Shown piece after piece: positions 1 to 64,000 of a stretch of DNA of 64,000 bases. Origin of the DNA: a virus; IMG/VR virus record IMGVR_UViG_3300008108_000033, positions 1 to 64,000 of that record; one strand, 5' to 3'. Under the pieces are notes generated by a model, which saw nothing but the letters and a program-made list of their open reading frames with translations, was not told where the DNA came from and searched no databases. The position numbers were made by a program, and so were the translations under genes. Every line of letters starts with the position of its first letter. Positions within the stretch are counted from its first letter, which is position 1.

Positions 1-214
1 AGTTTTTAACTACAAAGTCTTTATAAGCAGAAGCGTCTTTAGCTTGTCCTAGGTATTTGTTGAATCTAGGATCTTTTAGTGATGCCAATAAAACTCTTGA
101 CTTGCCCATGGATGAAGGGTCATTGGCGGCGTCTTCTAGATCTTTCGCGGCTCTCAAGACTTCGTCTTTAGAGACTTCTGACAAGAAGTAATTTTTAAAT
201 GAAAGTTTATCCAT
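1..214 (-). CDS. Partial small protein with capsid-targeting-like N-terminus
   Basis: The reading frame runs from an ATG at 214 off the left edge of the window, so the C-terminus is missing. It begins MDKLSFKNYFLSEVSKDE: an aromatic-rich stretch (F6, Y9, F10) followed by L11-S12-E13. That matches the arrangement of the T4 internal-protein targeting peptide, which ends in a prohead-protease site of the form (L/I)xE. The rest is polar and probably helical. A GAGAG stretch precedes the ATG, and TGATAAATA lies further upstream. The gene follows the 237-500 gene by 22 nt on the same strand. Capsid targeting is inferred; the mature function is unknown. Confidence 0.7.
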   Translation of the reverse strand, partial: MDKLSFKNYFLSEVSKDEVLRAAKDLEDAANDPSSMGKSRVLLASLKDPRFNKYLGQAKDASAYKDFVVKN

Positions 215-236
215 GTAATTCTCTCTGGAATATTTA

Positions 237-500
237 TCAGTTTTCTTCTACTTTTTTGAGCAATGTGTAGTAATTTGGTTTTTCTCTCAGGTGTGCAACC
301 GCTATTTTAAGAGCATCTGACTTGCGCTTTACAACATCGGTATCTTTATCTTTGTCATGTTCAGTTTCAACGTTAACGCCTTTTACCAGCTGATGTTTTT
401 TGAATTTAGAAATATCAATTCCTGTATCTTTGGCCATTTTCAATACATCTTGAAAATCCAATTTTGATTCTTTTAAAAGCCAGTCGGTGAAAGAAAGCAT
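237..500 (-). CDS. Small lysine-rich protein with capsid-targeting-like N-terminus
   Basis: The protein has 87 residues and starts MLSFTDWLLKES. F4, W7 and L8 are followed by L9-K10-E11, an (L/I)xE site like that cleaved in T4 internal head proteins. The remaining part is charged and Lys-rich, with a DKDKD stretch near residue 50, and looks DNA-compatible, as internal head proteins often are. There is no Shine-Dalgarno site; instead TATAAATA ends 4 nt before the ATG. It is divergent from the 521 gene and shares a palindromic promoter with it. Body function is not recognised. Confidence 0.75.
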   Translation of the reverse strand: MLSFTDWLLKESKLDFQDVLKMAKDTGIDISKFKKHQLVKGVNVETEHDKDKDTDVVKRKSDALKIAVAHLREKPNYYTLLKKVEEN

Positions 501-504
501 GAAT

Positions 505-516
505 TATTTATAAATA
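505..516. promoter_or_regulatory. Bidirectional late-promoter-like palindrome TATTTATAAATA
   Basis: The 12-bp palindrome contains TATAAATA on both strands (plus 509-516, minus 512-505). Each copy ends exactly 4 nt before the ATG of its gene (521 plus, 500 minus). TATAAATA is the T4 late-promoter consensus, which lies about 6 nt upstream of the transcription start. Transcripts would therefore begin at or next to the start codons. Confidence 0.6.
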
Positions 517-520
517 TGAT

Positions 521-919
521 ATGGAATTCTTGCAATGGTTTTTTGAAAACGATGAAATGCCCGTAGACCTTCCTGCGGAACTGCAAGAGTTCGTTTATGA
601 AATGGCTCCTTATGGCCATGCTATAAGGTTTAGTTTTCCTGCGAATAAGAAACGAGCGCCGGGACAATTTGTAATGACTGGCAAGGATATAGTGCAGTTA
701 TTACAGAAGTTTTATAATGATGCCAAGGCAGTTTTGAGGAATCCGCGCTTGGACGTTCAATACAGAGAACAGCTTTACGATTACATAAAGCATTATCAAG
801 AAATGTTTAACGATTTCTTTTCTGACAGGTTGAATTTGGAAAAGTCATTTGTGGTACACACCAGTCCGCCGGGAAGTAGATTTGCCGAGCAATCAAATAA
901 GATGTCTCCAATTACTTGA
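521..919 (+). CDS. Hypothetical protein with capsid-targeting-like start
   Basis: The protein has 132 residues. It begins MEFLQWFFENDEMP, with aromatic residues at 3, 6, 7 and 8 as in the other targeting-like N-termini of this region, and an L-Q-E site follows near residue 22. The body is soluble and amphipathic; no known domain was recognised. Translation starts 4 nt after a TATAAATA box with no Shine-Dalgarno site. The stop (TGA, 917-919) is followed directly by an open +1 frame encoding a membrane-like segment, so this may be only the N-terminal part of a longer protein. Confidence 0.7.
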   Translation: MEFLQWFFENDEMPVDLPAELQEFVYEMAPYGHAIRFSFPANKKRAPGQFVMTGKDIVQLLQKFYNDAKAVLRNPRLDVQYREQLYDYIKHYQEMFNDFFSDRLNLEKSFVVHTSPPGSRFAEQSNKMSPIT

Positions 920-1154
920 TTTCTTTTTTAAAGTTAAGATTCCGCAGCAAGTAGTATTATTGAATGCAGTTGAGAAAACTGATCGACGGCGCGTTACAAA
1001 CATAGATGACCAGCTAGTTGGGCTCATCATAGGAGTGTTATTGATAAATGGGGCATTGAATATTCCTCTGATTCCCAAAGAAAAGCTTTGGGAATTTTTG
1101 AAAAGTCTCACGTCGCTGAATGTGCTTGTTCTAATAATCATTTTTGCCTCCTAG
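920..1154 (+). CDS. Open frame with two hydrophobic segments, +1 to the preceding gene
   Basis: This frame is open from 834 to a TAG at 1152-1154. It encodes natural-looking protein with two hydrophobic stretches (LVGLIIGVLLINGALNIP and LNVLVLIIIF). It has no ATG; possible TTG starts are at 849, 882 and 960, none with a clear ribosome site. The preceding gene ends ACT-TGA at 917-919, and a +1 shift there would fuse the two frames into a protein of about 210 residues. The alternatives are a separate gene with a TTG start or a recent frameshift mutation. The opposite-strand frame here is Ser/Thr/Asn-rich and looks like a shadow. Confidence 0.4.
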
Positions 1155-1185
1155 CTACTTTAGGATGCAATTTTATCTGGTCAAG

Positions 1186-1473
1186 TTAAACTCTGCCAGC
1201 ATCTTCGATTCTTTTTATTATTTTAGCAGGCTTAGCAGGTTTAAGGGGAGGGAGGCCCGGTTTAAGTTTTTGTTCTGGCTCATCGTGTACAGGAACCGAA
1301 GAGAACATTTGATCAAGCATGCCTTTTTTTGCTAATTCAGCAGTTCCTAGTGCTCCCGCGCCAGCTAGTGATGCGCCAATTGTTAGAGGGAACTTTCTGA
1401 CAATCATTTTGGTTTTATCCAAGATATTTTCATTTTTTTGCTGAATGAAATCTTTAAACTTGTAGCTTTTCAT
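1186..1473 (-). CDS. Membrane protein with capsid-targeting-like N-terminus
   Basis: The protein has 95 residues and starts MKSYKFKDFIQQKNE, close in form to the T4 targeting peptide (M-K-x-Y...F-I). I chose the ATG at 1473 over the in-frame TTG at 1494. A Gly/Ala-rich hydrophobic segment lies at about residues 30-50, followed by a Pro/Lys-rich tail. The C-terminus IKRIEDAGRV resembles the end of the 3407-4108 product. TATATAAT ends 3 nt before the ATG with no Shine-Dalgarno site. Probably a minor virion or membrane-associated cargo protein; the function is inferred only from the leader. Confidence 0.7.
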   Translation of the reverse strand: MKSYKFKDFIQQKNENILDKTKMIVRKFPLTIGASLAGAGALGTAELAKKGMLDQMFSSVPVHDEPEQKLKPGLPPLKPAKPAKIIKRIEDAGRV

Positions 1474-1533
1474 AAAATTATATATTGTTTGCAAGTTTAT
1501 ATATTTCGTGCGTAATAGTAATGGAGGTGAATC

Positions 1534-2292
1534 ATGGCAAGATTTTTAATATTATTAGTTTGTTTAGTTGGCGTAACTGGGGCATTTGGTCAATTCAGGC
1601 CTTACATGCCTCCAAGGCCTCCGGTGCCGCCCGCGACGGTAATTCCTGTAACGCCTAATGGACAAAATGGCTTTAATGGAATGCAAGGGGGCATTAATGG
1701 TGGTATGATGGGAATAAGTGGTGGCATGACGGGCATGGGAGGAATTCAAGGTGGCAATTTTGGTATGTCTGGTGGGAATATGGGGTTTGGTGGATTTATG
1801 GGCCAGCTTGGCGGAATGGCAGGAGGAATGTCTGGGATGGGCATGGGTGGCTTTGGGATGGGCGGTATGGGTCTCGGTGGCGGCATGGGTGGTATTTCTG
1901 GTGGCATGTCTGGTGGCATGATGGGCGGATCAAATAATAATCCATACGGAGCTTACACTCCCGGCACTATAGTGAGGCCTACTGGGCAAAGCGGTCCTTA
2001 CAGCGTAATTCCTATTCAAGGTGGTTACATGTTGGGGATGGGCGGCGGCAGCATGTCTGGAATGGGGATGGGTGGCATGATTGGCATGGGCGGATTTGGA
2101 GGCGGTCAATTTGGATTTAGTGGAGGACAGTTAGGTGGTAACAATATTGGTAATGGTGGTTTTGGTGGCAACTTTGGCAATTTTGGCGCTATGGGTGGGG
2201 GACAGTTCGGCGGGGGATTAGGTGGACAGTTAGGATTCGGTGGTGGTTTTGGCGGAGGAAAGATGGGATTTAATGGTGGATCTGGCATTTGA
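1534..2292 (+). CDS. Secreted Gly/Met-rich repetitive protein
   Basis: The protein has 252 residues. It starts with a clear signal peptide (MARFLILLVCLVGVTGAFGQ), with no lipobox, then a short Pro-rich part (PPRPPVPP). About 200 residues of low-complexity Gly/Met repeats (GGM, GMGG, GGF) follow, with one less repetitive insert near residues 130-165. A strong Shine-Dalgarno site (GGAGGTG) precedes the ATG. Export to the periplasm or cell surface of the host is likely. No enzyme motif is visible. Such a protein is unusual in a phage; a structural, membrane-active or surface-coating role is possible but unproven. Confidence 0.8.
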   Translation: MARFLILLVCLVGVTGAFGQFRPYMPPRPPVPPATVIPVTPNGQNGFNGMQGGINGGMMGISGGMTGMGGIQGGNFGMSGGNMGFGGFMGQLGGMAGGMSGMGMGGFGMGGMGLGGGMGGISGGMSGGMMGGSNNNPYGAYTPGTIVRPTGQSGPYSVIPIQGGYMLGMGGGSMSGMGMGGMIGMGGFGGGQFGFSGGQLGGNNIGNGGFGGNFGNFGAMGGGQFGGGLGGQLGFGGGFGGGKMGFNGGSGI

Positions 2293-2354
2293 AAATTTAT
2301 TCTTGACTTTTTGAACCCCTGTCCTACTGTTGATAGCAAGAAGTGGGGGTCATT

Positions 2355-2633
2355 ATGTTTTCAGACACTTTGTCGTCGGCAATTTATATTGTGGGCATAA
2401 CTGTATGCTCACTAATGTTTTTATTTGGGATTTTATTCATAATTGGCGTATCAATGGATTTGTATGCCCGTTATGTTACAAATCCTAGGATAGAGCGACG
2501 TAGGAGAAGAAATATTGAGCGACTTGGAGGCAGATCTTTCGAGGAATCATTCGAGCGCCTGAAAAACCATCATGAAAATATTGACACGGATGACAATGCG
2601 CAGAAGTTAGGTCTCAAAGTTTACACTGATTGA
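2355..2633 (+). CDS. Small single-pass membrane protein
   Basis: The protein has 92 residues. The ATG at 2355 was chosen because GTGGGGG lies just upstream; a start at 2343 would lack a ribosome site. One long N-terminal hydrophobic segment (about residues 8-32) is followed by a basic stop-transfer run (RRRRR) and an acidic tail ending KLGLKVYTD. It is the first of three adjacent membrane proteins with similar C-terminal ends. Function unknown. Confidence 0.75.
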   Translation: MFSDTLSSAIYIVGITVCSLMFLFGILFIIGVSMDLYARYVTNPRIERRRRRNIERLGGRSFEESFERLKNHHENIDTDDNAQKLGLKVYTD

Positions 2634-2643
2634 GGGAATTAAC

Positions 2644-2958
2644 ATGATTTTTGCAATCGCGTCATGGATTTATTGGGCTATTATAATGCTGGCCACATGC
2701 ATTATGGCGGTAATCTTATTGGTCATAGCAGTTGCTGTTGTGGTCGGGGTTCCTGCAGGAATGTATTACCACTTTGTTGAAAAGCCTAAAACGGACGCAA
2801 TGTGGGCTAGGTTAGACAAAGCTATTGCAGAGAGAGACCCAGACGCGGATTATTCAGCAGAAGGTATGATTGCAAGAATAAAGGCTGCTGGTGAAGGGTC
2901 TGGTGTGACAGTTCAGGAAAGAGCTGAGGAACTTGGTTTAAAAGTGAGGTGGGAGTGA
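2644..2958 (+). CDS. Small single-pass membrane protein
   Basis: The protein has 104 residues. An N-terminal hydrophobic region (about residues 5-38) is followed by a charged cytoplasmic-type tail ending AEELGLKVRWE. The end resembles those of the 2355 and 3147 products (KLGLKVYTD and AGLKIFSN), which suggests duplication and divergence. It lies 10 nt after the previous gene and is probably co-transcribed with it. Envelope association is likely; no specific function can be assigned. Confidence 0.75.
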   Translation: MIFAIASWIYWAIIMLATCIMAVILLVIAVAVVVGVPAGMYYHFVEKPKTDAMWARLDKAIAERDPDADYSAEGMIARIKAAGEGSGVTVQERAEELGLKVRWE

Positions 2959-2960
2959 AC

Positions 2961-3140
2961 ATGGAAGCCATAGTTTATGTGGAATACGCACCGCTTAATA
3001 GCTATTTGGTAATTTTTACCCTCAAGGGAAAAAGAACTGAGGAGGTTGTGCGTGCGAATTCTGTCAGTCAGGCCAAAGAGATAATTATCAGTCGGTACAA
3101 AGGGTCCGTCGTTAAAATTATCAGTGTGAGCAAGGAGTAA
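2961..3140 (+). CDS. Small beta-rich hypothetical protein
   Basis: The protein has 59 residues starting MEAIVYVEYAP. GTGGGAG sits just upstream of the ATG at 2961, inside the end of the previous gene. Alternating hydrophobic residues suggest a small beta/alpha fold, with a helix near SVSQAKEII. It lies in the operon of small membrane proteins but has no membrane segment itself. Not recognised. Confidence 0.65.
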   Translation: MEAIVYVEYAPLNSYLVIFTLKGKRTEEVVRANSVSQAKEIIISRYKGSVVKIISVSKE

Positions 3141-3146
3141 TTTGCG

Positions 3147-3410
3147 ATGGAAGCTTTTGTTGTATTCGTATGGAATTGTGCTTTGTTCACTGGAGCGATT
3201 TTATTCATAGCTTTTGTAATATTTTGTGTTTCGGCAATGGTTTCAGGATTTATGATGAAGCCAGATGTCAAAATAGGACGGGTTGATTCTACAGCTAAAG
3301 CAGTTACGTCCGAAGAAGTGACGGTCACAAAAAGAAAGAGGGCGAAAGAATTCGCCCCCATTCGTAAACTTAATGAAAATCAGGCCGGTCTGAAAATATT
3401 CAGTAATTAG
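3147..3410 (+). CDS. Small single-pass membrane protein
   Basis: The protein has 87 residues. A hydrophobic N-terminal half (residues 4-35) is followed by a basic tail (TKRKRAKEF) ending AGLKIFSN, similar to the ends of the two other membrane proteins upstream. AAGGAG lies about 10 nt before the ATG. Its last 4 bp overlap the end of the convergent minus-strand gene. Function unknown. Confidence 0.7.
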   Translation: MEAFVVFVWNCALFTGAILFIAFVIFCVSAMVSGFMMKPDVKIGRVDSTAKAVTSEEVTVTKRKRAKEFAPIRKLNENQAGLKIFSN

Positions 3411-4108
3411 ATTCCGCCAGCGTCCTTGATTCGGCCCATCATTTTAGGTGCCATGCCGTATATCCCTTTATCCATAGCTCCAGCTGGCGACTCTAGTCCG
3501 GGCAATCTTCCTCCATATACAGGGGTGGATTTTGCCTGTGCTTTGCCATATTTCATCTGCGCTCCCAAATTGGCGCTAACAGATTGTAGAATTCTTGCTA
3601 TTTCCTTGTCTTCCTCTTGTGTCTGCACAAGCATGTCTTTCATTTCTTTGCCAACTTTATTCAGATGGCCCATTTTATTGTTTAGATATTTACTTACGGC
3701 CCTATTGATTGTAGAAATTGCCGACATGTCTTGTGGATCCATCATAGACTTTCCACCAATTTCAAGATTCTTCATAGCTTCTTCTAATTTTTGTCTTTCG
3801 ACCTTAACTTCTGCGACGGCTTCCTTTGTATTTTTATAGCCATCAACCATAGATTGCCTTACGGCTGTTGTTACATTTTTCATTTTAGATTCAAGATTTG
3901 CTACAATACTGGCTATTTTTGAACGTGTAGCTCGAATGTCGAAATCTCTTTTTACGTCTTTTCCTTTTTGTTTAAGTCCTTGCCATGCGTCACTAGCAAG
4001 TCCTCCTGCAGTTTGAAATCCAGCTTTTATCTGGTCCCAAATGCCTTCATCGAGTGTTTCGTTTTCAGAACGAGCTTCAACGTAGTCATTAAATGATATA
4101 CGATTCAT
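3407..4108 (-). CDS. Coiled-coil protein with capsid-targeting-like N-terminus
   Basis: The protein has 233 residues. It starts MNRISFNDYVEARSENETLDEG: F6 and Y9 in targeting-like positions and an L-D-E site at about residues 18-20. The middle is long, helical and charged, with heptad-like spacing suggesting coiled coils. A Gly/Pro-rich part and the tail MGRIKDAGGI follow; that tail resembles IKRIEDAGRV in the 1186-1473 product. A Shine-Dalgarno site (GGAG) is present. It could be an internal scaffold or core protein, or ejected cargo. No enzyme motif is seen. Confidence 0.75.
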   Translation of the reverse strand: MNRISFNDYVEARSENETLDEGIWDQIKAGFQTAGGLASDAWQGLKQKGKDVKRDFDIRATRSKIASIVANLESKMKNVTTAVRQSMVDGYKNTKEAVAEVKVERQKLEEAMKNLEIGGKSMMDPQDMSAISTINRAVSKYLNNKMGHLNKVGKEMKDMLVQTQEEDKEIARILQSVSANLGAQMKYGKAQAKSTPVYGGRLPGLESPAGAMDKGIYGMAPKMMGRIKDAGGI

Positions 4109-4204
4109 ATCTTTTCTCCGGAAAGTATAAAACTATATATGAAACATTTTTTTAAAATTTGAATTCTTATGCGTATTATATTTTTTTAAGCACTGGAGAA
4201 AGAA

Positions 4205-4612
4205 ATGGAAAAGTTTCACAAGCACTTGATTTTGAATGCGGTAGTTAAAAACCCAATTATGACTGAAGAAGATTGTAATTGTTGGCTAGCCGAGTTGGTA
4301 AACGTTATCGACATGGATATTTTGATACCCCCGCATTCCAAGTATTGTGATATTGAAGGCAACGAAGGTGTGACTGGAACGTGCGTGATTACCACAAGTC
4401 ATGTGAGCATTCATATTTGGTCTAATGTTGAGAAGCCATACATCCGAATGGATGTTTATAGCTGCAAGGATTTTGACGTGCAGAAGGTAATGGATTACGT
4501 CAACGATACTATGGGTGTAGAAGAGGAAGGTCACATAGTGATAGACAGGAACAAGATCGGACCTAAACTTGTTTGCTGTTCTGATCATAAATGTCAGGCA
4601 GCAGGGGTTTAA
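4205..4612 (+). CDS. speH: S-adenosylmethionine decarboxylase (SpeH-type)
   Basis: The protein has 135 residues, normal for prokaryotic class 1 AdoMet decarboxylases, which supply decarboxylated AdoMet for spermidine synthesis. The family core is clear: GVTGTCVITTSHVSIHIW then MDVYSC. S65 aligns with the serine converted to the pyruvoyl cofactor, H70 with the processing histidine and C87 with the catalytic cysteine. The residue before the cleavage serine is Thr where most members have Glu. A GGAG site precedes the ATG. In a phage this may raise polyamine for DNA condensation. The last 50 bp overlap the convergent gene 4563-5084. Confidence 0.9.
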   Translation: MEKFHKHLILNAVVKNPIMTEEDCNCWLAELVNVIDMDILIPPHSKYCDIEGNEGVTGTCVITTSHVSIHIWSNVEKPYIRMDVYSCKDFDVQKVMDYVNDTMGVEEEGHIVIDRNKIGPKLVCCSDHKCQAAGV

Positions 4613-5084
4613 TTTTCTTTAAAATTTCCCTAACTTTTGCGTTATCGATGTCTTGGTCTGCAAGAGAAGTTATGTAAAAATATATTGTCGAAACGGCCTT
4701 TAGAGCGCCAAGTATTATTGCTTGTTTGCTGGCTGGCATAGATGATATTACTGGCATTATTGTTGGGAATAGCATTAGAGGATTTGCCAAAGTTAGTTTG
4801 CTGCTTTTTGCTACAGATTTGGCAAGTTTAGCCCAATATTTAGATTTTTTAGGATGTCTGAGTACATCTTTCAGATCGTAAGCAACTTCGATATTAGATT
4901 TTAAAGTTGGTTTAACCATTAAAATCATTTTGCTCGCGCCGATAAGGAAATCTGCTAATTTAACAATTTTCTTGTAATCGGCAACGTCTGATACGGCATC
5001 AAGCGGGGAAGGCCCTTCCAAATCTTGACCTATATGATACGCATAATCAGCGTATGATTCTATAAAATGCTTAAACCCTTGCAT
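4563..5084 (-). CDS. Membrane-associated protein with capsid-targeting-like N-terminus
   Basis: The protein has 173 residues starting MQGFKHFIESYADY, where F4..F7-I8-E9 matches the targeting-like pattern. Helical segments follow, including hydrophobic ones near residues 100-140 (LMLFPTIMPVI and AIILGALKAV). No enzyme motif was recognised. There is no Shine-Dalgarno site; TATATATT ends 2 nt before the ATG, the same arrangement as at 56190. The gene overlaps the 3' end of speH by 50 bp on the other strand. Confidence 0.7.
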   Translation of the reverse strand: MQGFKHFIESYADYAYHIGQDLEGPSPLDAVSDVADYKKIVKLADFLIGASKMILMVKPTLKSNIEVAYDLKDVLRHPKKSKYWAKLAKSVAKSSKLTLANPLMLFPTIMPVISSMPASKQAIILGALKAVSTIYFYITSLADQDIDNAKVREILKKIKPLLPDIYDQNSKQV

Positions 5085-5086
5085 GA

Positions 5087-5094
5087 AATATATA
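5087..5094 (-). promoter_or_regulatory. TATATATT box 2 nt before ATG
   Basis: In minus-strand sense the sequence reads CTATATATTTCATGCAA, almost identical to the start region at 56179-56195 (ACATATATATTTCATGCAA). No Shine-Dalgarno site is present. A leaderless start is inferred. Confidence 0.4.
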
Positions 5095-5099
5095 GAAAT

Positions 5100-5381
5100 C
5101 TATTCCCAGAATTCTTGGCCGTCTTTCCAGTAGTGTAAAACTAATCTTCCGCTAATTGAGGGGTATTGTTTTTCTATTTTTATTTTGCCATCATGAATTT
5201 CTTGGTGGCATTTTCGGCAAACTACAACTGTGTTTAAGTCTGTGTATGTGCCGCCGTTCTCACCTTCCAATATACGATGAACATCTAGGAATTCATAGAC
5301 ATTGCAGGGGCAAAACTTACATTTACCTGCCAGATGCTTTTTGCATTTCTTATTGATTAATTTTTTAATTCTTTTCGGCAT
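5100..5381 (-). CDS. HNH endonuclease
   Basis: The protein has 93 residues with a compact HNH fold: a first Cys pair (C-K-F-C), then FLDVHRILEG, then a second pair in VVVCRKCHQEIHDG. The histidines of DVHRI and of HQEIH are the likely metal and catalytic ligands. It could be a free-standing homing-type nuclease, or take part in DNA packaging as some phage HNH proteins do. Its start overlaps the end of the upstream minus gene by 25 bp. No intron or split gene is visible next to it. Confidence 0.85.
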   Translation of the reverse strand: MPKRIKKLINKKCKKHLAGKCKFCPCNVYEFLDVHRILEGENGGTYTDLNTVVVCRKCHQEIHDGKIKIEKQYPSISGRLVLHYWKDGQEFWE

Positions 5382-6052
5382 ATGTTAAAGTTGCTAGCAA
5401 ATTCTTCTACATTATTATAGAAGTGAAAAAAGCTTTCATATGGATAAAACTTGAAAAAAATCTCAGGTGCTGATAGTTTTGTAGTTTCAACTATTCCTAT
5501 TTTTTTTCTTGTTTTGTATTTTTCTGCAACCGATGATAGCAAACTATAATCGAATCCCAAATAACCTATGGCATTCTGCAGTATGCCTATTTTTTCGGTA
5601 ATTGTGTGTTTTGCTTTATCTACGAGAGAGTTTTTAATAGATTTTTTGAAAGATGCTTGATTGTATAGTAAAAAATCGTTTTCTATTGCGCATTTTTCAA
5701 GTGAATTTATGTGGTTATCTCCGTAGTATTCGTCAACGTAAATATACTTTTTGTCCTTAAATTTATCTGGTGCCTCAAAAGTCTGCAAAGAAAGCTTGCA
5801 CTTTGTATATGGCATGCTATATTTTTTGATATGTGCCATTAAGGAATTTTTGTTTACAAGGTTTTCTGTTATGTCGGACTTTTCTATAATTTCTATGTTT
5901 TGAAAAAGCGGAATGTTGAGTTTCAAGTTCACTAGGTCTGCGGTGATAGATGGATCGCAATAAAGCTTCAACTTGTCAAATTCTTGCTTTGAGCAATAGG
6001 CTTGCATGAGAATGAAAAAATTCATATTTTTGCATGTTAGGGTGCGAATCAT
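5357..6052 (-). CDS. Hypothetical protein
   Basis: The protein has 231 residues and no signal peptide. A second possible start (MNFFILMQAY) lies at residue 10; the first ATG is preferred because AAAAGG lies close upstream. Alternating hydrophobic and charged segments suggest an alpha/beta soluble protein. The style resembles short glycosyltransferase-like or nucleotide-sugar proteins, but no diagnostic motif is visible. It is followed by the HNH gene with a 25-bp overlap, which suggests translational coupling. Confidence 0.65.
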   Translation of the reverse strand: MIRTLTCKNMNFFILMQAYCSKQEFDKLKLYCDPSITADLVNLKLNIPLFQNIEIIEKSDITENLVNKNSLMAHIKKYSMPYTKCKLSLQTFEAPDKFKDKKYIYVDEYYGDNHINSLEKCAIENDFLLYNQASFKKSIKNSLVDKAKHTITEKIGILQNAIGYLGFDYSLLSSVAEKYKTRKKIGIVETTKLSAPEIFFKFYPYESFFHFYNNVEEFASNFNICRKELKN

Positions 6053-6076
6053 AAAAGCCTTTTTGAAAGTTAATAA

Positions 6077-6084
6077 TATATATT
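6077..6084 (+). promoter_or_regulatory. TATATATT box 3 nt before ATG
   Basis: TATATATT is followed by GAT and the ATG of the metallopeptidase gene, with no Shine-Dalgarno site. The reverse complement faces the divergent gene at 6052 from within the same 35-nt gap. Confidence 0.4.
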
Positions 6085-6087
6085 GAT

Positions 6088-6780
6088 ATGTATATCGAGA
6101 AATTGAAATTCGGCAAATGGTTAGCCGAGTTTAACTTGGGAACACTTGAAACTGAGCTTGTAGATAGCAAGCCGATTGAGTCCTTATATGCTAAAGCTAA
6201 AAATGCAGTGGATTTGGTCAGAAAATACGATCAAGCAGAGGGTGAGCATAATTGGTTGAAAAAGCGAGTTGGGTGGCAAGGGCCAAGAAATGATTTTGGT
6301 TACTTGTTAAACATAAGCACAATAGCACCTCTGGCTGGCACAATATACGGACTTTTTAATAGCAAAGAAAATCAAAGAGTACTCGACAGAGATGTTCGCA
6401 AGTATCCTGTAACATTCAAATCTAATAGGCCTTTGACTGGAGAAGAGAAGCATCAGGAAGATGTTTTAAAAAACATAGCATTTAATGTTATGAAAAAGCA
6501 ATATCCAGATATAGACCCTAATAAAATACATGATAGTGCAGTTATCCACGTAAATGTTCCTCATATAATCAACACTATGAAACAGCGCGGACTAACAGGA
6601 GAGGAACTTGAACGGGCTATAATAAAAGAAATAGCAAGCACTATAGTTCATGAATCTACACATCAACTTGAAAGAACATGGATGGGTACAACCGACGAGA
6701 GTGGTCCGAGAGAAGCTGAAAAGCGCTTCTTGAATTGGCTAGAAAGAAACCCTGCTTTAATCATGGCGGCGGCGAAATGA
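6088..6780 (+). CDS. HExxH zinc metallopeptidase with capsid-targeting-like N-terminus
   Basis: The protein has 230 residues. The start contains F8-G-K-W11-L12-A13-E14, a targeting-like motif with an (L/I)xE site. A hydrophobic stretch (residues 73-90) follows. Near the C-terminus is a zinc-peptidase motif H188-E-S-T-H192, with E209 or E211 in REAEKRF as a plausible third ligand. The family is not identified. The leader suggests packaging in the head and delivery with DNA. The frame ends in ATGA, shared with the next start, so the two are translationally coupled. Peptidase activity is inferred from the motif only. Confidence 0.75.
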   Translation: MYIEKLKFGKWLAEFNLGTLETELVDSKPIESLYAKAKNAVDLVRKYDQAEGEHNWLKKRVGWQGPRNDFGYLLNISTIAPLAGTIYGLFNSKENQRVLDRDVRKYPVTFKSNRPLTGEEKHQEDVLKNIAFNVMKKQYPDIDPNKIHDSAVIHVNVPHIINTMKQRGLTGEELERAIIKEIASTIVHESTHQLERTWMGTTDESGPREAEKRFLNWLERNPALIMAAAK

Positions 6781-7058
6781 CACTCGGCGACTTATGCGAA
6801 GTGAAAGTTAATTTTCCCGACGCTGATTTCTGGATTCAGCGAAGAGGTACTCCAGAAAATGTTGGTAAGGTCAGTATGGACTTTGACAAAGAAAAAATAG
6901 GAATCAAGGTAAAGGACCCGACTGTTCTGATGCCAAGATACTTATATTATGTCATGATGAACCTGTATAACAAAGGATTTTATAGAGATAAGATGCAAGG
7001 CGCAACTGCTTTGCAGCATATTAAAAGTTCGGACATTAGAAACATACCTGTTGGATAG
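6777..7058 (+). CDS. Stand-alone HsdS-like half target-recognition domain
   Basis: The protein has 93 residues; the start at 6777 overlaps the previous stop in ATGA. The sequence follows the pattern of a type I restriction specificity subunit half-domain: LGDLCEVK at the start, then MPRYLYYVM, then GATALQHIKSSDIRNIPV. A full HsdS has two such domains and is over 350 residues, so this is a single minimal copy. No HsdM or HsdR is nearby. It may bind DNA as a dimer or interfere with host restriction complexes; both are inference. Confidence 0.7.
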   Translation: MTLGDLCEVKVNFPDADFWIQRRGTPENVGKVSMDFDKEKIGIKVKDPTVLMPRYLYYVMMNLYNKGFYRDKMQGATALQHIKSSDIRNIPVG

Positions 7059-7066
7059 GAGAAAAA

Positions 7067-7627
7067 ATGGAAGAAGAATTATTGGGATATTACGAAAGTC
7101 AAGAGGGTTCGCGCCCCATGAATCTAATTACAGAAAATGTAGTTTTGTCTGAGAATCTTCAATATCACATGGAAAATCAGATGAGTCTATCTAATTCTGT
7201 ATTTAGGCTTGGTTCTGATGCATGGTGCGAATTAGTTAATGAGATGAGAGGCCTTTGGGAAAAGGGCATGCTTCAGGTGAATGAGAATGACGAGTTTATT
7301 CTTATGACTGAAGCTGGGCGCACTGGTGTTTATCAGGGAAAGACTGTAAAGCTAGATAGCCCTAAAAGACAAACTGGCGGCAGAAAGAAATTCGTGGTAT
7401 TTGTTAATAGTGGCCGCAAGAATGCAGACGGTCGCGTTGTTGCAAAGAAGATTCAGTGGGGAGATCCTAAACTTAGCGTTAAAAATAAAGACCCGAAGAG
7501 AGCTAAAAGTTTTAGGGCACGTCATAAATGTGCGCAGGCACATGACAGAATGACACCAAAATGGTGGGCCTGCAATGTTGGCCGTTATGCCAAGCAGCTT
7601 GGTCTTAGTTCTAGTGCATCTTGGTAA
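7067..7627 (+). CDS. Conserved phage protein with FRARHKC zinc-finger-like C-terminus
   Basis: The protein has 186 residues with a good Shine-Dalgarno site (GGAG). The N-terminal part includes FRLGSDAWCELVNE and a Gly-rich GRTGVYQGKTVKLD segment. The C-terminal part contains KIQWGDPKLSVKNKDPKRAK and FRARHKCAQAHDRMTPKWWAC, a motif I recall from many large-phage proteins in head-assembly neighbourhoods. The cysteines and histidine could bind metal. The precise role is unknown; a head-core or assembly role is possible. Confidence 0.65.
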   Translation: MEEELLGYYESQEGSRPMNLITENVVLSENLQYHMENQMSLSNSVFRLGSDAWCELVNEMRGLWEKGMLQVNENDEFILMTEAGRTGVYQGKTVKLDSPKRQTGGRKKFVVFVNSGRKNADGRVVAKKIQWGDPKLSVKNKDPKRAKSFRARHKCAQAHDRMTPKWWACNVGRYAKQLGLSSSASW

Positions 7628-7638
7628 GGGGGATAAAT

Positions 7639-7767
7639 ATGTTTGATAATTTAGTTTTCTTTTTGGCTGGTTTAGTAGTTGGCTGGAACGTATTGCCTCA
7701 GCCACAGTGGGTAAAAGCCATGTATGATTTTGTTGTTTACAAAATCAAAAGTTGGGCTGCTCCTTAA
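7639..7767 (+). CDS. 42-residue membrane protein
   Basis: This short frame has a good ribosome site (AAGGGGG, 6 nt before the ATG). It encodes MFDNLVFFLAGLVVGWNVLP followed by a polar tail. One hydrophobic segment spans residues 4-18. It fits snugly between its neighbours (stop at 7767, next ATG at 7769). Small proteins of this form occur in large phages with unknown function. Confidence 0.7.
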   Translation: MFDNLVFFLAGLVVGWNVLPQPQWVKAMYDFVVYKIKSWAAP

Positions 7768-7768
7768 A

Positions 7769-8032
7769 ATGGATAAGCCTTACGTCGAGACTGGCAATGG
7801 TAATGTTGTAGTAAGGGAGTTTAGCCCGGATGTGCCCTTTGAAGACTTAAAGTGGCACAGAGACTACGAAGATAGGAAAGTTCGTGTTTTAGAGCCGAAT
7901 GATTGGCAATATCAAGAAGACAACAAACTCCCTGTGCCTCTGGTCGGGGAGTTATTCATTCCCAGAGGTCTTTGGCATAGAGTTATAAAAGGAACTACCA
8001 AATTAAAAGTTGAGATTACAAAAATTATTTAA
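7769..8032 (+). CDS. Small cupin-like protein
   Basis: The protein has 87 residues; the ATG at 7769 follows the previous stop by one base, which suggests coupled translation. KWHRDYEDRKVRVLE and the later LFIPRGLWHRVIKGTTKLKVEI have the spacing of a one-domain cupin with His/Asp/His metal ligands. The substrate is unknown. It lies directly before the nucleotide-sugar cluster on the other strand, and its last 30 bp overlap the end of the epimerase gene. Confidence 0.6.
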   Translation: MDKPYVETGNGNVVVREFSPDVPFEDLKWHRDYEDRKVRVLEPNDWQYQEDNKLPVPLVGELFIPRGLWHRVIKGTTKLKVEITKII

Positions 8033-9082
8033 ATATTCAACTATTTTATCGGCTGCCTTGCCATCTCCATAAGGGTTTTTGTCTAGTGGAAGTTTCATAG
8101 AGCTATAAAGTTTGCTATCATTCCAAAGTTTATTAAATGTAGAACAAATAAGAGTTACGTCTGTACCAACTAATTTCCCTGCGCCCAAAGTTATAACTTC
8201 ATTTCTCTCAGTGGTATTTCTAAGAACCAAAACTGGCTTTTGAAGCGTTACACATTCTTCTTGTATTCCTCCCGAATCAGTAATTACCAGCCAAGACTGA
8301 TTTATTTTCTCAAGCATTTCACCGTAGTCAAGCGGCTCGCACAATGTTATGTTTTTAGATACTATTTCCTGATTTATTGTTTTTTTAAGCTCTGGATTAG
8401 GATGCACTGGAAATATAATCTCGATTTCGGCGTGACTCTCGCCTATCATGTTCAAAGACTTGCAAATATTTTTAATTCCTTCTCCCCAATTTTCTCTCCT
8501 ATGTGCTGTAACGATAACCGTTCTCTTTTTATGTTGCGTCAAGTTAGAAAACTTGGATTTTGCATACAAAGTTGAGTCAACTATAGTGTTGCCAGTAACC
8601 AAGATTTTGTTTGCTGGTATTCCTTCCTTGATGAGGTTATTTTTGGCTACTTCAGTTGGAGCAAAATTCATGCATGTCAATCTTGCAATTAATTCTCTGT
8701 TTTTTTCTTCCGGAAACGGTTCTTCTTGGTAAGTTCTCAGTCCAGATTCTACATGGAAGACATTCTTTTTGTTGTAGTACGCAAACAGTGCGGCACAAAG
8801 AGCGGTAGTTGTATCTCCATGCACTATTATGTTTTTAGAGGATTTGAAAATAGCCGACTCGTCAAATTTTGCCAAGATTGAACTTGTTAATTCGGACAGG
8901 CTGTTAGATTTTCTATCTAATCTCAAAAATTCGTCTGGTGTAATATCAAAAAAGCGGTATGTATCACTATTGTGTTGGCCGGAATGTATCCAACAAGGTT
9001 TCAGATCCTTATTCTTAAGTTCAAAATACACCGGAGCCAGTTTGATAATTTCCGGTCTGGTCCCGGCAACTATTGTGAACAT
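8003..9082 (-). CDS. wecB: UDP-N-acetylglucosamine 2-epimerase
   Basis: The protein has 359 residues, typical of the non-hydrolysing WecB/MnaA type. Recognisable motifs in order are GTRPEIIKLAPV at the N-terminus, HSGQHNSDTY, VHGDTTTALCAA, HVESGLRT, FPEEKNRELIARL, the sugar-nucleotide region ITDSGGIQEEC, and LRNTTERNE. It should convert UDP-GlcNAc to UDP-ManNAc, a precursor of ManNAc-containing surface polymers and of nonulosonic acids. It follows a methyltransferase gene with a 13-bp overlap and a GT32 gene, so it belongs to a three-gene sugar operon. The 3' end overlaps the convergent cupin-like gene. Confidence 0.93.
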   Translation of the reverse strand: MFTIVAGTRPEIIKLAPVYFELKNKDLKPCWIHSGQHNSDTYRFFDITPDEFLRLDRKSNSLSELTSSILAKFDESAIFKSSKNIIVHGDTTTALCAALFAYYNKKNVFHVESGLRTYQEEPFPEEKNRELIARLTCMNFAPTEVAKNNLIKEGIPANKILVTGNTIVDSTLYAKSKFSNLTQHKKRTVIVTAHRRENWGEGIKNICKSLNMIGESHAEIEIIFPVHPNPELKKTINQEIVSKNITLCEPLDYGEMLEKINQSWLVITDSGGIQEECVTLQKPVLVLRNTTERNEVITLGAGKLVGTDVTLICSTFNKLWNDSKLYSSMKLPLDKNPYGDGKAADKIVEYLNNFCNLNF

Positions 9083-9678
9083 TTTCTGATTACCAAATAT
9101 CCAACATAAAACTCAGTTGGCAGATTTATTACGCGGTCGGGCAATCTCGAATTCCTAGGATTTAGCCTAGTAAGGCAATGTTTGATTTTTTGCCCCAAAT
9201 ACTTCTCTATTTCTGTAAGTTGTAGTCCGGGGTAATCGAAAGTTGCTATAAATACACCATTTTCAGTCAGTTGCTCCAGATGATTTTCAAGAACCTCGAT
9301 ATGGTTATGCCTGACCTCTTCTAAAGTTGAAATATTTAAAACAATATCAAAATGATTCTTCATAGAATCTCTTGGCGGTGTTGTAATATCCCATACTGAG
9401 CAATTATAAAGTGTTGATGGGGTAATATCAGAGTGATATACATTTTTGTATTCTAGGTCTAGGCATGTTTTGAATATTACATGCATATCTCTAAATCCCC
9501 AAGAACAATTATGTATTTTTGGGTTTTTGATACCAGAATTTTTGATTTCATCCAAAACAAAAGGATATTCGTATATGCGGGACCAGCATATTTCATGCTG
9601 AAATAGCATATTTGTTGGATCTTCATTCGAAAAGAACGCGAATTTTTCTATTTTAAAATTTTCTTTTAACTTCTTCAT
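9070..9678 (-). CDS. SAM-dependent methyltransferase-like protein
   Basis: The protein has 202 residues. The core resembles class I methyltransferases: KNVYHSDITPS with an acidic residue at the end of a strand, then FDIVLNISTLEEVRHNHIE (motif IV region), then LTENGVFIATFDYPG. The usual glycine-rich motif I is weak (SWGFRDMHVI). Its position between the GT32 and epimerase genes suggests sugar or glycan methylation. It overlaps the GT32 gene by 26 bp and the epimerase by 13 bp. Confidence 0.7.
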   Translation of the reverse strand: MKKLKENFKIEKFAFFSNEDPTNMLFQHEICWSRIYEYPFVLDEIKNSGIKNPKIHNCSWGFRDMHVIFKTCLDLEYKNVYHSDITPSTLYNCSVWDITTPPRDSMKNHFDIVLNISTLEEVRHNHIEVLENHLEQLTENGVFIATFDYPGLQLTEIEKYLGQKIKHCLTRLNPRNSRLPDRVINLPTEFYVGYLVIRKCSQ

Positions 9679-10306
9679 TGTTTGGTATCCACAATCCAGA
9701 GAAATGGTGAAAAGCTACCGGATTAACATCGGTTTTTGTAGCGCAGAAAACATTGCTTGGGTATAGAGTTAAATCAAAACCTTCATGGTACTGATATGTG
9801 TTGTTATTAAATATATTATTCGCAAACAGCATATTTGAAATCCATTCGGTGTTTGGAATGTGGCATATTTGTTTTGGGTCTAGCTGTTCGTACGCCGAAA
9901 TTAGCAGTTGAGTAAATTTGTGATTTGGTTGCGCGGCCATGACTGCAGTTATTGGCATAAATCTGCCAAAGAAATTCTCAAAGCCGGAAACCCAGCCGTG
10001 CTTCAGATATTCATCGGGAGCCCTGACAAATTCATTGTCAGTGTCAAAACACCATCCGCCTTCTTTTTCTAAAACCAAGAGTTTGGCCAAGTCGGATAGC
10101 TGCGCATATATTTTGTTGCTTAGTGCGTAATCAACGAATTTGTCTAATGTTGGTCTTTTTGCAACTAGACTCTTGAAATCTTTTTCGTCCCATATTTTGA
10201 ATTGGTAATTATTTAAAACTTTTTTATTTTGTTCTAAACAATATGATTCCTTTGGTGGCATTTGCTTGCCACCAAACCAAAATATATTAGCTTTTTTAGG
10301 AATCAT
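9653..10306 (-). CDS. Glycosyltransferase, GT32-like (DXD sugar-binding)
   Basis: The protein has 217 residues. It starts IPKKANIFWFGGKQMP, the typical first strand of this family. The diagnostic AQLSDLAKLLVLEKEGGWCF then runs into D88-T-D90, the metal and nucleotide-sugar binding DXD. Similar small transferases modify lipopolysaccharide or capsule; here the target could equally be the virion. SD-like AAGAGG precedes the ATG and is the right arm of an inverted repeat. First gene of the sugar operon. Confidence 0.85.
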   Translation of the reverse strand: MIPKKANIFWFGGKQMPPKESYCLEQNKKVLNNYQFKIWDEKDFKSLVAKRPTLDKFVDYALSNKIYAQLSDLAKLLVLEKEGGWCFDTDNEFVRAPDEYLKHGWVSGFENFFGRFMPITAVMAAQPNHKFTQLLISAYEQLDPKQICHIPNTEWISNMLFANNIFNNNTYQYHEGFDLTLYPSNVFCATKTDVNPVAFHHFSGLWIPNNEEVKRKF

Positions 10307-10312
10307 TATTTG

Positions 10313-10336
10313 GCCTCTTGTACAATTATAAGAGGC
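10313..10336 (-). promoter_or_regulatory. Inverted repeat with TATAAT in loop and SD in arm
   Basis: The arms GCCTCTT and AAGAGGC are separated by 10 nt containing TATAAT in minus sense. The AAGAGG arm is the ribosome site of the GT32 gene. If transcription starts after TATAAT, only the right arm enters the mRNA; from an upstream promoter the hairpin would hide the ribosome site. Confidence 0.4.
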
Positions 10337-10343
10337 TTAAAGT

Positions 10344-10934
10344 TTATTTTTTGATTTTGATTTTTAAATCTTCACATCGAAGCATTTCTATCTCTGCGCC
10401 GTAATGGGGATGATATTCGTATATTTTACCAGAAGGGGTTTTGACCTTTATATTGTTGCCACTTCTTTTAATCGATTCAACTAGTATTTTTCTTGTTGTT
10501 CCATTTGCAATCAACTGTCTTTTTTCGTTGATGCTACCAGAACCTAGGAAATAGTTGCTTTCAGCGGCTTGCAGTCCGCCCATAAGCTTGCTCATATCAA
10601 ATCCAGCCGAATGTTTTTGCATAGGTGCAACTATTTCGATGTCAACATTTTCTTCTGGAGAATGTGGTTCTCCGCCGCCGCAACCACAGCCAGCGTGATC
10701 TTGGTCATACATAAGAGCGTCTCTTACGCTGGCCAAGGCATTTTTCGCTGTGCTGATTTTATCTTCGATCCAGCTTTCAATATCGTCATGTTCGTCAATA
10801 AGAGGAATGATTTCATCTAAGGCGTGTTTAATAGCATGTAGGTTTCTGGCAACCATGTAGCTGCCTTCTTTTTCGCCCTCTGTATGACCGCATTCTTTAT
10901 ATTTTTTCATAACTTTACGGCAAAGCCGCCCCAT
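10344..10934 (-). CDS. Hypothetical protein with a CGCGGG motif
   Basis: The protein has 196 residues; the ATG at 10934 is preferred over an upstream in-frame alternative. A helical N-terminal half contains IESWIEDKISTAKNALASVR, a stretch I associate with large aquatic phages. A Cys/Gly/His motif (HAGCGCGGGEPH) follows, then a C-terminal module resembling a small SH3-like domain (NNIKVKTPSGKIYEYHPHYG). TATAAT lies 10 nt before the ATG with no Shine-Dalgarno site. Role unknown. Confidence 0.65.
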   Translation of the reverse strand: MGRLCRKVMKKYKECGHTEGEKEGSYMVARNLHAIKHALDEIIPLIDEHDDIESWIEDKISTAKNALASVRDALMYDQDHAGCGCGGGEPHSPEENVDIEIVAPMQKHSAGFDMSKLMGGLQAAESNYFLGSGSINEKRQLIANGTTRKILVESIKRSGNNIKVKTPSGKIYEYHPHYGAEIEMLRCEDLKIKIKK

Positions 10935-10961
10935 AATATACAAAATTATATATCACAAGGT

Positions 10962-11606
10962 TTACTTTTTCTTAACTTCTATTTCCTTGCCGTTGAGAGT
11001 GAAAGACTGGGAAAGTCTAACGCTTGTAATAAGTTGCGGCACACCTATGTGATTACATATGTTGTGTTTTTTAGCTGTTCTTGCATTCATAAAAATATCT
11101 GCATGGTTATGTTTGTGGAGCATTTCTAGGAAATAGTCTTCCTTTTTGCCTATGTTTTTTGCTGCCAGTTTAAAAATCAAATTATTTAATCTGTCTGTTT
11201 CATGCGCGTCTGATTTGATTTCTTCTACTTTTCCAAAGTTAAACGAGCTTACCTCGTGTATCATCAATGTTGCGTGCTCAGACATGAATCTGAGGTTTTC
11301 GTGCCCAAACATGAATAGCATAGCTCCGCAGCTCATTGCTTTGCCGTTGCAAATTGTTGCAATAGGCACCGGACTGCTTTGAAATAACGATATTAGTTCC
11401 AGCAAAGTGTAAACTTCACCGCCATATGAATCGATAACAACAGGAATTACTTTTGGATTAGAACTTAGAGCTTTATTAAATTCTTCATTGAAGTGTTCGA
11501 GCATTTCCGTATCAAATGCCTTGCTTAATCTAATTAAGGGCACTTCAATCCCCAAATCTGAAAGCTTGCAGCGAATATTCTTGTCTATGTCAACATAATT
11601 TTTCAT
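10962..11606 (-). CDS. ClpP-like serine protease
   Basis: The protein has 214 residues, about the length of ClpP. The fold signature is present: VVIDSYGGEVYTLLELI, the nucleophile in GKAMS92CGAMLF, MIH117EVSS and a candidate aspartate D170 in HADIFMNARTAKKH, so the Ser-His-Asp triad seems complete. It could act as a head-maturation protease, as ClpP-type proteases do in some phages, or degrade or reprogramme host proteins. No capsid gene is adjacent. Its ribosome site lies in an inverted repeat at 11613-11632. Confidence 0.88.
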   Translation of the reverse strand: MKNYVDIDKNIRCKLSDLGIEVPLIRLSKAFDTEMLEHFNEEFNKALSSNPKVIPVVIDSYGGEVYTLLELISLFQSSPVPIATICNGKAMSCGAMLFMFGHENLRFMSEHATLMIHEVSSFNFGKVEEIKSDAHETDRLNNLIFKLAAKNIGKKEDYFLEMLHKHNHADIFMNARTAKKHNICNHIGVPQLITSVRLSQSFTLNGKEIEVKKK

Positions 11607-11612
11607 GATTTT

Positions 11613-11632
11613 CTCCTATAGAATTATAGGAG
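11613..11632 (-). promoter_or_regulatory. Perfect inverted repeat covering the SD of the ClpP-like gene
   Basis: The arms CTCCTATA and TATAGGAG have a 4-nt spacer. In minus sense the right arm carries AGGAG, 7 nt before the ATG, and the left arm carries the start of TATAAT. It could be a promoter with mirrored arms or an mRNA hairpin that masks the ribosome site. Confidence 0.45.
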
Positions 11633-11642
11633 TTAACATTTA

Positions 11643-12935
11643 TTAAACCATGTTTTTATCAATTACTTGATGAAAAGCATTCGGCGATCCGAGCAAATCT
11701 AAAAATTGTCTAATAATGTTTTTGCCCATGTTAATAGGTTTGCTGAAAAGGTCATCTATTACGTGCTGGTTTTTATTGCCAGACCTTACTAATCTTCCAA
11801 GTCTCAACAAGAATTGTACGTTTTCAGCATCCAAATGTGAAAAGCCAAGTGTCTTCAAAACTTTTTCTACTTCGAATGGGTCGTTGCCCATAAGTGTCAT
11901 GGCTGTGGCTATGATTCTATTATTAGGAACTTTGGTACAGTCTACTTTATCACACATGTCATGAAATTCCATGCGCGGGAATATTTTGCCCAATAACTTA
12001 GCTTTTTTGAGGTTATTTATATATTTTGCAACTGGAACCTCTGGATTTTCAATTGCAGCCACGAACATTTTTTTCAGTATTTTGTCGTCATAGTCGTCGT
12101 GTTGGAATTCCAAAATTTCATCCAATAAATCTTTGCTTAAGTTGCCATTTTTGGCAAATCTGGCTGATACGCTGCAAAGGTTGAATGGCAAGTATGGATT
12201 TCTGCCGAACGCAAGTTGTGGCTTCCTAATAAGTTGCACAATACCTGATTTCAAGTCGTGCATTCCACCTTGTGGATCTATTAGCTCTCCGTTTTCACCA
12301 TCAGCATCTTTCAATTTCAAATACATGGCATTAATAGTAATGTCGCGGGTTGCCGCATCTTGAACGATACTGGTAGTGAACTTTGCCTTGAGTGGAACTA
12401 ATCCTCTATATTTTTCGTGTATGCAAAATGGAGAAATGTAAAGTTTCTGTCCATCTACTACTGCGGTGACTTCTATTTCTATACCAGATTTATCCCATCT
12501 GCTTGCATAAAAATAGTTTTTATTACCAGCGCTTTCTGGTAAATCTTTGTATTTGCCTAATAACTCAAGGTCATGTGTTTTCGGCTTGACTTCTTTGAAA
12601 TGTGCCGGTGAATCTTTGAGTATTTTTTTTGTTTCATCCGGCGAGGCATCTGTTACTAGGTCGTAGTGATGAAAAGGTTGATTTGCTAAATGATCTCTTA
12701 AACTTGCCCCACATAAATAAATCGTTTTCTTTTTCATAGTAGGCTGGACTACGCCTTTGTTTTTTTCAATCGTTGTATATCCAAGGGGTACTTCTGCGGA
12801 ATTTTCAAATGCTTCTATAACTTTTTGTAGTGCTGGATGGGATTTTGCAGAGACCAACAATGGCCCGAATTCGCCATCAGCGTCTCTTTCTTTAAGCCTA
12901 AATTTGGCTATCATAGGGAAATTTTTATCGTCCAT
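11643..12935 (-). CDS. CCA-adding enzyme / poly(A) polymerase-like nucleotidyltransferase
   Basis: The protein has 430 residues. The head-domain signature is clear: IYLCGASLRDHLANQP near residue 72, then HHYDLVTDASPDE, then TRDITINAMYLKL and LIDPQGGMHDLKSGIVQLI. The C-terminal helical half fits the neck/body region. In the family the catalytic DxD follows the first motif; here the first Asp position is His (HYD), so activity is uncertain. An ATG at 12935 with GGTGG upstream was chosen; an earlier TTG/GTG start would overlap the previous gene. Role may be tRNA end repair or another nucleotidyl transfer. Confidence 0.85.
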   Translation of the reverse strand: MDDKNFPMIAKFRLKERDADGEFGPLLVSAKSHPALQKVIEAFENSAEVPLGYTTIEKNKGVVQPTMKKKTIYLCGASLRDHLANQPFHHYDLVTDASPDETKKILKDSPAHFKEVKPKTHDLELLGKYKDLPESAGNKNYFYASRWDKSGIEIEVTAVVDGQKLYISPFCIHEKYRGLVPLKAKFTTSIVQDAATRDITINAMYLKLKDADGENGELIDPQGGMHDLKSGIVQLIRKPQLAFGRNPYLPFNLCSVSARFAKNGNLSKDLLDEILEFQHDDYDDKILKKMFVAAIENPEVPVAKYINNLKKAKLLGKIFPRMEFHDMCDKVDCTKVPNNRIIATAMTLMGNDPFEVEKVLKTLGFSHLDAENVQFLLRLGRLVRSGNKNQHVIDDLFSKPINMGKNIIRQFLDLLGSPNAFHQVIDKNMV

Positions 12936-12939
12936 TCTT

Positions 12940-13368
12940 TTATCCACCAATTAACATTTTGGAAATATAAGCAACAAGCAATGGCGCAATAATTGATGCC
13001 ATTACAAAAATTACTATATTTATATAGGTCTGAATCCTTTCTATTTTACTCTCCAATTTTTCAAAATTTGTTTTCATGGTGGCTTGTTCTTCTTGAGAAT
13101 TATCAAATTCCTCTTTGCAAGTATTCATGTCTCTCTCCATGATGATGATTTTTTGCAAAGAATTGTCTATTTTTGTGATAACGCTGTTTATGTCTTTGGC
13201 TTCTACATGAGTGAGCCTTGCGGCAAGCTCTGTATATGCCTTAGAAAGCGCTTCAAAACGTTCAGAGAGCTTGTCTTGCCCATCAGACAGATTGTCTGTG
13301 TGTGAGTCTAGTTTTTCAACTAACTGTTTGAGCAATTCTTCAGTAATATTTGGTTGTCTAGGTGCCAT
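12940..13368 (-). CDS. Coiled-coil protein with C-terminal membrane anchor
   Basis: The protein has 142 residues. Residues 10-112 are highly charged with heptad-like patterns. One hydrophobic segment (about 116-136) lies at the C-terminus, ending KMLIGG. The plan resembles phage XhlA-type hemolysin/holin-associated proteins, but a general membrane tether is also possible. TATAAATA ends 5 nt before the ATG, with no Shine-Dalgarno site. Confidence 0.65.
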   Translation of the reverse strand: MAPRQPNITEELLKQLVEKLDSHTDNLSDGQDKLSERFEALSKAYTELAARLTHVEAKDINSVITKIDNSLQKIIIMERDMNTCKEEFDNSQEEQATMKTNFEKLESKIERIQTYINIVIFVMASIIAPLLVAYISKMLIGG

Positions 13369-13487
13369 CTAACTATTTATATAAAAATATATTATTATTA
13401 ATTGAAAATGTAGTATATTTGGCACGATTATTTTGGCGCAAATTTAATAAATAAAGTAGGATTTTTTTACAGGTGCTAATTTAATAT
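13369..13487. promoter_or_regulatory. Divergent promoter region
   Basis: This 119-nt AT-rich gap separates the minus gene at 13368 from the start of the long plus-strand structural operon. It holds TATAAATA for the minus gene (13374-13381). On the plus strand it holds AATAAATAAAG (13448-13458) and AGGTG at 13471 before the ATG at 13488. No hairpin terminator is visible. Confidence 0.5.
13374..13381 (-). promoter_or_regulatory. Late-promoter-like TATAAATA 5 nt before ATG
   Basis: In minus sense TATAAATA is followed by GTTAG and the ATG of the coiled-coil membrane protein. T4 late promoters initiate about 6 nt after this box, which would place the 5' end on the A of the ATG. Confidence 0.5.
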
Positions 13488-13919
13488 ATGAGTAAAAAAC
13501 CAGTTATACCTGTTCCGGAGATGAACGTAGCTGTTCCTGCGCCCGGGCATTTGACAAGCATCACCGACCAAGACCTTCAGTCAATATACTCTGAAATTTT
13601 GGACGATTTAAGGAGTGATAGGCGGGAAATAGATATTCTACTGAATAATTTCGTTGAAATGGTAATGAACGAGGGCGATGGAAGCAGTTCTTCCAAGGAA
13701 GCAGTAGTTAATTTAGTAAAGATTAAAAACGATGTGGCCGACAAGAAAGCCAAAATAGCGGATTTGATGACCAGCTTGGTTATAAAAGAAAAAAATATCA
13801 ACAAATTGACAGCTAATCAGACTAATCACATACATATTACTGACAAGAGAGCAATTCTTGAGTCCCTTAAAAAAGCAAAAAAGGTGGAAAATGACAAGCA
13901 ATTGGGCGACAATAAATGA
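13488..13919 (+). CDS. Helical hypothetical protein, first gene of the structural operon
   Basis: The protein has 143 residues. A Pro-rich start (VIPVPEMNVAVPAPG) is followed by long charged helices with coiled-coil character. No signal or membrane segment is present. The 3' end overlaps the next gene by 29 bp, so the two are probably translated together. The position at the head of the tail operon suggests an assembly factor or minor structural protein; not recognised. Confidence 0.65.
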   Translation: MSKKPVIPVPEMNVAVPAPGHLTSITDQDLQSIYSEILDDLRSDRREIDILLNNFVEMVMNEGDGSSSSKEAVVNLVKIKNDVADKKAKIADLMTSLVIKEKNINKLTANQTNHIHITDKRAILESLKKAKKVENDKQLGDNK

Positions 13920-15231
13920 TTGGCTAGTTAAGGAAGATAATGGTGGCGTTGATGTATTGGCGTCCGCACTAGATGGATCAGCTGGAGGCGGTTCAGGCAT
14001 GCCTCCTCAAGATGCTCAGAATCCGGGTCGCGACGGCGCTGGCGCTCCTAGTCCGCCCCTAGAGAAAAACAATCTTGGCAATCCTATGGAAAAGCCAGTG
14101 GAACCGGGTGGAACCGGACCACAAATGGCAGAACCTATTGCGCCTGATATGCCAGAAAAAGAAGAAGTTAAAGACGCAAATTTTGAAATGTGGAAGTCGA
14201 AGTTCTTCAAAGACAGCGTTAAAGGCGACGTTAATCAACTTCTAGAATCATGCATGAGTATCAGAAGCAAGGATTTAGATACCTATCCCCGAAAATTTAT
14301 TGAGGACAATATTCAGATACTTTTCTTGCGCCAAAACGCAAATATAGACAAGGCTTCACAGGCAATACGCAAGTTTATTAGAGAAAACTTAGATCACAAC
14401 AATCCGGCAAGCAGCTTAATACAGGGAACTGTAAGTACAATTCAGCCCATGCCCGAATTGTGCAATATTTTTATCAAGATGATTGGGCTGTATAGCAATA
14501 AATCGGATATGCACAGAAAATACGTTGCTTCATTATTGGGAGCAGTACAAGTTGGCTCTGGTGGTTCTAACGAAGATTTGATTTTTAACCAAAGAGAATA
14601 CAGCATAAGAATTTCTACAAGAATGAATTCCAAGTTTGGCATGCTTGACTTGGGTAAATGGTACATGGACGCGAATGATCCAGAAAAATACTTGTCTGAG
14701 TCTGAAATGGACATGATGGAGAATGGCAGCCCAGAAGAAAAGTCTGTTTTACGCAAAAGAGTTATCCTAGAAAGTATCGCCGATAACTTTAGAATGCGTT
14801 CTTTCTTTATGAACGTAGTCGAACTAAACGGAACTAATTATTTCATTGGCGCTGATTTTGCAAATGCATTGAGAGATGGTTATACAGAGGGAAAACTAGT
14901 AGTTAAAAATTTGGTTAATGATTTTTCCGAAAGCTTTTTTGACAGCGAAGGAAATATGGTAACTCTGCCCGACATAAAGATTATGTATAACACGAATACT
15001 GGCAAAATTAACAACGAGGGAGAGCCAATAATGATCGAAAACGAGTTTATTACTCGTAGGGATGGCATGTTGTTCCTGACTGCTAGTTTAGAAGTATTAA
15101 AAGAGGCCGCAACATCATTTCAGGGTCTTATTGTAAAGGAAATACCTTTTGTGGGCAATCCGACCGATATAAACACTTTGATTCATTGTGTTCCTTCGGC
15201 CCCAGAGATTCTTCTAAGAAATTGTGCATAA
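13891..15231 (+). CDS. Putative structural protein with capsid-targeting-like start
   Basis: The protein has 446 residues. The ATG at 13891 was chosen because AAGGTGG lies just before it; the frame is open further upstream. It starts MTSNWATINDWLVKEDNGG, similar to the targeting-like N-termini, then a Gly/Pro-rich linker to about residue 95. A folded alpha/beta part follows (from FEMWKSKFFKD). It lies upstream of the tape measure, where neck, tail-completion or tail-tube-associated proteins are often found. No family was identified. Confidence 0.65.
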   Translation: MTSNWATINDWLVKEDNGGVDVLASALDGSAGGGSGMPPQDAQNPGRDGAGAPSPPLEKNNLGNPMEKPVEPGGTGPQMAEPIAPDMPEKEEVKDANFEMWKSKFFKDSVKGDVNQLLESCMSIRSKDLDTYPRKFIEDNIQILFLRQNANIDKASQAIRKFIRENLDHNNPASSLIQGTVSTIQPMPELCNIFIKMIGLYSNKSDMHRKYVASLLGAVQVGSGGSNEDLIFNQREYSIRISTRMNSKFGMLDLGKWYMDANDPEKYLSESEMDMMENGSPEEKSVLRKRVILESIADNFRMRSFFMNVVELNGTNYFIGADFANALRDGYTEGKLVVKNLVNDFSESFFDSEGNMVTLPDIKIMYNTNTGKINNEGEPIMIENEFITRRDGMLFLTASLEVLKEAATSFQGLIVKEIPFVGNPTDINTLIHCVPSAPEILLRNCA

Positions 15232-15233
15232 AC

Positions 15234-15241
15234 GGTAAATA
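15234..15241 (+). promoter_or_regulatory. GGTAAATA box 4 nt before ATG
   Basis: GGTAAATA is followed by GAGT and the ATG at 15246. The spacing to the ATG is the same as at 509-516 and 15780-15787. There is no Shine-Dalgarno site. Confidence 0.35.
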
Positions 15242-15245
15242 GAGT

Positions 15246-15770
15246 ATGCAGACTTTCCTTGAATACGCGATTCATCGAGTAAAAACTTTTGAGCCAAAGA
15301 GATTGCACAATCTTTATTTGGCTCTCAAGAAAGGCGGTTTGGCTGTAATCAATAGAATTCACCAGCAAAACGACCCACATCTTTGGGTGCAAGCTCATCC
15401 GCAGCCGGAAGAATATAGAGGAGTAAGAGTTTACCTACTGGGAAACATTTGCGCCTTTAGAGTTCAGAAGCTTGAAAATACCGAACCATATGGAAAAGCA
15501 TATCTTCTTAATTTGCAAGAAATGTACGATGACATTTTAGAAAACATGGGCGAAAAAGAAGATGATAAAGATCCTTGCAAGGCTGTGGAAATTCTTATCA
15601 AACAAATGAGCGATACAATAAGGAAATTTTATATAGATTCAATTCAGGACGAAGAGGAATTCCTATCTGCTCAGCTAGACGGTCCTTCGCGACAAGATAT
15701 TGGCGGCGCAGCGTTACTACCAGTTTCTGGTATAGATTACTCAAGTACTGTTTACAGCACCAAGAACTAA
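15246..15770 (+). CDS. Hypothetical virion-assembly protein
   Basis: The protein has 174 residues, starting MQTFLEYAIHRVKTFEP. The middle (PEEYRGVRVYLLGNICAFRVQKL) looks like a beta sheet, and a helical acidic C-terminal part follows. The gene sits 14 nt after the previous stop and starts without a Shine-Dalgarno site, 4 nt after GGTAAATA. It may be a tail-completion or assembly chaperone; the family was not recognised. Confidence 0.6.
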   Translation: MQTFLEYAIHRVKTFEPKRLHNLYLALKKGGLAVINRIHQQNDPHLWVQAHPQPEEYRGVRVYLLGNICAFRVQKLENTEPYGKAYLLNLQEMYDDILENMGEKEDDKDPCKAVEILIKQMSDTIRKFYIDSIQDEEEFLSAQLDGPSRQDIGGAALLPVSGIDYSSTVYSTKN

Positions 15771-15779
15771 TAATTTTTC

Positions 15780-15787
15780 CATAAATA
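15780..15787 (+). promoter_or_regulatory. CATAAATA box 4 nt before ATG
   Basis: CATAAATA, ATGC and then the ATG at 15792. It matches the T4-late-like box in 7 of 8 positions and has the same 4-nt spacing as the box at 521. Confidence 0.45.
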
Positions 15788-15791
15788 ATGC

Positions 15792-16295
15792 ATGGCTAAA
15801 AATAAAACAGAGCTTTTTCTGGAAATGGCATTCAATGGTAATCGCGGTTCCAGAAACCTTAGCGGCATTCAAATTCTTGGAAGCATCAAGACGGGAAGTA
15901 TTGTCCAATTCTCATATGATTTCGCAAAACACGATAGAACTCCGCTTGTTATTTTAACAGAGAACTTAGCTGGCGAAATAAAAGGGCTAAATCTTCACTA
16001 CATTCTTCCTGACCCTATATTGCAAATAATTTCTCCCATGGGAATGAACGCATGTAATAATCCAAGATTCTCTTGGCAAAGTGTGAAATATAACCCCTAT
16101 ATAAAGAAAGCATTTAGGATTTATAAAAAAAATGGAATTAAAAATATAAGACTTCTGGACTGTGATTATCTTAAGAGGGTAATAACAGCCTCTAGAAAAC
16201 TTAATTTGCAAGACTTAACAGCGCTACGGTCAGCAATCGATGCGCAGTTGGGTCAAACAAATCAGAATGTTGGAGACTTAACGAATAGAGCATAA
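15792..16295 (+). CDS. Conserved large-phage protein (GLNLHYI motif)
   Basis: The protein has 167 residues. It starts MAKNKTELFLEMAFNGN. The core GSIVQFSYDFAKHDRTPLVI then GEIKGLNLHYILPD follows a pattern I know from T4-like aquatic myoviruses (a short beta barrel, then 'G.NLHYL'). Those copies have been linked to tail or DNA-end proteins, but I cannot confirm which. The C-terminal part is helical. It directly precedes the tape measure with 2 nt between, so an assembly role is likely. Confidence 0.6.
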   Translation: MAKNKTELFLEMAFNGNRGSRNLSGIQILGSIKTGSIVQFSYDFAKHDRTPLVILTENLAGEIKGLNLHYILPDPILQIISPMGMNACNNPRFSWQSVKYNPYIKKAFRIYKKNGIKNIRLLDCDYLKRVITASRKLNLQDLTALRSAIDAQLGQTNQNVGDLTNRA

Positions 16296-16297
16296 GT

Positions 16298-19200
16298 ATG
16301 GCAGTAGATTTAACAGGCAATGAATATCAAGGCAGTCTAGACGCTTTAAAAGCCGCTATGCTTGGCCTTACTAATACTGCCGAAAAAATAAATAAGATGG
16401 GCAATGGAAATTCTCCAAATTACAAGGCCATGTCAGATGAGTTGAAGAAATTTCCAGAATTCATAAAAGATTTTCAAAAAGTTGCAAACGAATTAAACGC
16501 TGCCGTCGATCAAATTACCAAAAATACAAAAAAAACTGGGGAGCCGAAGAAAACATGGGCTCAAAAAATATATGAGTGCCTTTGCAAAGAAGAAAATATA
16601 AAGAAAAGAAGCAAAGATGCTGCGCAACAAGTAGGCGAAGAATTAAAAAAAACCACATCAGGTGGTGGCGGAGGCGGAGGCGGTGGTAAGAAAAGAAGAT
16701 TTAGAGGTGGTGAAGATGATGATGATGATGATAAACCTTTGGTAGATGTTATAATAAACGGAGTTAAGGCTTTTTATAAAGGTGTAGAAAAAATACGCAA
16801 CAGTGCCGAGCAGGCATTTTTTGGGTTTGATGAAAAAGCAAACCTTATGTCGAAAACTTTTGGTGATTTATTTATAGCAGAGTCGCAATTCAATTTGAAA
16901 ATAAAAGAGACTGCTTTTGAAGTTGAAGGTATTACTGGCGACTTAATCGATATGCAAAAAGAGTATACTAATGTTGGCAAAAGTGTAGAAGAAACCGGAT
17001 TTAATAGAACAAAATACTTGAAAGAATATACGGAAAACTTCCAAAATGGAATACGAGACGCAAAGCAACTTCAAGTTTTAACTAAGCAAACTTTATCAAC
17101 TGAAAGACAACTAGGGCTTGAGGCTGGCAGCTTGGCGGCCGACTTTAGAGCCATGGCAATGTCGGCCAAACTGAATAATGCACAAACTGGCGCTATTGGA
17201 AGAGGAATGGTTGAAGTTGCAAGGAATACCGGGCTTACTTCTAAAAGTATGCAAGAGGCATACAACTTCAGCAAGCCTTTTGTAGAAAATCTTAAAAAAG
17301 CAGCAACTTACAGCAGCAGTTCTGCAACGAATATATTAGAAATAGCGGCTAACGCAAAAAAACTTGGAGTAGAAGAATCTATAACTCCGCTTTTAAATGC
17401 CGCCACTAGTTCAGTAGACTTAATCACAAAAAGCAGCAATGAAACCAAGGCTTTTCTATATAATGCAGCTGGCGCTGTAGGTAAAATACAGCAATTGCAA
17501 CTGGGCATACTAACAAGAAGCAAAAAAGGCATTAGAGAATTAGCTACTGGGATGGAGAAAGTGCTCCAAGGATTCGGAGTGCGCTCTATGGAGGAAATCG
17601 AAAACCTGCCTGATGAAGTTAAGTTTAGACTAAACTTGCAACTAAAGGGCGCGTTCGGAATGGAATTAGGGGAAGTTACAAGAACTATAGAAGCATTCAA
17701 GGAGGCTGGCAAGGGACTTTCAACCAGACTAGATGAACTAAACAATAAAAGAAACAAAGCTATTACCCTTGAACAAAAATTAGCAATAGAAGAAGAAGAG
17801 AGAAGACTTAAGACTTCCGGCACACTGGCTGTTCTTACGGGACTAAGTGAGGCCACCAAAGGTGCTAAAGACATGGATAAAGCGTTTAGCAACTTTACTC
17901 GAAGGCTGCCGGAATTTCAGGAAGATATCAAGGCTTTGGGCGGAGAAATTACTGACTCTCGGGGTGCGGCAAAGTTCTCTATTGAGGCAGCTGTAAAATC
18001 TCTTAATGATGGTCTTACTAAAATAGGAGAAAAGCCGCTTGAATTAAGCCAACTAGATATAGAAAAAGCCTTGAATGATAAAGACTCGTTCGCTGCTTTG
18101 ATGGATGTATTGAATACCGGGCAAAACAAATTGGCCATAGCCCAGAAAGCACAAACCGATCCGGCGCTAAAAACGTCTTTGGAATTGGAAAAATTAAATG
18201 ATAATTTGAGAAATGATGTAACAGCTCCGCTTTTAAATGTTCTAAAAGAACAACTTGGCATGCAGGGTTTTATGGAAGCTTCTCTTGCCTTCATAGCAGC
18301 GGAGATGACTTTTGGTCTCGCTGGTTTAATTGCTTCCAAAATGACTCCACTAGATGATTTGTCGAAAGCTATATTGGGTTTTAGTCCTAAAGATTGGCTT
18401 AAAGGAATTTTTTATGGCAAAGATGACAAGTCAAAAACAAAAAGTAAAAATTCTACTAGCGGCACACCCGAAATAAAATGTCCAGAAATGAATCTTGATT
18501 GGAAGAGTCTTGGAGGATTTCTTAAAAACGCCGCAATAGGAATCATAGGAATAACAGCATTTGTTGGAATGCTGGCTGCGGCTTTGGTAGCGCTTGGATA
18601 CATAGCTAAGGGAGTTTCTAAAGCAGGCATAGATCCAATAGAAGTGGCCAAGCAAGTATCTGGCATTATTTTGGCTGGCGTAATTATTCTCACTGAAGCC
18701 GGCATAGCCGGTGTGCTTTTGAAGAAAGCCATGGACAAATATGGCAAAGCCATAATGTCGCTGTGGTCTGTGGACACTCTTAAATTTGTTGGAATACTGA
18801 CTTTAATGGCAGTTACCCTCACAGCTCTTTCGGCGGGATTGCTGTATGTTGGCAAAGCTATTGCAGAATCTTCAGGCATGTCTGCGCAAGACGCTATAGA
18901 AACCGGAATCAGGATTGGTGCAATTATAACTGCTGGCACAATTATTTTGGGCGTCGTTGGCGCAGCAACTTTCGGCCTTGTCAAGGTCATACCGCCATTT
19001 GTTGCAGCTGTTAAGGCTTTAAGTTCAGTAGGTTGGCTCGGCGCAGGAATTGTTGCCGGTGCTTTAGTGGCGCTCCCAATCATAGCCGCCGGACTACTAT
19101 ATCTGTCAATTAAGCTGCTTCAATTTTGCGATACAGTGCTTAAATCCAATCCAATAGATACAGCGAGTTTGCAAGAGACCGCTAAAACTGTAGCATTTTT

Positions 19201-22200
19201 GATGGGCGCTTTTGCAAGTATAGCCGCATCACTTGCTGTGGCCGCTGCATCGGTTATTGGAGTTGCGGCATTGTTAAAATACGTGCAAAAATTCAAAGTA
19301 ACTATGACCGACGTTAATAAGGCCGGCTTGTTGATGGGAACTATAGCTCTTGGAATTGGCGGTTTGTTTGCAAGTTTAGCCGGCAGCATTGCAATAATTG
19401 CGGCAATGGATTTGGGGGGCAAAGAAGGTGACTTTGCAAAAGCCGAAAAGAATTTAGAAATAATGGGCGGCGTTCTTAAACAGCTTGCGCCAGCATTTTT
19501 CGTAATTTTAGGAATTACTGCGGCCTTGACTGCTCTGCAAGTGATGCAGCAAAAAGTATCCGACGAGACTAAAAAAGTAGACTTAATGGATATAACAAAA
19601 AATGTTGGTATTGCAGTTGCATTCATGGAAGCAATACTGTTGGCGCTGCCTCCGCTTATTTACGCAGTAGTAGAAGTTGCGAAAAAAACCGGAGGTCTAA
19701 TAGGAGACCCAAAGAAATTTACAAAAGATATGGAAAAATTCCATATTATGATGCAGGAATTTTATAAGGCATCATTAATGCTTTTGCCAATAGCGGCTGT
19801 GGCAGCGGCAATTGGATTTGCCTTAGAAAAAGCACAAATGAGTCTTTCTAGCGCTGCTAAAACTCTAGGCAAAGGAGCTTTGGTAGCAGGTCTTCTTATG
19901 ATAATAGGACTAGCTTTAACCCACATAGCGGCAACAGTGACGAGACTTGTGGGATGGATGACCGAGTACGAAATCTTCACTCCGGAGGGCTCGAAAGTAT
20001 TCGAGGCTCAATTAAAGGCATTTAGTAGCAACATCGGAAGTATAGCTTGGAATATAGCCGCCGCTGGCATCAAGGCTGGGGCCTCATTTGGATCCTTTGT
20101 GATAGGCGCGGCAGGATTCGCACTCTTTGGCGCAGGATTTTTATTAGTAGCTAAGCCGCTGCAAAGCGCTGTTCGTATCATGATGAGACTTACCAATATG
20201 TTTTCTATGCTATCTTTAGAAGAGACCAAGGCTTTGCCAATAAAAATTGCCGAATTGAAAAACACAATAACTGCAGTAAAAGACGCATTCTACTCTCTGC
20301 GAAAATTTTCATTCGATAAGAAAAAAATAGATGAGGCTCTCAATAGATTGCAGGAAGTAGTATTGCCCTTATCTACCATGGCATCTATAATATCGGACAT
20401 AAACATAGCGATTTATCAGGCAACAAACACTGCTGCTGCAGCCGCCGGGGCTGAAGCCGGCAAAGTTATGCTTGATACTATGAAGCAAATAGGAAATTTA
20501 ATTAAGGAAATAAGCACATCGGCATTCCCATCAAAATCCGAGTTTCAAAAAGTTATAAAAGACATGGACGGAATTGGCGGATTGATGAAAAAATTTATGG
20601 CCTCCACTAAAAAAATAGTTGAGGCACCCATGAAAGAAAAATTAACTAAGGGAATGTTAAAGAAAGCGGCCAGCACATACACAGATATTTCGTTAGCCAT
20701 GTCAAAATTTGCCTCAGTAGTTCACGATTATACTAAGTCAGTGGAAAGCTTGCAAAAAATAAACGAAAATAAATCTGCGATGGATAAGGTTACCAAAAAT
20801 GACAACGTAGAAAAACAAGTTGGAGACATGTTGTCATTTTCCAGAAGGCTAATAGAAACTGCGGCTAAGGAAGCAGATGAATTTGACGCTGGAAAACAAA
20901 ATAATGCAATAGCGGTTATACAAAATGCTTCTATGGTACTAAAAGCATTTGTTACTGCCATCGAAGGGTTCCAGAAAACTTTGGAGAGCGCAGAAAAAGT
21001 TGCGACGTCGTATGGCAACGGATTCGCAACACGCGCAAACAAGATCAAGGAAGCTGGACGTGCTGCGGACGGCGAAACTGATGAGTTCATAATAGTAATG
21101 ACAGATATTGCCGGCCAAATGAATAAAATTTTTAACATGCTAGAGAAGTCAATAGGATCGAATAATAATCTAAAGGCAAGCAATGTAAACGCTCTCACCG
21201 ATAAACTTAATCTTTTGGGAATGGCAGTAGAAACATTTGTGCAAGGTTTAGATAATTTTGGCGCTACTCTGCAGTCTTCATTTCAAGATACTAGGTGGTT
21301 TTTCAATTTCTTCGGACAACAAGGCGTAGGATCTTGGCTTGCACAAAATGCAGGTGATATTACTCACGGAATTCAAAATACATTTCAAGCCTTAGATGGC
21401 ATGTTTTATCATTTCACCGACTTAATGTCACGAACTAAATGGGAAAAACAAGTAAAAAACTTTAAGGAATACTCGGATAACTTCAAAAAGATGACCGACG
21501 CTGTAATTAATATGGGGTCTTCATTTTCACAACTGTCAAACGCGATGAAGAATCATTTTGCTGTTTTGATACCAGAAAGAGGGCGAGGCGGCAAATACGA
21601 TAATACTAAATTCGAAAAATATTACAATGATTTAGGAAACATGATAACCAATGTGGGCAAAGTAATTGACCAAATGGTAAATAAATTAGATGAAAATATG
21701 AAATATGATGATGCTGTGTTGGATAAAATTTCCAAAAAGACAACGGCAGTAGAGCCATTTATTAAAACACTTTTGACTATTTCTGAGTCTGTGGCTAAAA
21801 TGGCGGCTTTCATGAGTCCAGACCTTCCTAGCGAACAAGAGTTTGAAGCCTCTGGCAAAAAAATTGCAGGCGCTCTCAAAGGTCTTCTTTCATCTGCAAA
21901 CGTGATGGCCCAAACAGTTGAGGATGTCGATGTTGTGGCAGACGAAGCCGCCCTTGGAAAATTGACCACTGTAAGTAAGTTTTTAGATCCACTTCTTTCA
22001 TTTATAAAAACATTTGCCGAAAAGTCAGATTTGGTTACTAGGGCAAACAAAGAAGCCGGAATTGTTCCTCCTACTGATAAAATTCGTGAAAATGCCCCTA
22101 AACTTGGAGAGGCAATAGGCTCTATCATGGGGCTATATAAAGTTGTCATGGACGCAACTGGTTCCATGCCTTCAGATAGCAAAACCGAAGAAGTTTCTAA

Positions 22201-24091
22201 AAAGCTTGATTCTATAGTTTCTGTTATCAATACAGTAATCACAGTTATCGATAAACTTAAATTGGCATTTGAAAAATTAGATGACGAGTCTGCAGATGCT
22301 GGCGAAATAGCAGGAAAAAAAGACAAAGTGGCGTCTTTGTCAGAAGCAATAAAAGGCATGTTAGGAAAAGGTGGCGACAACCCATTGATGGATGTGTTCA
22401 AGTACATCAAAGAGGGTTTGGTCAAGCCCATGCTGAGAATGAATTTAGATGCAGACGACATTCAAGAAGCAGCTACGATGTTTGAAGGATTAGGCAAAAT
22501 AGCAGTTTCGGTTTCCTCGGCAATAACAAGTTTGGGCACTGCCTTTTCCGGTGTAACTATGGGAAGAGTATCACATTTGGATGTGGCCAGAAAAGTTTTA
22601 TCTAAGCATAAAGACGAAATTATGGATGTTTTGCTGGCGGTAGCCGACTTTGTGGTGCCAATAACCAAGCTTGAGATTGACGGCGATGATGCTGAAGACG
22701 CTGCGAAAGTATTAACTGGTGCCAGCCAAATGCTTCAGGTGCTGGGTGGGAAACAAAGCGGCCCCGAAGCAGATTTCGGTTTAATAGGATATATGAGCAC
22801 AAGACTTTCTCAGTTGGTTGAACAGACAGCCAAAGCGGATGGAAAAGTAGACATGTCTATGGCCAATAAAGCCAGTGCTGCAATCAATGATTTCTCCAAA
22901 GTCTGGAAAACCATGCTGCCTGCTTTAGCAACCCTAATTCAGGGGACTGTCGAATTTGGCGGAAGCGGAGACGACGCAGAAGATGCTGCAAAAATTATCG
23001 TAGGCACTGAGCAAATTATAAAATCTTTGCCACAGTTACTTGAAAATTTACAGAATAATTTGCCTACTTTGGTCAAGCAGGCTGAGGGTATTGCCGCTCA
23101 AGCTGGATTAGGGCAAAAATTAGAGGGCAAAGCCCCTGCTTTCGCCACTCTGCTAACCCAAGTATTCGACTTCTTGCGCGAAGCAGTTATAGACCCAGTA
23201 GGCAACTTGGAAATGAACTATGACATTGAAGATGTCGCAGATATCATGAATGCAGCTCTTAATTTATCAGCAAGTTTGGGCGGGCCATTGGGCGGAATCA
23301 GCCAAAATTTAGCGCAAGTTTGTGAAAAAATGAAGGAGCAAAAGAATCTAGATTGCTTAGAACCGCTCAAAAAATTCTTCTTGGATTTAGGAAACATAGC
23401 TGGGGTTGTTGCCAACCCGCAACTCATGGCTGCTTTGGGAAGTGATGAAACCGTGGAAGCCATAGAAAGGCTACCGGACTTTCTTGAGGCTGTTAAAGGT
23501 ATATTTTCAGTTGATTTATCTACTATAGATCCTGCCACACTCGGAAATGTAGGAAATGTATTCTCATCGCTTGACAAATTTGCCCAAGACCTGCTAAAAG
23601 GCAATTTAGATTCTGTTGCCAAGAATCTGTCAGACGCAGCACGACAAGTTAGTGGAGTTGATGAAGCGCTTAGAAGTTTGGTAGCCAGCTTCTCTGGCAT
23701 CGCAGGAAGTATGTCGGAACTTGGCAAAATTGGCGGCGCAGGTATAAATGTTAACGCAAACGTTAATCAAGCATCAACAGTTCCCGGCGATCCAACTCAG
23801 CAAGCAGCCAAGGCGGTAGATTTAAATCTCGGTGCAGCCGCAATGGAAGCAGCCAATCAGGCTGAAATAACAAAACTTGTGGCAAGCAATGAAGCTATAG
23901 CGGCAAACACAGCTCAAATGGTGGTTTTGCTCGCCAACATGGGACAATCAGAAGGTGGTGGGGGCAAAAAGAAGAGCACCGGACTTGGAACCACTGATCC
24001 CATGTCATATTTGGCTAAAAAGACATTGAGAGATAGCAGTGCAACCAACTCTGCAAACTTCGCTGGCGGAGCAAGCATTCCGAAATTTTAA
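16298..24091 (+). CDS. Tape measure protein
   Basis: The protein has 2,597 residues, the longest in the window. It is mostly helical with many Ala/Leu/Lys-rich repeats of similar style. A Gly run and an acidic GGEDDDDDDK patch lie near residues 125-147. Several strongly hydrophobic segments occupy about residues 740-1290, as expected for tape measures that enter the host membrane. The C-terminal 250 residues are low complexity (Ala/Asn/Gly). It stands directly before the baseplate genes. The family relation of tape length to tail length (about 0.15 nm per residue) would give a tail of up to about 390 nm. Confidence 0.9.
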   Translation: MAVDLTGNEYQGSLDALKAAMLGLTNTAEKINKMGNGNSPNYKAMSDELKKFPEFIKDFQKVANELNAAVDQITKNTKKTGEPKKTWAQKIYECLCKEENIKKRSKDAAQQVGEELKKTTSGGGGGGGGGKKRRFRGGEDDDDDDKPLVDVIINGVKAFYKGVEKIRNSAEQAFFGFDEKANLMSKTFGDLFIAESQFNLKIKETAFEVEGITGDLIDMQKEYTNVGKSVEETGFNRTKYLKEYTENFQNGIRDAKQLQVLTKQTLSTERQLGLEAGSLAADFRAMAMSAKLNNAQTGAIGRGMVEVARNTGLTSKSMQEAYNFSKPFVENLKKAATYSSSSATNILEIAANAKKLGVEESITPLLNAATSSVDLITKSSNETKAFLYNAAGAVGKIQQLQLGILTRSKKGIRELATGMEKVLQGFGVRSMEEIENLPDEVKFRLNLQLKGAFGMELGEVTRTIEAFKEAGKGLSTRLDELNNKRNKAITLEQKLAIEEEERRLKTSGTLAVLTGLSEATKGAKDMDKAFSNFTRRLPEFQEDIKALGGEITDSRGAAKFSIEAAVKSLNDGLTKIGEKPLELSQLDIEKALNDKDSFAALMDVLNTGQNKLAIAQKAQTDPALKTSLELEKLNDNLRNDVTAPLLNVLKEQLGMQGFMEASLAFIAAEMTFGLAGLIASKMTPLDDLSKAILGFSPKDWLKGIFYGKDDKSKTKSKNSTSGTPEIKCPEMNLDWKSLGGFLKNAAIGIIGITAFVGMLAAALVALGYIAKGVSKAGIDPIEVAKQVSGIILAGVIILTEAGIAGVLLKKAMDKYGKAIMSLWSVDTLKFVGILTLMAVTLTALSAGLLYVGKAIAESSGMSAQDAIETGIRIGAIITAGTIILGVVGAATFGLVKVIPPFVAAVKALSSVGWLGAGIVAGALVALPIIAAGLLYLSIKLLQFCDTVLKSNPIDTASLQETAKTVAFLMGAFASIAASLAVAAASVIGVAALLKYVQKFKVTMTDVNKAGLLMGTIALGIGGLFASLAGSIAIIAAMDLGGKEGDFAKAEKNLEIMGGVLKQLAPAFFVILGITAALTALQVMQQKVSDETKKVDLMDITKNVGIAVAFMEAILLALPPLIYAVVEVAKKTGGLIGDPKKFTKDMEKFHIMMQEFYKASLMLLPIAAVAAAIGFALEKAQMSLSSAAKTLGKGALVAGLLMIIGLALTHIAATVTRLVGWMTEYEIFTPEGSKVFEAQLKAFSSNIGSIAWNIAAAGIKAGASFGSFVIGAAGFALFGAGFLLVAKPLQSAVRIMMRLTNMFSMLSLEETKALPIKIAELKNTITAVKDAFYSLRKFSFDKKKIDEALNRLQEVVLPLSTMASIISDINIAIYQATNTAAAAAGAEAGKVMLDTMKQIGNLIKEISTSAFPSKSEFQKVIKDMDGIGGLMKKFMASTKKIVEAPMKEKLTKGMLKKAASTYTDISLAMSKFASVVHDYTKSVESLQKINENKSAMDKVTKNDNVEKQVGDMLSFSRRLIETAAKEADEFDAGKQNNAIAVIQNASMVLKAFVTAIEGFQKTLESAEKVATSYGNGFATRANKIKEAGRAADGETDEFIIVMTDIAGQMNKIFNMLEKSIGSNNNLKASNVNALTDKLNLLGMAVETFVQGLDNFGATLQSSFQDTRWFFNFFGQQGVGSWLAQNAGDITHGIQNTFQALDGMFYHFTDLMSRTKWEKQVKNFKEYSDNFKKMTDAVINMGSSFSQLSNAMKNHFAVLIPERGRGGKYDNTKFEKYYNDLGNMITNVGKVIDQMVNKLDENMKYDDAVLDKISKKTTAVEPFIKTLLTISESVAKMAAFMSPDLPSEQEFEASGKKIAGALKGLLSSANVMAQTVEDVDVVADEAALGKLTTVSKFLDPLLSFIKTFAEKSDLVTRANKEAGIVPPTDKIRENAPKLGEAIGSIMGLYKVVMDATGSMPSDSKTEEVSKKLDSIVSVINTVITVIDKLKLAFEKLDDESADAGEIAGKKDKVASLSEAIKGMLGKGGDNPLMDVFKYIKEGLVKPMLRMNLDADDIQEAATMFEGLGKIAVSVSSAITSLGTAFSGVTMGRVSHLDVARKVLSKHKDEIMDVLLAVADFVVPITKLEIDGDDAEDAAKVLTGASQMLQVLGGKQSGPEADFGLIGYMSTRLSQLVEQTAKADGKVDMSMANKASAAINDFSKVWKTMLPALATLIQGTVEFGGSGDDAEDAAKIIVGTEQIIKSLPQLLENLQNNLPTLVKQAEGIAAQAGLGQKLEGKAPAFATLLTQVFDFLREAVIDPVGNLEMNYDIEDVADIMNAALNLSASLGGPLGGISQNLAQVCEKMKEQKNLDCLEPLKKFFLDLGNIAGVVANPQLMAALGSDETVEAIERLPDFLEAVKGIFSVDLSTIDPATLGNVGNVFSSLDKFAQDLLKGNLDSVAKNLSDAARQVSGVDEALRSLVASFSGIAGSMSELGKIGGAGINVNANVNQASTVPGDPTQQAAKAVDLNLGAAAMEAANQAEITKLVASNEAIAANTAQMVVLLANMGQSEGGGGKKKSTGLGTTDPMSYLAKKTLRDSSATNSANFAGGASIPKF

Positions 24092-24119
24092 AAAATAAGA
24101 CTCATATGTAGGTATGGGG

Positions 24120-24127
24120 TCTAAATA
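24120..24127 (+). promoter_or_regulatory. TCTAAATA box 5 nt before ATG
   Basis: TCTAAATA, ATAAT and then the ATG of the baseplate tube-cap-like gene, with no Shine-Dalgarno site. The CTAAATA form is close to late-promoter boxes described for T4-like cyanophages. Confidence 0.45.
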
Positions 24128-24132
24128 ATAAT

Positions 24133-24675
24133 ATGAAAGCTACTACCGATACAGGAATTCTTAGATTTATAGATGATTGCTACATTCAAGTAGGGAGCTT
24201 AGCCCCTATTCAAATGTATATTATGCCAGATATTTCTGATGGACACGATGCTGCTTACAATCAACAAACTGGTATTGGCAGAAGTTTGCCAGCTTATACA
24301 TTTGGAAACGGTGGTCCGCGAAATATTAGCTGGACAATTCACCTTTACGCTGATTATCCAGAAAGATTGCAGCTAAATCTTCAAACACTAAGAATTATAG
24401 AAAGTTGCACATATCCCAGAATTGGAGCAGGCAATCTTCCATTTACTCCGCCTTCTATATGCAAAATCAAATGTGGTCCTATGTTAGGAGATTATCCGCT
24501 GGCCGCAGTTTTGAAAAGTTACAGCGTTAGTTTCCCAACTGACATTATGTGGTCGGAAAGGATAGGCAATTTCGGCCCAATACCTTATAAATTTGACATT
24601 ACTTGTCAATTTGAGGTGGTTTACGACGCCAGCCAGCTGCCCGGTGCTGAAAGAATATTAACGGAAGGAAACTAA
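24133..24675 (+). CDS. Baseplate tube-cap-like protein (gp48/gp54 or CIS-tube type)
   Basis: The protein has 180 residues. A beta-rich part with GIGRSLPAYTFGNGGPRNISW then TIHLYADYPERL resembles the domain of contractile-tail proteins that cap or start the inner tube. The position just after the tape measure and before the gp53-like gene matches that role in known myoviruses. The C-terminal part (YKFDITCQFEVVYD) is again beta. Assignment rests on context plus a weak pattern. Confidence 0.55.
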   Translation: MKATTDTGILRFIDDCYIQVGSLAPIQMYIMPDISDGHDAAYNQQTGIGRSLPAYTFGNGGPRNISWTIHLYADYPERLQLNLQTLRIIESCTYPRIGAGNLPFTPPSICKIKCGPMLGDYPLAAVLKSYSVSFPTDIMWSERIGNFGPIPYKFDITCQFEVVYDASQLPGAERILTEGN

Positions 24676-24676
24676 A

Positions 24677-25012
24677 ATGGCGAACAAATTTACATTTTCA
24701 GACTCTTTGCTTCCTACCGATTTCGTTGTTACCACAAGCAGATACGTGAATTCTGGCGTGGGCTATTATGGCCCGCAAAATAAAATTACTTTCGACATTT
24801 ATAAAAGAAAAGAAATAACGCAGAGTGTTGATGACAAGTTTATGCTTATTACTCCGGGCTATCAATATAGGCCAGATTTAGTGAGCCAAAAAGCATATGG
24901 CATGCCTGATTATTGGTGGATTATTTTGCAGGCAAATAGGATAAATGATGTATATCAATTTACCACTGGCAAAACTATAAGAATTCCTTTTGACATAACC
25001 ACAACAACTTAG
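24677..25012 (+). CDS. Baseplate wedge gp53-like protein (LysM-type)
   Basis: The protein has 111 residues. YRPDLVSQKAYGMPDYWWII, LQANRINDV and KTIRIPF form the LysM-like signature seen in T4 gp53 and related baseplate proteins (a Tyr-Gly, paired Trp, Asn, then IP at the end). The ribosome site is AAGGAA and the start is 1 nt after the previous stop. It should join tube and baseplate parts. Confidence 0.8.
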   Translation: MANKFTFSDSLLPTDFVVTTSRYVNSGVGYYGPQNKITFDIYKRKEITQSVDDKFMLITPGYQYRPDLVSQKAYGMPDYWWIILQANRINDVYQFTTGKTIRIPFDITTTT

Positions 25013-25020
25013 GGGAAGTA

Positions 25021-26637
25021 ATGGCTAGAGCAGGAAGAACTTGTTTATTGCCCGGCGCTGCACAGCAGTTTGCTTGTGGTGTTATTGCAAAACCGCTTAT
25101 CAATAACTTTAATCAGGCTGTAAAAACTGGATTCGTAACAATAATTTTAGTTAACCGCCAAAAAGGTGCTAAAAAAATTACTGTTGGGAATCAATCTTCG
25201 CCTTTTTACCAAAACAAAACATTCGTAAAAAGTTTTTCTTTCGGCGGCAATAATGACGCCAGTGCCCAATTCGTTTTGTACGATGCTTCAGGAAACGACA
25301 TTGGTATATTCTTAGAATCATTATATTTAGACAGTTGTACAGCAGTAAACAATACTGTTCTTATAGAATTTGGATGGATTTTGCAAAACACTGATGGCAC
25401 TGTAACAAAGTACAGCACTGCCGATAAAACATTTGCTCCATACGCCAGATTGGATCCGAAAGCAAAACCAAATCCGGGAGGGTTGCTTGGATTCGTCGTT
25501 GACAGAATAGAAGTAAATCCTGATGCCGGCGGTGGTTGGCTTTATACAGTATTTCTTTCAACTCTTTTAGACAAAAGAAACAAGCGTGCTAAATTAGCAA
25601 CCCCGGCTGGAACAAATAATCATCCTGAAAATTTAAAAAATGCTGCAAAGAAGGCTTTAAAAAAGATTTGTCCTAAAGGAACAAGGCAGTCTTCTGGTGT
25701 TGTGTTATTCGCCAGAGAAGAAGGAAATGGATTTTTGACTGAATTTGGATTTCCAAATAATGAGGGGGGATTTAAGGGTCCGAGAAGTGTTTGGGATCCT
25801 AATCGCCTAAGCTGCGTAGGAGCAGTAAGAAACTGGTTCAATGGCCAAAGAACAGATCGCGGACTGGGCATGACCATATACACCGATCCCGCTATCGATG
25901 CGCCAAATATAGTAGTTTTGGAATCGGATCCAAGTTTTTGTATAAACCCAAGAGTTAAATATTGCCCGCAGAAAAGTGGGCCAAAATACATTTACATAGT
26001 AAACGGTGGAGATTGTAGTCCGGTTCTATCTTTTAATCCAAAAGTAACGTATTTTGCTAATGCTAGGCCTCAGGGCGGTGGCACTGGTGCGATGAGTTCA
26101 AAAGCTGTTCAGGCCGAAGCGAGAAAATTAAATCCATGTCCGCCTAATATAAATGATCCATTTACAGCCGTTGAGAATAGCGCAGAAGGCGTTCAAACGC
26201 TGGTAACTGTGCCTAGTGCTGCTATGAATTACAGGTTTCCGACGAATGCTGTAGAAAAACAGGCAATAGCAATTAATGCAAATATGATTGCAAATGCTGG
26301 AAGAATCATGACATCTAACATCGAGGCAGACTTAACAATACAAGGCAACCCGGAGTTTGTGAATTTGGCAAGATGTCAGGGACTACAAGTGGGAATTATA
26401 TATTTTAATGTGCCTGCCGTAAATGCAGGGCAGCAACCGGGCATACAAGGGCCTCCACAACCGGGCCAAACAGACTGGCTTGCTTCTCCTCCGGTAAACA
26501 ACACCTTTAGCAGACTAGATTATATGATACAGGGTGTTACTCACAACATACAAGAAAATGGAGATTACATAACAACGTTACGCGTTATGGCTATCCCTGA
26601 GTGGGCACAAAAGAAAAAGCGAACCAAGAATAACTAG
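25021..26637 (+). CDS. Baseplate hub protein (gp27-like)
   Basis: The protein has 538 residues with a strong Shine-Dalgarno site (AGGGGAAG). The N-terminal beta part (FVTIILVNRQKGAKKITVGN) and alternating-strand composition fit a hub with VgrG/gp27-like barrels. The gene lies between the gp53-like protein and the OB-fold spike, as hubs do. The C-terminal RLDYMIQGVTHNIQENGDYI resembles the end of hub domains. Specific identity is inferred from order. Confidence 0.7.
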   Translation: MARAGRTCLLPGAAQQFACGVIAKPLINNFNQAVKTGFVTIILVNRQKGAKKITVGNQSSPFYQNKTFVKSFSFGGNNDASAQFVLYDASGNDIGIFLESLYLDSCTAVNNTVLIEFGWILQNTDGTVTKYSTADKTFAPYARLDPKAKPNPGGLLGFVVDRIEVNPDAGGGWLYTVFLSTLLDKRNKRAKLATPAGTNNHPENLKNAAKKALKKICPKGTRQSSGVVLFAREEGNGFLTEFGFPNNEGGFKGPRSVWDPNRLSCVGAVRNWFNGQRTDRGLGMTIYTDPAIDAPNIVVLESDPSFCINPRVKYCPQKSGPKYIYIVNGGDCSPVLSFNPKVTYFANARPQGGGTGAMSSKAVQAEARKLNPCPPNINDPFTAVENSAEGVQTLVTVPSAAMNYRFPTNAVEKQAIAINANMIANAGRIMTSNIEADLTIQGNPEFVNLARCQGLQVGIIYFNVPAVNAGQQPGIQGPPQPGQTDWLASPPVNNTFSRLDYMIQGVTHNIQENGDYITTLRVMAIPEWAQKKKRTKNN

Positions 26638-26647
26638 GTGAAAAATT

Positions 26648-28888
26648 ATGGCAGTTGATGTTACGGACATGAATAACGTGCAAGATGAAGATGGCAACGT
26701 AAGCGTGGAGTTTGTTGCGTCTTTGGCTGCTAAATTTCAAGAAGTAAATTCCTTCGTTAATCTTTACAGGCAGAAAGCAGAAGGGGAAATAAGTCCCGAC
26801 CAAGGGTCTTATGGGGTTTATTTGGGATATTGTGTAGACACCTTAGACATTTACAAACAAAACAGAATAAGATTTTTCTGCCCGCTTTTCCACAAGCCAG
26901 ACACTCCTATCGGTTCTTTACCTTTTGCGATGCCAATTACCAGCTTCGGCGGCATAGATGATTGCGGTGCCAACTGGGTTCCTCCTGCGGGTTCTACTGT
27001 GGCCTTGGTTTTTGAAGGTGGCGATAGACTTAGTCCATTTTATCTTGGAACGACTTGGACTAGGCTAAATGGAAGTCTGTTTCAAGGAGAATTTTATAGT
27101 GTTCCCATGGCCGAGTATGACTTGTTGTATCAAGGACAAAGAGGTGGCTACCTTTGTGGTCCCAATAACGGCACACAACTGCTTCCTCCTTGGAACACAG
27201 AAAGTTACAACGGGTTTGACATTACTTCCATAGCTGATATCAACAACACGCCTAATCTTTTGCAAAAGATGACTTTTCCTAACATTTACGGTTTCAAAAC
27301 TCCACAAAAACACATGATGAAGATGGTCGATGGCGATCCAAAGTGTAATCAAAAATGGAAAAGAATAGAAATATTATCTGGTTGTGGTAACTGGTTGATT
27401 ATGAAAGACGACCATTTGCATTATTGCGGCCAGTGGGCGCATCCAGTATGCGGGGCTATACCGGGCGACACCAGTTGCCAAGTAGGAATAGTAAATCCTC
27501 CGCCGCAAACCGCACTCGACGCAAATGGAGTTCTTGTTCCATCAGAACCATCTGGTGGAATAAACGTTTTCAACGACGAAGTAAGCGAAATAGAGGATGC
27601 TTACGCGACAATAAATTTCTTTGGCGAAAAAAAGGAAGATCCACCCGGCGCATCGGTGTGCGGCGGTCGAACGATTGGTGGAGATCCAGATTATCCCGGC
27701 AAAAACACACAGGTTGGCGCGAATCCATTTTTCAAACAGCAAAGCGAATGTCGGCCATATACAGGGCCCCAGACACCGCAAAATAATAAATGTGATTTGC
27801 CGCAAACAGGAATACAGTTGCTAAGCATTTCGGGCCATACTTTTGTCATGGATGATTCAGTTCAGGCTCCCGAAGGTGGCATGGAATGGCAAAGAAGCAC
27901 TCAGCCATTTTCATTTGGATGCACAAATAAGTTTTTAGGAAGAACATACTGGAGGAGCACTACCGGCCATCAAATTATGCTAGATGATAGTGAGCTTTTA
28001 GGATCACCAGAGCAAACTAGGAGTCAAACTAATGGAATACAGTTGCTTTCTGCTTTGGGCAACTCAATAACTCTGTGTGATTCGTCTGCAGGGCCATCAT
28101 GCCCAAGCTTGGCGACAGAACAGCAGGGCATCAGCATGGTCAGCACCAGCGGCCACACTTTTACTATGAGCGATAATAATAATGATAGGCAGATTCCTTG
28201 TAGAAAAGGATATGGGGCCAGCTCGCCAGAAAATAACGCAAAACAAGCTTACGTCAGAATTAGAACCGGATATGGCACGACGATTGAAATGTACGACGGA
28301 GAAACCCAAAAGCACGCTACCGATTCTACATATTTCCAAATAACATCACCTCAAATTGGCAATAGTAGAGGTCCGCATATTATAAGATTACAGGAAAGAG
28401 AAACACAAAATGGATATGTGTACTTGCGCGCGGGCGGAGACTACAGACTAGAAACCTTCGGTGGTGTTTCTGAAATAATTGGCATTCCCGATAATGAAGA
28501 AAGCGTTGGCAATAAAGTCACTCAGGTCAAAAACAACAACTTTGAAATTGTAAATGAAACAAAATATCAGAAAAATAATTTGCATTTGAACATTAGCGAC
28601 ACAAAGGCTTTGGTTTTGGCAGGAAAAGACTACAATCAGAAGCCTACTAAAGAACAACTCGATGCAGAAGAAGCAGCCAGAGCCGCCGGGCTGGAAGTTC
28701 CTCCACGCGAAAAAGTGCCAAACGTATGTCCTGTACTGGTTTTTGATGGTGCAAGAGGTCTTATTGTATTGAGCGACAGGTTTTTTGCTAGCGCAAGTCC
28801 TGAAGCTCCTCCAGCTAGCATATTTAATTTGACCCCGTTGACTCCGTATAAGAACATCCAAGAGTTCAAAAAGGCTCTTAAATCATAA
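26648..28888 (+). CDS. Baseplate spike, gp5/gpV-like with OB fold
   Basis: The protein has 746 residues. Residues about 45-150 form an OB-type domain: GSYGVYLGYCVDTLDIYKQN, RIRFFCPLF, WVPPAGSTVALVFEGGDRLS and PFYLGTTW. Later come repeated segments with 'GHTFVMDDS' or 'GHQIMLDDS' and similar (GIQLLSISGHTF, GIQLLSALGN, GISMVSTSGHTF), which suggest a repetitive beta needle. There is no lysozyme domain, unlike T4 gp5. Shine-Dalgarno AGGTG. This is the likely cell-puncturing tip. Confidence 0.85.
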   Translation: MAVDVTDMNNVQDEDGNVSVEFVASLAAKFQEVNSFVNLYRQKAEGEISPDQGSYGVYLGYCVDTLDIYKQNRIRFFCPLFHKPDTPIGSLPFAMPITSFGGIDDCGANWVPPAGSTVALVFEGGDRLSPFYLGTTWTRLNGSLFQGEFYSVPMAEYDLLYQGQRGGYLCGPNNGTQLLPPWNTESYNGFDITSIADINNTPNLLQKMTFPNIYGFKTPQKHMMKMVDGDPKCNQKWKRIEILSGCGNWLIMKDDHLHYCGQWAHPVCGAIPGDTSCQVGIVNPPPQTALDANGVLVPSEPSGGINVFNDEVSEIEDAYATINFFGEKKEDPPGASVCGGRTIGGDPDYPGKNTQVGANPFFKQQSECRPYTGPQTPQNNKCDLPQTGIQLLSISGHTFVMDDSVQAPEGGMEWQRSTQPFSFGCTNKFLGRTYWRSTTGHQIMLDDSELLGSPEQTRSQTNGIQLLSALGNSITLCDSSAGPSCPSLATEQQGISMVSTSGHTFTMSDNNNDRQIPCRKGYGASSPENNAKQAYVRIRTGYGTTIEMYDGETQKHATDSTYFQITSPQIGNSRGPHIIRLQERETQNGYVYLRAGGDYRLETFGGVSEIIGIPDNEESVGNKVTQVKNNNFEIVNETKYQKNNLHLNISDTKALVLAGKDYNQKPTKEQLDAEEAARAAGLEVPPREKVPNVCPVLVFDGARGLIVLSDRFFASASPEAPPASIFNLTPLTPYKNIQEFKKALKS

Positions 28889-28956
28889 TACCACCTAAAG
28901 CACTATATAATTTATTAGGCTAAAAACTAATATAATTTAATAGTCTTTGGAGCAAT

Positions 28957-29373
28957 ATGGAACTTTTGGGATGTCCTTATCCTATTCAGAAAACGCCTTT
29001 AGGAACACTTCCGACCGTTTACGACGTGGAAGCTGTAAAGGCGGACATATTGCAGCTCATTTTGACTAATCCCGGTGAAAGAGTGATGATGCCAAATTTC
29101 GGCACACCACTTAGAAACCTTCTTTTTGAACAAAATGATCCATTGATATACGAAAAAATTAGGCAAGTAATTGTGGCATCTGTAACTCAGTGGGAACCGA
29201 GAATAGTTGTTACGGAAATTACTGTGACAGATGAAGCAAATAAATTGTCTGGGGACGCAGCAATAGCCGCAAATATGGACACAAATAGTGTTTACGTAAA
29301 ATTGAGCTTTTATTTGCCTAATAAAATTCAAGCAGTAGAAAGATTGGTAATAAAACTACCAACAGGAGTGTAA
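28957..29373 (+). CDS. Baseplate wedge gp25/GPW-like protein
   Basis: The protein has 138 residues, the normal family length. It contains DVEAVKADILQLILTNPGER followed by VMMPNFGTPLRNLLFEQND, the family hallmark (TNPGER, then FG, then L..LLFE). The EPR motif region is present as WEPRIVV. A TATAAT-like element and SD GGAG lie in the preceding 68-nt gap. It initiates sheath polymerisation in relatives. Confidence 0.93.
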   Translation: MELLGCPYPIQKTPLGTLPTVYDVEAVKADILQLILTNPGERVMMPNFGTPLRNLLFEQNDPLIYEKIRQVIVASVTQWEPRIVVTEITVTDEANKLSGDAAIAANMDTNSVYVKLSFYLPNKIQAVERLVIKLPTGV

Positions 29374-29374
29374 T

Positions 29375-30964
29375 ATGGCAGATATTTGTCCATTTGAGGT
29401 ATTGCCAAGCAAGTTGACTTCAACGCCGAATAGAACCACTCCAGTAAGTCTTAACTATACAAACCAAGACTTTTGGAGTTTAAAGAACCGATTGGTAGCG
29501 TATTGCAGAGATAATTTTGGATCTCAATTTAATGACTTTATTGAATCTGATTTGGCAATTATGCTCATCGAAAACTGGGCATTTATTGGTGATACATTAA
29601 GTTTCAAGACTGATCAAGTTGCTAATGAAGTTTTTATTGATACTGTATCTGAATTAGACAGTGCGTTCAGACTTGCAAAGTTAGTTGGTTACCAGCCTAC
29701 CCCTCCTATTGCTGGCAAAAGCCTGTGGACAGCAAAAATAAATACTCCGCAGGACATAAACCTAATCATACCCACGCCATTAGAAATAGATTTAGTAAAT
29801 AACAATATTCCAATTACGATAGAACTTTTCCCTGCAGATCAGTACGAAAGGCCATTATTAGATCAGCCTATTATTATTCAGGCCGGAAATCTTCAAAATA
29901 CAAACGTTGTTGGTCTGGAAGGGCAGACTTATACTCAAACTTTTGTTGGCACAGGAGACGTAAACCAAGTTTTAAATTTGGAATTTGCTCCAGTTCTTCT
30001 TGGAAGCATCAGAGTTTATGTAGATGGCCTTCAATGGAAGCAAGTTGAATTCTTCACCGAAAGCGCTCCGTTAGCAGAATATAGAATTGAATATAATTCG
30101 CAATATCAAGTTTTTGTTATTTTTGGAAATAATAGGGCAGGATTAGTGCCGCCAGATGGCGCGAACATAACTGTTGTTTACAGAGTGGGCGGCGGTGTTG
30201 TTGGAAACATAGTAAGTAATTTTATCAACACGGATATTTTGATTCCTCTTGAGGGTAGGGGATATAGTGTTCCTGTCAACTTTAGCAACTACACTAGAGG
30301 CAGATATGGGTACGACGGAGACACTATTGAAGACATTAGACGGAATTTGCCCGCGTGGACTAATGTTCAAAACAGGGCAGTAACAGGAACTGATTACAAA
30401 AATTTAGTAGACTTATTTACAACTGCATACAACGGCAGAACGGGAAAAGGACTTGCTACTTTGAGGCATAGCGGATGTAGCGCAAACCTTATTGTTTTAT
30501 ATGTTTTAGTATCAGAGGGCGTAGATGGGCTTGCTGCGCCATCATCGCAATTTAAAGTGGAACTTCAGGAATATCTGGATGGCAAGAAAATGCTCACAGA
30601 TAGCATTACAATACAAGATGGATCCGTGGTATATGTGCAATTGAATATTGACGTATTCTTAACGCCGCAATATCAACCATTCGAAGAACAAATTACAACG
30701 CAGATTCTTGGCGCACTTACAACCTTTTTCAACGTAAAGAATTGGAACTATGGGCAGGCTCTAAGGCAAATAGACGTTTTGAAGTCTCTTGCCAATATAA
30801 ATGAGCCTTATAAGTACGATATTCAATTTGTGGTTGAGCCGCAAAATTTGGCAAGTCCACTAGTTCCAAATAATCCCAATTTAACAAACTCTATGGAAGT
30901 TGTTCCGCAGTTTAATGCAATAATTAGACCCAGCAATGTTATTTTGAACTATAATTACGAGTAA
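29375..30964 (+). CDS. Baseplate wedge gp6/J-like protein
   Basis: The protein has 529 residues; the start overlaps an AGGAG site at the previous stop. The N-terminus shows LNYTNQDFWSLKNRL, FIESDLAIMLIENWAFIGD and TDQVANEVFIDTVSELDSAF, the conserved start of gpJ/gp6-type wedge proteins. A beta-rich middle with GNNRAGLVPPDGANITVVYR and a C-terminal domain typical of the family follow. It forms the baseplate ring with the gp25-like and gp7-like neighbours. Confidence 0.9.
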   Translation: MADICPFEVLPSKLTSTPNRTTPVSLNYTNQDFWSLKNRLVAYCRDNFGSQFNDFIESDLAIMLIENWAFIGDTLSFKTDQVANEVFIDTVSELDSAFRLAKLVGYQPTPPIAGKSLWTAKINTPQDINLIIPTPLEIDLVNNNIPITIELFPADQYERPLLDQPIIIQAGNLQNTNVVGLEGQTYTQTFVGTGDVNQVLNLEFAPVLLGSIRVYVDGLQWKQVEFFTESAPLAEYRIEYNSQYQVFVIFGNNRAGLVPPDGANITVVYRVGGGVVGNIVSNFINTDILIPLEGRGYSVPVNFSNYTRGRYGYDGDTIEDIRRNLPAWTNVQNRAVTGTDYKNLVDLFTTAYNGRTGKGLATLRHSGCSANLIVLYVLVSEGVDGLAAPSSQFKVELQEYLDGKKMLTDSITIQDGSVVYVQLNIDVFLTPQYQPFEEQITTQILGALTTFFNVKNWNYGQALRQIDVLKSLANINEPYKYDIQFVVEPQNLASPLVPNNPNLTNSMEVVPQFNAIIRPSNVILNYNYE

Positions 30965-30973
30965 TGGTGAAAG

Positions 30974-33900
30974 ATGCCTATTGTACCATATGACAAAAAT
31001 CCGCAAACTTCAGACACTATACTGTTTGATTTATTCACGCCCATGTCGGATGGCTGTTTTACTCAACAGCCTGTATCTTTTGACTCAATAAAGATTTTCT
31101 TCATTTCTAGAAGTCCCGTATTAGCAAACGAATTCACAAATCAGCAAATTACTTACGATCCACTTTTGCAACGCGCAGTATATGTTGCAACAGAAGATTA
31201 TTGTGTAGAAACAGACGAACAAATAAAACAGCATTTGCAAATACTAAAAGAACGACTTGAATCTCAGCTTCTAAATAATGCTTTGGTTCCAACTACTGGG
31301 ACAAATGTCGAGCCCGGTGCCGATACAAACACAACTTATTATTACGAATCTGTTAACGTATTTTGTGCTGGAATTGGTTGTGCTGACGGCGGAGCAGAAC
31401 TTTGGATTCAAGGTGAAGATAATTCTACGGCTATAGTACAAAGAGTAGAAGACGATCCGAAACTATCAAATGGACATTTTAGGTTTTTATGGATTCCGGG
31501 CCCAATTAAAGAAGGCGATTTTTTCATCTGTTACAGCTACAAGATGCAGAGTTCCGCTTACACAACCCAGACCATTACAAAATATTTGCACTTTTATGTA
31601 TCTGCTGCTATTCAAACAGAGGTAGCAATACCATCTCACGCGTGCCCTCCTGAAAAATATTTCACTCTTTTGAACAACTATCTTCCAAGAATGTACTTTG
31701 AAAAATACAGTGTAAATGATGACAGTGTTTTTACTCTTGAAGCATTAAATCAATCCATAGGAAAGTCCTTTACTGATATAGATAATCAGGTTTCTAGGCT
31801 TATAGATATTCTTGATGCAAATGTAACTCCTGAGCCTTATTTGACTTTGCTGGCAAATATGTTTGGATTAAAGTTAAGAAGCTTAGACATTACTAGATGG
31901 CGCGGACAAATCATAACGGCTGTTCCGCAATTTAAGAAAAAAGGCACTTTGGAATCTTTGAAGCAAGCGTTTTCACAGGCAGGAATTACCTTAACCGACT
32001 ATTTTCAATATTGGCAAATAGCATGGCCCCAAGTTTACACGCAAACACTGGTTTACACTAATAGCTACGAATTTGTTTTAGATGAATTTACTAGCGATAG
32101 TCTTTTAGATGATTACAGTGCTTTGTTTAAAATTCAACTAGCAGTTGCTGGCACATCTTTGTGGGTTGATGAGAGCTTGTCTGTTGCATCATTTTCGCAG
32201 AATGCACAGGGCCAAACAGTTTTGACTTGGGATGCGTCCGTAAAAACTTTGTCAAATGGCGACCAAATTTTGATAACTTATGTCACAGAAAACATGACAT
32301 CCACGCAGGTTGCATTATACGAATATTGGCGCGATTTCCTTCCTTTGCAAGACTTTAGAGATTATTTTCTCATAACTCCAGATATGCCGCCAAAAAACTG
32401 GAATATGAGACTAATACTACAAGACGATCCTTTGTTCTCAGTTTTTATACCTGTTCTAAATCCATTTTATAATCCAATAGTTTTCGGACAAATTAGAACG
32501 GAATTCCCATACAGCGAAAATGTTTACAACATGGATGAGTACAACGGAAGCTTGCGCGATAGCACAAATCCAGCAGATATGGCACCTAGCTATCTGGAAA
32601 CTTGTTCCGGAGCAATTAGTGCATACTATGGACTAACTTTGTTTGTGTCAAACTTAAGCGATTTCAGAATTTCAGAATGTATAGGAATAGTCAATGACTA
32701 TACACCATTTCATTCTGTTCTAAGAACTCTGAATGTTGTGGGAACATTCGAAGATTTTATCTTGCCGCCAATAGAGAGAATCGAATGGCTTATAAACACA
32801 ACTTACAATGACTACTTTATTGCTGGGGATGCTCAATTTGCATTTAATCGCCGATCTTTGTTTTATAACTATGGAGCATCCATGGCTGCATATACTAATG
32901 CAGAACACCAGATGACATTTTTTAGAACTGATTTTGCAACAGAAAATATAACTCCATTACGCAATGGTGCTTTAAATGTTTACAATAAAAATATTGTAAT
33001 TAAACCACAAAGAAATGTATTAAATTTCAATTCTTTAAATATTCAATTAACAGACAATCTTCTGGAAATTTTAGACGGCCCAAAGCAAGGCAAATATGTA
33101 AATAAAATCCAAGATGTGCAGCCATATAGTTTAGTATTAGACGAGAGTGGAACTCCCAAACCGTTTGCATCTATAACAGTAGGTTCGCCTTTTGGGTGGA
33201 GACTCAGCAATAATCTAACGACCCAAACTTTCACAGCATCTAATTTCTACCAATTTTCTTTAACAGATAAAGATGTTAATTTTTTAAACATAGCTTATGA
33301 AAAAGATAATCAAATATATCACTATGCAGTAAAAACTAAGGTTGAAAACGGGCCCGAGGCAGATTATATTCAAATAAATGGAATAAATTATACGATTTTA
33401 TATCTTAACAATAATGCAGTGTACTTGGAAAACAAAATTGCAAATCCCTTATCAGACGTGGATGCTGACGGAGTTACTTACAAAGTTATAATGTCTAGCA
33501 CTAATGAAACAATTTTAACTAGTCTAACCGGAGAGTATAAGGTTTGCAAAATTGCAAAATTTACTGGAACTTATGATTTCGCTGCCATTTGTTATCCGGT
33601 TCCGGGCCCAGATTTATATTATTACGATAACACTACATCATCATATTACAAATTTTATAGCATCGATCCCAATGATTCTATGACTTTTTATGTCATGGAC
33701 TTTGATGTTGGACTTACGCCAGTTTCAAAAACAGGAACTATTTACAACAGATTGATTGAGACTATAGGATCTTTTGAATATACTGGCTTGGTAGCAGATA
33801 TTTCGCCAACTATAACATTTTACAATCCAGAAACCGTAGTTTTTAGAAATCTTTTAATTCCCGAACGCACAATATTAACATTGGAAGTTGGATCATCATA

Positions 33901-34306
33901 CTACGATTATTCTATATTTGTAAATTTTGTGGATCCTGATAAAACAGTTCATGATGATAGAACTGTGGGGTTAGTTGAAATAAATGGTTATTTTTTAAGC
34001 GTAGGCACACAGATATCTGGCGGAGGGCAAAGTTTCGATTATGCCATAAACGAGTACAATATAATAAAGGAACCTAAAAGTGTTCAAGCAATAAACGGCC
34101 AAACATTGTATTATGTTGATAGAGCTGGCCAAGCTGTCTGGAATTACGAAACAAGTGGTGCTGGGGGTTTTATGTTAAATATGCAGGAAATGCAGCAACA
34201 ACAAGGCACTTCGCAGCCAAATGATGTTGTAAAAACAAACGAATCAATATCTTTCGTTGTGCAAACAAAAGATGGTCAAACTCAAAAAAGTGGAGAAATA
34301 AAATGA
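30974..34306 (+). CDS. Baseplate wedge gp7/tail protein I-like protein
   Basis: The protein has 1,110 residues. The central region LLNNYLPRMYFEKYSVNDDS through LEALNQSIGKSFTDIDNQVS and YLTLLANMFGLKL matches the gpI-type tail protein core. That core is embedded in a much larger beta-rich protein. The C-terminal part (QEMQQQQGTSQPND) is low complexity. Position after the gp6-like gene supports a gp7-like wedge. The end overlaps the next gene in ATGA. Confidence 0.8.
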   Translation: MPIVPYDKNPQTSDTILFDLFTPMSDGCFTQQPVSFDSIKIFFISRSPVLANEFTNQQITYDPLLQRAVYVATEDYCVETDEQIKQHLQILKERLESQLLNNALVPTTGTNVEPGADTNTTYYYESVNVFCAGIGCADGGAELWIQGEDNSTAIVQRVEDDPKLSNGHFRFLWIPGPIKEGDFFICYSYKMQSSAYTTQTITKYLHFYVSAAIQTEVAIPSHACPPEKYFTLLNNYLPRMYFEKYSVNDDSVFTLEALNQSIGKSFTDIDNQVSRLIDILDANVTPEPYLTLLANMFGLKLRSLDITRWRGQIITAVPQFKKKGTLESLKQAFSQAGITLTDYFQYWQIAWPQVYTQTLVYTNSYEFVLDEFTSDSLLDDYSALFKIQLAVAGTSLWVDESLSVASFSQNAQGQTVLTWDASVKTLSNGDQILITYVTENMTSTQVALYEYWRDFLPLQDFRDYFLITPDMPPKNWNMRLILQDDPLFSVFIPVLNPFYNPIVFGQIRTEFPYSENVYNMDEYNGSLRDSTNPADMAPSYLETCSGAISAYYGLTLFVSNLSDFRISECIGIVNDYTPFHSVLRTLNVVGTFEDFILPPIERIEWLINTTYNDYFIAGDAQFAFNRRSLFYNYGASMAAYTNAEHQMTFFRTDFATENITPLRNGALNVYNKNIVIKPQRNVLNFNSLNIQLTDNLLEILDGPKQGKYVNKIQDVQPYSLVLDESGTPKPFASITVGSPFGWRLSNNLTTQTFTASNFYQFSLTDKDVNFLNIAYEKDNQIYHYAVKTKVENGPEADYIQINGINYTILYLNNNAVYLENKIANPLSDVDADGVTYKVIMSSTNETILTSLTGEYKVCKIAKFTGTYDFAAICYPVPGPDLYYYDNTTSSYYKFYSIDPNDSMTFYVMDFDVGLTPVSKTGTIYNRLIETIGSFEYTGLVADISPTITFYNPETVVFRNLLIPERTILTLEVGSSYYDYSIFVNFVDPDKTVHDDRTVGLVEINGYFLSVGTQISGGGQSFDYAINEYNIIKEPKSVQAINGQTLYYVDRAGQAVWNYETSGAGGFMLNMQEMQQQQGTSQPNDVVKTNESISFVVQTKDGQTQKSGEIK

Positions 34307-34815
34307 ACGAGCAAACTGCAATAAGAACAATTGGTGATGTTCATTGTATTATAGAATATAGGAATGGCAAAAGATATGAAATGGGATTCCCAAACACCGT
34401 TTTGCTAGGTGGCCGAGAAGCCCTTGCGCAGGTTTTAACAAACACTTTGGGTACATGCCCCAGTGTGAACTCAAGCGTTGCTACCAATTTAGTGCCAAGT
34501 CTTTACATAAACGCCATGCAGTTTGGCAATAATGGACTTGACGGAGAAACTCCGAAGGTTGTTAGTCCAAAAAGAACTTCACTTTTCGGACCTCCTGTTG
34601 CTACAAAATTAGTAAATAGTTATGTAAGTCAGAATGTTACTACGCAGGCTGTATTCACTACAACTTTGCTTTTTGATGACGCTGTAGATATTTATCTTAG
34701 TGAAATGGCGCTTCAAATGACTAATAATGTTCTTTATAGCATGACTACATTCCCAAAGATTAAAAAGACAGCCGAAACTCAAATCACATTCAACTGGACG
34801 TTGAATTTCATCTAA
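34303..34815 (+). CDS. Tail appendage protein
   Basis: The protein has 170 residues, Thr/Asn-rich and beta-like. 'NTVLLGGREALAQVLTN' followed by NAMQFGNNG and later YLSEMALQM resembles short phage tail-fibre or collar proteins (N-rich start, a 'GRxALA' helix, a 'xFGxG' turn). The minus-strand 55637-56143 product has the same plan. Shine-Dalgarno GGAG; translation is coupled to the wedge gene. Confidence 0.6.
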   Translation: MNEQTAIRTIGDVHCIIEYRNGKRYEMGFPNTVLLGGREALAQVLTNTLGTCPSVNSSVATNLVPSLYINAMQFGNNGLDGETPKVVSPKRTSLFGPPVATKLVNSYVSQNVTTQAVFTTTLLFDDAVDIYLSEMALQMTNNVLYSMTTFPKIKKTAETQITFNWTLNFI

Positions 34816-34870
34816 ATTTTGTCTTGAGGAAATAACTATAATAGAACTTTTAATTAATTTAAGGTAAATT

Positions 34871-35701
34871 ATGCCAGAACTTCCAAATAATGTGCCACGT
34901 TATACATCTACGATGCCATACTATTGGACATACGATAATTTGCCAATAGATGGTCTGATTCAACGCGACGATATCATAAACGAACAAGTAGATGCGAATA
35001 CTGCAATTTTAGAACAGGCTGCCGGCGATGCGGGAACTCTGCCAGTGCGTTTAAATCAATCTATGGATTCGCTTGGCAATTTAACTTCCTTGGCTGTTAA
35101 TACTTCTTTGCACAACATTGGTTATCATACAGACGGCAAAGGACCAGATAATGTTTCGTATGTCAGGATGACTCAGGCCGAAAGAGATAAACTGGCAACC
35201 GTAGCAACTGATGCCACAAATTTTTCTGTACAAATACAAACGGCCACGGGAACAGGCGGATCTTTAAATTTAGACTCTATTATTCTGTTTGACCAAAATT
35301 ATTTGACTTTTGAACCCTCACCAACTGTTACTTGGTCCGTTGCAGATGGCCAAAAAGTTACGGCGAATGTAGTAGCCCAACCAGACGGTCACATGCATTA
35401 CGATAGTGTTTTGCCTGTTCCTAGCACTCCGACTCCTGATTACAGAAACTATTTGACTGGCACAAGTGACCCATTTTTAAGCGGAAGTTTAAAAGTATAC
35501 ATCAATGGAATAAGGATTTACGACACAACAACTGTTTACGCCACATCTATGTCGGGTGTTGCATTGGTTGGAACTCCAACATTTCAGTGGGTTCCAAGAA
35601 GCTTTACTCCAACGGTTGACAAGCTTGGATTTAGTTTGAATTCTGGATTATCTAGCCAAGACGTTATTATGATTGATTTCCGCGTTAGCACCACAGCTTG
35701 A
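34871..35701 (+). CDS. Putative short tail fibre protein
   Basis: The protein has 276 residues. A helical N-terminal region (DDIINEQVDANTAILEQ) contains HNIGYHTDGKGPDNVSYVRM and TQAERDKLATV, common in fibre proteins next to their shaft. A beta-rich C-terminal domain (PDGHMHYDSV, KVYINGIRIYD) follows. AAGG precedes the ATG. Likely a virion appendage; receptor is unknown. Confidence 0.65.
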   Translation: MPELPNNVPRYTSTMPYYWTYDNLPIDGLIQRDDIINEQVDANTAILEQAAGDAGTLPVRLNQSMDSLGNLTSLAVNTSLHNIGYHTDGKGPDNVSYVRMTQAERDKLATVATDATNFSVQIQTATGTGGSLNLDSIILFDQNYLTFEPSPTVTWSVADGQKVTANVVAQPDGHMHYDSVLPVPSTPTPDYRNYLTGTSDPFLSGSLKVYINGIRIYDTTTVYATSMSGVALVGTPTFQWVPRSFTPTVDKLGFSLNSGLSSQDVIMIDFRVSTTA

Positions 35702-35745
35702 TTTTTCGGTTAAATCATGTTCTAATTCCTTTAAGGGGGAATGAA

Positions 35746-36267
35746 ATGATTTACTGTGAAAAAGAACTGAGTTTAACTGTGGGAATTTTGGCTGCAAATA
35801 AGTCATTCGAACAAATAAGGACAAGCTACGAATCGGTATTTTCGCTTCGCTACGAAGCTTCTAGATTGGTAGCGATAATGGAATCTGAGGATGATTCAGA
35901 ATTAAAACAAAAGAAAATTAATTACATAAAAAAAGGAATTTGTTTAACAAGCATGATTGATGAACTTTGCAAAGTATCATCTACAGACTGGATTTACATA
36001 GTTTTTGCTGGCAGAAAATTACCAAAAAACATAGACGGCAAGCTTTCTAGATATATACAAAGCTACAAAGATGTCATATTTCCTGTGGTCAACAGGGTTT
36101 GGAATTTCGTGGATGGCAGTTTGGATGGTCTTTTAATTAACAAAAAATTTCATTCAGAAGTAGGCAATTTTGGTTCTGGAGATAATCTCAATTTTACTAA
36201 ATTAGTTTGGGCAGACAAGGCAATGAGCCTTGGAGCCAGATTTAAAGCTATAGTTGGAGCAACATAA
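35746..36267 (+). CDS. GT2-like glycosyltransferase-related protein
   Basis: The protein has 173 residues. The ATG at 35746 has a strong site (AAGGGGGA); an upstream TTG was rejected. The start (LSLTVGILAANKSFEQIRTS, then YESVFSLRYEASRLVAIME) has the strand-helix-strand layout of GT2 glycosyltransferases. STDWIYIVFAGRKLP sits where such enzymes have the DXD, but no DXD is present. It may be a degenerate or minimal transferase. Placement inside the fibre operon suggests it acts on virion proteins. Confidence 0.45.
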   Translation: MIYCEKELSLTVGILAANKSFEQIRTSYESVFSLRYEASRLVAIMESEDDSELKQKKINYIKKGICLTSMIDELCKVSSTDWIYIVFAGRKLPKNIDGKLSRYIQSYKDVIFPVVNRVWNFVDGSLDGLLINKKFHSEVGNFGSGDNLNFTKLVWADKAMSLGARFKAIVGAT

Positions 36268-36890
36268 TGAGAGTTAAAGAAAAAGCAGACACAATTCTAG
36301 AATCTTGCTGGCTACCTTCTTGCCATTCCAATTTTCAGATTAAAAACTTCATAATTGGAAAAGAATCCAGCAAAATAGGAAAAATGTGGCAGTGTATCAG
36401 GGAAATACAGTCCAGATCTGAGAGTCTTGATAATTTAGCAACAGATGCAGAAGAGTTAAATGACAATATTGAACTGGCAAAATTGGATGTTGAGGAAGAA
36501 AAGTCATTAGTAGCAGAATCCGAAATTGCGAAATCTCGAAAAATTATCAATATCAGAAAAAAAGAAAGGGCTTTAAAAAAGCTTTTTAAAACCAAAAGTT
36601 TATTAGAAACCCAAAAAAGCAATGTAGAAAATGAATTGTCGGTATTCCTAGAAACATTCGAAAGCCTAGGCGGAATTAGTGAATTCAAACAGTATAACGA
36701 AGAAGACGCGCAGCTTGAGTACTGGAATGGTAAATTTGAAACAGAATTCCTTATTGCAAATCTTCTTGGACAGCCGCTAAGCCCAGAATTTGTCAAAAGT
36801 TGCTTGGCAGTGCCCATAAAGTCAAAAATATATGAAAATATCAAGGGCGCTCTCGATATAATTAATCAAAAACTGCTCAATAATAGATAA
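36267..36890 (+). CDS. Coiled-coil hypothetical protein
   Basis: The protein has 207 residues. The start shares one base with the previous stop (TAATG), so translation is coupled. The middle (about residues 45-130) is strongly charged with heptad patterns; cysteines lie only near the N-terminus (CWLPSC). It may be a fibre assembly chaperone or a minor structural protein. Not recognised. Confidence 0.6.
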   Translation: MRVKEKADTILESCWLPSCHSNFQIKNFIIGKESSKIGKMWQCIREIQSRSESLDNLATDAEELNDNIELAKLDVEEEKSLVAESEIAKSRKIINIRKKERALKKLFKTKSLLETQKSNVENELSVFLETFESLGGISEFKQYNEEDAQLEYWNGKFETEFLIANLLGQPLSPEFVKSCLAVPIKSKIYENIKGALDIINQKLLNNR

Positions 36891-36899
36891 CTAAGATAT

Positions 36900-37961
36900 A
36901 TGCCAGTTGATAAAATAGCATCAAATGACTCGGGTTATGAAATTGGAGATTTATCGCTTTACCCAGCGGCAGTAGATTCCTTTAATAACCTGTATGAAGC
37001 CAAAAATAACAGCGTAACAGTGCTCAAAGCAACTTTGTCTGTTACCGGAGACGTTTTGGTTGTTGATACAACAGCAAATTTTCCCTCTGAAGGAATATTG
37101 CGATTATCTTTGCCAAATAAAAAAGGACTTTCTGTAGAGTACATTTACTACGCCAATAAGACTGAAAACACTTTTTACAGTTTAAAAAGAGGTTTCCTTG
37201 GTAATGAAAGAAATTTGATAAGCAAAGTAAACTCTTGGCCAATAAACACAGTTGTAGAGTCTGGAGTTTTTGCCGAGCATCACAACGCTGTAAGAGATGC
37301 CGCGTTAAATATAGAAAACTTTGTCGGGCTAGAAAATCCATACGATTCAACTACTAATTCATTTGCAACAAATACCGTAAACGGGCTCTTAGCTGATTTG
37401 GAATACAAATATTTGGCACCAAACGCAGTATTTAGGGCTTTCCCATTGTTTGGCGCACCTCCATTAACTGTTAATTTCCATTGTTTCACCAACAGGATTG
37501 TAAATCGATTTTTTTGGGACTTTGGCGACGGCGCAGTTTCAATTGAGAAGAATCCAACCCACACTTATTTGAAATCTGGTAATTTTACCGTGCAACTTCG
37601 CGTAATCTCTAGCGTAGGAGGACAAGGAGTTTGCACCAAACTTTCTTACATAAGTGTTAGCAATCAATACGTAGTACCTTTTGGATATGTAATACCTAGC
37701 GCGGGCGTAAGTATAACCACTGCCACGTCATCCTCCACAACACCTACTACATTCACGTTTTATGACCAGACTGAAGGGCCTATTTTGAATAGGCTATGGC
37801 AATTTGGAGATGGAGAGTATTCTTTCCAACAAGACCCAAATGTGCATGTTGTTACACACCAATATAACAAACCCGGAACCTATAGACCATCAGTGCTGAT
37901 AACGATTGAAGACAATGTTACCACTCGAGCTATATTCCAAGAAACTGTAGAGGTGTCTTGA
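36900..37961 (+). CDS. Tail appendage protein with shared N-domain and two PKD domains
   Basis: The protein has 353 residues. The N-domain (about 1-140) has FPSEGILRLSLPN, VEYIYYANKT and EHHNAVRDAALNIENFVGL, shared with the two following proteins. PKD domains follow, marked by FFWDFGDGAVS (about residue 203) and LWQFGDGEYSF (about 299). PKD folds are extracellular beta-sandwiches for protein or glycan contacts. This is the shortest of the trio and could be a baseplate attachment piece. Confidence 0.75.
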   Translation: MPVDKIASNDSGYEIGDLSLYPAAVDSFNNLYEAKNNSVTVLKATLSVTGDVLVVDTTANFPSEGILRLSLPNKKGLSVEYIYYANKTENTFYSLKRGFLGNERNLISKVNSWPINTVVESGVFAEHHNAVRDAALNIENFVGLENPYDSTTNSFATNTVNGLLADLEYKYLAPNAVFRAFPLFGAPPLTVNFHCFTNRIVNRFFWDFGDGAVSIEKNPTHTYLKSGNFTVQLRVISSVGGQGVCTKLSYISVSNQYVVPFGYVIPSAGVSITTATSSSTTPTTFTFYDQTEGPILNRLWQFGDGEYSFQQDPNVHVVTHQYNKPGTYRPSVLITIEDNVTTRAIFQETVEVS

Positions 37962-40177
37962 TGTCAATACCCTCTAATGTTTATCCAACATCATACGATA
38001 CTTCAACAAATTTATATAACGTTGTAGATGCTTTGACAATACCTTTAGCCAAAGATTACAATCCGGGCGACAAAGTAGTATATGTTTCAGTAGCACCTTA
38101 TATTATGGCAAGATTTCCAGCTTCTGGAATTATCACATTAACAGAAAATTGCAGCGCGCCTAGTCAAAGAGCCGTTTCTATCTATTACAACACCAAAAGC
38201 AATGAAGGATTTTTCTTTACGGACTTAACTGTTCTGCCAGAAACTCCAGATTCATATAAGCCAGCGACCGTTACATCTGTTAGTTTAAATGTTACAGCGC
38301 AACACCACAATGCAATTAAAAATGCAATTATTTCTATAGAAGACTTTGTGGGATTAAAATCAGATACTTCTTTTGTTCCTTTCGAAGGAACAATATCTGC
38401 AAGAACAAAATATCTGTTTGAAACAGTTTTTACACCAAGAGCTTGGTTTGTTGCGGACAACAGAATAGGCAGAGCGCCATTTTTCAATGTATTATTTACC
38501 AGTACAAGCTTGTATTTGGGAGAGCAAGTAAATGGCAATAATATCACCTATAAATGGAATTTTGGAGATGGAACAGAAATAACCACATCTGAAAAAACAA
38601 TCACGCACACTTATGTTCTTCCTAACATTTACACTGTTTCTTTGCAAGTAACCAACATGTTTGGAAGCGATACTGTAGTTTTTGAAAATTTTATTGATGC
38701 TCTATGGTTGGCACCAGATCCTGCAGTAATCGCGTATGATGTCAGAGCAGGTCAGCAAAATTTCGATACAAATGGAAACAATTTTTTAAAGACGCCGACA
38801 AGTGTATATGTTTATGTTGCAACAAGCAATGCTGTGGATCCATTAGATCCAGACAGAACATTAAGCGGCGCTCATATAGTCGGCGGAAATATTATTGACC
38901 CAATAGTAAACTTTACTTGGGACATGGGCGACACACTTACGCATGGTGATAGCCCTGAAACCAAGGCTCTTTATACAATAGGTGGAATCTACAGCGTAGT
39001 TTTAAGATGTGATACAAGATCGACCGCATACAGAATAACAACCGATCCCAAAACAATAAATGTCATAGAAAGACAAAACGCTTGGCTATTTGTAGCGCCA
39101 TCAGACACGGCTTTGCAGACCGTTTACGCTGGCGAAATGGGGTTTCTAAATGAAACATTCAAGCCATTGCAAAATACATCTTATACCTATCAAAGAAATG
39201 CAGAATTCATTACTGGTTCTGCTCATCTTCAAAAAGAAAGAATGTTATTAGAATTCGTAAGGAATACAAACTTAAATGCTAAAAGTACCGTGGGATCAGG
39301 ACTGGGAGGTTTATCAATATTATCTTGGGCTGGCGGCAGAACGGCTGCAGAACTTAGCTCTACAGAACGCGTGTATTTCATAGCCTACAGTGGATTCGAA
39401 GAAACATATAGTTCTCCCGGTTCAACTGGGTGGACCATGTATCGCCCGTGGAACTGGATTGCATTCAACGGCACGGCAATTACTTATTACCTATTGGGAA
39501 ATGCTGTTTCTCAATCCGCAGGCACAAGCCCAACCAATAACCAATTAGTATCTGTAAATTTACTTAGCGGAGAAGTGAAACTAGAGAAAACTTTTTCTAG
39601 TGGCGACTTTCAAGGCGCAGCAAATTATTTAACATATAATGAAGCACAATATGACCAAACTGGTTATAACATTTACGGATCATATAGTGCTTATCGCACA
39701 GCTTTCAGAGGCAGAACAGGTTACATATTGAAAAATAGAACTGTCGGTTCTGAATTTTGCATAAATAGTTTCTATTGCACAACAGAAGATGCCAATGGGT
39801 TAATTAGTGGATTCAAGAAAAAACCAGATATGGGTGGCCCATTAAAAACTCAAGGTGTACTTGTTAATTTAACAACAGGATTATTTTTCTTCAACAATAG
39901 CGGAAGTGTTTTGCAATTTGATGTAACCACAGACGTATGGAAAACTGGAGGGCCGGGGTACAATTCCATAACATTCTCGAATTTGCAAGATAAATCGGTT
40001 GAAGGATACGACAACGAAAATAACAGCCTAGTAGCCACAACAGATTTTGCCGACACTGCTTTCTTATCATTCGACTATAGTAACAGTGCATATATCAAAT
40101 TTAATGATGTTGATTTGTCATTTACAAAACTAAATAGCAGACCAGAAGGTGGACAATGGATATTTGGTTCTTATTAA
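37961..40177 (+). CDS. Tail appendage protein with shared N-domain, PKD domains and large C-terminal domain
   Basis: The protein has 738 residues. The ATG at 37961 overlaps the previous stop and has GAGGTG upstream; the in-frame TTG just before it is less likely. The N-domain repeats the shared motif (FPASGIITLTENC, AQHHNAIKNAIISIEDFVGL). PKD-type segments occur at KWNFGDGTEIT (about 197) and TWDMGDTLTHG (about 319). The C-terminal 350 residues are aromatic/Gly/Ser-rich and beta-like, with no recognised family; this is a likely receptor-binding or structural tip. Confidence 0.75.
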   Translation: MSIPSNVYPTSYDTSTNLYNVVDALTIPLAKDYNPGDKVVYVSVAPYIMARFPASGIITLTENCSAPSQRAVSIYYNTKSNEGFFFTDLTVLPETPDSYKPATVTSVSLNVTAQHHNAIKNAIISIEDFVGLKSDTSFVPFEGTISARTKYLFETVFTPRAWFVADNRIGRAPFFNVLFTSTSLYLGEQVNGNNITYKWNFGDGTEITTSEKTITHTYVLPNIYTVSLQVTNMFGSDTVVFENFIDALWLAPDPAVIAYDVRAGQQNFDTNGNNFLKTPTSVYVYVATSNAVDPLDPDRTLSGAHIVGGNIIDPIVNFTWDMGDTLTHGDSPETKALYTIGGIYSVVLRCDTRSTAYRITTDPKTINVIERQNAWLFVAPSDTALQTVYAGEMGFLNETFKPLQNTSYTYQRNAEFITGSAHLQKERMLLEFVRNTNLNAKSTVGSGLGGLSILSWAGGRTAAELSSTERVYFIAYSGFEETYSSPGSTGWTMYRPWNWIAFNGTAITYYLLGNAVSQSAGTSPTNNQLVSVNLLSGEVKLEKTFSSGDFQGAANYLTYNEAQYDQTGYNIYGSYSAYRTAFRGRTGYILKNRTVGSEFCINSFYCTTEDANGLISGFKKKPDMGGPLKTQGVLVNLTTGLFFFNNSGSVLQFDVTTDVWKTGGPGYNSITFSNLQDKSVEGYDNENNSLVATTDFADTAFLSFDYSNSAYIKFNDVDLSFTKLNSRPEGGQWIFGSY

Positions 40178-40194
40178 AGGAAGTGGAGATTTAG

Positions 40195-43100
40195 TTGCCA
40201 GACACTATCTTGCCAATATCGGTATATCCAAATAACTATGATACCGACCGAAATCTCTTTCAGGTTTACAATACCTCCGAAACCGTTTTATCTGCTACTT
40301 TAAATTCTTGGGATATAGTAATTCAAATTGTTCCTGAAACTGCCGATTCTCCCGAACTGTGGGCTACTTCTGGCTATGTGACCATAGAAGGCGAGCTCAT
40401 ATACTATGCTTCCGTTCATGTAAATGATGATGGCAAAATTGACACGCTACAAAACTGCATAAGAAGAGTAAATGGTACTCCGCCGAGAAACTTTAATGTC
40501 GGCACCAGTGTGCGAGGATTTGTAATAGCTGAGCATCACAACAACTTGGCTCGCGGATTGGTAAACATAGAAAATTTTGTAGGAACTTTAACCACAACAA
40601 ATCAAGAAACAATCTATTGGAAATTGTTGCAAATTGCTAATTTGGCTCCCTTGACTGATGATGCCGGATGCCCACAAATAGAATTTTATTATAGGATAAT
40701 TAGCACAAGTCCGATAGAAGGCACGGAAATTTCTTATAGCTTGAATATAACCGGAACTATCAATAGCTTTACTATCGATTTTGGAGATGGAACTACTGAA
40801 AGTACACAACAAAATGGTACTCACTTTTATCCGCCAAATAAAAGAATAGACCCAGTAGTGACAGTTGATACGGATGCATGTGAAAGCTTGCAAACTAGCG
40901 CGGAAAGATTAAGAGTTGATGACGTTTCGCAGCAAACTATTGTCGGGCAGCAAACTTTCCCAATTATAGTCCCTCCAATTCCTGATTTCCCTAATTTAGA
41001 TCTTGCTGTAGTAAATGAAGTGCCTAATAATTTCCAGTTCCCGCCGATAGTTTTCCCTTGCTTGGATATAGGACCATTTGGACCAATAGTTGTTCCAAGC
41101 ACTATTAGCATCATCAACCCATACCCGATTCCAAGCGTTATCACTTTTGAAGACGTACCGAATTTCCCAAGCAATATAGTAATTACCAGCTCTGTAAATC
41201 TTCCAAGTGTAATTAGCATCGTCAACACTTTGCCGAGCAACATCAGAGTTTCTGTAATTTCAAATATACCCAGCACTATAAGCGTAATACAGAATATTCC
41301 ATCCATAATAAACGTTAATGTTCCTAGTAACATGTCTATAAGCATAGTAAACAATCTTCCTTCGGTAATTAGCGTTAATAGTAACATACCTAGCATTATA
41401 CAAGTTGAAGATTTATCTGCGTCACTAGATGTGTTTTTAAATAGTGACTACTGCACTAATTGCACCGGAAGCTTTGGTGCTTCTGCAAACGGCGCAACAA
41501 TACAAGTGCCTACGGATAGCGGATGCGACCCATGCGCTGGTGCTAATCCAAAAATTACAAAGGTTACGGCTGTTTTACATGATTTTATAGTAACGACACT
41601 TGATCCGGCTAATCCTGTTTCAACAAGATATGATTTGGTAAAGGTTTTGCTAGTTGCACCTGATGGCACCAATTGTCTTTTGATGGGTGGCGCTCAAGCT
41701 GGAGCCACCAATATACCTCAATTCACTATGAATGAGCCAGTGACTTTAACATTTGCTGACGGTTCTCAAAACGATATTTATGATTTCTCTGTTCCTCTTG
41801 ATACTAAAACTTATGCTCCAAATGCCAATGGCAACAATGCTAGCAGGACCGCCGGACAAGTTGCTTTGAATTTGCCCGCGCCACCACCAACTGGAGCAAC
41901 TGGATACGGCACCAACCTATCTGTTTTTACTGATTCTCCACTTACTAAGGGAAATTGGTATGCATATGTTTCAGTTGGACCAAGCGGAGGAGCATACCCA
42001 AATATATGCAATGTAGGAAAAGCATGTGTCAGGGTAAGTTCGGCCCAAGAATCTCCTTGTGATTTTGCATCGCCAACGCCAACAGCTTCAGGTAAACCGC
42101 CGGCAACACCGGTTGCCACACCAAGAAAAACTCCTTTGCCAACTCCTTTGCCCACAACGGCAAAACCAACTCCCGCTCCTACAACACCACCTCCCACGCC
42201 ATCTCCATCACCGCCAAATCCTTCGGGAATACCTATTATTTTGCCTAGCGCAGGTCCAGATGGCCCTCCCTTCGACCCAGATCCGCCAAATCCGATAACT
42301 CTAACTCCAAGACCGTCATACACACCATATCCGACCCCAACGCCTTCCGCGACATTTACTTGCGGAACCTGTACTTATGTTCCTCAACTTGAGGATTGTG
42401 GTTCTGGTGTGTGTACTTATTATTGGGACGGCACCAGTTGGGGCCGTTGCGCAGAATGCACTTCATGTAATGATGCTGGAGAAAATTGCGGATGCCCAGA
42501 AGCCAGAATTATGCGGGCTTTTAATATACTTCCGCCAAATGGAGAAAATAATCCAGATGTAAACACGCATTGCTACAAAGTAACTTGGACTGATCAAGCC
42601 CTTATAGATTGCAACGGTGGGTTTTGCACATATAGCTTCAATATTAGTACAGGATTATGGGAATATTGCAGCTCGTGTTCTTTCTGCAGCGGACTTGGAG
42701 ATAATTATTGCAAGTGTCAAGACCCAAATACCGTTTTGGTGCCTGCAGGAATCTTACCCGCAAACCCCGGAACTAATGCTACAGAGCACAGAAATTGTTA
42801 TAAACTCAATAATTCTCAAAACAATTGTGTTCCGGGACAATGCGAGTGCCCCCCTGCTCCGACATCTCAGTTCATAACAGGATCTATTCAACAAATTAGA
42901 TTGAATTGCAAAAAAACTTGCGGCGGCTGTTACAGCATGTATTCAATTGACAAGGGGTCTCCTTGTGATCCAGATCCTGCAGACTGGAGTTGCGGATATG
43001 AATTCACTGACGATAACTGGGATTTAACAAATGATTTTTGCCCATGTACAGGAATGGAATGTTTAGAAGGAGAAATAGCAGTTGAATATGGTTTGTTGCC

Positions 43101-45255
43101 TCGTGTGGCAGAACAGGGAGAAATTAAAAGGCTTTCTTGTTACAGAGCGGAATGGGAAAGTTGGGATGATTGTAATCCAGATAATCCTGATTGTAAATGT
43201 CCTCCTACCCCCACACCTGTACTTTCTGGCGCAAATGCCGGACAAATGTATGTCGAAAGCGGATGCCAACTCCCAACACCGACTCCATCACCAACACAAG
43301 GTTGCGGAGCATGCAATTTTAAATTTGATGCATTAGAATGTTCTTTTGGACAATGCGTATACACTTATTACGCCGGAATACAAACATGGCAGTTGACAGA
43401 AAACACATGCGATGAAAATGAAGGCTTTTGCAACTGTTCTTCAGTAGATGAAGCAAAATTAGCCGGATGGTTCCCGGAGTTTCCAACAGATAGAGCAACA
43501 GTAACAAAATCTTGCTACGAAAAAACCGGCAGCGGGACGGGCGCGGCACTAATGGGAAGCTGGATTTCCACAGGCAATAATTGCACAGCAAATGTTTGCA
43601 AATGCCCCGGCACTACACCTACACATGATGGCTATTATGCAGACCAAAAATGGAGCATAGATTGCGTTCCATTGCCAACTCCAACTCCAACTTCTGGGCC
43701 TAGTTGCGGCGGAAACTGCTCTGCAAGTTGGATTAGCAGTTGCTCTGGACAATGCTACTACAAGCAAGTTGACGGGGTATGGTCTTTTGATTCCTCAACA
43801 GCTTCTTCTCCTTGCGTATGTCCGACTGTAGAACAAGTCGCAAGCTCGCTTGCGTACTTTGGGTCGCTCGGCGGGGCACAATTGCCGCCAATTTTTCCTC
43901 TAAATCCAAATTATGGATTTTGGGCATTTGCAGACGGTTGTTTTGAAAAACTAAGATGTCGTTGCTCTACACCTCCTCCTTATCCTCAAAGCGCGTTTAG
44001 GACTATAGTGCCGTGCGAACCAAAGCCATCTGCAACTCCTACTCCAACACCATGTGGAGCAACTCCATCGCCAACCCCTTCTCCTTCTCCTTCTGGAGAT
44101 GGCAGTTGCGTCGGGTCAACTAGTCCTTTAAGAAACGGACCAGATAACGTAAAAGTTTTCGCTCTGCCATATTCGAGGTTTACATATAAATATTCTGGGA
44201 CCTATTCCTCTTGGTCAGACAATTATAATCCGGTCTGCATAGAGGCCATCACAGAAGATGCACCATCTTTTCTTGGAGATCAGTGCGGAACACCATATGC
44301 GGAAAATTTCAGAACAAACTACGTAGGCAGAAACAATACGGCCGTATTTAAAATTTACCCCCCGGTATCAAGAATTGAGCTATTAATCAACGGCCCAAAC
44401 ATACCGCAAGCTATTCCGGGCGAAGCTTATGTAGAGTTTAAGTCATTTCTTGGAGATTTATCAAACCCAGTGAGCACCGTAATGACTATGATGCCTCCCA
44501 ATTGCGGAATTTCTTGGGACATTAATAGAAGAAATCAAGTAAACATTCTTAATCAAGCTGGACCAGTTGGATTCAATTTCATTATAAGATCGGAATCCGG
44601 TAAATTCGATATATTTACAATTGCTCTCATTGGAGATACACCAATAGGCATTAGGTCTGTTATAACAGAGGATATAATACTTGAAAATCCTAAACCTGCG
44701 GCTGCTTTTAGTGTTAGCAATTACGTTCTTGCTGACGAACCAGTTGCTTCTCATGCCCCAATATTGGTTGCCGAGGGAACACAAGTAAGTTTAGTTCCAG
44801 TTAGCAAGGAAAGGGCAAAGCTTTGCAAGTACGCCGGAAAGACGCCTCTGCAAATGGTTAAACAAAATTGTGGTGCGTGCGCAGTCAGAAGTTGCGAAAA
44901 ATTTGGACTTTGCTCTCATAGCGGTGTAGTAGACGGAAGAGATGATATTTATTGCTGCCAGCTTTGCGATGAATATACAACTGAATCAGCCAAGTTGGAA
45001 TCCAAGCAAGTAATTGTCGCGCCAAAATCTGAAAGTGTCACGTCAGAAACCAAGATGTCATCTCAATCTGTCAATTCCGTGGTGCAGGCCCCTTCGCAAG
45101 CGCAGCAGATTCCAAACATTCCAGATTCATTTTCCGCTGCAGACAAACATATGGCAAAGTCAAATATGGTAAAAATTTCGCCAGCCAACTTATCTATTAG
45201 AGTAAACATAAATGAGTTGGTAGAAGGAAAAGATGATCAAGGCGCAAAAGGATAA
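40195..45255 (+). CDS. Giant modular fibre protein, Cys-rich
   Basis: The protein has 1,686 residues and starts with TTG, preceded by AAGTGGAG. Modules in order are the shared N-domain ending AEHHNNLARGLVNIENFVG; a PKD-like FTIDFGDGTTES (about 193); a decapeptide repeat region (299-408); a P-domain-like part (about 452-622, with TRYDLVKVLLVAPDGTNCLLM); Thr/Ser/Pro-rich linkers; about five Cys-rich modules of 85-110 residues (723-1265); a beta-rich region; and a terminal Cys cluster (KQNCGACAVRSCEKFGLC, near 1558-1575). Likely a long side fibre or receptor-binding protein. Confidence 0.8.
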   Translation: MPDTILPISVYPNNYDTDRNLFQVYNTSETVLSATLNSWDIVIQIVPETADSPELWATSGYVTIEGELIYYASVHVNDDGKIDTLQNCIRRVNGTPPRNFNVGTSVRGFVIAEHHNNLARGLVNIENFVGTLTTTNQETIYWKLLQIANLAPLTDDAGCPQIEFYYRIISTSPIEGTEISYSLNITGTINSFTIDFGDGTTESTQQNGTHFYPPNKRIDPVVTVDTDACESLQTSAERLRVDDVSQQTIVGQQTFPIIVPPIPDFPNLDLAVVNEVPNNFQFPPIVFPCLDIGPFGPIVVPSTISIINPYPIPSVITFEDVPNFPSNIVITSSVNLPSVISIVNTLPSNIRVSVISNIPSTISVIQNIPSIINVNVPSNMSISIVNNLPSVISVNSNIPSIIQVEDLSASLDVFLNSDYCTNCTGSFGASANGATIQVPTDSGCDPCAGANPKITKVTAVLHDFIVTTLDPANPVSTRYDLVKVLLVAPDGTNCLLMGGAQAGATNIPQFTMNEPVTLTFADGSQNDIYDFSVPLDTKTYAPNANGNNASRTAGQVALNLPAPPPTGATGYGTNLSVFTDSPLTKGNWYAYVSVGPSGGAYPNICNVGKACVRVSSAQESPCDFASPTPTASGKPPATPVATPRKTPLPTPLPTTAKPTPAPTTPPPTPSPSPPNPSGIPIILPSAGPDGPPFDPDPPNPITLTPRPSYTPYPTPTPSATFTCGTCTYVPQLEDCGSGVCTYYWDGTSWGRCAECTSCNDAGENCGCPEARIMRAFNILPPNGENNPDVNTHCYKVTWTDQALIDCNGGFCTYSFNISTGLWEYCSSCSFCSGLGDNYCKCQDPNTVLVPAGILPANPGTNATEHRNCYKLNNSQNNCVPGQCECPPAPTSQFITGSIQQIRLNCKKTCGGCYSMYSIDKGSPCDPDPADWSCGYEFTDDNWDLTNDFCPCTGMECLEGEIAVEYGLLPRVAEQGEIKRLSCYRAEWESWDDCNPDNPDCKCPPTPTPVLSGANAGQMYVESGCQLPTPTPSPTQGCGACNFKFDALECSFGQCVYTYYAGIQTWQLTENTCDENEGFCNCSSVDEAKLAGWFPEFPTDRATVTKSCYEKTGSGTGAALMGSWISTGNNCTANVCKCPGTTPTHDGYYADQKWSIDCVPLPTPTPTSGPSCGGNCSASWISSCSGQCYYKQVDGVWSFDSSTASSPCVCPTVEQVASSLAYFGSLGGAQLPPIFPLNPNYGFWAFADGCFEKLRCRCSTPPPYPQSAFRTIVPCEPKPSATPTPTPCGATPSPTPSPSPSGDGSCVGSTSPLRNGPDNVKVFALPYSRFTYKYSGTYSSWSDNYNPVCIEAITEDAPSFLGDQCGTPYAENFRTNYVGRNNTAVFKIYPPVSRIELLINGPNIPQAIPGEAYVEFKSFLGDLSNPVSTVMTMMPPNCGISWDINRRNQVNILNQAGPVGFNFIIRSESGKFDIFTIALIGDTPIGIRSVITEDIILENPKPAAAFSVSNYVLADEPVASHAPILVAEGTQVSLVPVSKERAKLCKYAGKTPLQMVKQNCGACAVRSCEKFGLCSHSGVVDGRDDIYCCQLCDEYTTESAKLESKQVIVAPKSESVTSETKMSSQSVNSVVQAPSQAQQIPNIPDSFSAADKHMAKSNMVKISPANLSIRVNINELVEGKDDQGAKG
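41089..41418 (+). repeat. Coding decapeptide repeat (about nine units)
   Basis: The encoded unit is roughly (N)(I/L)PSxIxVxx, repeated with few interruptions (NLPSVISIVN, NIPSTISVIQ, NIPSIINVNV, NLPSVISVNS, NIPSIIQVED). The period is about 10 residues. Such spacing suggests a stacked beta structure forming a rigid shaft within the giant fibre. Confidence 0.65.
42361..43988 (+). repeat. Coding array of about five Cys-rich modules
   Basis: Each module begins with a Cys cluster such as CGTCTYVPQLEDCGSGVCTY, DCNGGFCTYSF, KFDALECSFGQCVYTYY or CGGNCSASWISSCSGQCYYK. It then has a 'W...C...CxC' part, a helix-like stretch and CYK or CYE, and ends with CxCP. Some are joined by PTPTPSP linkers. Similarity between modules is partial, implying old duplications. 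Confidence 0.6.
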
Positions 45256-46135
45256 ACTTACTTTCAGAAATGTTAAAGCAGTCACTTCGGAAGGAGAGAC
45301 GGTTACTTTAACATTTAGAAAGCATCCGAATCAGAACGAATATTTAAAGTGTGAAAACTATTGGATAAGAAATTTTGCTGGCACCAATGTAAACCCAGTT
45401 GATGTAAACAAATTTTTTAGACAGGAAGAGGTTTCGTATCTTGTCGATAACGAGGTAAGAAATAGCAACCACAGATATCCAGTCTTGGAGCCAGAACTAT
45501 TTAATCGTTTCAAGGATGTATTAATTGTCGGAGACGGATTAGGTTTTGACCAACACAAGCTGTTTAAGATGGCTAGGCCGAATCTATGTTGCATAACAGT
45601 AAATTCAGCGGCACGGTTTTGGCAGGCGTCTTTGCCTATAGAATTTTTAATAGTAAATAATCCATCTTCTACGGCTATGAATGGATTGCCCATAAGAAAT
45701 CATCCCAAACTCATAGCAAACAGAAAAACTCATTATCCTTTCATAAAAAATTATAAAAACATAATATATCTTTATGATTCTGTAGCCGATGAAGAGTATC
45801 AAACATCTATGTCTAAGAATTCAGATCTGCATATTGACGATTATAGAAATCCAATCTGTGCAGCAATATCTTTGGCACACAAGTATTGCAAGGGCAATTT
45901 GTATCTAGCATTTTGTTCATCCGGGTATCCGGAAGAAAAAGACGGAGCTATTAAGGTAGATGAGAATTTTTATCAGTATCCGGCACAAAAAACAGCAGAC
46001 TCAATAGTTGATGGCAATTTATTTTGGTACAATTTTGCAAACAGAGATTCTAAAATATTTCATACAGGAATAAAAAATACTCTGAAATTTTCTAAATATC
46101 TTGATGTTAATGATTTTATTGAAAGTATTTTATGA
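45233..46135 (+). CDS. DUF115/Maf-like putative glycosyltransferase
   Basis: The protein has 300 residues and overlaps the end of the giant fibre gene by 23 bp. The central VLIVGDGLGFDQHKLF, then LCCITVNSAARFWQ, then PIEFLIVNNPSST resembles the Rossmann core of DUF115/MptE-like proteins, a group including flagellin-modifying Maf enzymes. NPICAAISLAHKYCKGNLYL fits the later helix/strand. Position immediately after the fibre suggests glycosylation of it. Homology is a visual guess. Confidence 0.45.
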   Translation: MIKAQKDKLTFRNVKAVTSEGETVTLTFRKHPNQNEYLKCENYWIRNFAGTNVNPVDVNKFFRQEEVSYLVDNEVRNSNHRYPVLEPELFNRFKDVLIVGDGLGFDQHKLFKMARPNLCCITVNSAARFWQASLPIEFLIVNNPSSTAMNGLPIRNHPKLIANRKTHYPFIKNYKNIIYLYDSVADEEYQTSMSKNSDLHIDDYRNPICAAISLAHKYCKGNLYLAFCSSGYPEEKDGAIKVDENFYQYPAQKTADSIVDGNLFWYNFANRDSKIFHTGIKNTLKFSKYLDVNDFIESIL

Positions 46136-46431
46136 ACCGTAAAAAGTTTTTTTCTCCTAACTTTATGTCGGAGTTTAAGAAATGGATGCACGAAAATGAT
46201 GACTCAAAAGTCGTATTTTCCAAGGGTCAGCGCGTGCAAAGCAATTGCAAATTAAAACAGATTGTTGAAAAAATAGACTGTGTGGACACTGGCGACCACA
46301 CAGTCTTTGAAGTAAGTAAATACTTTTTGAAATACGGCGGTGTTGTAAAAGAATGCAACGGCGATCAAATAACGATTAAAAACAAAAAGGGAACTTTTGT
46401 TTTAAATCAATCTGATATTGTTGCAAGCTAA
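46132..46431 (+). CDS. Small protein with SH3/KOW-like C-terminus
   Basis: The protein has 99 residues if started at 46132 (ATGA overlap with the previous stop). Starting at the internal ATG 46165 would give MSEFKKWMHENDDSK, which looks like the targeting-type N-termini elsewhere in the window. The C-terminal YGGVVKECNGDQITIKNKKG then TFVLNQSDI resembles a small KOW/SH3 barrel. The last 4 bp overlap the convergent minus gene. An 11-bp inverted repeat lies inside at 46275-46306. Confidence 0.6.
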   Translation: MNRKKFFSPNFMSEFKKWMHENDDSKVVFSKGQRVQSNCKLKQIVEKIDCVDTGDHTVFEVSKYFLKYGGVVKECNGDQITIKNKKGTFVLNQSDIVAS

Positions 46432-46982
46432 GGCTTTTTCAGGTTCTGCACATCTTTCTTGCTAGGCATTTTTATCGATCCCGTTTCTGGACAAGTAAAA
46501 TCGTCTATAGCAGCGTGATAGCCATTTTCATACTCCTTCTCCAATGTTTCCAAGGCATTCTGTTCACCAGAAATTATGCCTTTGTGATAGGCAGCTTGAC
46601 AAAGCAAGCTCAAAAACTGCGGATTGTTCTCGACATCTTTAACAGAACTTTGTTCTGCTAGTTGAATTATTTTATTGACTGCTTCTTCATCCAATTCAGT
46701 ATTATTTTTGGACATCATTAGAAGTGCTTCAATTTTTCCATCAACTTTTCCTTGGTTGCGGAAAAATTCAATATCTTCTAGTCCAAATATTTCCCATTCC
46801 TTGCGGGGCGAATATTTGGGGCTTTTAGAAGTTTTGATAACTTCTCTAAACTCGCCATTTTCTACGGATTGCGCGGCATATTTTTCAGTTAGCTTTTGGT
46901 TTTGAAACCAAAGAAGCAAACAGAATGCTAAGCTTGCAATCCATCCCGCCAGAAGGGAAATCACAATTGTTATGTTTTTCAT
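46428..46982 (-). CDS. Membrane-anchored hypothetical protein (paralogue A)
   Basis: The protein has 184 residues. An N-terminal membrane anchor (ITIVISLLAGWIASLAFCLL) is followed by a soluble helical region. NQGKVDGKIEALL and HKGIISGEQNALETLEKEYE align with matching parts of the next gene's product, so the two are likely tandem paralogues. SD AAGGAA is present. Likely outside the inner membrane; function unknown. Confidence 0.7.
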   Translation of the reverse strand: MKNITIVISLLAGWIASLAFCLLLWFQNQKLTEKYAAQSVENGEFREVIKTSKSPKYSPRKEWEIFGLEDIEFFRNQGKVDGKIEALLMMSKNNTELDEEAVNKIIQLAEQSSVKDVENNPQFLSLLCQAAYHKGIISGEQNALETLEKEYENGYHAAIDDFTCPETGSIKMPSKKDVQNLKKP

Positions 46983-46991
46983 GTTATTTCC

Positions 46992-47513
46992 TTACTTGGA
47001 CATGTCTTGGGGCTTCACATCTTTTTTGTCATTGTTGATGTCAATCTTCTTAGCTTGTTCATCAACAAAGTTTTTGATTGCGGATTGAATGTTGTCTCCG
47101 CTCTTTAGAATTGTTTGAATTGCTTTCATGTTTTCGTTGGTGCCTCTTTGAAATCCCTGAGCATATCCTTGTTCATATTTCATTTCGCCAACGAAATCGG
47201 TTTGTTCAAGTCCGCGTTGATAGCCACTGTGCCAAATAGCACTGATTTCGTTTTCTTGCGGACGGGTGTTATGTATAACGGAAGCTATGCCGTCCACGCG
47301 GCCTTGCATTTTCGCAAATTCAAGTGCAGAAGTATCGTCGGCAAATCCATTTCTGCGACTCAGAATAAATTCTGCAATTTGGTCTTCGTTGATTTGGCTT
47401 CTTTTGGTTTCAACATCGAGTAAAAACTGCGTACGGGTGTTCTGATAATATTGCAGTCCGTTTCCTGCCAAGGAAGCCAACAGGATGCCGCCAATGATCG
47501 CAGCGCTCTTCAT
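46992..47513 (-). CDS. Membrane-anchored hypothetical protein (paralogue B)
   Basis: The protein has 173 residues. The ATG at 47513 was chosen over an upstream TTG (47555) because GAGG lies nearby and MKSAAIIGGILLASLAGNGL then forms an anchor at the N-terminus. MQGRVDGIASVI and HSGYQRGLEQTDFVGEMKYE match paralogue A. A Lys-rich tail ends DMSK. Adjacent and in the same direction as paralogue A. Function unknown. Confidence 0.7.
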   Translation of the reverse strand: MKSAAIIGGILLASLAGNGLQYYQNTRTQFLLDVETKRSQINEDQIAEFILSRRNGFADDTSALEFAKMQGRVDGIASVIHNTRPQENEISAIWHSGYQRGLEQTDFVGEMKYEQGYAQGFQRGTNENMKAIQTILKSGDNIQSAIKNFVDEQAKKIDINNDKKDVKPQDMSK

Positions 47514-47589
47514 TGTCAAGGTCCTCGTGAGATTCGTAAGAGGGTTTGAACACAATAATCTTTACCAGAACAAAAATAAAAAACAAGTC

Positions 47590-47946
47590 TTATTTTGATT
47601 TTTTCCTAAGCATGGTTTTAGCTGGCTTGTACTCTATTTTCTGGAATTCATTTTGCATACCTGAAATTATTGGCGTAAGGGTGCTCGGTATTCCTTTGTA
47701 GCCTTTTCTTGTTAATCGAAGCACAAAGTCCTGATGATCTTTGAAATTTTCAACGTAAAGCTGCCAATCCATAATCTTTTTGCTTTGCAAAATTTGAACT
47801 TTTTGCAGCACATGCAGAGGCATGCTTCCGTGAATTTGATTTATGTCATCAACCATAATAGCTTCAGAAATTTTTGTTAGCGATGGTGCTACCGCGCACA
47901 CCTCAACAGACTTTTTGTCTCTTCTTGCAAAATAAAGTACCTGCAT
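47590..47946 (-). CDS. Basic hypothetical protein
   Basis: The protein has 118 residues starting MQVLYFARRDKKSVEV, with a basic tail (TMLRKKSK). A beta start is followed by helices; no membrane segment or motif is recognised. Its ATG shares one base with the stop of a 44-residue gene upstream (TAATG), so it is probably translated by coupling. High basic charge is compatible with nucleic-acid binding, which is speculative. Confidence 0.65.
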   Translation of the reverse strand: MQVLYFARRDKKSVEVCAVAPSLTKISEAIMVDDINQIHGSMPLHVLQKVQILQSKKIMDWQLYVENFKDHQDFVLRLTRKGYKGIPSTLTPIISGMQNEFQKIEYKPAKTMLRKKSK

Positions 47947-48080
47947 TATTTACCACACAGCATTTTGAATAATTGTTCGAGAACTATGATAGACGTAGGG
48001 TCGTTTAAATCGAATTGTTTGAAAAACTCCTGCAATCCTTCTTCGACCTTGTCCATATTAACATTGGTTGGCTCAGACAT
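47946..48080 (-). CDS. 44-residue protein coupled to the next gene
   Basis: This short frame encodes MSEPTNVNMDKVEEGLQEFF and a helical rest ending LFKMLCGK. Its stop overlaps the ATG of the following gene (TAATG). It begins in a palindromic ACATGT, of which the other strand starts the gene at 48079. The ribosome site is weak. Confidence 0.55.
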   Translation of the reverse strand: MSEPTNVNMDKVEEGLQEFFKQFDLNDPTSIIVLEQLFKMLCGK

Positions 48081-48660
48081 GTATTTAATTTCCGATCTTT
48101 TGAAAATAAGGAAGTATCTCCCAATTATTTATACTGGGCACAGGGAAATAGTGGTTGCTAAATTAATTGTTTTAGTTGCAGGATTACGCAAAAAGCATGA
48201 TATTAATTATTTTTTGGTTGTTAAAAATGAATTTCGCAGAAGTTTTCCATACAACTTTGTAGTAAGCAAAGAAGATTTTGATGTCGCAAGTAGGAGCCTA
48301 CCAAAGGTTTGTGTTTGCAAAGAGTTAGAAGGAGGAGATACGGTTTTTCAATTTGCAAAAGAAAATAAAATTGATTTATTTGTTAAAAATTCTGATTCCG
48401 AACAAAAAGGGGGCGTTTATTTTTATGGCACTCCACAAGACTATAAAGAAGCAACCAAAAAATTTAGTTCTAATTTACTTAGAAATGCTGTAATCACAGA
48501 TTCTCTTGTTGATTGTGCTGATAAAGCTAAAGTTGTAATTGGAAAAGAAAGCGCGGGATTAGTGGCTTGTGGTTATTTGGGCAAAATAATAAGAATAATA
48601 CCAGAAGGAACTATTAATTCCTTCCAAATGATGTTCCCAGACTCAAAATTACTCGAATAG
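48079..48660 (+). CDS. Hypothetical alpha/beta protein
   Basis: The protein has 193 residues from the ATG at 48079; the frame is open further upstream over the antisense 44-residue gene, which is not counted. MYLISDLLKIRKYLPIIYTG is followed by a Rossmann-like pattern, and VVIGKESAGLVACGYLGKII near the C-terminus resembles the end of some glycan-transferring enzymes ('ES.G..A...GK'). No diagnostic motif is certain. It has no clear ribosome site. Confidence 0.55.
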   Translation: MYLISDLLKIRKYLPIIYTGHREIVVAKLIVLVAGLRKKHDINYFLVVKNEFRRSFPYNFVVSKEDFDVASRSLPKVCVCKELEGGDTVFQFAKENKIDLFVKNSDSEQKGGVYFYGTPQDYKEATKKFSSNLLRNAVITDSLVDCADKAKVVIGKESAGLVACGYLGKIIRIIPEGTINSFQMMFPDSKLLE

Positions 48661-48687
48661 CATAATATATAAAATACGCTGGTGTTG

Positions 48688-48695
48688 CATAAATA
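48688..48695 (+). promoter_or_regulatory. Late-promoter-like CATAAATA with downstream SD
   Basis: CATAAATA lies 20 nt before the ATG at 48716, with a strong ribosome site (AAAGGAG) between them. The distance is as expected for a T4-type late promoter giving a short leader. The gene it serves is terminated by a strong hairpin. Confidence 0.55.
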
Positions 48696-48715
48696 TTCTA
48701 GACAAAGGAGATGCC

Positions 48716-49309
48716 ATGAGTGTTTTTCAGGTTAATTTAAACAATCAATATCAGGGCTACTTAGACATAGATCCCCAGACTGGGATTGAATTTGAAGTAG
48801 ACTATAACAACCCCTCTATTCAGAGGAAGATGTATGTAGCTGGACCGAATGGCGAAAATCTTGAATTTAGCGATGGTCAGATATTTACCGATTGCAATTA
48901 TTGGAAGAGATTTGCTTATCCGCAGGTACCTTTAACGCAGGCTTTCATTACAGTTCTTTCAGATGATGGATCTATTTGGAGCAACAACCCAGCGGAAAAC
49001 AACTATCCTGTCGTTTATGCCGACACTTTGGCTGCTGCAGGTTCCTACTCTATCGATTTCACTAACAATGGTGGATTTGCCAGCTTCTGTCAGATTTCCA
49101 ATACTGGTGGTGGTGATTTGACAGTGGAATTGAACGGATTGGCAAGTGCTAGCATAGCGCTATCTGCAGGACAAACACAGATTTTCAACTATGGCGACTT
49201 GTCTCTAACAGCACTTAACTTGACAAGCGTTGCAGGAACAACTTTCCAAGTAATCGCTGGTGTTCAGGTAACTTGCAGCCCGATCGTTACGTCCTTCGTA
49301 AATAACTAA
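48716..49309 (+). CDS. Putative capsid decoration or abundant virion protein
   Basis: The protein has 197 residues, beta-rich, low in charge and Gly/Thr/Asn-rich. It lacks long helices (LTVELNGLASASIALSAGQT, then QIFNYGDLSLTALNL), as in immunoglobulin-like capsid-surface proteins. An exceptionally good Shine-Dalgarno site, a late-promoter-like box and a rho-independent terminator suggest a highly expressed single-gene transcript. Identity is not proven; the C-terminal part resembles a small phage decoration domain. Confidence 0.6.
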   Translation: MSVFQVNLNNQYQGYLDIDPQTGIEFEVDYNNPSIQRKMYVAGPNGENLEFSDGQIFTDCNYWKRFAYPQVPLTQAFITVLSDDGSIWSNNPAENNYPVVYADTLAAAGSYSIDFTNNGGFASFCQISNTGGGDLTVELNGLASASIALSAGQTQIFNYGDLSLTALNLTSVAGTTFQVIAGVQVTCSPIVTSFVNN

Positions 49310-49329
49310 TACAAAAATAAAACACTATA

Positions 49330-49366
49330 ATAGGGGCAGAGGAATATCTCTGCCCCTATGTTTTTT
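49330..49366 (+). terminator. Rho-independent terminator overlapping next start codon
   Basis: The arms ATAGGGGCAGAG and CTCTGCCCCTAT pair over 12 bp with a 6-nt loop and are followed by G and six T. It ends the transcript of the 48716 gene. The AT of the ATG at 49358 is in the right arm, so readthrough mRNA would also hide the start codon of the glycosyltransferase. Confidence 0.8.
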
Positions 49367-50299
49367 AAGAACAAATCTAAAGAAATTACCCTGCAAAAGT
49401 TCAGGGAAATTCAAAACAAGATATGCATTTATCGCGGCATAGGCGGTCTTGGCGACATTATTGCCATGAGAATGATATTTGAAGATTTGAAAAATCAATA
49501 TCCTGAATTCGAAATTACTTGGGCTGTGCCATTTGCTTTATTTGCCGCTGCTGAACAACATCCATTTGTTGATTCCTTGATACATCTAGATTCATATAAC
49601 AAACATGACTATTTGGAAACATATGATATAACAACTATATGCGGAAAGCAGGAGGCAATAAATAAAAAGGGGCCATGGAAAAACCGGTCTGATATTTGGG
49701 CAGAGTACTTTGGTCTTAAACTAGAAAATCACAATCTACACATGCCAAGATATCCTAATCATCATAAAAATGTATTGCAGAGGATAAAAAAGCTCGGATG
49801 GGACGGAAATAAAAAACTTGTCGCGTTTTGCCCTAGATCTGCAATCTCGCTCAAAAACATGACTTTTGAGCAAATACAAGCAGTAAAAGAAATGACTAAA
49901 GATTTCTTTTTGTTTGGACTGCATCACGCGCCACTATTAGAATTTGACAACTTAAAAATACCGGCTGTTTATAACTTTACGCTTCATGAGTGCCTAGCAT
50001 CCATAGAAATATCTGATTTTGTGATAGCAACTGATACTGGACTTATGCATGTCGCTGCTGGATATAAGAAACCTACTCTGGCAACATTTAGCTTTGTAGA
50101 CGGTGAAACATATTGTAAATACTATGAAACGGTGCAGGTTGTTCAGCTACACATGCATAATATAGAAAATTGGTGCGGGCCGTGCTACGATTATCCTAGA
50201 TGTCCACACTCAAAAATTCCGAATGTAAAACCATGTCAGACAGAAATTACTCCAAAAATGTTGCAAGAAAATTGGGCAAAATTATTAAATAGAGTATAG
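49358..50299 (+). CDS. GT9 heptosyltransferase-like glycosyltransferase
   Basis: The protein has 313 residues. KICIYRGIGGLGDIIAMRMI opens the first Rossmann domain (the G-x-G-D motif of GT9). The C-terminal ISDFVIATDTGLMHVAAGYK, then KPTLATF, is the classical sugar-nucleotide site. The end has Cys residues (WCGPCYDYPRCPHS), seen in several family members. It could add heptose or a related sugar to host LPS or to virion protein; it follows the decoration-like gene. Its start lies inside a terminator hairpin. Confidence 0.85.
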   Translation: MFFKNKSKEITLQKFREIQNKICIYRGIGGLGDIIAMRMIFEDLKNQYPEFEITWAVPFALFAAAEQHPFVDSLIHLDSYNKHDYLETYDITTICGKQEAINKKGPWKNRSDIWAEYFGLKLENHNLHMPRYPNHHKNVLQRIKKLGWDGNKKLVAFCPRSAISLKNMTFEQIQAVKEMTKDFFLFGLHHAPLLEFDNLKIPAVYNFTLHECLASIEISDFVIATDTGLMHVAAGYKKPTLATFSFVDGETYCKYYETVQVVQLHMHNIENWCGPCYDYPRCPHSKIPNVKPCQTEITPKMLQENWAKLLNRV

Positions 50300-50317
50300 T
50301 ATTTACTGTAATATCAT

Positions 50318-50557
50318 ATGGCCATACTTATTGATCCTAACAATGTGAAAGTGATTAGTCAAAATGGACAAGTCACATTAGCCCTCCAGATTGAATTAAA
50401 TATCAATCTGAATGGAAATATCACTGCGCAGGAACAATCTTCTAGCTCTAACAATTTTAAAGCTTCTTCTTCGCCAATCAAAAATGCGGCAGATGAAGAA
50501 GCTGCTTGGCTAGTACCAGATTTTAACTCCAAAGAAAAGGTAAAATTTGGGAAATGA
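50318..50557 (+). CDS. Small hypothetical protein
   Basis: The protein has 79 residues. A beta-like N-terminal half (VTLALQIELNINLNGNITAQ) is followed by a Ser/Asn-rich low-complexity half ending WLVPDFNSKEKVKFGK. No membrane segment is present. It starts 18 nt after the GT9 gene in AT-rich sequence without a Shine-Dalgarno site. Possibly a small virion protein; not recognised. Confidence 0.6.
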   Translation: MAILIDPNNVKVISQNGQVTLALQIELNINLNGNITAQEQSSSSNNFKASSSPIKNAADEEAAWLVPDFNSKEKVKFGK

Positions 50558-50604
50558 GAGGATCATACGGTAATAACAGTACAAAAAAAGAGAGAGGCAA
50601 AACT

Positions 50605-51618
50605 ATGGCAGTTTCAGTTGACGTAGGTACTTATACTTTAGTCTCTTGCAAAAGAGATGCAGATAAGAACTTTGTATTCAAAAAGGAAATCAACGCCTTT
50701 CTTGAATTACCATTAGAGAATAGATTTGTTTTCAATATGATGAAACAGGCCGGTGTGCCACTAATTGAACGTGAAAAACTAGCATACGCTCTCGGTGAAG
50801 CTGCAGTGAACATGGCGTATACTCTTCCTACTCTAGAGCTCAAAAGGCCCATGAAGGATGGTTGCGTCAATCCCAAAGAAAAAGACGCTTTTCAAATTAT
50901 GTCTATCATGCTTCACTCTTTGATAGACCCAATTTCAAGAGATGGCGAAACACTTTACTACTGCGTACCGGCTAATGCAATAAATCAGGAAACTGACGCG
51001 GATTATCATCAAAAGGTTGTTGAATCCATTTTCCGAAGCTATCAATCCGACGAAGGATATAGGGTCAATCCCAAACCAATTAATGAAGCTTTGGCTTTGG
51101 TATATGCCGAGTTGCAGAACAAGATGTTCACTGGAGTTGGTATTAGTTGCGGGGGCGGCATGGTAAACGTTTGCTACGCTATGTATGGCAACCCAATTTT
51201 TCAATTCGCAATAGTGAATAGCGGAGATTGGATCGATAAACAGGCAGCCAAAGCTACCGGCGAATCACCAACTTTTATAAACAAAGAAAAAATGAAAGTG
51301 GATTTAACAAAAGATCCTAAAACTTTAGTCGAAAGAGCAATCATTACGCAATACCGCCTAATGATAGAAAAAACAATTACCGGAATTAGAGACGGACTTG
51401 CGTCCGCAAAACAGTCCGTTAAATCAGAACACCCAGTTGACTTTGTGGTCGCTGGTGGAACAAGCATGGCCACTGGGTTCGTTGAGATTTTCACTGAAAC
51501 TTTGAAACAGGCCAACTTGAGCATCCCAGTGGGAGACGTAATCAGACCTGCAGAGCCGCTTTATAGCGTTGCAAAAGGGTGTCTGATTGCGGCTGAAGCA
51601 GCGGACGCAGGAACGTAA
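50605..51618 (+). CDS. Actin-like ATPase (ParM/MreB superfamily)
   Basis: The protein has 337 residues. The ATG at 50605 has AGAGAGG upstream; a start at 50554 was rejected. Motifs are phosphate-1 (SVDVGTY, residues 4-10), phosphate-2 region (GVGISCGGGMVNVCY, 177-191) and the adenosine motif VVAGGTSMATGF (281-292). The phosphate-2 Asp of relatives seems replaced by Ser (I-S-C-G-G-G). It may form filaments to position phage DNA or virions in the cell, as some phage cytoskeletal proteins do, or be a plasmid-type segregator; no partner DNA-binding gene or centromere repeat was recognised nearby. Confidence 0.75.
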   Translation: MAVSVDVGTYTLVSCKRDADKNFVFKKEINAFLELPLENRFVFNMMKQAGVPLIEREKLAYALGEAAVNMAYTLPTLELKRPMKDGCVNPKEKDAFQIMSIMLHSLIDPISRDGETLYYCVPANAINQETDADYHQKVVESIFRSYQSDEGYRVNPKPINEALALVYAELQNKMFTGVGISCGGGMVNVCYAMYGNPIFQFAIVNSGDWIDKQAAKATGESPTFINKEKMKVDLTKDPKTLVERAIITQYRLMIEKTITGIRDGLASAKQSVKSEHPVDFVVAGGTSMATGFVEIFTETLKQANLSIPVGDVIRPAEPLYSVAKGCLIAAEAADAGT

Positions 51619-51633
51619 GAAAGCGAGAATTGA

Positions 51634-52089
51634 ATGTCAAATAATAATATTCAAAGGTCGGTCCACGACTTAGGAGTGGCCGCGTTTATACTTATGCAGG
51701 CTTTTCCTTTGGCAGGCAGAAAAGACAAAACATTTATCTTTTCTGTTCCAAAAGACAAGGTTAAAGAGTTCGAGGATAATAAAACCGCATATCTTTTCAG
51801 CGAATTTCATTACTTCGATCATTGCCTTATGGGGCTCAAAAAACTAGAAGAATACCCATTTAGTATAAATTCAAACAAGTTTGTTACTGACTTAGGGGCA
51901 GCTGCCTTTTTGCTTATGCACAAATTTAAGCTTATAGGCAAGAAAGGCCGCGCATACTATTTTGAATGCAATACCAAGGAAGACGAGCAACAATTCGATG
52001 AATTAAATTTGCAATACGCGTCTTCTGTATTCCACGATTTCGATAGTAAACTCATGAGTTTGAAAAAGATTGGTGAATTCAGTAGATAA
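51634..52089 (+). CDS. Protein with duplicated DUF5659-like domain
   Basis: The protein has 151 residues built of two similar halves. Half 1 (about 10-78) has VHDLGVAAFILMQAFPLAG and later YFDHCLMGLKKLEEYP. Half 2 (about 82-150) has VTDLGAAAFLLMHKFKLIG and FDSKLMSLKKIGEF. This pattern (DLG.AAFLLM.F, aromatic strand, then LK.LEE) resembles DUF5659 of phages. The function of the family is unknown. It lies 15 nt after the actin-like gene and may be co-transcribed. Confidence 0.65.
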   Translation: MSNNNIQRSVHDLGVAAFILMQAFPLAGRKDKTFIFSVPKDKVKEFEDNKTAYLFSEFHYFDHCLMGLKKLEEYPFSINSNKFVTDLGAAAFLLMHKFKLIGKKGRAYYFECNTKEDEQQFDELNLQYASSVFHDFDSKLMSLKKIGEFSR

Positions 52090-52121
52090 GTTAATAAATA
52101 CCTGTTGAGGTTTATCAATAA

Positions 52122-53111
52122 ATGCACAGGTCTGAAACTATTACAGAAGCAATAGGCGTATGCGCAAGTCCTAAACAATTTGCTGCTATGGTTTCTAATA
52201 TTGAAAAAATAGTTCACGACAACATAAAAAAACTAGAATTAGAACTCAAGCTTGCCAATCGCACTGTTCCAAAAAGAGGAATATTCGATAGAATGAAAAA
52301 CTGGTGGTATAACATGTTATACGGCCATTCAAACGTAAGCAATCCTTATTACAACCGTAACAAATTGGGATACTGGGGCACGCCTAGCAAAAAGAATGAG
52401 ATGACTCTGCATGAGTACACTTTGCTAAAAAAGAATGCAGACCTATTTGAGCGCTATTTTGATTCTGGCAGGATTGCACTTGATGATATGCTTGATAGTT
52501 GGACTCGCGATTTGATGAGCGATGTAAATAAATATTTACAACAATTTGCTTTAAATCATTTTAGAGAAATGCCTACTAAAATTAAAAATAGGCCAGAAAA
52601 AATAGCAGAACCAGCTGCCACAGTTGGCGAAAGACCAATTAGAAGACGAGTAAAACCTTTAAGAACAGCTGATGTACAGCCAGCGGCTACAGACCAAGAA
52701 GTACCTGACTCATCCGGCGAAGAGGCAGGCGGGTTTGAAAATATATCTGCTGATTCTCCTCAAGTAGCCGCGCCAGTAGCCGAACCAGAAATGGCAGCAG
52801 CAGTTGCCCCTCCTGTGGGAGAAGAACCAGCAGCATCTGGAACTGCTCCTCCTGTCACTGGCGATGTTAGTGGCGCTGAGGCCAGAAGGGCAAGTGCTGC
52901 CGAAAGAAGGAAATTAGAAAAAAGTAAATTCGATCCTCTGAATAATCCAGCCCACGCCGGATTAACACTCGGTGTTACAGATAAAAAGTTAAAAGAATCA
53001 TTCAAAGCGGAATTTGATAAAACAACTTTATATGAAAGAACAATAATTTGTTTAGATAAATTAAGGGAAATCAAAGACCAAACATTTTCTGCAGTTCTTC
53101 AAGGTTCTTAG
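52122..53111 (+). CDS. Helical protein with Pro/Ala-rich linker
   Basis: The protein has 329 residues. A folded helical N-terminal part includes FDRMKNWWYNMLYGHSN. A linker rich in Ala, Pro, Glu and Val (about 165-255) follows, then a helical C-terminal part (AAERRKLEKSKFDPLNNPAHAG). No enzyme motif is seen. The 3' end overlaps the convergent gene at 53071 by 41 bp. Possibly a scaffold or adaptor protein. Confidence 0.65.
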   Translation: MHRSETITEAIGVCASPKQFAAMVSNIEKIVHDNIKKLELELKLANRTVPKRGIFDRMKNWWYNMLYGHSNVSNPYYNRNKLGYWGTPSKKNEMTLHEYTLLKKNADLFERYFDSGRIALDDMLDSWTRDLMSDVNKYLQQFALNHFREMPTKIKNRPEKIAEPAATVGERPIRRRVKPLRTADVQPAATDQEVPDSSGEEAGGFENISADSPQVAAPVAEPEMAAAVAPPVGEEPAASGTAPPVTGDVSGAEARRASAAERRKLEKSKFDPLNNPAHAGLTLGVTDKKLKESFKAEFDKTTLYERTIICLDKLREIKDQTFSAVLQGS

Positions 53112-53397
53112 GCGATTCAACTTTTTCTTCTTCAACAATTTCTTGTTTTTCTGGGTCCTCCGTTATTACTTGCTCTTCCGCTATAGAAATAATTTTATCG
53201 TGATAGATAAAATTTTTACATCCTGTTTGTATGTGTTTAAACCAAAATCCGAATTCATTTATGGCGCTAACTTTTCCCACGAAATAATCAATCATGTGTG
53301 TTTCATCAAATTTTCTATTGATGGATGGAACAATAAATGTGACAACTTTGTCTAAAAAATAATTCAAAGATTCTATCTGTTCAGCGCTAATTTTCAT
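53071..53397 (-). CDS. Small beta-barrel-like protein
   Basis: The protein has 108 residues. HMIDYFVGKVSAINEFGFWF, then KNFIYHDKIISIAEE, resembles an SH3 or LSm-like strand series. An acidic tail (PEKQEIVEEEKVES) ends FGL. It starts in an ATGA overlap with the primase gene and ends 41 bp inside the convergent 52122 gene. The acidic end might bind an ssDNA or primase partner, by analogy only. Confidence 0.65.
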   Translation of the reverse strand: MKISAEQIESLNYFLDKVVTFIVPSINRKFDETHMIDYFVGKVSAINEFGFWFKHIQTGCKNFIYHDKIISIAEEQVITEDPEKQEIVEEEKVESPKNLEELQKMFGL

Positions 53398-54383
53398 GCT
53401 AATTCCGCCTTTTTGATATTGTGATGTAAGTAACCTAGTAAAATTTTATCATCATAGGAAGAATAAAGAGCATTCCAGTCTTTAGTAACTTCTGGAGGTC
53501 TAGCTTCCATTAAGTCAGAAGCAAATCTGTTGTATTGCATAAGGCGATTGTATGCCAAATTTCTAGCGGCATCTCCTGCTGCATCTGCGTCGAAGCAAAC
53601 AACTATTCTGTAGTTTGATAAGATTATTGATTGTTTTTCACTTATGTTCTTGCCGCCGCATGCAGCGCCTTTTAATCCACACAAATGCAAACTATATGCG
53701 TCAAACTCACCTTCGCACAAAAATACAGTATCACCATAATCTGGAAATCTTGGGAAATATATCACGTCTTCTTTGCCAACACCGATTTCTTTTTCTGGTC
53801 CTTTGTACTTTGGATGAGCATTCCCCATAAATCTTCCGTTGAAATAAACTAACTTTTTAGATGAGTTGTAATAAGGTATGATTATTCTGTTCTCATACTT
53901 GCCTGCTGTACACACGAAAAAATCGTCTGTCGGTATCTTTCTGGCTTTCAAATAATCTACAGCCCGTTCATGGTAAGATATCGGAGATTTGTTTATTTCG
54001 TATGCGTAAGGCGGAAAAGACAATATTTTTTGTTCTTTTTCGTAATCTAAATCGCTTCTAGAGTCATCGAATTGAATATCAAAGTCAGTTTCTTCCAACA
54101 AAGGCCTATCAGTCTTCTCTATTCCTAATGTTTCCATGGCTTTTGCGCGTGTACATTTATCAACCTCCATGACCAAAGATACAAGAGTGCCTTTTTTTTC
54201 TGTTTTCCAGCAATGATAAACGCCATGCTTTACGCGATTTTTACCACCACTTGGATTACACCAAAGCTTTTTTTTGCCATCTTCAGTAAAAATTGAATTT
54301 ATAAGTATTTCATTGCCTTTTGGTTCTACTGTCGGGAAACGGCTTTGTGCCCAAGCCAGAAAATTTGAATAAAGATCAGACAT
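53394..54383 (-). CDS. DNA primase with Toprim domain
   Basis: The protein has 329 residues. The N-terminal part has Cys/His positions (LWCNPSGG, HGVYHCWKTEKKGTLVSLVM, VDKC) like a degenerate CHC2 zinc domain. The Toprim part shows VFLCEGEFDAYSLH (about 220-233) and RIVVCFDADAAGDAARNLA (about 258-276). No helicase domain is fused, so it probably works with a separate helicase. SD-like AGGGA precedes the ATG. It is divergent from the nuclease gene at 54405. Confidence 0.85.
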   Translation of the reverse strand: MSDLYSNFLAWAQSRFPTVEPKGNEILINSIFTEDGKKKLWCNPSGGKNRVKHGVYHCWKTEKKGTLVSLVMEVDKCTRAKAMETLGIEKTDRPLLEETDFDIQFDDSRSDLDYEKEQKILSFPPYAYEINKSPISYHERAVDYLKARKIPTDDFFVCTAGKYENRIIIPYYNSSKKLVYFNGRFMGNAHPKYKGPEKEIGVGKEDVIYFPRFPDYGDTVFLCEGEFDAYSLHLCGLKGAACGGKNISEKQSIILSNYRIVVCFDADAAGDAARNLAYNRLMQYNRFASDLMEARPPEVTKDWNALYSSYDDKILLGYLHHNIKKAELA

Positions 54384-54392
54384 GATATGTCC

Positions 54393-54400
54393 CTATAATA
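54393..54400 (+). promoter_or_regulatory. CTATAATA box 4 nt before ATG
   Basis: CTATAATA, ATAC and then the ATG at 54405, with no Shine-Dalgarno site. The divergent primase gene starts 21 nt away. Confidence 0.4.
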
Positions 54401-54404
54401 ATAC

Positions 54405-55172
54405 ATGCACATCGAACATCTTAGCGTTAGTCGCAGCGGTTGCTTTGACCAATGCAAACAACAGTACAAATTCAGATATCACCTAAAAGTGGTTCCGAAT
54501 CGACCTGAGCAATTATATTTTACTTACGGCAAGCTTGTCCATACAGCTGCTGAAATTTTTGTCGAGTCAAAGGGCCAAAAGCCAATACGAGAAATTGTAA
54601 GTGACTTGCTGCAAGGGAGAATTGAATTTGACGGCAGCGATAATGTCTGCCGCTTAGACGAATCATATTTCAAAAAACTTTATGAACATATTGGCTTTAT
54701 CGAAAGATTTACGCAAAAAGTCGGATTTGATGGAGAGATAGAACATGAAATCAAGTACGATCTGGACCCACCTAACAACAAAATATTTTTAGGATACATC
54801 GATAGACTTATAGTAAGAGATAATCAGGCAATAATTATTGATTACAAAACATCAAAAAATAATAAATGGAGAAAAAATAAAGTTTCAATAAAAAAAGATT
54901 TACAACTAAACGCCTACGCGCTGTATGTACATGAAAAATTCAACATCGCCCCAGAAAATATTCAAGCTGCTTTGGTTTACTTGGAAGAACCACAGGTAGT
55001 AAGCACAAATTTCAATAAACAAGGGTTGCAATTGACGAAACAAATACTTAAAAATAGTTATTATGCAATCGAGGAGTTCGATGCTTCCAAAGTCAAAGGA
55101 AACGTCGGATATCATTGCAAGAGGTGCGACTATTCAGATCAGTGCCCGTTTTTTGATGACAGCATGTTTTAG
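54405..55172 (+). CDS. PD-(D/E)XK nuclease, Cas4/RecB-like
   Basis: The protein has 255 residues. LSVSRSGCFDQCKQQYKFRY opens the domain. FLGYIDRLIV (Asp ligand near 132) and AIIIDYKTSK (D-x-K near 148-150) form the active site; QLNAYALYVH is motif QxxxY. The C-terminal cysteines in HCKRCDYSDQCPFF plus an N-terminal Cys could hold an Fe-S cluster. It may process DNA ends in recombination or replication. It stands beside the primase on the opposite strand. Confidence 0.88.
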   Translation: MHIEHLSVSRSGCFDQCKQQYKFRYHLKVVPNRPEQLYFTYGKLVHTAAEIFVESKGQKPIREIVSDLLQGRIEFDGSDNVCRLDESYFKKLYEHIGFIERFTQKVGFDGEIEHEIKYDLDPPNNKIFLGYIDRLIVRDNQAIIIDYKTSKNNKWRKNKVSIKKDLQLNAYALYVHEKFNIAPENIQAALVYLEEPQVVSTNFNKQGLQLTKQILKNSYYAIEEFDASKVKGNVGYHCKRCDYSDQCPFFDDSMF

Positions 55173-55179
55173 GTGACAC

Positions 55180-55659
55180 ATGTTAAGTAAATACAAGTTT
55201 TTCATTTACAACCATCTTATTTTCTTGAATGAAAATCAAAGGTACGATTTATTTGCATGTGTCCCAGTAACTGCCATGGGCGTAATGATGAAAGCCCAAA
55301 TTAGCCCAAGAGATTTTGAAGCTCAAAGCATTCAAGAGATTTTTTGCGATTACATTATCGATTGTAATGCTGCAGAAAATGCCATAGAAACGCGCAAAAA
55401 TAAGGTTTTAATCCATCTTCCCAATCAATCAAGCATGGATGACTTTCCAATGCCTTTTCAGCCGAAAAACTTGGAAAAATATGATTTGTACGACCTCCTT
55501 AACAGAAGTGAGGGAGGTCGCGAAGAACTTTTCTATGAAACTATAAGCGAAGATTACGACAGAAGAATTAAATCATTTCATAAAGTTGAAATTAAAGACG
55601 AAAAAAGCTTTTACGAAAGTATGGAATTCGTAAAATTTAACATGTCCCAAGTGACATAG
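55180..55659 (+). CDS. Hypothetical protein
   Basis: The protein has 159 residues. It begins MLSKYKFFIYNHLIFLNENQ and is alpha/beta with an acidic C-terminal half. It is likely in an operon with the nuclease, 7 nt upstream. An 8-bp inverted repeat (CGACCTCC and GGAGGTCG, 14 nt apart) lies within at 55491-55520. The end overlaps the convergent gene by 23 bp. Not recognised. Confidence 0.6.
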   Translation: MLSKYKFFIYNHLIFLNENQRYDLFACVPVTAMGVMMKAQISPRDFEAQSIQEIFCDYIIDCNAAENAIETRKNKVLIHLPNQSSMDDFPMPFQPKNLEKYDLYDLLNRSEGGREELFYETISEDYDRRIKSFHKVEIKDEKSFYESMEFVKFNMSQVT

Positions 55660-56143
55660 CAAATTTCATACTTACAACTGCTCCCGGGCTCACAGTTAAA
55701 GTTGTACCGAATGATAATGTTGAAATCAATACGCCAGAATAACCTGTGCCAACATTGCATAAAAACATATCTGTTGCTGTGTAGCTGGTGCCGGTAGCAG
55801 TAAATGATACAGTACTACTTCTTATTTTTGGCGGTGTTACTTCTGGTACGAATTCAAAATTAGTATTTTTTACTAAAGGTTGCCTAAGATATCCATTTCC
55901 CGAGGGCTCGCCAGATATATCAGCCATGGTTTGCGCGGCAGTTATGGTCGTTCTGCTGTCTAAACCAACGTAATACTCATTAGGAACACTTGTATTTTTA
56001 AACATGCAACTCAAAAACAACGTTTGACCGCCGACGTTGAAAACATTTTTTAAATTTTTGTCTTCATACAAAATTTTGCCAGTTGCTTGCTCGTATACTT
56101 TCAATTCTTCCAAAATAAGCAACCCGTTCCAAGGATTTGACAT
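55637..56143 (-). CDS. Tail-appendage-like beta protein
   Basis: The protein has 168 residues. NPWNGLLILEELKVYEQATG, then NVFNVGGQTLFLSCMF, then YYVGLDSRTTITA suggest the fold of short phage tail proteins ('N-V-GG/R...L', 'vGl'). It has the same layout as the 34303-34815 product. Beta strands follow and no membrane segment is present. CTAAATA plus AAAGG lie upstream. It overlaps the 55180 gene at its 3' end by 23 bp. Confidence 0.6.
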   Translation of the reverse strand: MSNPWNGLLILEELKVYEQATGKILYEDKNLKNVFNVGGQTLFLSCMFKNTSVPNEYYVGLDSRTTITAAQTMADISGEPSGNGYLRQPLVKNTNFEFVPEVTPPKIRSSTVSFTATGTSYTATDMFLCNVGTGYSGVLISTLSFGTTLTVSPGAVVSMKFAMSLGTC

Positions 56144-56161
56144 AATATGCCTTTCTAATAT

Positions 56162-56168
56162 TATTTAG
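56162..56168 (-). promoter_or_regulatory. CTAAATA late-type box with downstream SD
   Basis: In minus sense CTAAATAATATTAGAAAGG precedes the ATG at 56143. The layout parallels that of the metallopeptidase gene at 58675 (TATAAATAATATAGAAAGG). Probably a late promoter followed by an SD. Confidence 0.5.
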
Positions 56169-56179
56169 TTGCTTTTACA

Positions 56180-56187
56180 TATATATT
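56180..56187 (+). promoter_or_regulatory. TATATATT box 2 nt before ATG
   Basis: TATATATT, TC and then ATGCAA: same arrangement and bases as at 5084. No SD is present. A leaderless start is inferred. Confidence 0.45.
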
Positions 56188-56189
56188 TC

Positions 56190-56621
56190 ATGCAATTCAA
56201 AGAATGGCTTCAACAAAATGAGACAGCTGGAGATAGTTGGTTCGATCCAACAGCACAGCCAATACAATGGCTTTTGCGCGCTCAAATAAATGGTGCGCCA
56301 CTACCGGGGGTCATTGATTTGGCAGATTTTCCTCCGGGAAGTATTAAAAATCCATATTTAAATGATTTACTTGCTAAATTAGCACGGTACGCCAAAAAAA
56401 AGGGAAATTACAGCCCAGATAAAATTAATTACAGATATAAAAATGAATCGGCAATACAACAAAAGTTATTGAAATATTATTTAAAGTTTAAACCCAAAAC
56501 GCCAAGACCTCCTGAATTTAAAGACGGCCCTGACACGTATACCAATGCTGGCTGGGATGCCGTTGGAGAACCGGATACGGGTCAGAGGGCCACCTTTAAA
56601 GTCCTACCTCACTACACTTAA
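56190..56621 (+). CDS. Hypothetical protein with capsid-targeting-like N-terminus
   Basis: The protein has 143 residues. The ATG at 56190 was chosen over an earlier frame start (56169). It begins MQFKEWLQQNETAGDSW, a targeting-like motif (F3..W6-L7). Lys/Tyr-rich and Pro-rich parts follow (YYLKFKPKTPRPPEF). No enzyme motif is seen. The last 4 bp overlap the convergent acidic gene. Likely cargo of the head, by analogy only. Confidence 0.65.
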   Translation: MQFKEWLQQNETAGDSWFDPTAQPIQWLLRAQINGAPLPGVIDLADFPPGSIKNPYLNDLLAKLARYAKKKGNYSPDKINYRYKNESAIQQKLLKYYLKFKPKTPRPPEFKDGPDTYTNAGWDAVGEPDTGQRATFKVLPHYT

Positions 56622-56914
56622 TCGCCTAGACTTTCATCGTCATCGTCTTCGTCGTCCCAGTCTTCGTCGGCGTCGTCGTCGTCGTCTTCCCATTCGTCGT
56701 CGTCTTCATAATCGTCTTCATCTTCGTCGTCGTCGTCTTCATCCTCATCGGGATCTTCCCATTCGTCGTCTTCTTCCTCGTCTAACTCATCTTCATCATC
56801 CTCGTCATCCATCCACTCCTCTTCCCAGTCATCATCTTCATCGTCTTCTGGGTATACAGCAGCATTGATAACGGTATCAAGATAACGATCTTCAATCGAT
56901 TCAATTATGTTCAT
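56618..56914 (-). CDS. Hyperacidic Asp/Glu protein
   Basis: The protein has 98 residues. A short normal N-terminal part (MNIIESIEDRYLDTVINAAV) is followed by an almost unbroken Asp/Glu run with a few Trp, Tyr and Pro; about two-thirds of all residues are acidic. Such a chain could mimic DNA or bind basic proteins, or sequester a host nucleic-acid-binding protein. SD AAGGAG lies 29 nt upstream of the start, with a hairpin between. The opposite-strand His/Arg frame here is a shadow. Confidence 0.75.
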   Translation of the reverse strand: MNIIESIEDRYLDTVINAAVYPEDDEDDDWEEEWMDDEDDEDELDEEEDDEWEDPDEDEDDDDEDEDDYEDDDEWEDDDDDADEDWDDEDDDDESLGD

Positions 56915-56920
56915 GGCTAT

Positions 56921-56941
56921 GGGGGGAAAATATTTCCCCCC
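56921..56941 (-). promoter_or_regulatory. Hairpin between SD and start codon
   Basis: GGGGGGAAA and TTTCCCCCC form a 9-bp stem with a 3-nt loop (ATA). In minus sense AAGGAG (56944-56949) precedes it and ATG (56914) follows after 6 nt. Folding would leave 8 nt between SD and ATG, the normal spacing. This mirrors the folded ribosome sites known from T4 genes 25 and 38. It also lies downstream of the metallopeptidase gene but has no T-run. Confidence 0.7.
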
Positions 56942-56998
56942 TCTCCTTTCTGCTAATTAAAGTATTATATGTAGTTTAATAAAAATTCAAAAGCAAAT

Positions 56999-58675
56999 TT
57001 ATCCTTGAGAATTACATAAATTGCTATTGTATTTAGAAAACCCACAGCTTGCGTTATATCTTGTGCCAGTGCAGCTATTGTATCTGCAAGCACAAGAAGT
57101 ATAAACACGAGGCTTAGGCTTCTGCTCACACCCACAACTACCGTAAGTGCAGCATCCGGTGTTGTTTTTACATTTCCAACACTTGCCAAATTCAGGATTG
57201 CCCGGAACTAAACAATTGTTAGTGTATCCGTTGTCTCCGCAGCAACTTATAAATTTGCGAACCAAATTATTTTCTTCGTCTTTATACCAAGACTTATCTT
57301 CTTCTGGTCCGTACATATCATTTTCTATGATATTTAGTAGAGAACACCTTGCGTCTTCGCAGGCTTGATTGGTTGAAGCGCACATGCTGAGCCATTTTCC
57401 ATCGTCGTTATACAAAGCTTCATCGCATGGAACTGATACTTTAAGTTGCAGTATTTCATCCATGTACTTATTTTCTAGATCCGACGCGAACATCACTCCG
57501 TTTAACAAATCTTTGGCAAACGCTTCTCCCTTGTTTACAATAACCACTGAATCCTCCGTCTTGCTTTCTAATAAATTTTGTTTGACTAAATCAAATTTAT
57601 CTTGACTAAAACTGCTAGATTGCATGCTCATAGGAAGGCCAAGCAAATTACGATTTACTAAAATAAGCCGCATTTGCTCACCAATTGTTGGGCTTTTCAA
57701 TTTCAAAATATCCAGCCAAGTCTTGGAGAATACTTGAAAGAAATTAGACGAAGAAGGTGCCTTTTTGGAAGCATTAATAAATGTTTCCATCAAAAGCTCT
57801 CTGGCTTGGTCAACTCCAGAAACACCTTTGCCAAACATCTCATATGCTTTGACAAATATTTCATAGAAAGCGCCAGTCAAAACTCGACTAAAACTATGAG
57901 ATTCAGCTGCCAACTGATCGTTAGGCGCTCTCTGTGGCAAAGTTGATGGCGAAACATATTTAAAATTGTTCACGCCTTTTCTTAAAGCACCTCCCAGTCC
58001 CAGACTGGATCCAAATTGTTCTGCTAATCCTTCAACAATATTAGGTTTTCTAAGGTCTCCTCCTGTTGTTTCCAACATGTTTTTTACCACAGCAGGCTGT
58101 GCCAAGCTGCTCAAAATTGCACTGACATCGCCGAAGCTTTCATGAAATGCCCATAATTCTAGAGCTGCCATATTGAAAAATTCAGGCCTCATAGCATCGA
58201 GCAAACCATGTCCGAGTTCATGGGTAATTATGTCGGCAGATAAACATGTAAAAACTTTTTGCCCCTTGTTAGTGAAATAGAAAAATTTCAAACCTTGTCG
58301 ATCATAAAAAGCATTAGCCTGAACACCAGCCAATGGATCAACGTTTAATTTGTTAACTACTGCCCATTTTGATAAATCGGCTTTACGGTTCAATACATTG
58401 ATGCTGTGACATAGCACCGCGTATACATTTGCAGCTTGTCCTACGGGACGGTCTAAGGGACCACCGTTGCCAGTAAAATACTTAACAGCAAACTGCAACT
58501 TATAAGTTTGGGGGTTGTTGGCGTATCCCATCAAATTGGGAGTACTTGGGTCATTCAAGTAATATTTAATCTGCGTTCCCGCAGCTTCCATATCTACTTC
58601 GGTTGATTGGGCCTCCATTTTAGGAGTAAACAAATTCTTTACATTCTCATATAATTTTTTAAAGAATTGTAGCAT
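56999..58675 (-). CDS. Gluzincin metallopeptidase with Cys-rich C-terminus
   Basis: The protein has 558 residues. The active site H152-E-L-G-H156 is followed by HES motif H178-E179-S-F-G-D182, where E179 would be the third zinc ligand, as in M4/M36-type peptidases. The last ~120 residues hold 18 cysteines with several CxC and CC pairs (CWKCKNNTGCC, CGCEQ), probably disulphide-bonded or metal-binding. There is no obvious signal peptide, so an exported or virion-borne role is unproven. TATAAATA plus AAAGGGG precede the ATG. The start MLQFFKKLYENV is weakly targeting-like. Confidence 0.85.
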   Translation of the reverse strand: MLQFFKKLYENVKNLFTPKMEAQSTEVDMEAAGTQIKYYLNDPSTPNLMGYANNPQTYKLQFAVKYFTGNGGPLDRPVGQAANVYAVLCHSINVLNRKADLSKWAVVNKLNVDPLAGVQANAFYDRQGLKFFYFTNKGQKVFTCLSADIITHELGHGLLDAMRPEFFNMAALELWAFHESFGDVSAILSSLAQPAVVKNMLETTGGDLRKPNIVEGLAEQFGSSLGLGGALRKGVNNFKYVSPSTLPQRAPNDQLAAESHSFSRVLTGAFYEIFVKAYEMFGKGVSGVDQARELLMETFINASKKAPSSSNFFQVFSKTWLDILKLKSPTIGEQMRLILVNRNLLGLPMSMQSSSFSQDKFDLVKQNLLESKTEDSVVIVNKGEAFAKDLLNGVMFASDLENKYMDEILQLKVSVPCDEALYNDDGKWLSMCASTNQACEDARCSLLNIIENDMYGPEEDKSWYKDEENNLVRKFISCCGDNGYTNNCLVPGNPEFGKCWKCKNNTGCCTYGSCGCEQKPKPRVYTSCACRYNSCTGTRYNASCGFSKYNSNLCNSQG

Positions 58676-58693
58676 AAAAACCCCTTTCTATAT

Positions 58694-58701
58694 TATTTAT
58701 A
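58694..58701 (-). promoter_or_regulatory. Late-promoter-like TATAAATA with downstream SD
   Basis: In minus sense TATAAATA is followed 18 nt later by the ATG at 58675, with AAAGGGG between. The spacing agrees with a T4-type late promoter giving a short leader. The same 41-nt gap serves the divergent plus gene at 58717. Confidence 0.6.
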
Positions 58702-58716
58702 TAAAAAGGTGAAAAT

Positions 58717-59232
58717 ATGAATGTTGAAGAAAGAATTATCGAGCAGCGAACTCTAGAGGCAATCAGAAAAAATCTGATGGGCCAGCAGGGAAAACTTTAT
58801 TTGATTGCAAAAGTTTTAGGAAATGCCATCACACAGCAATCTGCTGGTGGTAATTTTTTGAACTTTGACATGTTCAATGAAGACCCAGACACAATTCCAA
58901 TATTAGAGGATGATGCAACTAGCCATGACATAGGCTATGTATTCAATGGATTATCACGAGGATTAAATATTGAAATTATTTGCAAAGATTACGAAGGTGT
59001 TATAAAGTTAACTTGGGATGGATTTTGTTATTATCACGAAGAAGCAAATGTTCTTATGAAATACGTGCCAAATGACAAATTGGAAAAAATGGTTGACAGT
59101 TTATTCACAGTAGTAGAAAATAAAGTGCAAGAAGAATATAGAAGACTTAAAAAACAGGAAATAAAAGAAGCCCCCAAGCTCGAACAAGAAGAACTCAGAA
59201 GGCTTCGCGATAAATGGGGCGATATTATTTAA
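58717..59232 (+). CDS. Helical hypothetical protein
   Basis: The protein has 171 residues. It starts MNVEERIIEQRTLEAIRKNL and ends in a charged helix (LEQEELRRLRDKWGDII). A mixed middle (RGLNIEIICKDYEGVIKLTW) contains hydrophobic strands. AAAGGTG precedes the ATG. The stop is 2 nt from the stop of the convergent gene. Not recognised. Confidence 0.6.
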   Translation: MNVEERIIEQRTLEAIRKNLMGQQGKLYLIAKVLGNAITQQSAGGNFLNFDMFNEDPDTIPILEDDATSHDIGYVFNGLSRGLNIEIICKDYEGVIKLTWDGFCYYHEEANVLMKYVPNDKLEKMVDSLFTVVENKVQEEYRRLKKQEIKEAPKLEQEELRRLRDKWGDII

Positions 59233-59234
59233 TA

Positions 59235-60077
59235 TCAGGGAGGGCTAATCAAATCGCCGCTTTGAAGTGTGTAAGGCGTCTCTAGTTTGGCACACATTGT
59301 AGTACCGCTGTAAAGATAATATGTCTTCTTGGCGAGGTCGCCCGGCACAGCACCGGCATAATAACGGAGTTCCTCAGTCAACTGACCGCTTGTGTTGTAT
59401 ACTGTGTTGTAGAAGAAATAACCGTCGTTAGAACCTCTCAGCAACTGCCAATCCGCAAGAGGATTGTTCGGATCCATTCCTTGCCATTGAATTAATTGCG
59501 CCTCATAAGCGTTAGTTGTCGGATCCAACAGAATAATACGGTCTGGCCCAAGCGTAGGATATTGGAACCTCTCCTGCATATCCCATCGTTCAAAATAAGT
59601 AGGAAGTTCGCGTATGGGAGCCTTCCTGTTAAACTGCAAAACGGTTTCCGCTCCAGTGTTTCCGATATAAGCTCTAATATGGCGACCACCAGCATTCTTG
59701 GTGTACTTAATCAAAACCATTGAAGGAGCAAACTGATAATACTGCGAAGAAAATACAGAGGCCTGAAACATGCCTGCAAAAATTGCATTAGCATTTAGGC
59801 TGTTTACTACTTCTAGGGCAGTAACAGCAGTCATGTCCGCGCCAGTTATGTTAATATTTAACTGACTATACCCAAGAAGACTTGGATCGTAAGCATAAAA
59901 CAGCGTCAAAACATCGTTGCCGGGTGCGGATAGGTCGTAGGTGCCTGTTTGAGCATTCACCATGTAGTCTGAACGATTGGTGTTTGCAGGAATGTTCCAT
60001 GTAGTTTGATACTGGCGATCTGAGCCGAATAACGAACCTCTAAACTCAAAATCGAATACGTTTTGGAAAAATGGCAT
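59235..60077 (-). CDS. Beta-rich virion-type protein
   Basis: The protein has 280 residues, Asn/Tyr/Thr-rich with almost no Lys-rich or coiled-coil parts, as typical of virion surface proteins. Examples: MPFFQNVFDFEFRGSLFG at the start, RHIRAYIGNTGAETVLQF in the middle, and TYYLYSGTTMCAKLETPYTL at the end. AAGAGG is the ribosome site and TAAATA lies before it. A capsid, collar or decoration protein is plausible. No family was identified. Confidence 0.65.
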   Translation of the reverse strand: MPFFQNVFDFEFRGSLFGSDRQYQTTWNIPANTNRSDYMVNAQTGTYDLSAPGNDVLTLFYAYDPSLLGYSQLNINITGADMTAVTALEVVNSLNANAIFAGMFQASVFSSQYYQFAPSMVLIKYTKNAGGRHIRAYIGNTGAETVLQFNRKAPIRELPTYFERWDMQERFQYPTLGPDRIILLDPTTNAYEAQLIQWQGMDPNNPLADWQLLRGSNDGYFFYNTVYNTSGQLTEELRYYAGAVPGDLAKKTYYLYSGTTMCAKLETPYTLQSGDLISPP

Positions 60078-60096
60078 AAATACCTCTTATATTTAA

Positions 60097-60561
60097 TTAT
60101 CTATCAAAGTTTCTTAAAATCATCTTATAGTTATCCACGTCCTCGCGGCTTTTTTTGATTTGCTCCTCGTAGAATACTTCCATGTACCTTCTGTCCGGCT
60201 CGTCTAATAAAGGTACATGCGTGACAATCCTATCAGCATAATTAGCAACTACTTCTTGCTCCATGGCCAAGGCATACTGCAGCAATTCCTTGACATCATA
60301 TGAGCATACATGAGGCAAATCTTCTATAAAACTTAAAAATTCTTTAAGATCCGCATCTAAACCCAAAAGCGCATTCTGGAACTCTAGAACATGCTTCATT
60401 TCACTTGAAGCTTCTTTTTCAAATAGTTCTTTATATTCTTCTCGGTGCGGGCCAGAAACTAAAGAGGCAGCCGCCAAATAAAAATGCATGTGCTTGCGTT
60501 CATTTCGCAAATCCTGCTGCATGATGTTAACAAATTGTGCATAATTTTCATTTTTCAGCAT
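60097..60561 (-). CDS. Ferritin-like diiron protein
   Basis: The protein has 154 residues forming a likely four-helix bundle. Candidate metal ligands are E21 (RNERKHMHFY), E54-x-x-H57 (SEMKHVLEF), E101 or E103 (AMEQEVVANY) and acidic residues near 132-140 (YEEQIKKSRED). The pattern fits rubrerythrin/bacterioferritin-type domains; the last ExxH is altered to ExxxxxR. It could store iron or protect against oxidative damage. SD AGGAG; divergent from the terminase. Confidence 0.75.
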   Translation of the reverse strand: MLKNENYAQFVNIMQQDLRNERKHMHFYLAAASLVSGPHREEYKELFEKEASSEMKHVLEFQNALLGLDADLKEFLSFIEDLPHVCSYDVKELLQYALAMEQEVVANYADRIVTHVPLLDEPDRRYMEVFYEEQIKKSREDVDNYKMILRNFDR

Positions 60562-60610
60562 TTTTATCTCCTATTATAGATATTATAGTTACTACTCTAG
60601 TGACACACCT

Positions 60611-62398
60611 ATGAAAAGCATTTGGAAAAAAAAATATAAATCACCAGCTGATTATTACAAAAAAAATTATGATCAAGAATTCTATTATTTTGATAAACTA
60701 CAACTACAAATAGATCCAGATGAAACTGTAGACGACATTAATCTTTATGATCCTGTCCAACAAGCCGATGAAATTGAAAAATGCGTAAAGAGCTTTCCCT
60801 ACTTCTGCCACAGATATGTTAAGATTTTACACCCAACCAAAGGCCTCATACCCTTTGTAATGTACAAATATCAGGCTAGAAGTATAGAATTTTACCAAAA
60901 ACACAGATTCAATATCATAAGCAAGTTCCGACAGGGCGGATTGACCACCGTGACGCTGCTTTATGGGCTCTGGAAATGCATGTTTGAATTAGACCAGCAA
61001 ATCATGGCATTGTCTAAAACTGACCGCGAAGCTGTAGGCATTGGCATGATGGTAGACAGGGCCGTCGAACACATGCCAACTTGGATGAAACCAAAAAAGG
61101 ATGGCAAGTGGAATGACCACTTAAAACAATTTCCCGATACAGGCGGATCTATTCAGTTCCATTCGCCTGAAGCTGCTCGCGGTAAATCAGTTACGTTTCT
61201 TATAATAGACGAAGCCGCGTTTATTCCCGACATGGAATCGCACTGGAAAGCTATGTGGCCGGTACTTAGTACTGGTGGAAGTTGCGTGCTAGTTTCCACT
61301 GTTAACGGATTAGGTAACTGGTACGAGGAAACATACACAAACGCCAAAGAAGGCAAAAACATGTTCCACGTAATCGACCTAGATTACTGGGAGCATCCAG
61401 ATTATTCACCAAAAAATAACCCGAATTGGGAAAAAGAACAGAGAAGTCAATTAGGAGAAAAAGGCTTCTTGCAGGAAGTATTGCGTAGCTTCTTAGGCTC
61501 TGGAGATACTTACATACCTTCTGATAAAATAACAGCAATCGAACAGAGTTTAAGAAACAAATATCCATACAAAAGATTATTCCCGCAGTTTTGCAACAAA
61601 GATGTTCCAGAAGAAAACGATAGTGAGTACGAAAAAGGTGCCTTATGGATATGGCAAGAGCCTAAGGATGGCGCGGATTATATTTTGGGAGTTGATTGCG
61701 CAGAAGGAATAGGCTCGCACGGCGATAATTCATGCATACAGCTAATAAATGCAAATACTCTGGAACAAGTTGCAGAATTCTATAGTCATAGCATCCAGCC
61801 ACACGACTTTTCTCATATTGTACACGAGCTAGCAAGCGCTTATAATTCGGCACTTGTGATAGTTGAAGATATGTCTAGCGGCGGCATAGTTTTGGATATG
61901 CTTTTCAGAGAATTGTCTTATGAAAACTTGTTTTATCCGCCTAAGTTTACCAAAAATGTAAAACCCGGCATAAAGATGTCAGTGAATGTAAGACCTATTG
62001 TGTTGCAAGGCTTTCAAAGCAGAATTCTCAATGGTGCCCTGCAAGTAAATAGCCGCAGACTACTGAATGAAATGAAAACATTTGAATACAACAGCTCAAC
62101 CAAAAAAGCCGAAGCAGCCAGAGGAAAACATGATGATGCCATCATAGCCATGGCGCTAGCTTTGTATGCAAGAGATCAAAGCATAAGAGACGTTCCATTA
62201 GGAATGACCGCTGGTGAACAAAATAATAAAACCCAAGCTAATATTTCTGACATTAGGGAAGAACTGAGAAAAGGGTTAAAAGAATCAATTTTTGATAAAG
62301 TTATGAAAAAAGAAAAATCCTTAGAAGATTTGGAAAATGAAAATTTACTTAGAATGTATAGAAAGCAAAACTCTCTTCTAAAAGACTTCGGATGGTAA
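60611..62398 (+). CDS. Terminase large subunit
   Basis: The protein has 595 residues. ATPase motifs are Walker A-type K105-F-R-Q-G-G-L-T-T113 (lacking the usual Lys directly before Thr, as in some phage terminases), Walker B FLIIDEAAFI (D200, E201) and coupling motif STVNG (229-233). Nuclease motifs are D362 in ILGVDCAEG, E419/D420 in LVIVEDMSSGG and D508/D509 in GKHDDAI. The motor pumps DNA into the head and cuts it. It starts 49 nt from the divergent ferritin-like gene. Small terminase subunit is not identified. Confidence 0.95.
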   Translation: MKSIWKKKYKSPADYYKKNYDQEFYYFDKLQLQIDPDETVDDINLYDPVQQADEIEKCVKSFPYFCHRYVKILHPTKGLIPFVMYKYQARSIEFYQKHRFNIISKFRQGGLTTVTLLYGLWKCMFELDQQIMALSKTDREAVGIGMMVDRAVEHMPTWMKPKKDGKWNDHLKQFPDTGGSIQFHSPEAARGKSVTFLIIDEAAFIPDMESHWKAMWPVLSTGGSCVLVSTVNGLGNWYEETYTNAKEGKNMFHVIDLDYWEHPDYSPKNNPNWEKEQRSQLGEKGFLQEVLRSFLGSGDTYIPSDKITAIEQSLRNKYPYKRLFPQFCNKDVPEENDSEYEKGALWIWQEPKDGADYILGVDCAEGIGSHGDNSCIQLINANTLEQVAEFYSHSIQPHDFSHIVHELASAYNSALVIVEDMSSGGIVLDMLFRELSYENLFYPPKFTKNVKPGIKMSVNVRPIVLQGFQSRILNGALQVNSRRLLNEMKTFEYNSSTKKAEAARGKHDDAIIAMALALYARDQSIRDVPLGMTAGEQNNKTQANISDIREELRKGLKESIFDKVMKKEKSLEDLENENLLRMYRKQNSLLKDFGW

Positions 62399-62425
62399 TA
62401 TAAGGTATTTACTATAGATAGTGTT

Positions 62426-63220
62426 ATGCGGAATCCAGAATTTAAAATTGACCTGTCGCTATACCAAGAGGCTATGAATTTGAGCCTCCATGATGAGGTA
62501 TGGTTTCATAATGCTTTGAGAAACAGAGAAAATTTACGCGAAATTACAAAAAGTCTCACAAAAGAAGATTGCGACATCGCTGTAAACAGATTTACAGCAA
62601 ATAAAGATATTGGAGAATTTTTAAAATTTAAAAAAAATGAAGTTGTAGACGAAGATACTTTAAACATTCTCCTTAATACCAGCAGCAAAGAAAGTAAATC
62701 TAAAATAATTCAAACAATCTCTAAAAAAACAGAAAATCACGCAGCAATAGTTTCAGCTTTGCTAAACGAATATTGCCAACAAACAAGAGACATTTTTGAT
62801 GCAAAAATTCTAGCTTTTCTAGAAAATATAGAAGAAGCATTTGCGCCAATTAAAAAATTCAAAATTGAATTAAATGAATCTAAATTCTTTCTAGTAATGC
62901 TAGATGACAAAGGCATTACTACCACAGAAGAACACCAATCAATAAATGAATATTTCAGCCAGAGAGCAAAAAGTAATAAAATTTGCCGTGGATACGTGAG
63001 CAAAAACATGGTTCCAGAGAAATATATTGAAAATGCAATTAACAAATTGCTATATGTAAAGGAGTGCAAACTGCCAGTACACTTCGTACAGAAAAATTTT
63101 GGGGACTACAAGATTGTATACAAAGAAAATCAAGTATGTCACATGGGAGAATATGATTTCACAATATCTTGTAATGATATAAAGATATTAAATATCAGCA
63201 AAGTGAGAGGCGATAAATGA
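62426..63220 (+). CDS. Hypothetical protein downstream of the terminase
   Basis: The protein has 264 residues: a helical N-terminal two-thirds (DEVWFHNALRNRENL, KIIQTISKKTENHAAI), then a mixed C-terminal part with FFLVMLDDKGITTTEEH. No membrane segment or known motif was found. It follows the terminase by 27 nt and shares ATGA with the next gene. An assembly role is possible from position only. Confidence 0.65.
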   Translation: MRNPEFKIDLSLYQEAMNLSLHDEVWFHNALRNRENLREITKSLTKEDCDIAVNRFTANKDIGEFLKFKKNEVVDEDTLNILLNTSSKESKSKIIQTISKKTENHAAIVSALLNEYCQQTRDIFDAKILAFLENIEEAFAPIKKFKIELNESKFFLVMLDDKGITTTEEHQSINEYFSQRAKSNKICRGYVSKNMVPEKYIENAINKLLYVKECKLPVHFVQKNFGDYKIVYKENQVCHMGEYDFTISCNDIKILNISKVRGDK

Positions 63221-63555
63221 ATTTCAGCGAAGCTAAATTGTTGCAAATACAAAAAAATATTGAAGCATGCGTAAGAGAATTGCCAGATCAATTTGCTCTT
63301 TCTGAAGTTAAATACAACCTAAAACGCGCACTAGAATCAATAAACACTGTAAATGCAAAGCGTAAAAAGCGAAAAATAAATGAAATGCAAAATGAATCGA
63401 AAAACAAAATGGCATTCATGTCCCTTGATGATGCCAAAAGAGCCCTAAAAATTCTTGATGATATGATGGCAAGCGAACAAAAGACCATAGACGCGCTTAA
63501 TAATGCGCCCAAAAACTCAATTCAAGACATGTCAGATGAAATGCTGCTGGGTTAA
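63217..63555 (+). CDS. Small helical protein
   Basis: The protein has 112 residues. MNFSEAKLLQIQKNIEACVR and a very basic stretch (AKRKKRKINE) are followed by an amphipathic helix. SD AGAGG; the ATGA overlap couples it to the previous gene. Basic character could reflect nucleic-acid binding, in keeping with a neighbour of terminase. The end overlaps the convergent gene by 24 bp. Confidence 0.6.
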   Translation: MNFSEAKLLQIQKNIEACVRELPDQFALSEVKYNLKRALESINTVNAKRKKRKINEMQNESKNKMAFMSLDDAKRALKILDDMMASEQKTIDALNNAPKNSIQDMSDEMLLG

Positions 63556-64000
63556 TTTAAACTCAGGCGGAACATGTACAAAATCAGCTAGAAGTAATAA
63601 AGTTTTATTTATATTGTCAAAATTATCATCAATTATCAAGTGATTCTTGTTTCTTTTTAATAATTGATAAATGAAATCTTTTCGCCTTTTCAAATAATCA
63701 GATGCACAGTTTCTGTGTATTACTCCACCATCGCGTATGTTTTGAAGCGCTTCTGGAGTATCATTCCTTAAATATATTATTTTAGCAGAATCGAGAGTAT
63801 CTTTAAAACCAATTTGCCAGTTATGTACCAAAATGTCAAAAAATCTCGAAAAATTTCTTTTACTGTTCTTTCGGTCAAATTTGATATCCTTGTTATAATA
63901 AACATTGTATTCTTTATATACAAAACTTGAAATTAAAAACTGATTAGATGTAAGCACCTTGTTCCAAGTGTTTACTCTACATCCCAAATGACTCAGAATA
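63532..64000 (-). CDS. Partial, sulfotransferase-like protein (weak)
   Basis: The frame is open from 63532 to the window end and may start beyond it; the first start in the window is a TTG at 63987. The readable part is about 155 residues. AKIIYLRNDTPEALQNIRDG and KTLLLLADFVHVPPEF recall the 'IYL-R.P..A' and C-terminal parts of sulfotransferases, without a confirmed nucleotide-binding loop (which would lie upstream). Such an enzyme would suit the phage's sugar genes. Weak call. Confidence 0.4.
   Translation of the reverse strand, partial: ILSHLGCRVNTWNKVLTSNQFLISSFVYKEYNVYYNKDIKFDRKNSKRNFSRFFDILVHNWQIGFKDTLDSAKIIYLRNDTPEALQNIRDGGVIHRNCASDYLKRRKDFIYQLLKRNKNHLIIDDNFDNINKTLLLLADFVHVPPEFKLTQQHFI

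Follow-up and report, generated by a model that had tools for sequence, protein, structure and literature searches.

A T4-type phage and its uncultured relatives very probably tag dozens of unrelated proteins for loading into the head

Dozens of unrelated proteins of a T4-type phage and of its uncultured relatives, some of them giant, bear a common N-terminal tag, very probably for loading into the phage head. The window analysed here comprises positions 1-64,000 of the 80.8-kb T4-type record IMGVR_UViG_3300008108_000033, in which a short, amphipathic leader with a consensus of about M-x-[TSN]-F-[KR]-[EQD]-[WFY]-[LMFV]-x(1-4)-E begins proteins of otherwise unrelated sequence. This shared N-terminus is interpreted, with a probability of about 0.85, as a T4-type capsid-targeting sequence, whereby its bearers would be synthesized late, docked in the prohead, cleaved by an S77 protease and retained in the head, and some of them injected.

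Statistical support of the leader

All ten N-termini listed in the first-pass annotation were found at their positions, in open reading frames with ATG starts, and the one considered doubtful, at 46165, has homologues that retain the core (NDFRKWM in W01 and DGFDKWL in G006). The expression.{1,10}[FY]..[FYW][LIVMF].{0,3}E matched 9 of 93 genes, compared with 0.68 after shuffling of residues 2-25 (maximum 3 in 300 shuffles) and 0.38 in internal windows. The search of N-termini with a leader profile, which had been proposed as a check, was run with a position-specific scoring matrix (PSSM) built from a de novo motif of the relatives only, the window record being held out and T4 being likewise absent from the training set. 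It returned 13 N-termini of the held-out record at a PSSM score of at least 7 for 1.03 expected. The earlier list had missed one of the window's candidates, at 15246, and two genes outside the window, at 66589-66978 (MKKFSQYLQE) and 73107-73589 (MKFKYWFLTE). When the 260 proteins of T4 were scanned with the same matrix, gp61.1 ranked first, IpII second and IpIII fifth, the identities of IpII and IpIII being taken from annotation.

Given how short and degenerate a single hydrophobic-aromatic pattern is, it could in principle have arisen by chance or from the composition of gene starts in AT-rich phages. This explanation is hardly credible, being contradicted by the shuffles, by the internal windows and by a permuted DNA pattern (3 matches, against 59 for the leader DNA pattern), as well as by the independent association with a promoter box described below and by a like enrichment in GC-rich genomes (53-56% GC). 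The enrichment is confined to protein N-termini.

Tagged genes of the window

The first-pass annotation had placed the family at positions 1-6780; tagged genes do cluster there, but this span is too narrow, since they continue across the record. At the left end, a gene cut by the record end (5..214, minus strand) carries the leader MDKLSFKNYFLSE/V, ending in LSE (PSSM 7.1), with a box GATAAATA about 18 nt upstream and an SD-like GAGAG. It is followed by a divergent pair of genes, one encoding an 87-aa DUF5661 protein (237..500, minus strand; MLSFTDWLLKE/S; PSSM 10.8) and the other a 132-aa protein (521..919, plus strand; MEFLQWFFE/N, in an orthologue MNFKLWLLE/N; PSSM 10.0). Between them, two TATAAATA late-promoter-like boxes (505..512 on the minus strand and 509..516 on the plus strand), each ending 4 nt before its ATG, form a single palindromic element. 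The DUF5661 protein has orthologues in G001, G002 and W01, and its Pfam domain (PF18905, E 7e-14) starts at residue 22; it was the only one of the window's own tagged proteins to yield a family match above the cutoff.

Three more minus-strand genes encode proteins of 95 aa (1186..1473; MKSYKFKDFIQQ, then a Gly/Ala-rich apolar segment; PSSM 10.4; TATATA box at 1479-1484, minus strand), 233 aa (3407..4108; MNRISFNDYVEARSENETLDE/G; PSSM 10.4) and 173 aa (4563..5084; MQGFKHFIE, in orthologues MHGFKEFLE and MISFSQFLKE; TATATA box at 5089-5094, minus strand). The 233-aa protein shares 68% identity with its G001 orthologue in the leader and 22% in the body, and recurs in L029 by its N-terminal ~47 aa only. 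Further along the plus strand are an additional candidate at 15246..15770 (MQTFLEYAIHRV, in homologues MRTFLEFF and MLEFKEFI; PSSM 7.7; TAAATA box at 15236-15241), a small protein at 46165..46431 (MSEFKKWMHE/N; PSSM 11.5), upstream of which no promoter box was found, and a 143-aa protein at 56190..56621 (MQFKEWLQQNE; TATATA box at 56180-56185) whose PSSM of 15.8 is the best of the record.

A metallopeptidase among the presumed cargo, as first proposed, has its candidate in the 230-aa product of 6088..6780 (plus strand; leader KFGKWLAE), which is preceded by a TATATA box (6077..6082, plus strand) ending 5 nt before the ATG. Its residues H188, E189, H192 and E204 or E211 are invariant in ten aligned sequences, so that both the HExxH motif and the third ligand expected of a zinc metallopeptidase are present, and the sequence thus predicts a zinc metallopeptidase-like protein. 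The leader core is kept in 9 of 9 homologues. In an AlphaFold2 model of middling confidence (pLDDT 64), the body starts at about residue 33 and the leader is detached, with low confidence. No match was obtained for this protein in Pfam or in fold searches against PDB and viral structures, and a scan of viral_contigs with window-specific patterns found nothing. This gene and the one at 4563 have modest PSSM scores (7.6 and 5.6, respectively); their orthologues reach 11-12 and 10.5, and a promoter box is found at both.

Unrelated bodies behind a modular tag

In seven relatives, 12-67 tagged proteins were counted per genome. The bodies are indeed unrelated, as had been claimed from the window: the 242 tagged proteins make up about 196 unrelated body families, of which 164 have a single member. 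Cargo types include ADP-ribosyltransferase (ART), NUDIX, thymidylate kinase, C39 peptidase, FMN reductase, DUF3293/SAM-lyase and Acb1-like proteins, among others, and the Pfam domains start directly behind the tag, mostly between residues 14 and 28. In G001, for instance, an ART-PolyVal domain (E 2e-18) stands behind the leader MNFKQWLNE (2539-3132). The tag is modular, as one PolyA_pol-type nucleotidyltransferase carries it in three phages (W01, G003 and G004) and lacks it in four (G000, G001, G002 and G006).

These bodies bear on a second explanation, in which the tag does target the prohead core but mainly serves core morphogenesis: its bearers, like T4 gp67 and gp68, would be degraded or retained in the virion rather than injected as effectors. 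Two tagged genes fit it, 66589-66978 and 13891..15231, each located in a structural region and conserved across relatives. The latter (plus strand) encodes a conserved 446-aa protein with the leader-like N-terminus NWATINDWLVKE/D (PSSM 8.9; counterparts LNDWLINEE in G002 and IENWLINEQ in G006) and is possibly a core or structural protein and not cargo. Some tagged proteins are moreover of low complexity and rich in Pro/Gly/Ala, and LxE sites abound in the presumed scaffold protein. On the other hand, many bodies are ordinary enzymes without a structural role (NUDIX, thymidylate kinase, FMN reductase, C39 peptidase, ART) and the body families are mostly phage-specific, which makes this account of the class as a whole improbable.

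Prohead protease and cleavage sites

The T4-type head module of the record starts with the terminase large subunit (60611..62398, plus strand) and goes on beyond the window with portal, protease, presumed scaffold and gp23-type capsid genes (64064-72038). The protease, at 69088-69519 of the record, was identified by family search as an S77 (gp21-type) prohead protease (PF03420, E 5e-30), and T4 His85 and Ser140 are invariant in the eight S77 proteases of the clade that were aligned. The presumed scaffold protein (69675-70580) gave no match in the family search and was assigned by its position between the protease and capsid genes; it contains 16 [LIM]xE sites for 7.6 expected. A site L[IM]NE/[VT] is conserved in 64 capsid proteins. 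The T4-like capsid-targeting reading of the first-pass annotation is therefore supported, since the needed machinery (S77 protease, capsid protein with this site, LxE-rich presumed scaffold) is encoded and T4 IpII and IpIII rank near the top by the same motif.

The (L/I)xE ending ascribed to the leaders holds for about half of them: 48% of family representatives have [LI]xE within 11 aa behind the core, compared with 26±3% of column-shuffled sequences and 7% of internal windows, and this strict form is absent from the other half or so. A literature search found no virion proteomics or N-terminal mapping for these phages and, for cyanophages, no usable statement on direct proteomic detection of tagged proteins.

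S77 is present in 12 of 12 records picked by MCP relationship, the window record included, and in 10 of the 16 contigs of at least 100 kb that the leader DNA pattern picked out; the other six may be incomplete, and at least G012 and G013 among them have partial T4-type capsid matches. The contigs matching the permuted control pattern were so few and short that no base rate for S77 could be derived. Presence of the protease does not by itself mean a large tagged class, since cultured S77 phages carry few leaders at PSSM ≥9 (1-3 each in T4, S-SSM4, Mel-JY01 and immuto, and 7 in the 220 kb of XacN1). Tagged proteins of cultured phages include a SAM-lyase-like one in Microcystis phage Mel-JY01 (52405-53691) and a nucleotidyltransferase in cyanophage S-SSM4 (132679-133848). 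In T5, which lacks S77, 2 N-termini nevertheless reach PSSM ≥10.

Short amphipathic helices often serve as localisation signals, and the leader is itself predicted as a short helix. It might then address a non-capsid target, such as a phage-made compartment or the membrane, its resemblance to T4 being convergent; experimental tests of leader function come from T4 only. Such a role is very improbable given that the T4 internal-protein leaders score near the top of T4 with a matrix learned here, that LxE sites are over-represented behind the core and that every record picked by MCP relationship encodes S77. Nor are membrane segments in excess (4 of 243 leader proteins, 115 of 2741 others), which also weakens the first-pass claim of membrane proteins among the cargo.

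Late-type promoter box

A T4-late-type box, TA[ACT]ATA ending 3-6 nt before the ATG, precedes 93 of 243 tagged genes (38%) compared with 85 of 2741 other genes (3%; p 6e-60), and its frequency climbs sharply above PSSM 9. The signal is visible only with this position and the wider TA[ACT]ATA form, TATAAATA by itself being mildly enriched in the window (11 for 5.6 expected). A gp55-type sigma was found in G003, G004, G005 and W01; G000 and the other shorter records yielded none. Since the box abuts the start codon and box-bearing tagged genes mostly have no Shine-Dalgarno sequence, late and leaderless mRNAs are predicted.

Proposed mechanism and significance

Taken together, the capsid-targeting reading would have a short amphipathic peptide fused to independently folding proteins, which would be made late, for the most part from promoters of the T4-late type next to the start codon and probably from leaderless mRNA. 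The tag would dock them into the prohead core, presumably via the gp22-like scaffold, and would be cut off by the S77 protease, often after (L/I/M)xE. The bodies would remain with the DNA inside the head, and at least some of them would perhaps be injected into the next host as ready-made takeover or counter-defence factors. Such cargo fits the T4 precedent, as an ART fold is shared with T4 Alt and the predicted SAM lyase and Acb1-like proteins would serve counter-defence. Whether box, start codon and tag act as one plug-in cassette that recruits new domains, giving each phage a private arsenal of 10-70 proteins, counter-defence enzymes included, made from leaderless late mRNAs and co-injected with the DNA, is a question on which we see even odds.

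The class of mechanism is already known from T4; as far as could be found, its scale, the diversity of its cargo and the promoter arrangement are new. Outside T4, P1 and phiKZ-like phages, hardly anything is known, to our knowledge, of what large phages inject alongside their DNA. Should the tag mark cargo, one could list the payload of every phage of this kind from its sequence alone, hundreds of candidate early takeover and counter-defence factors would be at hand in unannotated families, and the tag would be a ready signal for packaging foreign proteins in large heads. From the abutting box, in turn, a class of leaderless late genes is predicted for T4-related phages.

Comparison with known systems

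Mullaney and Black reportedly described, in 1996, the T4 capsid-targeting sequence of the internal proteins IpII and IpIII. The proteins studied here resemble these two in their N-terminal leader of ~10 residues with an F/Y..F/W-L/I core and, in about half of them, an LxE-type end, in their unrelated bodies, in the S77 protease of the same genome and in the PSSM rank of the T4 leaders. They differ in number (12-67 predicted per relative, compared with 2-3 in T4 by the same search), in the second core aromatic, here mostly W, in their enzymatic bodies and in the box, which abuts the ATG here whereas the T4 TATAAATA boxes lie 13-34 nt away. T4 Alt is a packaged ADP-ribosyltransferase, and the G001 ART-type enzyme likewise has a short N-terminal propeptide but belongs to a different sequence family; the motif search of T4 did not find the N-terminus of Alt.

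In the giant phages phiKZ and SPN3US, the prohead protease cuts packaged proteins after xxE to remove N-terminal propeptides, those of SPN3US being mostly far longer (several >100 residues) and cut after AxE (PMC5694885). The scheme proposed here, in which cleavage would likewise involve an N-terminal propeptide, a prohead protease and xxE, differs in the short common tag, of which those phages have none. The N-terminal 30 residues of P1 DarB send a foreign protein into the capsid, the cargo being counter-restriction proteins, and the packaging signal of the Dar proteins is reported to have no consensus (PMC9024508), unlike the leader of this clade. Finally, the cyanophage late promoter NATAAATA of S-PM2 and Syn9 (PMC2984593) resembles the CATAAATA, GATAAATA, TATAAATA and AATAAATA boxes upstream of tagged genes, which differ from it in lying 3-6 nt before the ATG, where they mostly replace the Shine-Dalgarno sequence.

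An N-terminal leader shared by unrelated proteins

The first-pass annotation had claimed that some ten proteins begin alike, and this was borne out: with gene starts taken from a home-made gene caller for all motif counts, 9 of the 93 genes of the record (G000) match the regular expression, Glu included, against 0.68 in shuffled sequences and 0.38 in internal windows. Matches in related uncultured phage records were 12/112 (G001), 28/223 (G002), 29/444 (G003), 26/870 (G004) and 43/1076 (W01), for expectations of 0.75 to 6.5. Six relatives supplied 2,963 N-termini for training a de novo EM motif, G000 and its near relative G001 being left out; it converged to [TSNK]F[KR][EQD][WFL]L[EK][EL]. The resulting PSSM is circular where applied to the six genomes used for training, but not for G000, G001, T4 and T5. 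Using this profile on the whole record, 13 N-termini scored at least 7 (1.03 expected), and 22 did so in G001 (1.38 expected). Among 260 T4 N-termini, gp61.1 ranked first, IpII second and IpIII fifth, while T5 was near background at score 7 (4 versus 2.4), yet had 2 N-termini at 10 or above.

Searching IMG/VR with a DNA pattern that encodes M[KN][TS]Fx[EQ]WLxE retrieved 59 loci, and with a permuted pattern 3. The S77 (gp21-type prohead protease) gene was not detected in 6 of the 16 long contigs so retrieved. Several of the records analysed are fragments. Few tagged proteins occur in cultured S77 phages and, therefore, the large tagged class belongs to this clade rather than to S77 phages in general.

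Modularity of the tag

The bodies behind the tag are indeed unrelated, as had been claimed, the 242 tagged proteins of eight genomes sorting into 196 body families, of which 164 have a single member. Pfam domains begin directly behind the tag, at residue 14 (NUDIX), 16 (ART-PolyVal), 18 (CTP_transf), 19 (FMN_red), 21 (DUF3293), 22 (DUF5661), 27 (peptidase C39), 28 (AAA_33) and 44 (thymidylate kinase); other bodies are HAD-type phosphatase, 2'-5' RNA ligase/Acb1-like and ankyrin repeats. The tag is modular: an orthologous PolyA_pol-type enzyme carries it in W01, G003 and G004 and is without it in G000, G001, G002 and G006, and the protein at 3407-4108 shares 68% identity with its G001 orthologue over the first 22 residues and 22% over the body. 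In the metallopeptidase-like protein, the core is kept in 9/9 homologues, the linker behind it varies by about 20 residues, and AlphaFold2 places the first 30 residues, at low confidence, separate from the body.

S-AdoMet-lyase-like tagged proteins occur in several phages, including the Microcystis isolate Mel-JY01 (E 4e-10). These or DUF3293 proteins lie at G004 28798-29505 and 459469-459861, G003 100814-101638, contig L242 and Mel-JY01 52405-53691; recurring behind the tag, they are a plausible counter-restriction activity delivered by injection.

A tagged nucleotidyltransferase (CTP_transf_like) was also observed at 838-1701 of contig L205 and at 132679-133848 of cyanophage S-SSM4; relatives of the latter, annotated as cytidylyltransferase or nicotinate-nucleotide adenylyltransferase, occur in 558 phage records, most of them from cyanophages. 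In one subclass (contigs L241, L244 and L261, W01 415543, window 3407-4108), [LIV]DEG[IVF][WL] comes directly after the leader and precedes a Gly/Ala-rich signal-peptide-like stretch. A second conserved N-terminus, MGATSVTG[VK]x(G/P)G, recurs in many relatives, on proteins with differing C-terminal parts (for example G002 144206, G004 356431 and contig L080 9100).

Among other genes of the window, 4205-4612 encodes an untagged S-adenosylmethionine decarboxylase-like protein (PF02675, E 3e-14) within the tagged cluster, and 1534-2292 a Gly/Met-rich repeat protein of 200 residues, without family match, behind an N-terminus that resembles a signal peptide. A UDP-GlcNAc 2-epimerase, a DXD glycosyltransferase, a ClpP-like protease and the PolyA_pol-type nucleotidyltransferase, the one with tagged counterparts, lie close together at 8003-12935. 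The 98-residue protein at 56618-56914, nearly all Asp/Glu with some Trp and with an equivalent in G001, is convergent with the tagged gene 56190-56621.

Candidate cleavage sites and head-module genes

With leaders aligned on the core, Glu is enriched at +8 (6-fold), +5 and +6. The proposed (L/I)xE ending holds as an enrichment, 48% of family representatives having [LI]xE no more than 11 residues away, against 7% internally and 26±3% when alignment columns were shuffled independently, implying that Leu and Glu co-vary at the spacing required by the protease; a strict site is missing in about half, and its absolute position floats among leaders.

The record extends to 80,753 bases, the window being its first 64,000, and to its right lie the portal gene (64064-66598), a tagged protein (66589-66978), a 620-aa protein, the S77 protease (PF03420, E 5e-30), a presumed scaffold protein, assigned because it lies between the protease and capsid genes and without match in the family search, and a T4-type major capsid protein (phrog_138, E 1e-81). 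His85, Ser140 and Asp168 of T4 gp21 are invariant in 8/8 aligned clade proteases. In the region aligning with the T4 gp23 cleavage site, all 64 distinct clade capsid proteins retain L-[IMVF]-N-E|[VTSAI], near residue 48, with LLE|N upstream of it, and the presumed scaffold has 16 [LIM]xE sites (7.6 expected). The capsid protein of this record shares 74% identity with its counterpart in LR756511.1, a 595-kb uncultured phage, about 80% with those of IMG/VR contigs of up to 532 kb and near 35% with those of the nearest cultured phages.

A late-promoter-like box before tagged genes

The most enriched 6-mer upstream of tagged genes was TAAATA (72/243 versus 146/2741 other genes). TA[ACT]ATA ending 3-6 nt before the ATG is more than ten-fold enriched, preceding 93/243 tagged and 85/2741 other genes (odds 19, p 6e-60), or 71/154 and 65/1390 when only genes with an upstream gap are counted. 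Its rate rises from about 3% below a PSSM score of 7 to 31-46% above 9, and a Shine-Dalgarno is found in 3% of box-bearing tagged genes versus 53% of other genes (from a closely similar count). The box is a signal for the tagged class independent of the leader motif. In the window it precedes 237-500, 521-919, 1186-1473, 4563-5084, 6088-6780, 15246-15770 and 56190-56621, a palindromic pair at 505-516 serving two divergent tagged genes. The box, mostly without Shine-Dalgarno, also precedes some fibre-like genes.

T4 late promoters consist of an 8-bp TATA box placed roughly one helical turn ahead of the start (PMC2988020); the cyanophage form is NATAAATA (PMC2984593). In T4, 13-34 nt separate TATAAATA boxes from the ATG, in contrast to the 3-6 nt seen here; given this geometry, transcription would start at or beside the AUG and box-bearing tagged genes are predicted to yield leaderless late mRNA. 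Genes for gp55-type sigma were found in G003, G004, G005 and W01, and none was seen in the shorter records.

Comparison with the T4 internal-protein system

In T4, a capsid-targeting sequence of 10-20 residues brings internal proteins into the prohead, where gp21 trims them before injection; IPI acts as an inhibitor of the GmrSD restriction enzyme, and on some hosts IPIII is required (PMC3012670, PMC5694885, PMC9391042). By analogy, the tagged proteins would dock in the prohead and be cleaved, packaged and injected. The earlier proposal of a T4-like capsid-targeting leader is supported: packaging, like docking, cleavage and injection, is what we infer, and the tag, protease, LxE sites, late-type promoters and enzyme types are all consistent with the T4 internal-protein system.
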